Translations under genes and position numbers: made by a program
Source: a virus
Length of the DNA stretch: 36,409 nucleotides
Virus record (IMG/VR): IMGVR_UViG_3300017783_000079
Coordinates: 1 to 36,409 of that record
Direction: 5' to 3' (one strand)
Part shown: positions 1 through 36,409 of the stretch, piece after piece
Layout: every line of letters starts with the position of its first letter
Position numbering within the stretch: position 1 is the first letter of the stretch
Notes under the pieces: generated by a model
The model's input: only the letters and a program-made list of their open reading frames with translations
Databases searched by the model: none
What the model was told of the DNA's origin: nothing

Positions 1-1
1 G

Positions 2-30
2 TTGACACCTGACCGCTGACCCTGTACAAT
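2..30 (+). promoter_or_regulatory. Near-consensus sigma70-type promoter
   Basis: The -35 box TTGACA (2-7) is exact consensus. It is followed by a 17-base spacer and a -10 box TACAAT (25-30) with one mismatch. The ATG of the 73-aa gene lies 22 bases beyond the -10 box. A host-like promoter of this quality suggests transcription by unmodified host RNA polymerase, as for early phage genes, although the surrounding block is late. Function is inferred from the motif only. Confidence 0.75.
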
Positions 31-52
31 AGCCACATACAAACAAACTCAC

Positions 53-274
53 ATGACATCCGCCACTCAGAACCTGCTCGACATTGCCACCGCCCTACAG
101 GCAGACGGCAAGAAAGTTAAGGTCACAGTGCTCCGCCCCTCACGTCGTGGCGTCAAGGCACTCACCGGCAAACGTGGTTGGGCAAACGCCGCACCTAAGG
201 GTGCCTTCCAGCACGGCAGTGTCCCTGGTGCTGCTTCGGTCAAGTCTGGCAACAAGTGCTCTAAGGCCATGTGA
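53..274 (+). CDS. Small basic GC-rich protein, function unknown (73 aa)
   Basis: A 73-aa protein, rich in Lys, Arg, Ala and Gly, that I do not recognise. The middle (residues 20-45) is strongly basic and the end is Ser/Lys-rich with one Cys. No membrane segment or signal peptide is visible. It is preceded closely by a near-consensus sigma70-type promoter, which supports expression; no clear Shine-Dalgarno lies before the ATG. Base composition is unlike its neighbours: 39 of the 60 bases in 121-180 are G or C, whereas the structural genes downstream are very AT-rich. This could reflect acquisition from a GC-richer source or host-like codon use. Overlapping frames on both strands (67-285 and 84-293) are also open, as expected in GC-rich DNA, but the promoter and the absence of overlap with the next gene favour this frame. 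Confidence 0.6.
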   Translation: MTSATQNLLDIATALQADGKKVKVTVLRPSRRGVKALTGKRGWANAAPKGAFQHGSVPGAASVKSGNKCSKAM

Positions 275-294
275 TGTGCTAACAAGATGCTAAC

Positions 295-332
295 GGGGCA
301 CTGGCCCTATGGTATGGGGGCGAAAACCCCTA
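295..332 (+). terminator. Two adjacent GC hairpins after the 73-aa gene (possible weak terminator)
   Basis: Hairpin one pairs GGGC (296-299) with GCCC (304-307) across a 4-base loop. Hairpin two pairs GGGG (317-320) with CCCC (327-330) across the loop CGAAAA, and can extend by a G-U and a T-A pair to 315/332. No U-tract follows directly, so this is not a textbook intrinsic terminator. It could instead protect the 3' end of the short transcript. The rest of 275-414 holds nothing else I can identify. Confidence 0.3.
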
Positions 333-414
333 ACTACCCTAATCTATAACGGACCAGATTCGACCACTCGATAACACGCTGAATTAAAAAATTTTTCCCA
401 GCCAAAAATCCCCT

Positions 415-624
415 ATGAGTCTACTCCAAGTAAATAAGAACAAACTCACAGAAGTTTCAAAGAAGACCACACCAGAGAATGTCAGAGAGGCACATGAAGG
501 GTTATATCATGCAACAATGAATCTCCCAGAAGCTGCAAGACATTGTGGGATGACGCAGAGGGAACTCAAGATGACATTTTGGGAGTATCTGAAATATCAC
601 CCATCATTGCATGATTGGGAATAA
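415..624 (+). CDS. Small helix-turn-helix-like protein (69 aa)
   Basis: A 69-aa protein with a charged N-terminal third and a compact helical C-terminal part. Residues about 37-52 (LPEAARHCGMTQRELK) read like a helix-turn-helix: a short helix, a turn at CGM, then a recognition-type helix starting TQREL. The protein ends in an aromatic-rich stretch (FWEYLKYHP). This resembles small conserved hypothetical proteins of T4-like cyanophages, but I cannot name a family. It lies between the GC-rich 73-aa gene and the AbrB-like gene, so the two small genes before the virion block may be regulators. DNA binding is inferred from the motif shape only. Confidence 0.65.
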   Translation: MSLLQVNKNKLTEVSKKTTPENVREAHEGLYHATMNLPEAARHCGMTQRELKMTFWEYLKYHPSLHDWE

Positions 625-660
625 CTCTGATATATACTGAAGAATTGTAATACCAATCAA

Positions 661-840
661 ATGAATATCAATGAATTTAGTACTGAAGTTCAGTATAACT
701 CAGACAAGGATGAATATTTTATAACAATCCCCCCATCACTTGTCGATGAACTGCAGTGGGTAGAGGGGGATGTATTAGAGTGGGAGTATCATGACTATAA
801 TGGTCTTCCAGGCCTCCGCCTACATAAGGTAGGTGATTAA
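661..840 (+). CDS. SpoVT/AbrB-like small protein (59 aa)
   Basis: A 59-aa ORF read directly from the sequence (ATG 661, TAA 838-840). The pattern of residues 17-45, with EYFITIPPSLVDEL, then W-x-EGD, then a hydrophobic strand, matches the swapped-hairpin AbrB/MazE fold: strand, proline pair, short helix, 'GD' turn, strand. Proteins of this fold bind DNA as dimers and include transition-state regulators and antitoxins. No toxin-like partner sits next to it, so a transcription-regulator role is more likely than a toxin-antitoxin pair. The gene lies just upstream of the 1385-aa virion gene with 21 bases between them and may share its transcript. Family assignment is from pattern recognition and is moderate. 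Confidence 0.6.
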   Translation: MNINEFSTEVQYNSDKDEYFITIPPSLVDELQWVEGDVLEWEYHDYNGLPGLRLHKVGD

Positions 841-861
841 GAACGCGAATTTCTCTAAGAT

Positions 862-3800
862 ATGGCGAAGAAAGATAGATCAAAAACTGGCAATGCGAGA
901 CCTACAGAGTCCTTTAAAAATCGCACGTTAGAATATACTAGTCCAGAAGGCGTAAGTTGTGCTTCAGGTGAAGATGATGAGGATACAACGATTGCACCAG
1001 TTGTTGGTACATTATCCAATATCATTCGATACAATCACTTTGAGGTTGGCAATGGTACTCAGAGCTCTTTTTCTGGTACAGATTCATACAACACAGATAT
1101 TAAGAATGCAACGTTTCATGAACGTGAACCTTTGTATATGCGTTATAATTATATCAATAATGTAGGTGATTATGTAGATGGAGATGTGGATGGAGTTTTA
1201 GATGATGTTCTGAGCAGCGAATATTTCTATGAACAAGATAGTAGGTCAGAAACAAAGAGTAAAACAAGAATTCCAAGACATGAGAAAGAGATAAGACCAT
1301 TTATTACCTATGACGAAGAATATTTTCAACATGTGTATAATTGGCCTACAACACATACATTAAAACCAAGAAAGGTTGGTGGATTTATTCAGGAAACAAA
1401 AGTATGTGAATGTGGTGATGATCCTCCAACATCTTCTACCGAATATAACGTATATCCAATATCAACTATATTTAATGGTGGATTTACATTAGACAAAACT
1501 AATAGTGAAATTTATTGGATACAAGATGATTGGACATATCGCAAATTAAATTTTGATGCTACTTCTGGAGAGATTAGTGGTGATGATGATGCCCCACCAA
1601 GTAATGTAAGTGCAACAATTAAATTTGATTTTGAGTGGGATGATGATCCAAGCACTTCCGGTGTTGCATTAAACACTGTTGGGTGGGGTGGTTCTGGTGT
1701 GGAGTTTAAACAATCTGGTGAGAAGGGAAGTTCTAGTAAAACTGTAACTTTAAACGGCGGTAGTTATATGATGAATACAGTTGATAACCAAGGTGGTTTT
1801 AATTCAAGTGGATCTTCAATTAATTTTTATGATAAAGATGGTAAGGATGCAAATGCAAAAATTAAAATTAGTGTCACATCAACTTCTGGTAGTTCAGTAT
1901 CAGTTGAATTTGATTCTAAAGGTAATTTAACAATTAGCGGATCACCAACTAATACACCTGCTACAGATAAAGATACACTTACAAGTAAGATTGGTAATCC
2001 TGTAATATATCATGGTGGAACTGATGATCAATCAATTTTCTTTAATTATCTACCAGGAAATATAACAGATAATTCTACAAATAAAAAATCAATCATCGAA
2101 CATATATTCGATGATCCAGCAAACACTACTAATAGTTTAACTTCATCTAATAATAGTGTAACTATTACACCAAAATCTGTTGCTGATCTTGGTGGTGGAG
2201 ATAACTCTAAACAAAGAAAACATTATGAAGTTGAGATTAGTGGTGTAACTATTACAACAGAAAATGATATTCAAATTAATGTTATAAAACAATTAAGTGC
2301 CTCTGGGTTAAGTCAAGCTCAATTTCAAGTTTCTAGAATTAAATTAATTAGTGATACAAAATTTGCAGTGTGGTTTAGTGATCATACCGGAACAAATAGT
2401 TTTGTTAGAGAATGGTCTGTAAGTTTTGGTAAACCAGCAACACAAGATTTTGGTTCAACTACAAATCTATTATCAATTGGTGATACAGTAAATGGCGCAA
2501 CGATTACAAATATTGTTAATTATGTTGTTGATGTAGCACTCAAAAGAATTGTATCTCAATCTTCCAACAAAGACAAATGTGATTCTAGAATTTCCGAGAG
2601 TCAGTTTATTGCATTGGGTGCAACATCTAATGATTATAGTGAGACTAATGGTTGGATGCATTTAAATGCAGTTAATGATTTAGTTGCTGGTATGCAAGTT
2701 TTTGGTGAAGGTATTCGAGAATCAACTAAAATTACGGCAGTAGATACTGCCAATAACATCATCTATGTTTCAAAAAATATTAAATCACAAAAAGTTAAAA
2801 CTATAAAATTTGCTGATTCTGCAGTAAATCGTGTAAGTGTACATACATTATGTTATGCTACAATTAGTGGTGGAAGTGATTTTACTGCGGATCAAACATA
2901 TACATCCGATTCAAATATTCAGATTAAAGTAAGATCCGGTAAAGGAATTAAAAACCGATCTGCAGTTGTTGGAATTTATTATTCAAAAGATCGAAAAGAA
3001 ATTGAATATTCCCCCATTTTTTATTCATCAGATAATTCATGTGTACCGGAAACAGATTCTGATAAAAATGGTGATTGGGTCTTAGGTACTGTTCGTTGGG
3101 ATGACGGGTCTAAGACAGACAACAGATATTTGATGCAAAGTCCAAAAAGACCGATTGCATATAAAATTAGTTCAATTTATATTGCATTTACATTAGCTCC
3201 AATTGATAGAGAAACATTTGAAATGTTTCTAGAATATTATAAAACAAATAAAAATATTATTAGTCTTTATAAATTTGTCAATTCTTACGTTATATCTACA
3301 ATGGGTGGTAGAAAGGCATCAGCTACCTTTGATGATATTTGTAGAGATGATATTTTATTAAATTATTCTAAAGCATATGAACCTGATTTAGAAATTTTTG
3401 ATGTGGATACCTCTGTTAATGATATTGCAACATCAATTGATGATGAGTGTTTAATTAGGTTTGATAAATTAAATTTAACTAATTTAAATCCACAATATAA
3501 AACTTTAAAGTCAATTGAAGATAGATTTACTGAAGTTATTGAAAAATCTATCTCTCAGTCTTCTTTTATGAGTGAGGAATATCATAAAAAACTTGTAGAA
3601 AATGATGATTCTTTATTAAAGAGACTTAAGAAAGCATCTAAATCAATTACGAAATCTGTACCTCAAATAACAGAGATTGATAATTTACCCCCTGCTGTAG
3701 AGGGGTCTGACAATTCTGGTAAAAGAAATATCGTTGGAAATTATAGATCTCTTCCGCCAGCTATGGATAGAGTTAAGTATTTTGTTGAAGATTTAATTAT

Positions 3801-5019
3801 TGCTGATGATCGTTATATGCTTCCAAATTTAGATTTAGATCCGGGTACAACTGTTAATCAACCCAGAATTGTAATTCGTTCAAAACCATGTTGGAATTGG
3901 AATGGTACAACTGGTGTAAATTCATTTTCAGTTAGTTCTGGTCCTGTTACTGGAGTCATTAATATTAATGTTCAAACTGATGGTGATGGTTATGTTAGTG
4001 ATATAACTGCTACTAATGGTGCCGTAACAGGAGCACCAAGCAATAGAATTCCAGGCACAGCTGGTAGTGGTGGTGAGCCTGGTGATGAGGGATATTTCGC
4101 CGGCACACCAGGTAGTGGGTGTGATATTACCACTGTATGGGTAAGTCCTGGTGGTAGAGATGATAAGGATAACTTATATGTTGGCGAAAGGGCAGAATCT
4201 TTTGGTAGTGGAGCATACTATGAAGCAACTAATTCATCTTTACCACCAGAACTACGAGATTTAGGTTATGTTGATAGAAATAGCGATAATGATATAAATG
4301 CACCAGATGCAATTATCTATCCTAAAGTTTTGTGGGAACCAAATGTAAGTTATCAGATGGATTTTTATAAAATATTCTGGTTTAGACTTAATGAACTTAC
4401 TGAGCAAATTGGAGAAACACTTGAAAATCTTGGCAATCCATATCTAGATAATCCAGTTAAGGCAAAAATAACTGAGGATATTACCTCTTCTTCAAGTAAG
4501 ATACAAGTTGAGTCTACTGCTGGATTTTTATCAAACGGATATTTAATAATTCCAAAATATACTAAAAAAATTAGTACCGATGAAAATGGAAATAATAATC
4601 CATATTTTGCATATTCTGGAGAAGAAATTATATACTATGGTTCAAAAACAGATATATCATTTGATAATTTATCAAGAGAACTATTTGAAAGTACAAGTAT
4701 TCAATCAATTGATACTCCAGCTTTAGATATTCAAAAAAATGTAAGATATAAAATTAATCTTGTTGGTGATACAGATTGGGAGAAACTTGGTGGTCCCAAA
4801 GATGCAAAAGTTGGAGATGTTTTTGTATCAACTAATCCTGGTAATGGTGCTGGTAATGGTACTGGCACAGTTCAGGTATTTGCATCTAATACAGAAATAA
4901 CACCAGAGGTAGATAAATTGTTTAGTTGCACAACTGTTCCAAAAATTTCTATTATAAGTAGCTATGAAAAAGGATTTAGTGTATCTCAACATTGGATTCA
5001 TAGATTAAAGGAGAATTAA
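862..5019 (+). CDS. Large virion structural protein adjacent to PAAR spike gene (1385 aa)
   Basis: A 1385-aa protein, probably a baseplate or tail component. Residues 1-170 are acidic and Tyr-rich. Residues about 210-570 are Ser/Thr/Gly/Asn-rich beta-type sequence. Residues about 576-655 contain a cassette (VAGMQVFGEGI, then ITAVDT) also seen in the fibre-like protein downstream. Residues 770-1010 are more globular, with many aromatic and charged residues. Residues about 1020-1130 form a Gly-rich low-complexity stretch. Residues 1204-1275 carry a copy of the EIIxYxxx...LSRE cassette found in the giant gp7-position protein. Residues 1293-1347 carry a VGDTDWEKLG...GNGTGTV cassette. The stop codon abuts the PAAR start codon, suggesting co-translation. 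In T4 the gene before 5.4 in this block is 5, but no lysozyme or gp5 OB-fold signature is visible, so I do not call it gp5. Confidence 0.8.
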   Translation: MAKKDRSKTGNARPTESFKNRTLEYTSPEGVSCASGEDDEDTTIAPVVGTLSNIIRYNHFEVGNGTQSSFSGTDSYNTDIKNATFHEREPLYMRYNYINNVGDYVDGDVDGVLDDVLSSEYFYEQDSRSETKSKTRIPRHEKEIRPFITYDEEYFQHVYNWPTTHTLKPRKVGGFIQETKVCECGDDPPTSSTEYNVYPISTIFNGGFTLDKTNSEIYWIQDDWTYRKLNFDATSGEISGDDDAPPSNVSATIKFDFEWDDDPSTSGVALNTVGWGGSGVEFKQSGEKGSSSKTVTLNGGSYMMNTVDNQGGFNSSGSSINFYDKDGKDANAKIKISVTSTSGSSVSVEFDSKGNLTISGSPTNTPATDKDTLTSKIGNPVIYHGGTDDQSIFFNYLPGNITDNSTNKKSIIEHIFDDPANTTNSLTSSNNSVTITPKSVADLGGGDNSKQRKHYEVEISGVTITTENDIQINVIKQLSASGLSQAQFQVSRIKLISDTKFAVWFSDHTGTNSFVREWSVSFGKPATQDFGSTTNLLSIGDTVNGATITNIVNYVVDVALKRIVSQSSNKDKCDSRISESQFIALGATSNDYSETNGWMHLNAVNDLVAGMQVFGEGIRESTKITAVDTANNIIYVSKNIKSQKVKTIKFADSAVNRVSVHTLCYATISGGSDFTADQTYTSDSNIQIKVRSGKGIKNRSAVVGIYYSKDRKEIEYSPIFYSSDNSCVPETDSDKNGDWVLGTVRWDDGSKTDNRYLMQSPKRPIAYKISSIYIAFTLAPIDRETFEMFLEYYKTNKNIISLYKFVNSYVISTMGGRKASATFDDICRDDILLNYSKAYEPDLEIFDVDTSVNDIATSIDDECLIRFDKLNLTNLNPQYKTLKSIEDRFTEVIEKSISQSSFMSEEYHKKLVENDDSLLKRLKKASKSITKSVPQITEIDNLPPAVEGSDNSGKRNIVGNYRSLPPAMDRVKYFVEDLIIADDRYMLPNLDLDPGTTVNQPRIVIRSKPCWNWNGTTGVNSFSVSSGPVTGVININVQTDGDGYVSDITATNGAVTGAPSNRIPGTAGSGGEPGDEGYFAGTPGSGCDITTVWVSPGGRDDKDNLYVGERAESFGSGAYYEATNSSLPPELRDLGYVDRNSDNDINAPDAIIYPKVLWEPNVSYQMDFYKIFWFRLNELTEQIGETLENLGNPYLDNPVKAKITEDITSSSSKIQVESTAGFLSNGYLIIPKYTKKISTDENGNNNPYFAYSGEEIIYYGSKTDISFDNLSRELFESTSIQSIDTPALDIQKNVRYKINLVGDTDWEKLGGPKDAKVGDVFVSTNPGNGAGNGTGTVQVFASNTEITPEVDKLFSCTTVPKISIISSYEKGFSVSQHWIHRLKEN

Positions 5020-5289
5020 ATGCCGGCACCTCAAGTTAGATTGGGAGATATTAACTCAGATTTTGCTCCGGTAATTGGTGTAAAAGCTGTAAGATGTTTT
5101 ACGAATGGTCGTCCTAGTTCTACAGCTGGCGATATTGTTGCTCCACATGATTCAAAACCGACTCATTTTGCAATTACCACTTCATTTAAACCAAACGTGT
5201 TGATACAAGGTGTTCCTGTTACAAATGTAGGAGCTCCAGATAGTTGTTTTCATATGAGAATTACTGGATCTGTTAATGTTTATACTTGA
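5020..5289 (+). CDS. gp5.4: PAAR-type spike tip protein (gp5.4-like, 89 aa)
   Basis: An 89-aa protein of the PAAR family, which caps the membrane-piercing spike of contractile tails with a zinc-bound tip. Length and pattern fit: a short beta start (VRLGDINSD), a central AGDIVAPHDSKPTH stretch, then VLIQGVPVTNVGAPDSC-F-H and a closing beta strand. The histidines near residues 47, 52 and 75 and the Cys near 73 are candidate zinc ligands. It starts immediately after the stop of the 1385-aa gene, as gp5.4 follows the hub genes in T4. A strong sigma70-type promoter overlaps its stop codon and drives the next genes. The canonical Pro-Ala-Ala-Arg word itself is not present; the family call rests on layout and size. 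Confidence 0.8.
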   Translation: MPAPQVRLGDINSDFAPVIGVKAVRCFTNGRPSSTAGDIVAPHDSKPTHFAITTSFKPNVLIQGVPVTNVGAPDSCFHMRITGSVNVYT

Positions 5290-5314
5290 CTAAAATAGTT
5301 AGGTATTGTATAAT
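5286..5314 (+). promoter_or_regulatory. Strong sigma70-type promoter inside the late block
   Basis: TTGACT (5286-5291), a 17-base spacer, then exact TATAAT (5309-5314). The -35 box overlaps the TGA stop (5287-5289) of the PAAR gene. The ATG of the 49-aa basic protein lies 25 bases past the -10 box. This differs from the ATAAATA-type boxes elsewhere in the block, so the 49-aa and 217-aa genes may be transcribed at another time in infection. Confidence 0.75.
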
Positions 5315-5338
5315 AAAAATTCATTTAAATTAAAAACT

Positions 5339-5488
5339 ATGGCTAAAATGAAAGGTGCAGGTTTGTTCAAAACCGGTTATATTCCCGCTTCTCCTAAAAT
5401 GACGCGGCAGGGACGTAGTACAAATACTAAAATTTCTGCAACTAGTCGTAATGGTAAACAAAAAGCGTATAGGGGTCAGGGTAAATGA
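5339..5488 (+). CDS. Small highly basic protein, unknown (49 aa)
   Basis: A 49-aa protein starting MAKMKGAGLFKTGY, dominated by Lys, Arg, Gly, Ser and Thr with almost no acidic residues. It looks unstructured and able to bind nucleic acid or an acidic partner, but I recognise no family. The ATG at 5339 was chosen over an in-frame TTG at 5306, because 5309-5314 is the -10 box of the promoter and a TTG start at 5306 could not be on that transcript. The stop overlaps the next ATG as ATGA at 5485-5488, so it is probably translationally coupled to the 217-aa gene. Confidence 0.6.
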   Translation: MAKMKGAGLFKTGYIPASPKMTRQGRSTNTKISATSRNGKQKAYRGQGK

Positions 5489-6138
5489 GTCTAGTCGTCA
5501 ATTTACCAGCAAAGAAAGTATATGTAAGAAAAGAATATCTTACTGATCATCAGACTGGATTTGGCGAATTTGTTGAGGGGGTATGGGTATCAGCAAAGTC
5601 AATACCTGGACGTGCTTTTTATTTTGAGACTTATCTTCCCGAATATGGGGCAATGTATGATAAGTTACCAATTAGTGCGTTCTTGGACCGCCCAGAGACC
5701 CCTGAACTCGATCTAGACCTCCCTAACCTACAATTTTGGAATTGTATGGATTATGGAATTGTAGCAATTCAAAAGCAATTTATTGCCTCAATGGACTTTG
5801 AACTACAAACACGTAACTTTGGTTCAATGCATGGTGAATATTTGTTTACTTTAGACAATTTTCATTGTGATATTGACTCAATTGACACTAATGTAAGCGA
5901 AGTTCCTGATGAACATAAGTCGCATAATTGTGTTTTATTGGAAAATGGGCAGTTTGCGTTATATCCAAATAATAGAATGAGAATTTATGATCTTTCTATT
6001 ACGCCAGAGACTCCAAAAGTTCCTGATTTTAAAGTATCAACCAAGTATTATCAAGTCGAAAACGGTACAAAATGGGGTCGTTTAGGCCAAACTGATGAAT
6101 ATTTTTGGCAAACTGAGTCAGAATCTAAAAATAAATAA
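5485..6138 (+). CDS. Conserved T4-like marine phage protein, unknown function (217 aa)
   Basis: A 217-aa soluble protein without signal peptide or membrane segment. It begins MSLVVNLPAKKVYV and contains strongly patterned stretches such as FYFETYLPEYGAMYDKLPIS (residues 46-65), a Leu/Asp/Pro run near 70-82, and a Tyr/Trp-rich C-terminal part (KWGRLGQTDEYFWQT). I recognise the style from conserved hypothetical proteins of T4-like marine phages but know no function. It overlaps the 49-aa basic gene by four bases and both lie behind the sigma70-type promoter at 5286-5314. Its context between the PAAR gene and gene 25 suggests either a tail-assembly helper or a non-virion gene inserted into the block. 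Base composition is less AT-rich than the giant genes downstream. Confidence 0.75.
   Translation: MSLVVNLPAKKVYVRKEYLTDHQTGFGEFVEGVWVSAKSIPGRAFYFETYLPEYGAMYDKLPISAFLDRPETPELDLDLPNLQFWNCMDYGIVAIQKQFIASMDFELQTRNFGSMHGEYLFTLDNFHCDIDSIDTNVSEVPDEHKSHNCVLLENGQFALYPNNRMRIYDLSITPETPKVPDFKVSTKYYQVENGTKWGRLGQTDEYFWQTESESKNK
6130..6137 (+). promoter_or_regulatory. Late-promoter-like box AATAAATA
   Basis: AATAAATA at 6130-6137 differs from the T4 late consensus TATAAATA only at the first base and overlaps the TAA stop (6136-6138) of the 217-aa gene. The next ATG is 26 bases past the box. In T4 such boxes are read by RNA polymerase carrying gp55 and the gp33/gp45 coactivators. AT-richness makes chance matches possible. 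Confidence 0.45.
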
Positions 6139-6162
6139 CTATTCACTCAATAAAGATAAATT

Positions 6163-6312
6163 ATGGCGAATTCACCTAATCCAGACTATGTTCCATCGAT
6201 AATGAAAAAGGAATTTGGTACTGCGGTATTAATTACAAATCCAAAATCAGATATTTACTTGAAGAGTAGTAAATTATCAGTTATGCGGGAAAACGATTTT
6301 CGTAAAAAATAA
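6163..6312 (+). CDS. Small protein of unknown function (49 aa)
   Basis: A 49-aa ORF read directly (ATG 6163, TAA 6310-6312): it starts MANSPNPDYVPSIM and ends SVMRENDFRKK. It has a short hydrophobic run (AVLITN, residues 21-26), too short to be a membrane segment, and a basic end. I recognise no family. It follows a late-promoter-like box overlapping the upstream stop and precedes gene 25 by 46 bases. A small gene in this place within a baseplate operon could encode an assembly helper, but this is inference. The probability that it is translated is moderate, since it is short and has no obvious Shine-Dalgarno. Confidence 0.5.
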   Translation: MANSPNPDYVPSIMKKEFGTAVLITNPKSDIYLKSSKLSVMRENDFRKK

Positions 6313-6358
6313 GCAAGAACTGACATATATACTATAAAGGTAGGTAATTTTTAAAATA

Positions 6359-6811
6359 ATGTCTCAATACCTTGGTTCTATAGCAAATAAAAGATCTTTA
6401 GTATCTGATCATCTAGGAAAAATTTCTAGATCGTTTAAGGATATTAGCTTTGACTTTGATTCTATAAATCCCCTCACCAAAGATATTGTAGTTTTAAAAA
6501 ATGAAGAAGCGATAAAACAGTCAGTAAAAAATTTAATACTGACTAAAGTTAATGAAAGACCTTTTAATCCTACAATAGGAACTGATACAACTTCATACTT
6601 ATTTGAACTACACACTAAAGTATCTGCAAATGCTTTAATTGAAGAAATTGAATCAGTATTAAATAATTATGAACCAAGAATTACTTTAGAAACCATAGAA
6701 ATTGATGCAGACTATAGTTCAAATGGGTTTAAAGTTTTTATAGAATATTTAATAACTGGACTTCCCGGAGAAGCTCAGAATTTATCATTTGTCCTAGTTA
6801 GAGAAAGTTAA
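6359..6811 (+). CDS. gp25: Baseplate wedge protein gp25
   Basis: A 150-aa homologue of T4 gp25 (132 aa), the sheath-initiating wedge protein at the inner baseplate. It shares the phage gp25 / type VI secretion TssE fold, sometimes called lysozyme-like although it is not an enzyme. Typical features are the FxxINPLTKDIVVLKNEEAI entry strand and helix (residues 33-54), the LILTKVNERPFNPTIG segment (60-75), and the family Glu-Pro-Arg motif in NYEPRITL near residue 101. Gene 6 starts three bases after the stop. gp25 and gp6 are adjacent partners in contractile wedges, so gene order supports the call. A purine-rich AGGTAGG stretch at 6338-6344 may act as an upstream ribosome site. Confidence 0.93.
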   Translation: MSQYLGSIANKRSLVSDHLGKISRSFKDISFDFDSINPLTKDIVVLKNEEAIKQSVKNLILTKVNERPFNPTIGTDTTSYLFELHTKVSANALIEEIESVLNNYEPRITLETIEIDADYSSNGFKVFIEYLITGLPGEAQNLSFVLVRES

Positions 6812-6814
6812 TTA

Positions 6815-8899
6815 ATGGAATTACCAGTAGTATCTGCTTTAGAATTTGAACAGGTAAAAAGTTCTATAAAAAATTATATAAAACTCCAAGACGGGTTTAC
6901 CGATTATGATTTTGAGGGGTCTAACCTTTCAATGCTTATCGATGTTTTGGCATATAATACGTTATATACATCGTATAATGTAAATATGGCGGCTAATGAG
7001 TTAAATCTGGATACTGCAGTACTTAGAGATAATGTAGTTTCTATTGCAAAAAGGTTAGGATATAGATCAAATTCATATACATCCTCAAGAATACGTATAA
7101 ATTTAACTATTGATAATGTTTCATCATATGATTTGGTTACTATAAAATCTGGTCAAGCATTAACCGGATCAATTAACAATAGAAATTATACTTTTTGCAA
7201 TAGGGAAGACTTACAACTTACCGTAAGAGGTAAAAGTAGTATTACATTTTATAATGTTGATTTGTATGAAGGTACAGAATATTCTATACTTTATACTGTA
7301 GATACTACTAATGAGCACCAAAGATTTTTTATACCAAATAATTATGTCGATTCAGAGACAATAAGAGCATCTGTAATTTCAGATCCAACAAATACAGTTG
7401 AAAAAGAATATATAAAAAAGGAAACTATTGTTAATGTTAAAAATTCTGATGAAATTTTCTTTGTAGAAGAAGTACAAGATCAAAAATATGAAGTTGTCTT
7501 TGGTGACGATGTAATTGGAAGAAAGTTGAGAGATGGTGAAGTAGTAAAATTAACATACTTAGTAACATCTGGTAGTCAAGCAAATGGCATAAAAGACCAA
7601 CTCAAGTTAGCTGGTACTTTTGTTGGTTCAACAGAACAAAATAATACAACATTAAACTATACAAATATTAGTTTTAGTCTTGTTACTGAAAAATCTGATG
7701 GTGGTTCTGAGTATGAAAGTATAAAGTCTATTAAATATAGAGCACCAAGATACTATGCATCTCAAGAAAGAGCTGTTACTCTTTCAGATTATGAATCAAT
7801 TATTCAACAAATTTATCCAAATGCAGATTTAGTTAAAGTTGTGGGTGGAGAAACTTTATCACCACCACAATATGGTAAAATTTTTATTTCAATTAAACCA
7901 AAAGTTGGTGAGACTGTAAGTTATAGTGAAAAACAAAGAATTATAAGAGAATTAGATAAGTATAAAGTAGGATCTGTAGAAGTTATTATATCAGATCCTG
8001 TAGGAATTAAAATTGTTGCTAGACCAACTATTGTATTTGATGAGTCAAAAACTAGAAATAGAGAATTTGAATTAATATCTCTAGTAAATGGTTCAATTGA
8101 AGATTATATTAATAAAATTGATTTTAATAATTTTGGAGGAGAGTATTCTGATTTAGAGGTAAGATGCACAATTAAAAGTTTAGATGATTCAATAAAATAT
8201 GTCGGAATACCAATTTATCTTAGTCAACTAGTTGATCTTGTACCAGATGCAGAAAAACTTTATGAAGTTGATTTTTTCACAAAATTAAATACAGATACTT
8301 CCGGTGATTATTATGTGCTATCTGATCCGTTTTGTCATAAAAATATACTAGAACCCGTATATTTGGCTTCTTATGCTGGTTGCGTCGGTGATAATAAAAT
8401 ATACTTGATTACTAGTAGTGGAGAAGTAGTTAAGGAAGTGGGGGAAGTTGATCCAGATACCGGTAAAATGAACTTTACATTAAAATGCTGTCAAGATGAA
8501 CCAATAAATATTATGGTAATTCCCGAAATATTAGATATTTTATTTGGTCCTGATGTTGTCCCAGAATACGTTATTGATGATATTATTACTATTGACGATG
8601 GTCTTATATTAGACCCTGGTGATTTGGGTAAAACTTTAGATCCAGATATTCCTATTTTACCTTCTTTGAAAGACTTACCAGTTGATCCTGGCGATGGTGA
8701 TCCTGGTGGTGATCCTGGTGGTGATCCTGGTACACCAGATGGTGTTACATTAACACCTACTCCAGGTGGGCTTAAACCAACACTTCCATTAATACCAACT
8801 CCATTACCTCCTGATAGTGATAATGAAGGTAGTGATCCAAATAATTATACAGATATAGAAGACTTTACCCCAGAAACAAATCCATATTCCTGCTCATGA
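6815..8899 (+). CDS. gp6: Baseplate wedge protein gp6
   Basis: A 694-aa homologue of T4 gp6 (660 aa), which dimerises to form the continuous inner ring of the baseplate and clamps gp25 and gp7. The N-terminus is typical: residues 1-95 include FEGSNLSMLIDVLAYNT, the NMAANELNLDTA helix and the VSIAKRLGY segment. A baseplate-J-like core continues with KYRAPRYYASQERAVT (around residue 308) and a dimerisation region to about 590. The last about 95 residues are unlike T4: an acidic, Pro/Gly-rich tail with DPGGDPGG repeats and a Cys near the C-terminus. The stop overlaps the ATG of the giant gene (ATGA, 8896-8899), implying translational coupling to the gp7-position protein, its expected partner. 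Confidence 0.93.
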   Translation: MELPVVSALEFEQVKSSIKNYIKLQDGFTDYDFEGSNLSMLIDVLAYNTLYTSYNVNMAANELNLDTAVLRDNVVSIAKRLGYRSNSYTSSRIRINLTIDNVSSYDLVTIKSGQALTGSINNRNYTFCNREDLQLTVRGKSSITFYNVDLYEGTEYSILYTVDTTNEHQRFFIPNNYVDSETIRASVISDPTNTVEKEYIKKETIVNVKNSDEIFFVEEVQDQKYEVVFGDDVIGRKLRDGEVVKLTYLVTSGSQANGIKDQLKLAGTFVGSTEQNNTTLNYTNISFSLVTEKSDGGSEYESIKSIKYRAPRYYASQERAVTLSDYESIIQQIYPNADLVKVVGGETLSPPQYGKIFISIKPKVGETVSYSEKQRIIRELDKYKVGSVEVIISDPVGIKIVARPTIVFDESKTRNREFELISLVNGSIEDYINKIDFNNFGGEYSDLEVRCTIKSLDDSIKYVGIPIYLSQLVDLVPDAEKLYEVDFFTKLNTDTSGDYYVLSDPFCHKNILEPVYLASYAGCVGDNKIYLITSSGEVVKEVGEVDPDTGKMNFTLKCCQDEPINIMVIPEILDILFGPDVVPEYVIDDIITIDDGLILDPGDLGKTLDPDIPILPSLKDLPVDPGDGDPGGDPGGDPGTPDGVTLTPTPGGLKPTLPLIPTPLPPDSDNEGSDPNNYTDIEDFTPETNPYSCS
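8684..8734 (+). repeat. Short tandem repeat encoding Asp-Pro-Gly-Gly units in gp6
   Basis: GATCCTGG recurs at 8684, 8699, 8711 and 8723, a 12-15-base period that keeps the gp6 frame and encodes DPGD/DPGG units. It sits in the low-complexity C-terminal tail. Such short repeats can change copy number by slippage without breaking the gene. Confidence 0.7.
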
Positions 8900-11800
8900 A
8901 ATACTTAGAAGAAAAGACTTCAAATGTATCAATTCTAGTTGAGAATCAGTTTCCTAGTTTTGTTAGAGATACTAATGAAAAATTTATAAATTTTATTTCT
9001 TCTTATTACGAATCACAAGAAGGAAAGTATCAACCACTGGATATTGCTTCAAATTTAATTGATTACTATAATATTGGATATTATAGACCTTCTAGGTTAG
9101 TAAAAAATACAAAATTAATAGAAAGTAGTAATTTATCGGATTCAGTTAAAACTATTACTGTAGAGAGTACAACAGGTTTTCCTGAAACTAATGGTTACAT
9201 AAAAATAGATGATGAAATAATTTTTTATACAAGTAAAACAAAAACACAATTTTTGGAATGTGAGAGAGGTGTTTCTGCTCTTGTCTTAGATAGTGTACCA
9301 AAATCAAATATATTTTTAACAAATTCTACCGCTGCTGAACATAAAAATTTAGTTGATGTAAAAAATATTGCATTTGATTATGCAAATGAGTTTTTAAATA
9401 GAATTAAATCTGAATTATCTCCGTTAATTCCTGAAGTTTTAGATGAATCTCTTGATTTAGCAGCATTTATTAAAAATATTAAGTCTTTCTATTCTTCAAA
9501 GGGAAGTTTAAATAGTCATAAAATTTTATTCAGAATTTTATTTAATGATAGAAAATTTAATATTAAATTAAAAAAAAGAGGTAGTGGTGCAAAATTAAAA
9601 ATCAATAGTTCTGCACCAAAAATTGTTCAATCCGGTATAGGAATTATAGATGGTGGTGTTGGATATGATAATAGAAAAGATGGTGCCAATTTAGTTAATG
9701 CACCAATAGTAGAAATATTTGGTAGTGGTGTAGGATCAATTGATCCTACTACAAAAACTAGAAAAAATAAAACAGCAATTGTTGAAGTGACAGATATAGA
9801 TTCTACTGGATCTATAACTGCAGTTTCTGTTATTGATTCAGGTGAGTCATATAGAGGTGCTATAACTGCTAGAGTTAGACCAACTAGTTTTGGTGAAGAT
9901 GAGATAGTACAAAATTTATCTGGAACTGGGTCTGGTAGGGTAGAATATTATGATTCTTATACTGATGAAGTAATTTTATATGATGTTGTTGGTTATTTTC
10001 TACCAAATGAAGAAATTTATTCTAATGACGGTGAAAAAGCAAGAGCTTTTATTTCACAATCATACATTAGTACATCCTCAAATAGAAATGGTCTGAGAAT
10101 TGATGGTGAAGAACTACAAATTGAATTTCCTAAAGACTACACATTTAAAACTTCCAATTCAACATTTACTGATAGAAAAATCATTAAGTGTAAATTAATA
10201 AGTGGTTATTTTTTACAAAATGATATATTGCCAGATACAATTTCTTTAATACAAAATAGAGATTCTATTTTTGGTGTTCCTGGTGTTGTTGTTGAAGTAG
10301 ATAATAGTATTTCTTTATCAGAAAACATTTATGAATTTGATATAACTACAAATACTGATATTAATAAAATATTTTTACCTCCATCTACAGTAATTACAAA
10401 ACAGATTACCGGAATTAATTCATCAACAACTAACTTTGTTTTGACTGTAGATGAAGTAACTAGATTTCCAGTTACTAATGGTATCGTATCAATTAATGGA
10501 AATGAAATATCTTATAAGTATAGAAGCGCACATCAATTATTTGATTGTTCTTACTCTGGTGGTAATACCATTGATTTTAATGTTAAAGATGAAGTATTAT
10601 CAGTTGCTAGACTAAAAGAAAATATAACATGGACATCTAATACAAATTTTAATACTAATGATTATGTATTCTATAATGATAATTTATATTTAGCAAAAAA
10701 TAGTGGTACTTCCGGCACAACTGCTCCGTCCCATATAAATGGAACTGAATATGATGGTACTATTGTTAATGCTAATCCAATTCTTTGGGAATATGCTGGA
10801 AAAAATAAATTAGATCATACATTTTACATTGATTATAATAATAGTGCAATTGTAAATCCAAAATTTCAATTATTAGGTTTACCTGGTGATATTGTAATAC
10901 AAGATGGAGGATCATTACATAATGAATCCACATATTCATTTGCGAGATTTGATAGTCCTAATGTACAGGCTTATTCTTTTACTACGGCAGAAATTTCTGA
11001 CAGATTATCTGCATTATTAGCATCAAATAATAATAGAACTAGAGATTCAATTATAGAAACATCTAACAATACTACATTAGAAATTGATAATATTAAATCA
11101 TTAAATTCATATCAATCATTAACTGGATTTTCTAGTCAATATGACTTTGAAGAGTATATCTATGTTTCTGGATCTGGCATTCCTAGGTGGTGGGAGGACA
11201 TAGTTGATTTTAACACTACATTAAGTGTCAATGATAAGAAAAAAGTTGCATTTACAAATCAAAGATTATTAACTAGGTGGAATAAGAGTGGTTTACTATC
11301 TGAGACCCAAGCAGTTGGTGTTGGAAGAAAAAATAAAAAATTAGTAGGGTTAAATATTGATGCTGTACAGATAAATTCATATAAAGGTAATACAGTATCA
11401 TATGGTCAGATTAAAAATTTTTATATAGGTGATGGTGGAGATTATCCAGTTTTATATACTGAAGATAGTAATGGTTTTGGATATTTACTAAATGAAAGTG
11501 GACTTCCAAAGTTTAGGTTAACCGATTCATTAGTTGTAGGTAATGGAAAAAAATTAGTAAAAATTTCTTCATCGTTAAAATCTATAGACTTTAATAAATT
11601 GGCGATTGCTTGGTCACCAACATCTAACTTATCAGGATTTAGTAAAAAACCAGAAATTGATGTAGTTAATAATAATCCGCAGATTTCAGTAATATTTGAT
11701 GGTTATACCGGATTAAATATTACAACTAAAGTTTTAACAAAGAATAATCATGGACTTGAAACTGCATTAAAGGTAACTTTAAAAATTCTCACAGGTGGAG

Positions 11801-14800
11801 AATTTTTTGCTGTATTGAGAAATAATACTGAATATTTTGTTAGAGTAATTGATGACGATACGTTCACTCTTCATAGAACAAAAGCTGAATCTCTTTTAAA
11901 TTCAAATCCTTTATCATTATCTTATCTTACTCTCAGTGGTACATCTACTCCTGCTGTATCCAATCCTAAGTTTAATTTTATATCGGAACAATTAAATCCA
12001 CCATATTTTAGAGAAGCAAAATTAGATTTAAGTTATAAAAATGGAATTATTGATGGTATTGTCATTAGAGATTCTGGCGAAGGTTATGTTTCTCTACCCA
12101 CAATTAGAATTTCTGGTGGTGGTAAATTGGGTGGAGTAGATGTTCCATTTAGTTTAAATTCTGATAGAATTGTTGATTTTTCAGGCCCTCTAGTTTCTTA
12201 TTATAATTTTCATAAAGATAATTATAATGAACTACAAATTCGTTCAGCATCAAATATAAACGATGGGTTTAAGAAAATTTCAAAAATATTTGAAATTGCT
12301 CCTTTAGTAAAAGTTGAATTTGGAGATGGAGCAAAAGCAATTGCTTATACCTCAAATGGATCTATAACTTCATTATCGTTAATTAACGGAGGTAGTGGTT
12401 ATAATTTCCCACCAAAAGTAGTTATCACGGGAACTGGTAAAGATGCAGTTATTAATACTATTATTTCCGGCGGCGAAGTAACTGGATTTATTATTGTCAA
12501 TGGTGGTAGTGAATATACAATATCTCCAAATATAGAAATTAAATCATCCGAATTGAAGAAATCAATTGTTTCGTCTAAACTAAATGAATGGACATTTAAT
12601 TTAGTTAGACAATTAAAAAAACTCGATAGAATTGATTCTTACGGTGGTTATGTTTACGATGACTCCGATGCTATTCCACCAAAATCAATTAATGAAAAAA
12701 ACTTTAGATTAATTGATTATAGAAATGATTTTCCTAGAGATTTAGATGAAAATCAATATTATTTACTACAAAATACTAAAAAACTTTCAGCTAAATATTT
12801 AAAAGAAAAAGCTTCTAGTGCTGTTAAAGATGCTGCTGAAACAGCTTTGGGTAAACTAGTATCAAATATGACGGATGATGAGGTACTGCAATATTTTATT
12901 ATGCATACTATACCTATTGGTATTTCTTATGATAGTGTTCCTACTTATTGTAGTGGATATGTTTTAGCGGAGAGAAATAAACCAGTAATAACAGATCCTG
13001 GTGATGCTAATTATCAATCTCAATTTACTACGGTCAAATCTAGGTATAGATTAAAATATATCGAAGTTTCGTCTGGAACTGTTGGTGCAATTGAACTGAG
13101 TACAACATCTGGCACAAAATATGTAACTTTAAGTAGAATAGGAGGACCTTCAATAAGTGATTACCCAATTGGAACATTTATTGAAGATTATGAATATGTA
13201 GAAGGTACTAATGATAATGATTTAGATGAACATAATGGAAGATTTACTGTAACTCCAGAATTTCCGACCGGAAGATATTGTTATTTTACAACATCAGAAT
13301 CATATGATCCTATTACTAATGCTTTAGTAGATTCAGCTTTAGCTGAAAATGATAATATAGGGTTTAATGGATTTCCATATTTTGTTGGAGATACTTTTGC
13401 ATCAACTTATGATGATTATATGAATAATAGGTGTAGAAGGAATGATAAAATTCCATCTGTATTTACTAGATCATTTGAAAAAGATATTGATCCAATTATT
13501 AATGACGGAATTGAAATTTTTCCTGGTCTTGATCACAATGATGAATACCCCAAGGAAAATATCAACACAGATAAAACTATTGCTAAAACTACTGCAATTT
13601 CTCCTGGCAGTGTGGATTCGGTTATTATTGAATCTAAAGGTGATAATTATCGTGTTGGTGATAGATTAGTTATTGATAATAATTTAACTAGTGGTTCTGG
13701 ATTTGCTGCTATAGTTTCTAGAGTTAGTGGTAAAAAAATAACTAATATCAGTGCATCAGCTGATGAGCTGTCGTCTACATTTACTACAGACGTAAATCAT
13801 AATTTATCAGTAAATGATTTCGTTTATTTTGACTACATTCAGGGACCCGATGAAATTGAAATTAATTTATATGATAATTATCTAAGCTTTTTTGTTAGTG
13901 AGTTTAGAATTATTGAAATAGATGATATAATTTTAGATGCCCCTAGTTCAAATTTAGACATATATAAAAACTTTGAGTTTTATGAAATTAATGTTAATTT
14001 TAAATACACGTATAAATTAAATATTCCAGCTGGAGCAGATTTTCTACTGACATATGATATTGAAAAAACCAATGAATTTTTTACTCTTGAAAAATCTCCC
14101 ACAAATACTATCCTTATAAATGCATTAAACATTCCAAATAGATTATATTTGCATATTGGTACAAGAATATATCAGATTAATAAAACTAGAGATTATTTTG
14201 GTATTCAAAAAATAATATCAACAACACCAAAAACTTTTACTATTAAAACTTTAGAATCATCAACAGGATATGAAACAGTAAATATTTCATATACTGCAAA
14301 ATCTTATGGTGCTATTGGACCAATTGAAGAAATTTCTATAACAAGTTCTGGTAATGGATATAAAAAATTACCTACCGTTTCAGGAATCTTTAAAAAAGGT
14401 ACAATTGATACTGAAGCTGGAAATGGAAAAGCCATAGTTCAAACAAACTCCAATACAATAGGAAAGATTAAAAAATTATCTTATAGTTCAGTTGGATCTT
14501 CAATTACCTCCAACAAAAACGTAAATCATTATTTAAATATTTCATCTACAGCTAAAGTTATTAATAATTTTGAAATTTATGATATTGAAATTATTAATGG
14601 TGGAGAAAATTATGATAATGTAGTTACCATTTTAGTAAATGGTTTAAATAACTCAACAGTTTTAGAGGCAACTGTTTATTTGGGCACCATCACATCAATA
14701 AACATTATTGATGGCGGTATGAATTTTACTGAAGAACCAATTTTAACAGTAAGTTCAACATATGGTAGTGGTGCAGAATTAAAACCAAAAATAAGAAGAA

Positions 14801-17800
14801 AACAGTTATTCCCCAATCAAATTTTAACTGGAGAAATAAATTCTTTATTATTTCCAGTAAAAATTAATATTGATGTTGTTGCATTTGATACAAGATCATC
14901 AACTTTAGAATTTAATGAAAATTCTGGTCAATTTAAAAATGGTGATTTTATTTACGCAGATGGTAAAAAATATGGAAAAATTGAAAGTATTAGGAGATCA
15001 AAAGCATTTTCTAAAGTAAGATCTTATTCAGACTTGCAAATTGATTCCCCAGATATATCTGGAAGAACTAGTGAATCTTTACAGAAAATAACTGATAGTA
15101 ATTATTATCAAGATTGGTCTTACAGTTTAACTTCGTCTAGAGATACTAAAGAATGGAAATATGAACAAGACATAAACACTCACCCAGCTGGATTTAAACA
15201 ATTTGGCAAAAAACTTATTGAAAGAAGAAAATCTTTCTTTAAAAATCCACTCGATGTGTTCAAGAGTAGTGTAATTTTTGCTACTAAAATTTCCAGGAGT
15301 CTTGACCTATCATTAAAATTATCTCCATGTGGCAAACAAAGAATTTTCTTACAAGATGTTTCTGGGTTTACTGTTGGTAGTTATATTGTAGGTGCTACAT
15401 CAGAAGCAATTGGAAGAATTAAGAGCATTACTGAATCTTCTTTAATTGTTGAAAGTTATAATAATAAATTATTCTTATTAGATGAAATAGTAGTACAGGT
15501 AAGTAAAGAGTTTGCATTTGGTATATCTGATGCTACAAATAAATCATTTAATTTCTGGAATGGTATTTTTCAAGAACCAGGTGAAAGTTATGAAGTTTCA
15601 GAAAATCCCATTGCATATATTCCTCACTATATTGTTGATAACTCTGACGAGATTACTTTATATAATTTGGATATTCCATTTGTTAGATTAGATAATCAAG
15701 TTTTAAGTACAAATCAAACTTCATTCTCATTTAATTTAGAAAATGCTTCATATCCAATAACAACTTCTATTTTAGATGAATTTATTATTTCTATTGGTGG
15801 TGTAATTCAAAATCCCGCAAATTTAACTGTTTTCGCTAATGCTGTAGTAACAAGTCAATCAGTTAGTAATGATTCTAATGTAATAGCTGTAAGACATACT
15901 AATCTAAGTACATTGACATTTACTGATACTGGAACTGCTGAAACTACATATGAAATTAATCAAACACCATCAAGTAATTGCAAATTACTTATATTCCGTG
16001 TAGGCATTTCTCAAACACATTTATTAACTGACTATTCGGTTTCTGGTAATATAGTTACTTTTTCAGAATCTATTCCATCTAATGAATTATTTGGGTGGTA
16101 CTATAATGGTACAATTAATTGTCAAATAATTGATGGATCAACTATTAATCAAAATAAAATAATAAAACAACTTCCATGCGAAAAAACTACATTTTTAGAA
16201 AAAATTGAGTCTAATTCCAAAAAGAAACCAGAATCACTTTATGAAATAAGAAAAGAAACAATTGATGGAACTATTGTTCCAGTAAGTTCTACTAAAGTTG
16301 AAGGTTTTGATACTAAGTTTACGTATACAAGTCCTAGGCATTCTGATAGTTATGTTGAGGTAATGGATGCTATATCATTTAACGGGACTAAGATATCTTT
16401 CAAATTAAAAACTAATACTGAAAATTACATTCCAAGTAATGGAGAAGAGAGTTTACTTGTTTATATTGATAATGATATTTTAGATCACGATCAATATTCT
16501 GTTTCTGGTAATACAATCAATTTTTCTCAATCTTATGATTCCACTAAAAAATGCACAATACTTGATTTTGTGAGTGGATATTCTTCAAATACCAATAATG
16601 AAAATTGTGCAATTATTGATAGGTTAAATGTTGTACAAAATGGATCAAGGACAACATTTAACCTTTCTGATCGTGGTGTGCCTAAGTATGTCCGAAATGT
16701 TGGTGACATATTTAAAATTAAAAATAATAAACTAGAGAGACCAGATTCACAGACACAATCTGTGAATGATAATAAAATTACTTTTGTTACATCCCCAATA
16801 AATTCAGATGATATAAATTTAATCTATTTTAATAGACAACTACAACCAGTAAGTACTAATAATGTACTGTTTGATGATTTGTATTGTTTTGATGGAGTAA
16901 GAACTTCTTTCCCATTTGCTATCGATGGTGCGATATCTAATTATACATCAACTACTAATTTGCACTTGTATATGTTAAGAAATGGTGTGATGCAAAAACC
17001 TGGTGTAGATTATGTTCTTGCTCAAAATAGTAACACTGGAACTTGGCAAATTAATTTCTCTGAACCACCAACTGCAGATGAAGAAGGAAAAATATTTGCA
17101 TGGTTCTCGTATAATAATTTGACAAAAAATCAGAGACTTGATTTTGGAAATTATGTAAACGATATTAGAACGAAATTTGCACTCACTAGAAATTATCAAG
17201 CACTTCCTATACCTAACACCAATCATATATTAGTTTTTAGAAATGGAGTTCATCAAGAACTTACCACTACTTATACCATTTTAAATAATTCAAATAATAC
17301 TAGTATTATTTTTGATACCGCACCACAAACTACTGAAGAAATATTTATTTTTAATATCGTAAATTCTGATGTATTGACCAAAACTGGTTCTAGTTGTAAT
17401 CAAGTTAATTCAAATACAATTTCCGCTAGTTTTTCAAGTCTAACAACCAATAACTTTATTATATTTGTAAATGGTGTTAAACAAAATCCAAATAGTGCAT
17501 ATACAGTAACTTCAGCTTCTTCATTATACACATTTAATTTTACTGATGATGTATCATTGTCAACTGATAAAGTTTCAATCTATGCATATTATGGAAGTGC
17601 TCCTACTATGTTTAACCAGTGTGATGAAATTACTGTATCAAATACTTCAACTCTCACATATAACATAACTTCTGGTGGATTAGCTACTACTCCATATACA
17701 GATTCTGGAATCTTAGTTGCAATTGATGGTGTTGTTCAGGAGTATGGTATTGCTTACACAACATCTGGTTCTACCATAACATTTACACTAAATGCAACTC

Positions 17801-20781
17801 TTGAACTTGGTGATAAGATTGATATGATTACTATTGGTGGTTCTACAAACGAAGTTGATTATATTGATGATAATTATAACAAGATTGCACAAACTACATC
17901 TTATGGTACTACAATTAAACCAAACAGGTATAAGTTAGGATTTGTAAGTTTAAGTGATCCTACGGATAAGTATGAACCATATAATCCATCTGTTGGATTT
18001 GATCCAGCAGATATTATGGTAATACGAAATGGTGTTGTTCAAAATCCAACTGAAGACTATATTATCGGACATGGTTATATTGAATTTACAACTAATGTGA
18101 CAGAATTAGAAAATGTATACCTATTATATGTTCATAGTAGAGATGAATTATCATTTACTCAAACTGGTTCTACATCTAATACAAAAACTTATCAATTATC
18201 TAATACACTAAGTTCTATATTTGCTTCGGAAGATGATATTCTTGTTTTTGCTGATGGTGTTCCAAGATTCAAACGTAGAGGAGATTTTATAGTAACAAAT
18301 GATGATACGATTACTTTAACCCATACAGATGGTTTAAATCCAACTCAAGTTTTCATTACTAAGTATCCAACATTATTACTATTAGATCCATTTGAAAATT
18401 GTCCAAATGGCACTAGAACCATATTTAATCTTTATCAGAACGAAAATAATTGGAATGTTAATGAAGTTGATGAAAATGCTGATGTTCTTATTTCCAAAAA
18501 TGGCATTATATTGGATCCTGGTACAGAATATAATTTAATTTCTAATAACAGACAAGTTGAATTTACCACTCCTCCCACATTATCAGATACAATTTTCTTT
18601 GTGAAAATGAATGGTAATGAATTAAAGAGTTTAACAAATGTATCTGGAAATACTTATAATCTTGTCGATACATATTCGTCAAATTATGATAAAGAAGGAT
18701 TAGTTATATTTTCAAACAATGTGTGGAAATTTGCAGAAACAGGTGGGTTTACCTGGAATGATAATAATACTATCACATTAGGCACTACACATACATCTGG
18801 TACATTATTTGCAATTAAATTTAATGGGGTATTCAATCTATTAGATGAAATACACACTCCATTTGATGGTTCGAGGACCATGTTTAACATGTTTGATGGA
18901 GAAGAAAACTTTATGCCACCAGGTACAGTTTCTGACGACTCCACACCAGATCCTACAAGTTTGCTAGTTACAAAGAATGGTGGTTTACTAGAACCAGGTT
19001 ATCAATATACACTAACTGGAGATAATGAAAGTCAAATTCAATTTACTAGTGCTCCGGTTTCTAGTGATGTTATTTCTATAAGATCTGTTGGATCCTTTGA
19101 TAAGTTAGACACCATTGCAAGTGGTTCTGGAACTGTATTCCCACTAACTAAGTCAAGTAATGAGTATTATCCAAATGCTCATATAGAGAGACCCAGAGAA
19201 CTTGAAAATCAAATAATTGTTATTAAAGATGGAGAGGTTTTAAGTCCATTATATGATTTTTATATTGATAATAATAATATAGTTTTCGTGAATAGTGTTT
19301 CAGGATCAAGACTATCATTCTTGGATTTCCGTGGAACTGCTTCTGATGTAAAAGTCTTCAGTAGACTTAATCAAGTATCTGTCGGAGATGAACTTTATAT
19401 CTCTGGTGAAAAATTGTCAAGAACTGTTACAAACATAATTTCACCAACTATATTAGAAACAGCATCATATACAGATGATACTCCTTCAGGATTTGTTGCC
19501 ACTACAAATTATTCTGATGGAATAGTTACTGGATTTACAATGACAAATGGTGGTGAATATTATGAGAATCCTGTTGTAATTCGCACAAAAGGAACTGGTT
19601 CTAGTGCAAAAGCTGTTGCTCGTGTTAAAACTCTTATTGGAGATAACGTTGTTGATGCATCGTCAATAGAACTTCAATATCCTGGTAGGAATGTTTATAA
19701 TGATCAGAATGCAGTTGCAACAGTTTATGCGACAACATATAAAAAACAACCACTACATAAGTCTGAAGTTAGAAAAGCTACAAAATTACTCCAAAATATT
19801 AACAATTCTGTAGAAACATTTATTGTTGGTAATGGTACTGGTTTGATATCAAATCCGCCATCAGTTACTGTCACTTCTTCTAGTGGATCTGGATCACAGT
19901 TTAAAGTTTATGTATCTGGTGGAGAAATAAGAAAGATTGATATTCTGGATGGTGGTAGTGGATATGATGATCGTGACTTTACCGTAGAAATTACTGGTGG
20001 TGGAGGTACTGGTTGTGTTCTTGAAGGTACATTAAACAGTGGAGGTACAATTACTGGCATTATTATTCAAAACCCCGGTGTTGGTTATGATACTAATAAA
20101 GTGTTCTTCTATAAAGAAGTTTCTGGGGTAGTTAACTCTGAAGGTGTAGAATATACATATGTGACCGAAAATTCAATATCTACAGTTGGTTTTAACACAC
20201 AAAATTCTGATGGAATTTATGAGTTTGGTAATGGAACAGCAATTGTTAATACTGGAACCGGAACTGGGGAAACAGGAGGTTTTGATATTGGTACTCACTT
20301 AAGATTTGGTGATAATAGTGGAACTAGATTTGTTACTTTTAATCCAATTAATTCTAGTGGAGTTAATACTGTTCGTGTTAATGCCGTTAGGGGCAATTCT
20401 TCTAATGGTGGAGAAACACCTGACATTGTTGGTGATGAAGATCTCAGGATACAATATCAATCTACAGCTTCTGGTGCTGCTCCAGATAATACTTCTTGGG
20501 TAGATCTTGGTATTGTAATTGATGCAGTTCCGAATGGATCTGGTTCTGGTGTTTTAGATAATTATGATTTCCCTCTACCATCAGCTGTTCAAGGTGAACA
20601 TGTGTATTTCAGATTAATTCAAGATAGTAATAGTGGAGCAAACTATGACCACTATGGTATTTTAAATATTTCTTTCTTGGGATATCCAACATACACTTTG
20701 GATGGTTGCACCAGAGGTGCTGTAGGAACTGCAAAATCACATTCAACATCTGATCTTGTATATTTCGACAATTATCTCTGA
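8896..20781 (+). CDS. Giant multidomain baseplate protein in gp7 position (3961 aa)
   Basis: A 3961-aa protein filling a third of the window, between genes 6 and 8 where T4 has gp7 (1032 aa). Cyanophages often carry a large 'VrlC-like' protein here. Residues 1-65 (ENQFPSFVRDTNEKF...) and about 165-225 (KGSLNSHKILFRILF) form a conserved tail-protein head, split by an EIIFYxxx..ECERG cassette (about 77-135). GxGY-type beta cassettes recur near 248-325, 1052-1075, 1154-1220, 1570-1610, 1800-1960 and 3540-3740. An HGL cassette is near 935-1020, a YHYH-like segment (DEHNGRF..PYFVG) near 1440-1500, and a YYQDWSY..HPAGFKQFGK motif near 2065-2110. About twelve NGVxQxP modules fill 2290-3470. The end carries a lectin- or discoidin-like stretch and a final CTRGAVGT cassette. 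There is no frameshift and no signal peptide. The role as wedge initiator is inferred from position. Confidence 0.85.
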   Translation: MKYLEEKTSNVSILVENQFPSFVRDTNEKFINFISSYYESQEGKYQPLDIASNLIDYYNIGYYRPSRLVKNTKLIESSNLSDSVKTITVESTTGFPETNGYIKIDDEIIFYTSKTKTQFLECERGVSALVLDSVPKSNIFLTNSTAAEHKNLVDVKNIAFDYANEFLNRIKSELSPLIPEVLDESLDLAAFIKNIKSFYSSKGSLNSHKILFRILFNDRKFNIKLKKRGSGAKLKINSSAPKIVQSGIGIIDGGVGYDNRKDGANLVNAPIVEIFGSGVGSIDPTTKTRKNKTAIVEVTDIDSTGSITAVSVIDSGESYRGAITARVRPTSFGEDEIVQNLSGTGSGRVEYYDSYTDEVILYDVVGYFLPNEEIYSNDGEKARAFISQSYISTSSNRNGLRIDGEELQIEFPKDYTFKTSNSTFTDRKIIKCKLISGYFLQNDILPDTISLIQNRDSIFGVPGVVVEVDNSISLSENIYEFDITTNTDINKIFLPPSTVITKQITGINSSTTNFVLTVDEVTRFPVTNGIVSINGNEISYKYRSAHQLFDCSYSGGNTIDFNVKDEVLSVARLKENITWTSNTNFNTNDYVFYNDNLYLAKNSGTSGTTAPSHINGTEYDGTIVNANPILWEYAGKNKLDHTFYIDYNNSAIVNPKFQLLGLPGDIVIQDGGSLHNESTYSFARFDSPNVQAYSFTTAEISDRLSALLASNNNRTRDSIIETSNNTTLEIDNIKSLNSYQSLTGFSSQYDFEEYIYVSGSGIPRWWEDIVDFNTTLSVNDKKKVAFTNQRLLTRWNKSGLLSETQAVGVGRKNKKLVGLNIDAVQINSYKGNTVSYGQIKNFYIGDGGDYPVLYTEDSNGFGYLLNESGLPKFRLTDSLVVGNGKKLVKISSSLKSIDFNKLAIAWSPTSNLSGFSKKPEIDVVNNNPQISVIFDGYTGLNITTKVLTKNNHGLETALKVTLKILTGGEFFAVLRNNTEYFVRVIDDDTFTLHRTKAESLLNSNPLSLSYLTLSGTSTPAVSNPKFNFISEQLNPPYFREAKLDLSYKNGIIDGIVIRDSGEGYVSLPTIRISGGGKLGGVDVPFSLNSDRIVDFSGPLVSYYNFHKDNYNELQIRSASNINDGFKKISKIFEIAPLVKVEFGDGAKAIAYTSNGSITSLSLINGGSGYNFPPKVVITGTGKDAVINTIISGGEVTGFIIVNGGSEYTISPNIEIKSSELKKSIVSSKLNEWTFNLVRQLKKLDRIDSYGGYVYDDSDAIPPKSINEKNFRLIDYRNDFPRDLDENQYYLLQNTKKLSAKYLKEKASSAVKDAAETALGKLVSNMTDDEVLQYFIMHTIPIGISYDSVPTYCSGYVLAERNKPVITDPGDANYQSQFTTVKSRYRLKYIEVSSGTVGAIELSTTSGTKYVTLSRIGGPSISDYPIGTFIEDYEYVEGTNDNDLDEHNGRFTVTPEFPTGRYCYFTTSESYDPITNALVDSALAENDNIGFNGFPYFVGDTFASTYDDYMNNRCRRNDKIPSVFTRSFEKDIDPIINDGIEIFPGLDHNDEYPKENINTDKTIAKTTAISPGSVDSVIIESKGDNYRVGDRLVIDNNLTSGSGFAAIVSRVSGKKITNISASADELSSTFTTDVNHNLSVNDFVYFDYIQGPDEIEINLYDNYLSFFVSEFRIIEIDDIILDAPSSNLDIYKNFEFYEINVNFKYTYKLNIPAGADFLLTYDIEKTNEFFTLEKSPTNTILINALNIPNRLYLHIGTRIYQINKTRDYFGIQKIISTTPKTFTIKTLESSTGYETVNISYTAKSYGAIGPIEEISITSSGNGYKKLPTVSGIFKKGTIDTEAGNGKAIVQTNSNTIGKIKKLSYSSVGSSITSNKNVNHYLNISSTAKVINNFEIYDIEIINGGENYDNVVTILVNGLNNSTVLEATVYLGTITSINIIDGGMNFTEEPILTVSSTYGSGAELKPKIRRKQLFPNQILTGEINSLLFPVKINIDVVAFDTRSSTLEFNENSGQFKNGDFIYADGKKYGKIESIRRSKAFSKVRSYSDLQIDSPDISGRTSESLQKITDSNYYQDWSYSLTSSRDTKEWKYEQDINTHPAGFKQFGKKLIERRKSFFKNPLDVFKSSVIFATKISRSLDLSLKLSPCGKQRIFLQDVSGFTVGSYIVGATSEAIGRIKSITESSLIVESYNNKLFLLDEIVVQVSKEFAFGISDATNKSFNFWNGIFQEPGESYEVSENPIAYIPHYIVDNSDEITLYNLDIPFVRLDNQVLSTNQTSFSFNLENASYPITTSILDEFIISIGGVIQNPANLTVFANAVVTSQSVSNDSNVIAVRHTNLSTLTFTDTGTAETTYEINQTPSSNCKLLIFRVGISQTHLLTDYSVSGNIVTFSESIPSNELFGWYYNGTINCQIIDGSTINQNKIIKQLPCEKTTFLEKIESNSKKKPESLYEIRKETIDGTIVPVSSTKVEGFDTKFTYTSPRHSDSYVEVMDAISFNGTKISFKLKTNTENYIPSNGEESLLVYIDNDILDHDQYSVSGNTINFSQSYDSTKKCTILDFVSGYSSNTNNENCAIIDRLNVVQNGSRTTFNLSDRGVPKYVRNVGDIFKIKNNKLERPDSQTQSVNDNKITFVTSPINSDDINLIYFNRQLQPVSTNNVLFDDLYCFDGVRTSFPFAIDGAISNYTSTTNLHLYMLRNGVMQKPGVDYVLAQNSNTGTWQINFSEPPTADEEGKIFAWFSYNNLTKNQRLDFGNYVNDIRTKFALTRNYQALPIPNTNHILVFRNGVHQELTTTYTILNNSNNTSIIFDTAPQTTEEIFIFNIVNSDVLTKTGSSCNQVNSNTISASFSSLTTNNFIIFVNGVKQNPNSAYTVTSASSLYTFNFTDDVSLSTDKVSIYAYYGSAPTMFNQCDEITVSNTSTLTYNITSGGLATTPYTDSGILVAIDGVVQEYGIAYTTSGSTITFTLNATLELGDKIDMITIGGSTNEVDYIDDNYNKIAQTTSYGTTIKPNRYKLGFVSLSDPTDKYEPYNPSVGFDPADIMVIRNGVVQNPTEDYIIGHGYIEFTTNVTELENVYLLYVHSRDELSFTQTGSTSNTKTYQLSNTLSSIFASEDDILVFADGVPRFKRRGDFIVTNDDTITLTHTDGLNPTQVFITKYPTLLLLDPFENCPNGTRTIFNLYQNENNWNVNEVDENADVLISKNGIILDPGTEYNLISNNRQVEFTTPPTLSDTIFFVKMNGNELKSLTNVSGNTYNLVDTYSSNYDKEGLVIFSNNVWKFAETGGFTWNDNNTITLGTTHTSGTLFAIKFNGVFNLLDEIHTPFDGSRTMFNMFDGEENFMPPGTVSDDSTPDPTSLLVTKNGGLLEPGYQYTLTGDNESQIQFTSAPVSSDVISIRSVGSFDKLDTIASGSGTVFPLTKSSNEYYPNAHIERPRELENQIIVIKDGEVLSPLYDFYIDNNNIVFVNSVSGSRLSFLDFRGTASDVKVFSRLNQVSVGDELYISGEKLSRTVTNIISPTILETASYTDDTPSGFVATTNYSDGIVTGFTMTNGGEYYENPVVIRTKGTGSSAKAVARVKTLIGDNVVDASSIELQYPGRNVYNDQNAVATVYATTYKKQPLHKSEVRKATKLLQNINNSVETFIVGNGTGLISNPPSVTVTSSSGSGSQFKVYVSGGEIRKIDILDGGSGYDDRDFTVEITGGGGTGCVLEGTLNSGGTITGIIIQNPGVGYDTNKVFFYKEVSGVVNSEGVEYTYVTENSISTVGFNTQNSDGIYEFGNGTAIVNTGTGTGETGGFDIGTHLRFGDNSGTRFVTFNPINSSGVNTVRVNAVRGNSSNGGETPDIVGDEDLRIQYQSTASGAAPDNTSWVDLGIVIDAVPNGSGSGVLDNYDFPLPSAVQGEHVYFRLIQDSNSGANYDHYGILNISFLGYPTYTLDGCTRGAVGTAKSHSTSDLVYFDNYL
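15764..19290 (+). repeat. About twelve degenerate NGVxQxP protein modules in the giant gene
   Basis: Protein-level tandem modules, each about 75-100 residues in the densest part, with a core of strand + (R/V/K)NGVxQxP + xxxYTxSGxTITF + DxIxI. Clear cores lie near residues 2293, 2520, 2694 (RNGVMQKPGVDY), 2782 (RNGVHQ), 2857 (VNGVKQNPNSAY), 2942 (IDGVVQ), 3042 (RNGVVQNPTEDY), 3118, 3200 (KNGIILDPGTEY), 3273, 3359 (KNGGLLEPGYQY) and 3444. They have diverged too far for DNA-level repeats. The module type resembles tail-fibre beta-sandwich domains. Confidence 0.7.
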
Positions 20782-20787
20782 TAAATA
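20780..20787 (+). promoter_or_regulatory. Late-promoter-like box GATAAATA before gene 8
   Basis: GATAAATA matches seven of eight bases of the T4 late consensus TATAAATA. Its first two bases lie in the TGA stop (20779-20781) of the giant gene, and the gene 8 ATG is 29 bases past the box. A further TATAAAAG lies at 20792-20799. A late promoter here would let gp8 be made independently of the 11.9-kb giant gene. Confidence 0.55.
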
Positions 20788-20815
20788 AAAGTATAAAAGA
20801 GAAACCGGAAAAGTA

Positions 20816-22381
20816 ATGCCTTCACTAGTCACTGATAATTTTAGGGTTTTTGCAGCGGAACAATTTATGGAATCTCTGGAAGAACCCTATGGCGCTTCAG
20901 ATATTCCAGTTGATGACAGCGCAGCAGCCGCATTAAAATATAGAAGCAAAGTTTATCTCTTTACGGGGAGATCACAAGCTTGGACCTTAGAAAGATATAA
21001 TGGAGTTAGTGGAATAAGCGAATTTGAACCACCAGCACCATTTGATTCATTCAATGATATGAATGAAATTTATGATGATATGATTTCTATGAAGAGAGTT
21101 AATAGAACAGATCTTTCACAAGTAATTAGAAGAAATACTTGGAAGGGAGGTGTTAAGTATGATATGTACAAAAATAATTACACACCAGATAATTTATCTT
21201 TAAACGGACAATCTAGTTTATACGATTCTCAATTTTATGTTATAAACAGTAATTATCAAGTATATAAGTGCATTTACAATGGTATTAGTCCATCTTTCCC
21301 AGATGCTAGAGAATCTACTACAGAACCAACAGGTACTTCTACCAGTATTATTGAAAGCTCTAGTGATGGATATAGATGGAAGTATATGTATACGATTAAT
21401 ATTTCAGATTATATTAGATTTGTTTCCAGTGATTTTATACCAGTAAAATCTGATAGTTCAGTTATTTCTGCTGCAGTTGAAGGATCAATTGAACAATTAG
21501 TAATTACTAATAGAGGTAGTAGTTTAAGTGCGAATACTTATTATTGTCCCATTATTGGTGATGGTACTACTGATGCAATTGCAAGAGTTGTAGTTCCAGC
21601 ATCTGGTTCAAACGCTAGTAAAATTGATAACGTTGCATTAGAAGTAGTTGGTGCTGGTTATACCAGAGGAACAGTTCTTCTTGGAGAAGCTTATACTAGT
21701 GTTTCAAATGCAGTTAGTAGAACTGGTTCTTCTTCTACATTAAATGGATCAGTCGAAGTAGTAATTTCACCTCCAGGTGGTCATGGTTCAAATCCTGCTT
21801 TGGAGTTGGGTGGATATAGAGTAATGATTAATAAATCTCTAGAATTCCTAGATGGCGATGGTGATATTCCAGTTGATTCCCAGTTCAGAAGATATGGATT
21901 GGTTGCAGATCCACAAACACCAAGTAATCAAGATTTAGTTGCAGATACAGCAACTGCTTGTTTATCATTAAAATTCCCAACTAGTGGATCTGGTTCTCCT
22001 ACTGGTGATTTTGAACCAGGTAAAATTATAACCCAAACTGCAACTGGTGCTGCTGGTAGAGTAATTCATTGGGATTCTGTTACTAAAGTATTAAAGTATT
22101 ATCAAAACGAATTTATTGATGAGGATAATCAAACAGGTGAAAATAAGTATAAGTTAGTACCATTTAGTGGCGCTAATGCAATTTCTTCCGTAACCACACA
22201 GGGAACCGTTACAGGTACTCCTAGTGGAACAGGATCATATTTTGGTGTTACATTTACTAGTGGATATGCTACTCCAGAGGTTAAAAAGAATAGTGGTAAC
22301 GTAATTTATGTTGAAAACAGAAAAGCAGTAAATAGATCAAATGACCAAGTTGAAGATATCAAATTGGTTGTAGAATTCTAA
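20816..22381 (+). CDS. gp8: Baseplate wedge protein gp8
   Basis: A 521-aa homologue of T4 gp8 (334 aa), a dimeric wedge protein contacting gp7 and gp10. Conserved signs: KVYLFTGRSQAWT (residues about 45-57, compare T4 ITFGRSEPW), PPAPFDSFNDMNEIYDDM (72-89), VIRRNTWKGG (103-112), YKCIYNGISP, GYRWKYMYTI (near 185) and the closing VIYVENRKAVNR...DIKLVVEF, equivalent to the last strand pair of T4 gp8. It is about 190 residues longer than T4 gp8. Residues about 218-280 resemble the GxGYT cassette (VVGAGYTRG) and residues about 395-460 the GxxxGAAGRVxxWD cassette, both shared with other proteins in this window and apparently inserted into the gp8 fold. Confidence 0.9.
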   Translation: MPSLVTDNFRVFAAEQFMESLEEPYGASDIPVDDSAAAALKYRSKVYLFTGRSQAWTLERYNGVSGISEFEPPAPFDSFNDMNEIYDDMISMKRVNRTDLSQVIRRNTWKGGVKYDMYKNNYTPDNLSLNGQSSLYDSQFYVINSNYQVYKCIYNGISPSFPDARESTTEPTGTSTSIIESSSDGYRWKYMYTINISDYIRFVSSDFIPVKSDSSVISAAVEGSIEQLVITNRGSSLSANTYYCPIIGDGTTDAIARVVVPASGSNASKIDNVALEVVGAGYTRGTVLLGEAYTSVSNAVSRTGSSSTLNGSVEVVISPPGGHGSNPALELGGYRVMINKSLEFLDGDGDIPVDSQFRRYGLVADPQTPSNQDLVADTATACLSLKFPTSGSGSPTGDFEPGKIITQTATGAAGRVIHWDSVTKVLKYYQNEFIDEDNQTGENKYKLVPFSGANAISSVTTQGTVTGTPSGTGSYFGVTFTSGYATPEVKKNSGNVIYVENRKAVNRSNDQVEDIKLVVEF

Positions 22382-22389
22382 AATAAATA
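22382..22389 (+). promoter_or_regulatory. Late-promoter-like box AATAAATA before the DUF4815 gene
   Basis: AATAAATA at 22382-22389 follows directly on the TAA stop of gene 8 and lies 33 bases upstream of the next ATG. It differs from the T4 late consensus at the first base. An AAGG at 22411-22414 could serve as the ribosome site. The 41-base gap also holds a run of seven A and a CCCCC stretch but no convincing terminator hairpin. Confidence 0.45.
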
Positions 22390-22422
22390 ATAAAAAAAGC
22401 AATCCCCCTGAAGGTCCTATAA

Positions 22423-25400
22423 ATGCAGGAAACAAATCTTAGAATATCTCCATACTTTGATGATTTTGATAGTTCAAAAAATTATCAAAGGGTATTATTT
22501 AAACCAGGATATTCTGTACAAACTAGAGAACTTAACACTCTACAATCCATACTACAAAATCAAGTAGAAAAATTTGGTCAGCACATTTTTAAAGATGGTT
22601 CTCTCGTCATACCTGGTAATGTAAACTATGATATGTCTGCTAGAGCAGTATTAATTCAACCACTAATTAATGGAATTACTGTTGAATCATATTTGGAAAC
22701 GTTAAAAGGAAAAATTTTAACAGGGGCTTTTTCTGGAGTTAAAGCAGAAGTTACAGGTACTTTATCAGCATTAATGTCTGAAAAAGATACAACAACATTA
22801 TATGTTGCGTATAATTATGGTGGTATTGAAGAGAATAATGAACAACTAAAAGAATTTAAAAATAATGAAATTCTTTTAGATGATCAAGGAGCACCTGTAG
22901 CTGTTACAACTGTACAAAATTCAACATCATATATTGGTTCTACTGTAAATATTAATTCTGGTGTTTATTTTATTAGAGGATTTTTTGTAGAGGTTTTACC
23001 ACAAAAAATTATACTAGAACAATATAATACAAAACCAACATATAAAGTAGGACTTCAAATTACAGAAAATGTTGTCAGTTCTGAGGAAGATACTACATTA
23101 TATGATAATTCACTGGGTTCTACAAATTTTGCTTCTCCTGGTGCCGATAGATTAAAATTTAACCTAGAATTAGTAAAACAAAATTTATTAATAACTGAAA
23201 ATTCTAATTTTATCGAGTTGATGAGATTTGAAGATGGTGTAATAACTCAACAGGCTGATGCATATCAATCTGCATATTCTCAACTAGAAAAGAATTTAGC
23301 TAGAAGAACATATAGTAATCATGGTAGTTTTACAACACAACCATATAATATCAAAATTAGAGAAGCATTAAATGATGGTGTAAATGGTGGTTTATATTTT
23401 CCCAATGAAATTTCTTATGATGGAAGAACAGTTGTAGATGAAATTCCTCAAGGTGCTTCTATATCCAATGTTGGTGCTAATGAATATACAGATGGTATTA
23501 CACAATATATTTTAGGAAAAGATTACTATGCTATTGAATTATCAGAAGGTAAAGCATATGTTGAAGGGTTTGAAGTTTTAAATGAAAGAAAACAATATAC
23601 TTTAGTCCGAAAACCAAGAAAAACTCAATCAATTAATAATCAAGGTACTGTATTACAGATTGGTTCTTATGTTAAGATAGCAAAAAATTCTAGTAATTTA
23701 CCTGAAATTTCAGGTACTGTGAAATTAGGTGATACTCTAATACTAGAAGACGCTGATGGTACTTCAATTGGTGCTGCAAAAGCTGTAGGATTAGTAAATT
23801 CTGAAAGATTATACATTAACAGTCTTTCATTATTTGAGGATTTAACTCTTAGTGCAGTTGGTGGTATAGATCAAGGTGATTTTATTACTGGTAATACATC
23901 TGGAGCTACTGGATTTGTTGATTCAATAGTTACTAACACAAAATTAGTACGATTAATACAGATTACTGGTAATTTTATATCTGGAGAGTCTATTTCTTCT
24001 AGTAATGCAGGTTTAGCTGCTGGTGTTGATATCACTGGCGTTAAAAAATATTTAGTTGAAAATGTGAGAAAATTTGAAAAGACTGGATCTGGTGGATTTT
24101 CATGTACAGTTGAGTTAGATTCTCTGCCAATAACTGGTTCTTCCTTTATAGTTACATCAGGTAATAAATTAACTGGTATCAATACTGCATTCAAATTTGA
24201 ATTATCTGAAAAATCTAAAATACAAATTGGTGGTCAAACTGCTAAAGAAGTTGATAGTATTACTTCCGATGGAACTGAAATTACTCTATCAGGGTCAGTT
24301 ATAAATGGCACTTATTATAGTGTACGTAAACAAATTTGTAAATTGTATTCATCAGAAACCGGATTTACTAGTAAAATTTCATTAAACCCAGTTAAATCTG
24401 TTGGCGAGAATTTTCCATATGTAAATAATAGTTTGATTGTTGAAACAAAAACTGTAGGTGCTGGAGGACAATTTGAGATTCAAACCGCAACAAATACAGT
24501 AATTGACACAAGTAGTATTACTGTTGCTACGGCATCAACATCAGTATCTTTTGATGCTTCTTTAACATCCAGCAATTCAGCTATAATTTCAAATACAGGA
24601 TTATCTGCCGGTGCGTCAGTAACTGCATATTACAGTGTAAGATTTCCAAATCCCACGGTAAGAAAGAAAACAAAACAATCTTATAAATTTTTATCAGTAA
24701 AATTATCTAAATCTAATGCTAATGATAATTATGGCACTAGATTTACAGATAAAGAAATTTCTTTAAAATACGCAGATGTAATTAAAGTACATGCTATACA
24801 TCAAGCTTTAAATGCTAGTGACGATAAGGAGAAATTATTTGATTCTGTTATATTAAATGACTCTTCTCAAATTAGTGAGGGAGATATCTTAACACTTGGT
24901 ACGGTTAGGGCAAGAGTTATATCTAAAGTTAGTGCAAATAAAGTTTATATTAAATATCTTTCAACTTCAAGATTTCAAACTGGACAAAATTTAGCAATTT
25001 CAATTAATGTTATCGCAACAAATAAAATTGATGGTATTTTTATTAAACAATCTAATTATGGTAAATATGAAGATATAACAGATGATTTTAAATTTGTTAG
25101 AAATGATACTAATGATTTTTATAGAATTTCAAAATTAGTTAGAAAATCATCTGCAGCTGAACCTGCTCAAAAAATTGTTGTTGTATTTGATTACTTCAAA
25201 CACGAAAATTTAGAAAATGATTTTTATTCGGTAGAGTCATATGGCGATTTAGAATATTCAGATATTCCTTTGTCATATAAGTATGCATCAATGGCTGATA
25301 TAATTGATTTTAGATACTATACAGAATCATCTAGTGTGGGTGCTACTTCTGGTTCTATTGATAGTCCATTTACAGAAACTGTTTCTGCTTTTAATATTTA

Positions 25401-28400
25401 CACATCACCCACCCCATCCAACCAAAAAGTTCCTACTCCAGGATCTGTATTTGGTTTAGATTATAATTTTTATACTGGTCGAGTTGATAAAGTATATCTA
25501 ACGCCAAGTAATCAAAAGTATGGTTATATAACTGGTGAATTAAGAGTTGTGCAAGGTGGAGATTCTATTGAACCAGCATTATCTGAAGATGATTCAGCAG
25601 GACTATTACTTGCTACAATTAATCTCCCACCATATTTAAAAAATGTTGGGGATGCTAAAATTACTTTAGAAAAAACAAGAAATTATACAATGAGAGATAT
25701 TGGAAAGTTGGAAGATAGACTTTCTAATGTAGAAAAATATACTTCATTGACCTTACTTGAAGTCAATACAAATAATTTAAATATTCTTGATGAAGAAGGT
25801 AGAAATAGATTTAAAAATGGTTTTGTTGTAGATGGTTTCAATTCAACAGATGTTGCTGATATATCAAATCCAGACTTTTCTGCATCCCTTGACTTAACAA
25901 AAAATATTGTAAGACCATATCCTGCTGTAAATAATACTGGATTTTATTTTGACGATTCAAACAGTTCTGCAAAATTAAATAGAACTTATGTAACTATTCC
26001 ATTTGAAGAAACTCCATTAATTTCGCAAGTTTATTCTAGTAGAGTTGAAAATCTTTTCCCATATGAAGTCTTTTCTTGGGTTGGTAATATGGATCTTTTC
26101 CCCAAAAAAGATATTTGGTATGATACACAAAGAGAAATTGTAGAGGGACAAAGTATTAATTTAGTTGACTCATATACCGCCCTATTTGATTTAGCTGTGC
26201 CAGGTGGTCAAATTTGGGGTGACTGGAACCTGGGGGGAGGCGGCGCTGTCAGAGGCGGTGGAGGTACTACTATTACAGATATCATGCCAGGTACTCAATA
26301 CGATGTGGGTAGTTTAAATTTTGATATTGAATCTGGTGATACAATTCAAGATGTAACTGATATCAAATACTCTAGATCTAGAATTATTAGTATTAATGCA
26401 ACATTATTAAAACCAAACACAAGATTTTACTTTTATATTGATGATACTGAATCAGCTGATATAATTTATCCTAATGTATTATCAAATCTTACTGATCAAT
26501 CTGGACAATTTATACTCGATGAAAAAGTTGATTTAATTCCAGTTTATAATGATGATATTATTAGATCTGCGGTGGTTAATAATTTATCAGCAACTGTTGT
26601 TGATCCTAATTTGTTTAGAGATAGTTCTGATATTAACTCTAGTGATTTTAATTCTGATGGATATCAAACCCAATCATCTATTCTTGCTATAGATGATATA
26701 AGATCTCAAGATAATTCTGACATCAATCCAACAATTTTAGGTACCACCTTTATGATTATTGGAAGAAATTCAGGTGCTTTTGCTAGATCTGAAAGACAAC
26801 AACCTTTGTATTCCGATAGATTTGGTAATTTAAATGCATTCGTTTTAATTCCACCAACTACGTTTGAGACTGGAGATTTAACTTTCTCAGTATCAGATAT
26901 TCCAGGAAATTTACAAGTTAAGGGTATTACTGGTTCATATGCAATAGGTCAGTATTATTCGCAAGGTACAGAACTTAATGTAACTGCAAATATCACAACT
27001 CTCGAAGCTCCTGAACTAACTGCTACTGCTATCACAAGAGAAAGAAGGAGATTTATTCCAGATCCACCACCACCACCAGCTGGACACGACCCTATCGCAC
27101 AATCTTTCTTTATTGGTGAAGAAGGTGTGTTTATTACTTCTATTGATCTTTTCTTCTTGACAAAAGACGATACACAACCAGTTACAATCGACATTAGAAC
27201 TATGGAAAATGGTACTCCAACTAGTTTTATATTGCCAGGTTCTATTGTCACTATTCAATCGAAAGATGTAAAAACGTCTACAGATGCTTCCGAAAGCACT
27301 ACATTTGTTTTTGACAATCCACTTTTCTTATCAAGTAATAATTCATATTCATTTATTACAAGAACAACCAATAAAAACTATAATATGTGGGTATCTAGAT
27401 TAGGTGAAACTGATGTTACTACTGGTCTGTTTATTGATAAACAACCTTATGTTGGTGTGTTATATAAATCATCTAACCAAAGTATTTGGACACCTGATCA
27501 ATATGAAGATGTTAAATTTATAATGAATAGAGCACAATTTAATACAAATACTACATACACTGCTGCATTACCAAATACACCAGTTATAGATCAAAAATTA
27601 AATAAAAATCCATTAAAATTTATTGATGACTCATCTATTGTTACAGTGTTCCAACCAAACCATGGTATGCATGGTGATGAGAATAAAGTAAAAATTTCTG
27701 GAGTCAATTCAGACTTACCAAACGCTTCACTAGGTTCAGCAATTTCGGGAAACAATACAACAATTCCAATTGTAGATGTTCTTGGGACTGTGGGATATGA
27801 TGCATCTAATGATGGTTGGGACACTATAAATAACCAACCTATTTCTACTACAAATCCTGGATTTGCTAAAATTGGTGATGAAATTATTACATATACTGGA
27901 ATTGCTGCCTCACAATTGACCGGATGTTTGAGAGGTAAACTAGGTACGCAAGCTGTAACTCATTCGGCCGGAACTTCTGTACAACCATATCAAGTAAATG
28001 GTATAGTATCTTCTCAATTAAATACTACTCATACAATTAGTAATGTTATTAGTTTGGACGAATATCAAATTATTGTATCAAATAGGGCAAACAAAACAAA
28101 ACAATCTGGCGGTAGTTCTGTAACCGCTACAAGAAATATTCAATATGAAACAATAACACCTAATTTCAATATAATGTCACCAACGGCAACCACAACTGAT
28201 CTTTCAATAACATCAATTAGTGGAACAAGTATTGGAAACTCTTCGCAAAAATCATTTGATCTTAGACCTTTACAAAGTATTAATAATAAAGTAGAAAATT
28301 TATTAGATGAACCAAAATTAATTCTATCTGAGCCAAATAGGAGTACCTACCAAGAAAGTTCATCAGGAACATTAACTACATATGTAAATATGTCAACTAC

Positions 28401-28872
28401 TTCCGATAGGGTAAGTCCAGTGTTAGATATTGCAGGTTCTTCTATTATTACTATTACAAATAGAATTAATAAAGAAGTTGATGCAGATGGTGATCTTGAT
28501 ATAAATTCTGAACTTACCCCATTCGGTGGAAAACATTCTTCTTATATTACTAAAAAAGTTGTTTTAGAAACTTCTGCAAGCTCTGCAAAAGTTCTTTTTG
28601 ATGGTATTAGGACAGAACATAATGATATTAAAATTTTTGTTAAAATTAAAGGGGATTCTACTCCTGGAGAATTTGATGATATGAACTATATTGAAATACC
28701 TTCATTATCATATCCAGTATCCAAAAACAGAAAAGATTTTAAAGCTTTTGATTATGAAATAAAATCTTTGAGAGAGTTCCAGGAATTTAGTATAAAACTT
28801 GTTATGATTGGTAATGATCAAAGTGATGTACCATTTATTAGAAACTTTAGGGCCCTTGCTCTTGCATTGTAA
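22423..28872 (+). CDS. DUF4815-type large baseplate/fibre-attachment protein (2149 aa)
   Basis: A 2149-aa virion protein in the place of T4 genes 9/10. The N-terminus (ISPYFDDFDSSKNYQRVLF, then RELNTLQSIL, residues about 7-45) matches the DUF4815 family of phage tail proteins. Residues about 1095-1140 (LEDRLSNVEKYTSLTLLE, then RFKNGFVVDGF) are another family hallmark. Residues 1271-1282 form a Gly-rich loop and 1547-1553 a run of Pro, probably linkers. From about 1556 (DPIAQSFF...GVFITSIDLFF) runs a conserved beta domain to about 1700. Residues about 1771-1860 hold an EIITYTG..LTGCLRGKLGT cassette, and 484-530 and about 820-880 hold GxTSGA-like cassettes. I infer that it joins the wedge to fibres or acts as a host-contact protein; neither gp9 nor gp10 sequence is evident. 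Confidence 0.82.
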   Translation: MQETNLRISPYFDDFDSSKNYQRVLFKPGYSVQTRELNTLQSILQNQVEKFGQHIFKDGSLVIPGNVNYDMSARAVLIQPLINGITVESYLETLKGKILTGAFSGVKAEVTGTLSALMSEKDTTTLYVAYNYGGIEENNEQLKEFKNNEILLDDQGAPVAVTTVQNSTSYIGSTVNINSGVYFIRGFFVEVLPQKIILEQYNTKPTYKVGLQITENVVSSEEDTTLYDNSLGSTNFASPGADRLKFNLELVKQNLLITENSNFIELMRFEDGVITQQADAYQSAYSQLEKNLARRTYSNHGSFTTQPYNIKIREALNDGVNGGLYFPNEISYDGRTVVDEIPQGASISNVGANEYTDGITQYILGKDYYAIELSEGKAYVEGFEVLNERKQYTLVRKPRKTQSINNQGTVLQIGSYVKIAKNSSNLPEISGTVKLGDTLILEDADGTSIGAAKAVGLVNSERLYINSLSLFEDLTLSAVGGIDQGDFITGNTSGATGFVDSIVTNTKLVRLIQITGNFISGESISSSNAGLAAGVDITGVKKYLVENVRKFEKTGSGGFSCTVELDSLPITGSSFIVTSGNKLTGINTAFKFELSEKSKIQIGGQTAKEVDSITSDGTEITLSGSVINGTYYSVRKQICKLYSSETGFTSKISLNPVKSVGENFPYVNNSLIVETKTVGAGGQFEIQTATNTVIDTSSITVATASTSVSFDASLTSSNSAIISNTGLSAGASVTAYYSVRFPNPTVRKKTKQSYKFLSVKLSKSNANDNYGTRFTDKEISLKYADVIKVHAIHQALNASDDKEKLFDSVILNDSSQISEGDILTLGTVRARVISKVSANKVYIKYLSTSRFQTGQNLAISINVIATNKIDGIFIKQSNYGKYEDITDDFKFVRNDTNDFYRISKLVRKSSAAEPAQKIVVVFDYFKHENLENDFYSVESYGDLEYSDIPLSYKYASMADIIDFRYYTESSSVGATSGSIDSPFTETVSAFNIYTSPTPSNQKVPTPGSVFGLDYNFYTGRVDKVYLTPSNQKYGYITGELRVVQGGDSIEPALSEDDSAGLLLATINLPPYLKNVGDAKITLEKTRNYTMRDIGKLEDRLSNVEKYTSLTLLEVNTNNLNILDEEGRNRFKNGFVVDGFNSTDVADISNPDFSASLDLTKNIVRPYPAVNNTGFYFDDSNSSAKLNRTYVTIPFEETPLISQVYSSRVENLFPYEVFSWVGNMDLFPKKDIWYDTQREIVEGQSINLVDSYTALFDLAVPGGQIWGDWNLGGGGAVRGGGGTTITDIMPGTQYDVGSLNFDIESGDTIQDVTDIKYSRSRIISINATLLKPNTRFYFYIDDTESADIIYPNVLSNLTDQSGQFILDEKVDLIPVYNDDIIRSAVVNNLSATVVDPNLFRDSSDINSSDFNSDGYQTQSSILAIDDIRSQDNSDINPTILGTTFMIIGRNSGAFARSERQQPLYSDRFGNLNAFVLIPPTTFETGDLTFSVSDIPGNLQVKGITGSYAIGQYYSQGTELNVTANITTLEAPELTATAITRERRRFIPDPPPPPAGHDPIAQSFFIGEEGVFITSIDLFFLTKDDTQPVTIDIRTMENGTPTSFILPGSIVTIQSKDVKTSTDASESTTFVFDNPLFLSSNNSYSFITRTTNKNYNMWVSRLGETDVTTGLFIDKQPYVGVLYKSSNQSIWTPDQYEDVKFIMNRAQFNTNTTYTAALPNTPVIDQKLNKNPLKFIDDSSIVTVFQPNHGMHGDENKVKISGVNSDLPNASLGSAISGNNTTIPIVDVLGTVGYDASNDGWDTINNQPISTTNPGFAKIGDEIITYTGIAASQLTGCLRGKLGTQAVTHSAGTSVQPYQVNGIVSSQLNTTHTISNVISLDEYQIIVSNRANKTKQSGGSSVTATRNIQYETITPNFNIMSPTATTTDLSITSISGTSIGNSSQKSFDLRPLQSINNKVENLLDEPKLILSEPNRSTYQESSSGTLTTYVNMSTTSDRVSPVLDIAGSSIITITNRINKEVDADGDLDINSELTPFGGKHSSYITKKVVLETSASSAKVLFDGIRTEHNDIKIFVKIKGDSTPGEFDDMNYIEIPSLSYPVSKNRKDFKAFDYEIKSLREFQEFSIKLVMIGNDQSDVPFIRNFRALALAL

Positions 28873-28873
28873 T

Positions 28874-29095
28874 ATGAAAGAAATTAAAGTTGAAGGTCAC
28901 CCAGACCTAATTAGAGATTTATCAAGTAAAGCAATCGTCAATAAAAATATTGACGAATACAATACATATATTTCTATTAGTAAAAAAAGAGAGATGGAAA
29001 AAAATAAAATTAATAACATTGAATCAGATCTCTCTTCATTAAAAGATGAAATTGGTGAAATAAAAAATTTGTTAAAAAATTTAATTTCTAGTTAG
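28874..29095 (+). CDS. Small coiled-coil protein (73 aa)
   Basis: A 73-aa protein with an N-terminal motif (KVEGHPDLIRDLSSKAIVN) found in small conserved phage proteins and a C-terminal coiled coil. The heptad-like Ile/Leu spacing runs through residues about 42-72 (INNIESDLSSLKDEIGEIKN). The start at 28874 was chosen because it follows the DUF4815 stop by one base. The longer in-frame reading from 28808 lies inside that gene and has no family look. It is probably a virion accessory or assembly protein, by context only. Confidence 0.7.
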   Translation: MKEIKVEGHPDLIRDLSSKAIVNKNIDEYNTYISISKKREMEKNKINNIESDLSSLKDEIGEIKNLLKNLISS

Positions 29096-29098
29096 TAT

Positions 29099-29106
29099 TA
29101 TAAATA
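29099..29106 (+). promoter_or_regulatory. T4-type late promoter, exact TATAAATA (first of two)
   Basis: An exact match to the T4 late promoter -10-like element, placed four bases after the stop of the coiled-coil gene (TAG 29093-29095) and 48 bases before the next ATG. A second exact copy lies 28 bases downstream. Confidence 0.65.
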
Positions 29107-29126
29107 CTAGGGAAATCACCAGTTAA

Positions 29127-29134
29127 TATAAATA
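29127..29134 (+). promoter_or_regulatory. T4-type late promoter, exact TATAAATA (second of two)
   Basis: A second exact TATAAATA, ending 20 bases before the ATG at 29155. The transcript would have only a very short leader if it starts about 5-7 bases past the box. Two copies so close could raise expression of the accessory and fibre genes that follow. Confidence 0.6.
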
Positions 29135-29154
29135 AAAATAAGTGGTAAACTCCT

Positions 29155-29478
29155 ATGGCGGCAGTACACAACCTCTATATTGATCAAGGAGCAGATTTCT
29201 CTGTTAGTATTGGAATCTTTGACGATTTCAATTCTCCTTGGGATTTGAATGGCTACTCATGTCAAGCAAAAATTAAAAAATCATATTATAGTTCTTCCTC
29301 TCACCCATTTGTTACCTCGGTGGATGTGACTGGTAGTGTTACGTTATCTTTAACATCCAACACTACTACATCCATAGAACAAGGAAGATACTTATATGAT
29401 GTGGTACTTACATCAGCAGCTGGTACTAAAACTAGAGTCATAGAAGGTTTGGTGACTATAAATCCGGGAGTAACATAA
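29155..29478 (+). CDS. Ig-like small virion protein (107 aa)
   Basis: A 107-aa all-beta protein. The opening (MAAVHNLYIDQGADFSVSI) followed by WDLNGYSCQAKIKKSYY and ending in RVIEGLVTINPGVT fits the small phage structural proteins with the pattern 'DQGxxF...LxGYxxxxxIR...GxxxINPxVT'. This beta-sandwich type is also used at the N-terminus of baseplate upper proteins. It lies behind two exact late promoters and its stop directly abuts the next ATG, so the two are likely co-translated. I infer a role as a fibre- or baseplate-associated adaptor; no specific T4 equivalent is visible, though the place corresponds to genes 10-12. Confidence 0.75.
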   Translation: MAAVHNLYIDQGADFSVSIGIFDDFNSPWDLNGYSCQAKIKKSYYSSSSHPFVTSVDVTGSVTLSLTSNTTTSIEQGRYLYDVVLTSAAGTKTRVIEGLVTINPGVT

Positions 29479-29724
29479 ATGAATGCCAAAGTTACTATAT
29501 CAAAAGGATCTCAAGCAAACCCTGGAAAAGTTACTGTAGCTAACATACCTCAAGTTATTACAGTGAGTGCTGGTTCTACCTCAACACTGTCAAATTTAAC
29601 TGATGTAAATTTAAATAATGCTACCGATGGTGCGGTATTACAGTATGACGCAACAAACGGCACTTGGATTGCTGAAAATGTTCTTGAGAAATCGGGCCTT
29701 CAAATTAATTGCGGCAACTTCTAA
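29479..29724 (+). CDS. Small fibre-associated protein with LTDVN motif (81 aa)
   Basis: An 81-aa protein: a beta-type N-terminus (MNAKVTISKGSQANPGKVTV) and a C-terminal half built on LSNLTDVNLNNATDGAVLQY-D-ATNGTW. This 'LxDVxxxxxxxGxVLxYDxxxxxW' motif occurs widely in phage tail fibres and collar-type proteins. It begins right after the stop of the Ig-like gene and ends 23 bases before the fibre-like gene. A small companion to the fibre is the likeliest role, by motif and position. Confidence 0.7.
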   Translation: MNAKVTISKGSQANPGKVTVANIPQVITVSAGSTSTLSNLTDVNLNNATDGAVLQYDATNGTWIAENVLEKSGLQINCGNF

Positions 29725-29747
29725 TCAATCCTCATAGGCAATAAAAA

Positions 29748-32468
29748 ATGGCAACAATCTTAAAGATTAAAAGGTCTAGCACCAACCCAACAGCTACACC
29801 TGGCGCACTAGGTCAAGGTGAATTAGCTTATGGCGAAGGTTCTAGTACATATACCGACGCACAGGGTGCATCCATAAGTTCATTTGGAAAATTATTTGTT
29901 GGTAAGGGTACCGAAACTAATGGCGTAGCTGCTAATATAGATATCATTGGAGGTAAATATTTTACCGATCTCTTGGATCATGGTCATGGAACACTTGCTA
30001 CAAACTCTGCGGTAATTGTTGACTCTGCTAAAAAAGTTGATGAATGGAATGTAGATAATATTACTTTAAATGGAAATACTATTACTACAACAAATTCAAA
30101 TGGTAACTTAAATGTTGATACTAATGGTACTGGTGATGTAGTTATCAGTGGATCTACTACGATTGGAGATAATTTATTTAAAATTACTGATGGATCAACT
30201 GATAGATTTATAATTGATTCATTCTCTGGTGCTGTTGATATTTCATCTCCAACTCTTAGTGCAGCAGATACCCTAGTTAATGTTTCATCTACATGGAACA
30301 ATGCTGGCGCAACATTTTATGGTATTGATTTAGATGTTACCAATACTGCTTCCGCATCAACATCTAGACTACTTAATCTCTCTGTTGGTGGTGCTGATAA
30401 GTTTAACGTTGACCTAGGTGGTAACGTTTACTTAACCGGAAATATTTCAGTTGAAAATGAAGTTGACTTCAATATTCAAGACAATACAGCTGATTCATTT
30501 ACAATAAAAGAAGGTTCTAATAAGTATGTTGATATTGATACTACTGATGATGCAGAACTTCTAACTCTTGGTAATAATCTTGCGACGGTTAATATTGCAG
30601 TTGAGGATGATGTATCAAGTGCGTTTGCAATTAAAGAAGGTACAAATGAGTACATTGCAGTTGATACAACTAATGGTTCTGAGTTAATTACATTTGGTAC
30701 TGGTAATGTAGATATTGACAACGACCTCAATATTGATGGTGGTGATATTACAACCAACCAAACATCATTCAATCTTCTTAATAGTACAGCAACTACAGTT
30801 AATGCATTTGGTGCTGCAACTACTATAGAAATTGGTGCTGCTACTGGGACCACTAACGTTAATAACAATCTAGATGTTGATGGTGATGTAAATATTGATG
30901 GAGGAGACCTCACAGTTTCCACAACTACATTCAATCTCGCAAATGCAACCGCTACAACTCTTAACATTGGTGGTGATGCAACTACTATAGAAATTGGTGC
31001 TGCTACTGGAACTACCAGTATCAATAATAACGTAGATATTGATGGTAATCTTAATGTTGATGGCGGAGTTGTTACAACCAACCAAACATCATTCAATCTT
31101 CTTAATAGTACAGCAACTGCCATAAATGCATTTGGTGCTGCAACTACTATAGAAATTGGTGCATCAACTGGAACTACTAACATTAATAACAACTTAGATG
31201 TTGATGGAGATGTTTCTATTGATGGTGGTGACTTAGATGGTACTACTGCTTCGTTTAATCTTCTTGCGACTCCAACGACTGTAAACTTTGCTGGTTCTGG
31301 CACTGACATTCAAATTGGTGCTGCTACTGGAACTACTAACGTTAATAATAATTTAGATGTTGATGGTGATGTAAATATTGATGGTGGTGACCTTACAGTT
31401 TCCACGACAACATTTAATCTTGTAAATACAACTGCTACAACGTTAAATATTGGTGGTGCATCAACTACCGTAGAGATAGGTGCTGCTACCGGTACTACCA
31501 GTGTAAACAATAACTTAGATGTTGATGGAGACGTTAATGTTGATGGTGGTGATATTACAACCAACCAAACTACGTTTGATATTATTAACACAAATGCAAC
31601 TACAGTTAATGCATTCGGTGCAGCAACTGCACTAAACATTGGTAACTCTTCTACTGAAGTTGACTTTGGGGATCTAAGAATTATTGGATCGACAATCTAT
31701 AGTGATAATGCCAGTGCTCAAACTATAACAATTGACCCCTTCCCAGCAGGTGGTGATGCTGGTGGTAACGTTGTTGTTCGTGGTAACCTGCAAGTTGCTG
31801 GTACTACCACAACCGTTAATTCCACCCAGATGACCATCAATGATCCTGTCTTTACTTTAGGAGATAGTATCAGTGAAAAAACTGTTACAACTGCAGCAAA
31901 TAGTGGTCAATCAGATATTGTTCTTGATGATGTTGATGGATTAAACGTTGGTGACGTTGTATCTGGAAATTCTGGTGTTCCTAGTGGCGCAACGATTCAG
32001 TCTATTGATACTGGCAATACCACAGTTACCCTAAGTGCAAATCTAACGTCTGGTATTGCGGCAAGTACAAATACCGCATTAGTAACTCTAACATTTACTC
32101 AGGGTGCTGATGATAATAAGGATCGTGGTATTGAATTCAAGTACTTCAATGGTGGACTCAAGCAAGGTTTCTTCGGTTACGACGAGTCTGGGATTTCTGA
32201 AGATGTAGTAAATTACTACTTCACTTATATTCCTGACGCAACCAATACTTCACAGGTATTTGGTGGTACCGTTGGTAAAGCATACTTTGATACTGTAAAA
32301 CTTGAAATGGGTACTAATAAAGGTATTCCATTTTTCGATCAATATAAGAGACTAACTAGAACAGATGCAGCAGGTACCTCTGATGCTACTACTTCTTTTC
32401 AAATTCTAACTGTAAATTCTTCTGGTATTCCTTTGTGGACATCCACAATTGACGGTGGTACCTATTGA
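29748..32468 (+). CDS. Repetitive fibre-like structural protein (906 aa)
   Basis: A 906-aa protein in the place of T4 genes 11/12/wac. The N-terminus (ILKIKRSSTNPTATPGALGQ, then GELAYGEG, residues about 4-30) is the attachment-type start common in cyanophage fibres. Residues about 318-636 consist of six tandem 53-54-aa units built on NNNLDVDGDVNIDGG...TFNL...TTIEIGAATGTT. Residues about 711-781 hold an inserted GLNVGDVVSGNSGVPSGATI cassette. The C-terminus (DDNKDRGIEFKYFNGGLK, then GFFGYDES and FTYIPDATNTS) is a conserved cyanophage structural-protein end. It probably forms an elongated trimeric fibre or whisker. Whether it binds the host is unknown: it ends in the conserved DATNTS-type module and I see no separate adhesin tip or chaperone domain. 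Confidence 0.82.
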   Translation: MATILKIKRSSTNPTATPGALGQGELAYGEGSSTYTDAQGASISSFGKLFVGKGTETNGVAANIDIIGGKYFTDLLDHGHGTLATNSAVIVDSAKKVDEWNVDNITLNGNTITTTNSNGNLNVDTNGTGDVVISGSTTIGDNLFKITDGSTDRFIIDSFSGAVDISSPTLSAADTLVNVSSTWNNAGATFYGIDLDVTNTASASTSRLLNLSVGGADKFNVDLGGNVYLTGNISVENEVDFNIQDNTADSFTIKEGSNKYVDIDTTDDAELLTLGNNLATVNIAVEDDVSSAFAIKEGTNEYIAVDTTNGSELITFGTGNVDIDNDLNIDGGDITTNQTSFNLLNSTATTVNAFGAATTIEIGAATGTTNVNNNLDVDGDVNIDGGDLTVSTTTFNLANATATTLNIGGDATTIEIGAATGTTSINNNVDIDGNLNVDGGVVTTNQTSFNLLNSTATAINAFGAATTIEIGASTGTTNINNNLDVDGDVSIDGGDLDGTTASFNLLATPTTVNFAGSGTDIQIGAATGTTNVNNNLDVDGDVNIDGGDLTVSTTTFNLVNTTATTLNIGGASTTVEIGAATGTTSVNNNLDVDGDVNVDGGDITTNQTTFDIINTNATTVNAFGAATALNIGNSSTEVDFGDLRIIGSTIYSDNASAQTITIDPFPAGGDAGGNVVVRGNLQVAGTTTTVNSTQMTINDPVFTLGDSISEKTVTTAANSGQSDIVLDDVDGLNVGDVVSGNSGVPSGATIQSIDTGNTTVTLSANLTSGIAASTNTALVTLTFTQGADDNKDRGIEFKYFNGGLKQGFFGYDESGISEDVVNYYFTYIPDATNTSQVFGGTVGKAYFDTVKLEMGTNKGIPFFDQYKRLTRTDAAGTSDATTSFQILTVNSSGIPLWTSTIDGGTY
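30699..31655 (+). repeat. Six tandem 162-base repeats in the fibre-like gene
   Basis: Units start at about 30699, 30861, 31023, 31185 (159 bases), 31344 and 31506. By their middle segments they fall into three types in the order A-B-A-C-B-A: A has NQTSFNLLN...AFGAAT, B has TVSTTTFNL...LNIGG, and C has GTTASFNLLATP. The two first A units share an identical stretch of more than 40 bases (around 30750 and 31074), pointing to recent duplication. The long antisense open frames here (30476-31309 and 31310-31639) are a by-product of the repeat composition. Confidence 0.85.
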
Positions 32469-32474
32469 TAAATA
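32467..32474 (+). promoter_or_regulatory. Late-promoter-like box GATAAATA before the coiled-coil/neck genes
   Basis: GATAAATA overlaps the TGA stop (32466-32468) of the fibre-like gene and matches seven of eight bases of the T4 late consensus. The next ATG is 19 bases past the box and has a good ribosome site, GAGG at 32484-32487. It would drive the 67-aa gene and the neck genes 13-16. Confidence 0.55.
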
Positions 32475-32492
32475 GTTAAAAATGAGGTAATT

Positions 32493-32696
32493 ATGAACCC
32501 TGATGAAGTGAATAATTTGATGCAAATCATGAACAATAAAATCAATCAAATGAATCAACAAAATATGATTCTCGAATCTCGTGTCATGACTTTAACATCA
32601 ACAATAGAAAAAATGAAACAAAATGAAAACAGTGTCGGTGAAAATTTTGATGAAACACCATCAGTAAAACAAAATAATGGCAAAACCAAACAGTAG
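32493..32696 (+). CDS. Small coiled-coil protein before gene 13 (67 aa)
   Basis: A 67-aa Asn/Gln/Met-rich protein with heptad-like hydrophobic spacing over residues about 5-43 (VNNLMQIMNNKINQMNQQNM, then ILESRVMTLTSTIEKM), suggesting a coiled coil, followed by a polar tail. A clear GAGG ribosome site sits six bases before the ATG. Its 3' end overlaps the start of gene 13 by 20 bases in another frame, so the two are likely coupled. I recognise no family. In T4 the neighbouring gene is wac (fibritin), a coiled-coil whisker, but this protein is far too short to be equated with it. Confidence 0.65.
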   Translation: MNPDEVNNLMQIMNNKINQMNQQNMILESRVMTLTSTIEKMKQNENSVGENFDETPSVKQNNGKTKQ

Positions 32697-33504
32697 ATCT
32701 GAACTAAAGGAGTATTCTCTCCGCAAATTAGGTAAACCAGTTATTGAAATTAATGTCGATGATGATCAAATAGAAGATCTTATCGATGATACTATTCAAC
32801 TTTTTAATGAACGGGTTTATGATGGAGTCGAGCGCGTATACTTAAAGTATAAAATTACCCAAGACGATATTGATAGTGGTAAGGGTAGAAATGTAACTAC
32901 TCAAAAAATTGATACTAATGCCGGCGACACTCCTGCTTCAAGAACTTTAAATTTTGATGAGGGTAGAGGATATTTAACTGTACCAGATCATATTATTGGT
33001 ATCCAAGGTATCTTACCAATTTCCAATACATATGTTGGAAATATGTTTGGATTTAGATATCAATTTTTCTTGAATGATTTTTATAATTTTAATTCATATG
33101 ACATCTTAAGTTTAGAGATGACTATGCAACATATTCAAACATTAGAGTTTTTGATGGAAGGTCAAAAACCTATTAGATATAATAAAGTTCAGAATAGATT
33201 GTATTTAGATATTGACTGGAATAGAATTTACGTAAATGAGCATATTGTAATTGATTGCTATAGAGCATTAGATCCTGTAACTTTTACTAAACTTTATAAT
33301 GAAAGATTTGTAAAAGAATATTTAACATCTTTAATTAAAAAACAATGGGGACAAAATTTAATTAAATTCTCAGGAATTAAGATGCCTGGTGGAGTTGAAT
33401 TTAATGGCAGACAACTTTATGACGATGCAATCGCAGAACTAGATAAATTAGATCAAAAGATGTCTACGACATATGAATTACCACCTCTTGATTTTGTAGG
33501 ATGA
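32677..33504 (+). CDS. gp13: Neck (head completion) protein gp13
   Basis: A 275-aa homologue of T4 gp13 (309 aa), which with gp14 forms the neck that seals the packaged head and receives the tail. Family signs: the N-terminal SELKEYSLRKLGKPVIEINV and DDQIEDLIDDTIQLFNE (residues 7-44), the FRYQFFLNDFYN stretch, NRLYLDIDW and the C-terminal KQWGQNLIKFSGIKMPGG plus FNGRQLYDDAIAELDKL, equivalent to T4 [20 protein letters not shown]...IDGQRLIEEA. It ends LDFVG, close to the T4 C-terminus. It overlaps the small coiled-coil gene, and gene 14 starts one base after its stop. Confidence 0.93.
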   Translation: MAKPNSRSELKEYSLRKLGKPVIEINVDDDQIEDLIDDTIQLFNERVYDGVERVYLKYKITQDDIDSGKGRNVTTQKIDTNAGDTPASRTLNFDEGRGYLTVPDHIIGIQGILPISNTYVGNMFGFRYQFFLNDFYNFNSYDILSLEMTMQHIQTLEFLMEGQKPIRYNKVQNRLYLDIDWNRIYVNEHIVIDCYRALDPVTFTKLYNERFVKEYLTSLIKKQWGQNLIKFSGIKMPGGVEFNGRQLYDDAIAELDKLDQKMSTTYELPPLDFVG

Positions 33505-33505
33505 T

Positions 33506-34609
33506 ATGGCTAAAAATGTTTATTTTTCTGGTGGTACTTCCTCCGAACAAAGACTAGTAGAAGACTTAATAATTGAGTCTTTACAGATTTATGGTCATGA
33601 TGTTTATTATCTACCAAGAGAGATAGTTAAAGAAGATAATCTCTTTACTGAGGACGTTCTTTCTAAATTTGATGAAAATTATATAATTGAAATGTATATT
33701 TCTAATTATGAAGGATTTGAGGGAGATGGTTCACTCCTATCTAAGTTTGGTGTGAGAATTGCTGATGAAGCAACATTCATCATTGCTAAAAGACGTTGGG
33801 AAGATCTCATTTCTTCATCCAATAACTTAGTGTCTAATTTCAGACCAAATGAGGGAGACGTAATATACTTACCTTTAACTCAACAATTATTTCAAATTAA
33901 ATTTGTAGAACATGAAAAACCTTTTAGACAGTTAGATGCTATTCAAACATACAATTTAATAGCAGAATTAATGGAATACTCAGGTGAAAGACTTGAGACT
34001 GGTGTTGATGAAATTGATAAGATTACAAGAAATGTTGGATATTCACAAGTTATACATCTATCCAGTGGAACCGGAAATTTTACGTTCCAAGAATTAGTAA
34101 AATCTACAGCAAAAACTGCAAAAGCTACTTTATCTAGAACTTTAGATGCTGTTTCATCAATAATTTTATATGATAACGGTGATGACTATACTTCTGCACC
34201 AACGGTTACTATTAGTGGTGGTGGTGGGACTGGTGCAACTGCAACATCTACTATAAATTCTACAGGACAAGTTTCTGGAATTACTATTACATCACCTGGT
34301 TCTGGTTATACCTCAGATCCGACAGTTACAATTGAAACATCTCCTGGAGAAGCAACTGCTACAGTTACTAGATTTGATGCCACGAATAAAGAACTAGAAC
34401 TTATTGATATTGTTGGAAAATTTCCAAGTACTGGTTCTATAGTCGGTCAAAGTAGTGGAGCTTCGTGGTCTATAAATACGTTTAGTTCAATCGTAAATGA
34501 AAACGATCCTGAATCTGAAAATTATTTCTTTGAAACCGAAGGCGATAAAATTGTCGATTGGTCTCAAGGAAATCCATTCGGAGAATATGGTGACATGGGA
34601 GTCTTTTAA
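33506..34609 (+). CDS. gp14: Neck protein gp14 with an inserted GxGYT cassette
   Basis: A 367-aa homologue of T4 gp14 (256 aa), partner of gp13 in the neck. The first about 165 residues are canonical: LVEDLIIESLQIYGHDVYYL with PRE, SNYEGFEGDGSLLSKFG, DEATF, then GDVIYLPLTQQLFQIKFVE. The last about 25 residues (DWSQGNPFGEYGDMGVF) also match the T4 C-terminus. Between them, residues about 212-285 are a two-copy GxGYT beta cassette (DDYTSAPTVTISGGGGTGA, then GSGYTSDPTVTI), and residues 298-325 resemble a GQSSGA cassette. This explains the extra length relative to T4 and suggests domains decorating the neck surface. The stop overlaps the gene 15 start (TAATG). Confidence 0.93.
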   Translation: MAKNVYFSGGTSSEQRLVEDLIIESLQIYGHDVYYLPREIVKEDNLFTEDVLSKFDENYIIEMYISNYEGFEGDGSLLSKFGVRIADEATFIIAKRRWEDLISSSNNLVSNFRPNEGDVIYLPLTQQLFQIKFVEHEKPFRQLDAIQTYNLIAELMEYSGERLETGVDEIDKITRNVGYSQVIHLSSGTGNFTFQELVKSTAKTAKATLSRTLDAVSSIILYDNGDDYTSAPTVTISGGGGTGATATSTINSTGQVSGITITSPGSGYTSDPTVTIETSPGEATATVTRFDATNKELELIDIVGKFPSTGSIVGQSSGASWSINTFSSIVNENDPESENYFFETEGDKIVDWSQGNPFGEYGDMGVF

Positions 34610-35664
34610 TGTTAGGTACACACTTTTACCACGAAATTATTCGTAAAACTATTGTAGGGTTTGGTACTCTCTTCAATAATATTGAGTTAAGAAGAACAGA
34701 TCAAACTGGAAATATTGTTCAAACTATAAAGGTTCCTTTATCGTATGGACCAAGAGAGAAATTTTTAGCGAGAATAGATGCTGAACCACAACTAGATGGG
34801 CGAGCAGAAACTCAAATTCAACTACCAAGGATTTCATTTGAAATGAAAGGTATTTCATATGATCCTACACGAAAATTAAGTCCGGTGCAAATTTGCACAA
34901 CTCCAAAATCAACAGATACAAAAGCTGTATATAAACAATATTCACCAGTACCATACAACATTGATTTTGAACTTAATATTCTGAGTAAAAATAATGATGA
35001 TTCTGTTCAAATTCTAGAACAAATTCTTCCATATTTTCAACCAGTATTTAATATTTCTGTGAAATTAATAGAAATTACAAATGAGGTGAAAGACATTCCA
35101 ATTATTTTAAATAATGTTAGTATGCAAGATGATTATGAAGGTAATTTTACAAAAAGAAGGGTATTGATTCATACTCTTAATTTTGTAGCAAAAACTTACC
35201 TATACGGTCCTGTTGCTACTACAGATATAATTAGAACTGTAAATGTTGATATTGGTACTGCAATTAATGCTGGTTCTAGATATGTAAGATATAGCGCAAC
35301 ACCAAAAGCCCTCGAAGATTATAACAATGATGGAACTGCAGTTACGTCAATTAATCTCAATAACAATACATTTACAGTAGTAAATCATGGATATGTAACT
35401 AATGATTTTGTTACATTGCAAGTTGGTACTGGTGGATCTGCAGCTGCCGGATTAGTAGATGGAGATGAATATTATATTATTAAAATTGACAATGATAACT
35501 TTAGAGTTGCTGGGACAAAGTATAATGCTAGTCGTGGTTATGCTTTAGATATAACTTCTGCTGGTGTTGGTACACAAACGTTCTCTGTTGTAAATACATT
35601 AGATGATGCATTTGTTGAATCAGATGATAATTTTGGATTTAATGAAACCTGGACTGATTATTGA
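34609..35664 (+). CDS. gp15: Tail sheath stabiliser / tail completion protein gp15 with C-terminal cassette
   Basis: A 351-aa homologue of T4 gp15 (272 aa), the hexameric ring that terminates the tail tube and sheath and joins the neck. Family signs: the N-terminal FYHEIIRKTIVGFGTLFNNI, VPLSYGPREKFLARID (compare T4 VPITYASKEHF), QYSPVPYNIDFELNILSK and QILEQILPYFQPVFNISVK (T4 QIVEQILPYFQPHFN), KRRVLIHTLNF, then YLYGPV. Residues about 237-328 are extra: an HGYVTNDFVTLQVG...GLVDGDEYYIIK-D cassette common in marine phage structural proteins, after which the chain ends within 25 residues. gp16 starts one base after the stop. Confidence 0.92.
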   Translation: MLGTHFYHEIIRKTIVGFGTLFNNIELRRTDQTGNIVQTIKVPLSYGPREKFLARIDAEPQLDGRAETQIQLPRISFEMKGISYDPTRKLSPVQICTTPKSTDTKAVYKQYSPVPYNIDFELNILSKNNDDSVQILEQILPYFQPVFNISVKLIEITNEVKDIPIILNNVSMQDDYEGNFTKRRVLIHTLNFVAKTYLYGPVATTDIIRTVNVDIGTAINAGSRYVRYSATPKALEDYNNDGTAVTSINLNNNTFTVVNHGYVTNDFVTLQVGTGGSAAAGLVDGDEYYIIKIDNDNFRVAGTKYNASRGYALDITSAGVGTQTFSVVNTLDDAFVESDDNFGFNETWTDY

Positions 35665-35665
35665 T

Positions 35666-36076
35666 ATGTCTGATACATTTGAAAACTTAGATAAAACTTT
35701 TAACATAGAATCTGCTATAGAAAAAGCAGAGAAAACTGTTGTTGATATTAAAAAATCAAAAACAGATAAAGATGTAGATAATGACTATGAGTATACTAGA
35801 GGACAACTTTACAACCTCATAGAAAAAGGTCAGGAAGCAATTAATGGTATTTTAGACGTAGCACAAAATTCGGACCATCCTAGAGCATATGAGGTTGCAG
35901 GCAACCTCATTAAAAATGTTGCTGATATCTCAGATAAATTAATGGATCTTCAGAAAAAAGTTAAAGAAGTATCTGAAGAAACTCAAAAAGGTCCAACTAA
36001 TGTCACAAATGCAATGTTTGTTGGCAGTACATCTGAATTACAAAAGATGATTAAACAAATGAATACAGATAAATAA
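35666..36076 (+). CDS. gp16: Small terminase subunit gp16
   Basis: A 136-aa homologue of T4 gp16 (164 aa), which recognises the concatemer and regulates the gp17 packaging motor. The central coiled coil is recognisable: DNDYEYTRGQLYNLIEKG, ILDVAQNSDHPRAYEVAGNL (T4 AKNADSPRHMEVFATL) and ADISDKLMDLQKKVKEV, followed by NVTNAMFVGSTSEL (T4 NIQNATVFMGSPTEL). The ATG at 35666 was preferred over an upstream in-frame ATG at 35603 because it begins right after the gene 15 stop and the upstream extension (MMHLLNQM...) would lie inside gene 15. The basic tail ends MNTDK at a stop that overlaps a late-promoter-like box. Confidence 0.9.
   Translation: MSDTFENLDKTFNIESAIEKAEKTVVDIKKSKTDKDVDNDYEYTRGQLYNLIEKGQEAINGILDVAQNSDHPRAYEVAGNLIKNVADISDKLMDLQKKVKEVSEETQKGPTNVTNAMFVGSTSELQKMIKQMNTDK
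36068..36075 (+). promoter_or_regulatory. Late-promoter-like box GATAAATA before the DUF6321-type gene
   Basis: GATAAATA spans the end of gene 16, whose TAA is 36074-36076, and lies 24 bases upstream of the next ATG. It matches seven of eight bases of the T4 late consensus. Confidence 0.5.
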
Positions 36077-36099
36077 TAGGTAAAACCTCGTCAATTATC

Positions 36100-36409
36100 A
36101 TGAGAGATTACAAAGAATTTAAAGAGATCTGTGAGTCTAAGCGTGGTCTCTACGCAAATATCCACGCTAAGAGAAAGAGAGGAGAAGCACCAGCGAAGTC
36201 AGGTAGTAAGGACTACCCCGCAAAGGATGCTTTTCAAAAGGCGGCGAGGACTGCCAAAGAAAATTTTGAACTCACCACAGAAGCAGCCTGGACAAAAAAG
36301 TCAGGCAAAAACAAAGAAGGAGGACTCAATGAAAAAGGACGAAGATCTTATGAAAAGGAAAATCCAGGATCTGACCTTAAAGCACCAAGCAAGAAGGTTG
36401 GAAATCCCA
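36100..36409 (+). CDS. DUF6321-type conserved phage protein, cut at the window edge
   Basis: The first 103 residues of a basic, Lys/Gly-rich protein that runs off the right edge. After a short N-terminus (MRDYKEFKEI), residues 18-50 (ANIHAKRKRGEAPAKSGSKD, then YPAKDAFQKA) and residues 65-103 (WTKKSGKNKEGGLNEKGRRS, then PGSDLKAPSKKVGNP) are strongly typical of the small conserved protein family that I know as DUF6321 in cyanophages. Its biochemical role is unknown. The gene sits directly after gp16, where T4 has the large terminase gene 17, so it interrupts the 16-17 pair. Its base composition is less AT-rich than the structural genes before it. Confidence 0.8.
   Translation, partial: MRDYKEFKEICESKRGLYANIHAKRKRGEAPAKSGSKDYPAKDAFQKAARTAKENFELTTEAAWTKKSGKNKEGGLNEKGRRSYEKENPGSDLKAPSKKVGNP

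Follow-up and report, generated by a model that had tools for sequence, protein, structure and literature searches.

The locus and the giant open reading frame

The window analysed here is the whole 36,409-nucleotide stretch of IMG/VR virus record IMGVR_UViG_3300017783_000079. Its baseplate genes lie on one strand in the order gp25, gp6, giant gene, gp8, which places the giant protein in the slot of gp7:

6359..6811, + strand: gp25 sheath initiator (phrog_261, PF04965)
6815..8899, + strand: gp6 wedge protein (phrog_219, PF21379)
8896..20781, + strand: 3961-aa gp7-type baseplate wedge protein (phrog_2885/4406/701), with colinear ORFs in contigs L008 and L009 and dN/dS of 0.28-0.30
20816..22381, + strand: gp8 wedge protein (phrog_438, PF09215)
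22423..28872, + strand: VrlC-position protein of 2149 aa (the position is annotated VrlC in relatives), without gp7 anchors

As the preliminary description had stated, the giant gene is one uninterrupted frame, with 3961 codons running from ATG to stop and zero internal stops, and its product is almost four times the size of T4 gp7 (1032 aa). Full-length colinear counterparts, both open from stop to stop, are present in IMG/VR contigs L008 (3787 aa) and L009 (3775 aa), and a further related contig, L012, also carries a full-length colinear giant ORF. The L008 and window proteins are 81% identical across their first 585 residues, conservation with the related contigs spans the entire chain, and dN/dS for the whole gene is 0.30 against L008 and 0.28 against L009. 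Because the ORFs of L008 and L009 are colinear over their full length and these ratios are so low, the giant ORF is neither a chance frame nor a fused artefact; the gene is real, intact and under purifying selection.

Two features could nevertheless be taken as signs of an assembly or gene-calling artefact that had produced a fused or chimeric ORF: a 174-aa insert which is missing in the relatives compared and differs from the gene in GC content, and the giant gene of contig L106, which consists of two separate ORFs. The insert, however, is in frame at both of its junctions and the family C-terminus picks up again after it, dN/dS is far under 1 throughout the gene, and three contigs carry the same full-length arrangement; we consider an artefact exceedingly improbable. 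The two L106 ORFs overlap (7962-11588, 1209 aa, and 11431-15879, 1483 aa), and their separation could be either a sequencing frameshift or a genuine split. A search at the DNA level found no close phage record for the window, NCBIfam and PADLOC scans returned nothing, and psbA was not found in the 11 clade contigs in which it was sought, all of which are fragments.

The size of the protein, which the preliminary description had placed among the larger phage proteins, is as described, but its rarity was overstated. A tblastn search with the head of the giant matched 377 phage records, nearly all of them from Synechococcus and Prochlorococcus phages, and the protein in the same slot measures 4454 aa in P-HM2, 6932 in S-SSM4, 5195 in P-SSM2, 3048 in S-PM2, 3895 in S-SRM01, 7022 in S-MbCM6 and 1937 in S-CREM2, while complete same-slot ORFs in the IMG/VR relatives run to about 2500-3960 aa. 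Giant size is therefore ordinary for cyanophage-like T4 phages, and across the group this slot normally holds proteins of 1937-7022 aa.

The head is matched by PHROG 2885 and 4406, and together with the colinear conserved blocks this places the protein in the cyanophage gp7 "baseplate wedge initiator" family (P-HM2, P-SSM2, S-SM2, S-SRM01; PHROG 2885/4406/701), with which it shares gene order, the head, a second anchor to T4 gp7 and a similar size class (3895-5195 aa in P-HM2, P-SSM2 and S-SRM01). The head is only ~34-40% identical to those of the family, however, and the giant has 12 cassettes of the type termed B below, whereas members outside its clade have 0-4. It is thus a divergent addition to a known family, with a lineage-specific expansion of cassettes. 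Public naming of the locus is inconsistent: the 7022-aa gp7-family protein of S-MbCM6 (50779-71847; L089 1-12777) is annotated "gp8 baseplate wedge protein", and the genes that follow it are labelled gp10 and gp7.

Two anchors to T4 gp7

The comparison with T4 gp7 depends on the following features of the giant:

8896..9573, + strand: head, residues 1-226, comprising N-terminal helices, a type I cassette (about 71-150) and the KGT block (alignment, PHROG matches)
9343..9573, + strand: KGT block, residues ~150-226, first anchor, to T4 gp7 ~727-761 (profile-profile and HMM comparison)
13021..13299, + strand: YHYH domain (PF14240), residues 1376-1468
14923..15222, + strand: HPAGF block, residues 2010-2109, second anchor, to T4 gp7 ~818-894 (profile-profile and HMM comparison)

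T4 gp7 itself matches phrog_2885, the family of the giant, at T4 residues 730-758. When a head profile of 30 sequences was compared by hhalign with a profile of seven Straboviridae-type gp7s, head residues 191-225 aligned with T4 gp7 727-761 (E 6.6e-6, 35 columns), and the HPAGF block, whose consensus reads ..DSxYYQDYSYxIKSxTxIxxWRxLIKxTTHPAGFKLFGE.., aligned with T4 gp7 818-894 (E 6.2e-5), colinear with the first anchor. An HMM of the full head is a poor test of gp7 relationship, because the type I cassette which it contains also matches other baseplate-region proteins, and the test was therefore rerun with residues ~150-228 only. The resulting KGT-block HMM recovered seven of seven Straboviridae gp7s at E 1e-8 to 5e-6, against E 0.7 for the best of 259 decoy ORFs; with the HPAGF-block HMM the seven gp7s outranked all of the same number of decoys except one partial ORF belonging to the giant's own family. 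Since the seven gp7s are interrelated, each block must be counted as one event and not as seven, and the colinear order of the two blocks is the stronger point. The anchors are short, but the similarity is beyond chance and falls in the same order as in T4 gp7.

Structural searches contributed little for the head: its model has low confidence (pLDDT 60, with helices at residues 10-58 and 158-216), a PDB fold search with that model gave nothing usable, a PDB search with the head profile gave no matches, and a PDB sequence search with the whole giant gave matches at chance level only.

According to one published account, cyano- and pelagimyophages lack gp7 and VrlC has apparently replaced it (PMC7029224). 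Were this so, a fibre- or adhesin-like protein would have taken over the gp7 locus and the VrlC-like protein downstream of gp8 would do the work of gp7, and the large share of the giant's mass that consists of fibre- and spike-like cassettes would fit such a replacement. It is the giant, however, which bears both gp7 anchors in the T4 order, while neither was found in the window's VrlC-position protein, which matches the head HMM only weakly and contains part of the type I cassette that these proteins share. We regard the replacement as very unlikely, and the anchors, as far as sequence comparison can speak, contradict the published absence. The giant is most likely the genuine gp7 orthologue of a T4-type, cyanophage-like myovirus, a wedge anchor carrying a long periphery whose modules can be swapped, and the evidence for a gp7 core in these giants can be put to the test at exactly named residues.

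The giant and T4 gp7 (phrog_964) share the two colinear core blocks and the place between gp6 and gp8, but they differ greatly in anatomy. The conserved tail-protein head of the preliminary description is indeed homologous to gp7; what it matches, however, is the C-terminal third of T4 gp7 and not the N-terminus. The giant starts at a point equivalent to about residue 640 of T4 gp7, so that the first ~640 residues of the T4 protein lack a counterpart, and the core blocks, which are ~100 residues apart in T4 gp7, are about 1,800 apart in the giant, so that ~1,750 extra residues lie between them and a further ~1,850 lie beyond the second. In S-CREM2 gp122 (1937 aa) both anchors are present and the protein ends about 15 residues past the second, which identifies the residues of the giant past ~2110 as a C-terminal extension. 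Insertions separate the segments that are conserved and colinear throughout the family (404-555, 1134-1256, 1405-1473, 1556-1624, 1769-1870, 2006-2112 and 2917-2965).

The YHYH domain passes the Pfam score cut-off (52 bits vs 25), but the motif from which it takes its name reads YCYF, both histidines being gone; in 110 of the 127 family matches it reads YAYF, and the histidines have been lost throughout the family. The domain is dispensable, because it is among the roughly 1,000 residues missing from the shorter clade members L101-L103.

Beta cassettes and the insertion near the C-terminus

Self-comparison of the giant reveals three families of internal repeats, and over the HMM thresholds there are two type I cassettes, six GGxGY (A) cassettes and twelve B cassettes of ~75 residues, in keeping with the earlier claim of many inserted beta cassettes:

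9106..9345, + strand: type I cassette within the head, the loop of which holds a ~500-aa insertion in S-SSM4 (HMM)
10372..10557, + strand: second type I cassette, residues 493-554 (HMM)
12028..12549, + strand: A cassettes, residues 1045-1102 and 1141-1218 (HMM)
14560..14760, + strand: A cassette, residues 1889-1955 (HMM)
15697..19347, + strand: B-cassette array of 12 beta units resembling tailspike and adaptor domains, residues 2268-3484 (HMM, model, fold search)
19489..20100, + strand: C-terminal A cassettes, residues 3532-3596 and 3646-3735 (HMM)
20173..20694, + strand: 174-residue inserted module, residues 3760-3933, in the loop of a terminal type I-like cassette (alignment to relatives)

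The number of B cassettes varies widely. Against the 12 of the giant there are 9-19 in most related contigs with enough sequence and 6-8 in partial ones; some forty further members of the family have 3, and there are 4 in S-SSM4, 1 each in P-SSM2 and S-SRM01 and 0 in S-CREM2. A two-unit model of the B cassettes is confident (pLDDT 84, pTM 0.75) and all beta, and its best PDB match by Foldseek is the CBA120 tailspike TSP4 (E 1.5e-3, a match probability that is close to certainty, and a TM-score that is low across two units), cyanophage structural proteins being matched as well. The B profile matched a K1 capsule depolymerase (9k4a, E 3.4e-6) and a tail adaptor (7y22_e, E 4e-5) in the PDB, and Pfam scans of B-cassette pairs gave weak, scattered matches only. 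The likeness in sequence and fold to these three is a resemblance between domains and not proof of receptor binding; the matched domains belong to spikes, depolymerases or adaptors, while in the giant the cassettes form tandem arrays within a wedge protein.

The 174-residue module is missing from L008, L009, L012 and L101-L103, and its GC content (0.358, compared to 0.296 for the giant gene) is consistent with recent acquisition. Similar segments occur in three other phage proteins: a baseplate wedge component of S-H9-2, probably gp53 (69% identity), a 1411-aa baseplate protein of S-SCSM1 (40%) and the S-MbCM6 giant (33%). The module interrupts a type I-like cassette loop between "..EYTYVTEN" and "LDGCTRG..", and S-SSM4 has an insertion of about 500 residues in a loop of the same type, that of the head cassette. 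These two cases, few as they are, suggest that the type I cassette loop is an insertion-tolerant site. A wedge protein can evidently grow by modules, with blocks that are near each other in T4 pushed ~1,800 residues apart, cassette arrays expanding in one lineage and insertions recurring in one type of loop.

Cassettes of both the A and the I type are found in further baseplate-region proteins. The product of window positions 33506-34609 has two A cassettes resembling those of the giant, and the 1385-aa protein encoded at 862-5019, upstream of gp25, has a PHROG "major head protein" stretch and weakly matches the giant's head HMM, probably through the type I cassette. In S-PM2, the giant and gp8 are separated by a 176-aa virion structural protein with a type I cassette (S-PM2p082; L005 29142-29669), which may have split off from the C-terminal end of the giant.

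A probable wedge core and possible host contact

T4 has six copies of gp7, each a monomer whose domains are bound by gp10 and gp9, and gp8 interacts with gp10 as well as with gp7 and gp6 (PMC3004832). The gp17 protein of Vibrio phage XM1, a minimal gp7 orthologue of 242 aa, begins with core-bundle helices, and its C-terminus and a loop insertion hold the tail spikes (PMC10457771). Compared with this published description, the giant fits the same plan of N-terminal core helices, an insertion between core elements and a long C-terminal extension directed outward, by analogy, although XM1 gp17 binds separate tail spikes with short loops and the giant has giant modules built in. The N-terminal helices, the KGT block and the HPAGF block ~1,800 residues on would then constitute the wedge core, which would be expected to pack with two gp6 chains and gp25 in the manner of T4 (gp6)2-gp7 and XM1 (gp16)2-gp17, and the residues between and after the core blocks would leave this core outward as a string of inserted beta modules. 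With the T4 stoichiometry of about six copies, at ~430 kDa each by arithmetic, the periphery would amount to about 2.6 MDa; it may stand in for the separate N-terminal domains of T4 gp7, and would probably help to hold or present receptor-binding parts. A literature search found no cryo-EM paper on a cyanomyovirus baseplate. As to the mass spectrometry proposed earlier, published data place the S-CREM2 relative, gp122, in virions with 91 unique peptides (PMC10665884), and it is for this relative only that presence in virions can be affirmed.

The preliminary description favoured a host-contact or fibre-like scaffold, which is plausible. Hints of host contact come from the resemblance of the cassettes to tailspike and adaptor domains, from the swapped module near the C-terminus and from the S-PM2 homologue S-PM2d081, which gained non-synonymous mutations during coevolution with Synechococcus, an experiment in which many other virion genes mutated too (PMC9910659). 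The cassettes borne by a true gp7 core may instead be structural bulk, serving the lattice, spacing or stability of a large baseplate, with no contact to a host receptor. The presence of A and I cassettes in other baseplate-region proteins and the family-wide loss of the YHYH histidines agree with such a role; the variable copy number, the module swap and the S-PM2d081 changes fit host-driven selection instead, without proving it, and purely structural cassettes are possible, if somewhat doubtful. A bolder proposal is that in this lineage gp7 itself has turned into the receptor-presenting apparatus, a covalent, wedge-rooted arm in which 10-19 tandem tailspike/adaptor-type cassettes offer docking or binding sites and the terminal type I-like loop is the site at which binding modules are swapped; this we consider speculative and rather unlikely. 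For the host-contact reading that we find plausible, the modules of the giant provide concrete regions in which to seek such functions in abundant marine phages.

Two further genes of the window may be recorded. Between the 1385-aa protein and gp25 lies a gene for a 217-aa protein (5485-6138) that matches phrog_3704, labelled ferredoxin. At 29748-32468 is encoded a 906-aa protein with tandem repeats (..NNLDVDGDVNIDGGD..) and PHROG matches to short tail fibre and structural proteins; opposite this repeat-rich, fibre-like gene are two long antisense ORFs on the - strand (30476-31309 and 31310-31639), which are probably a by-product of the repeats.
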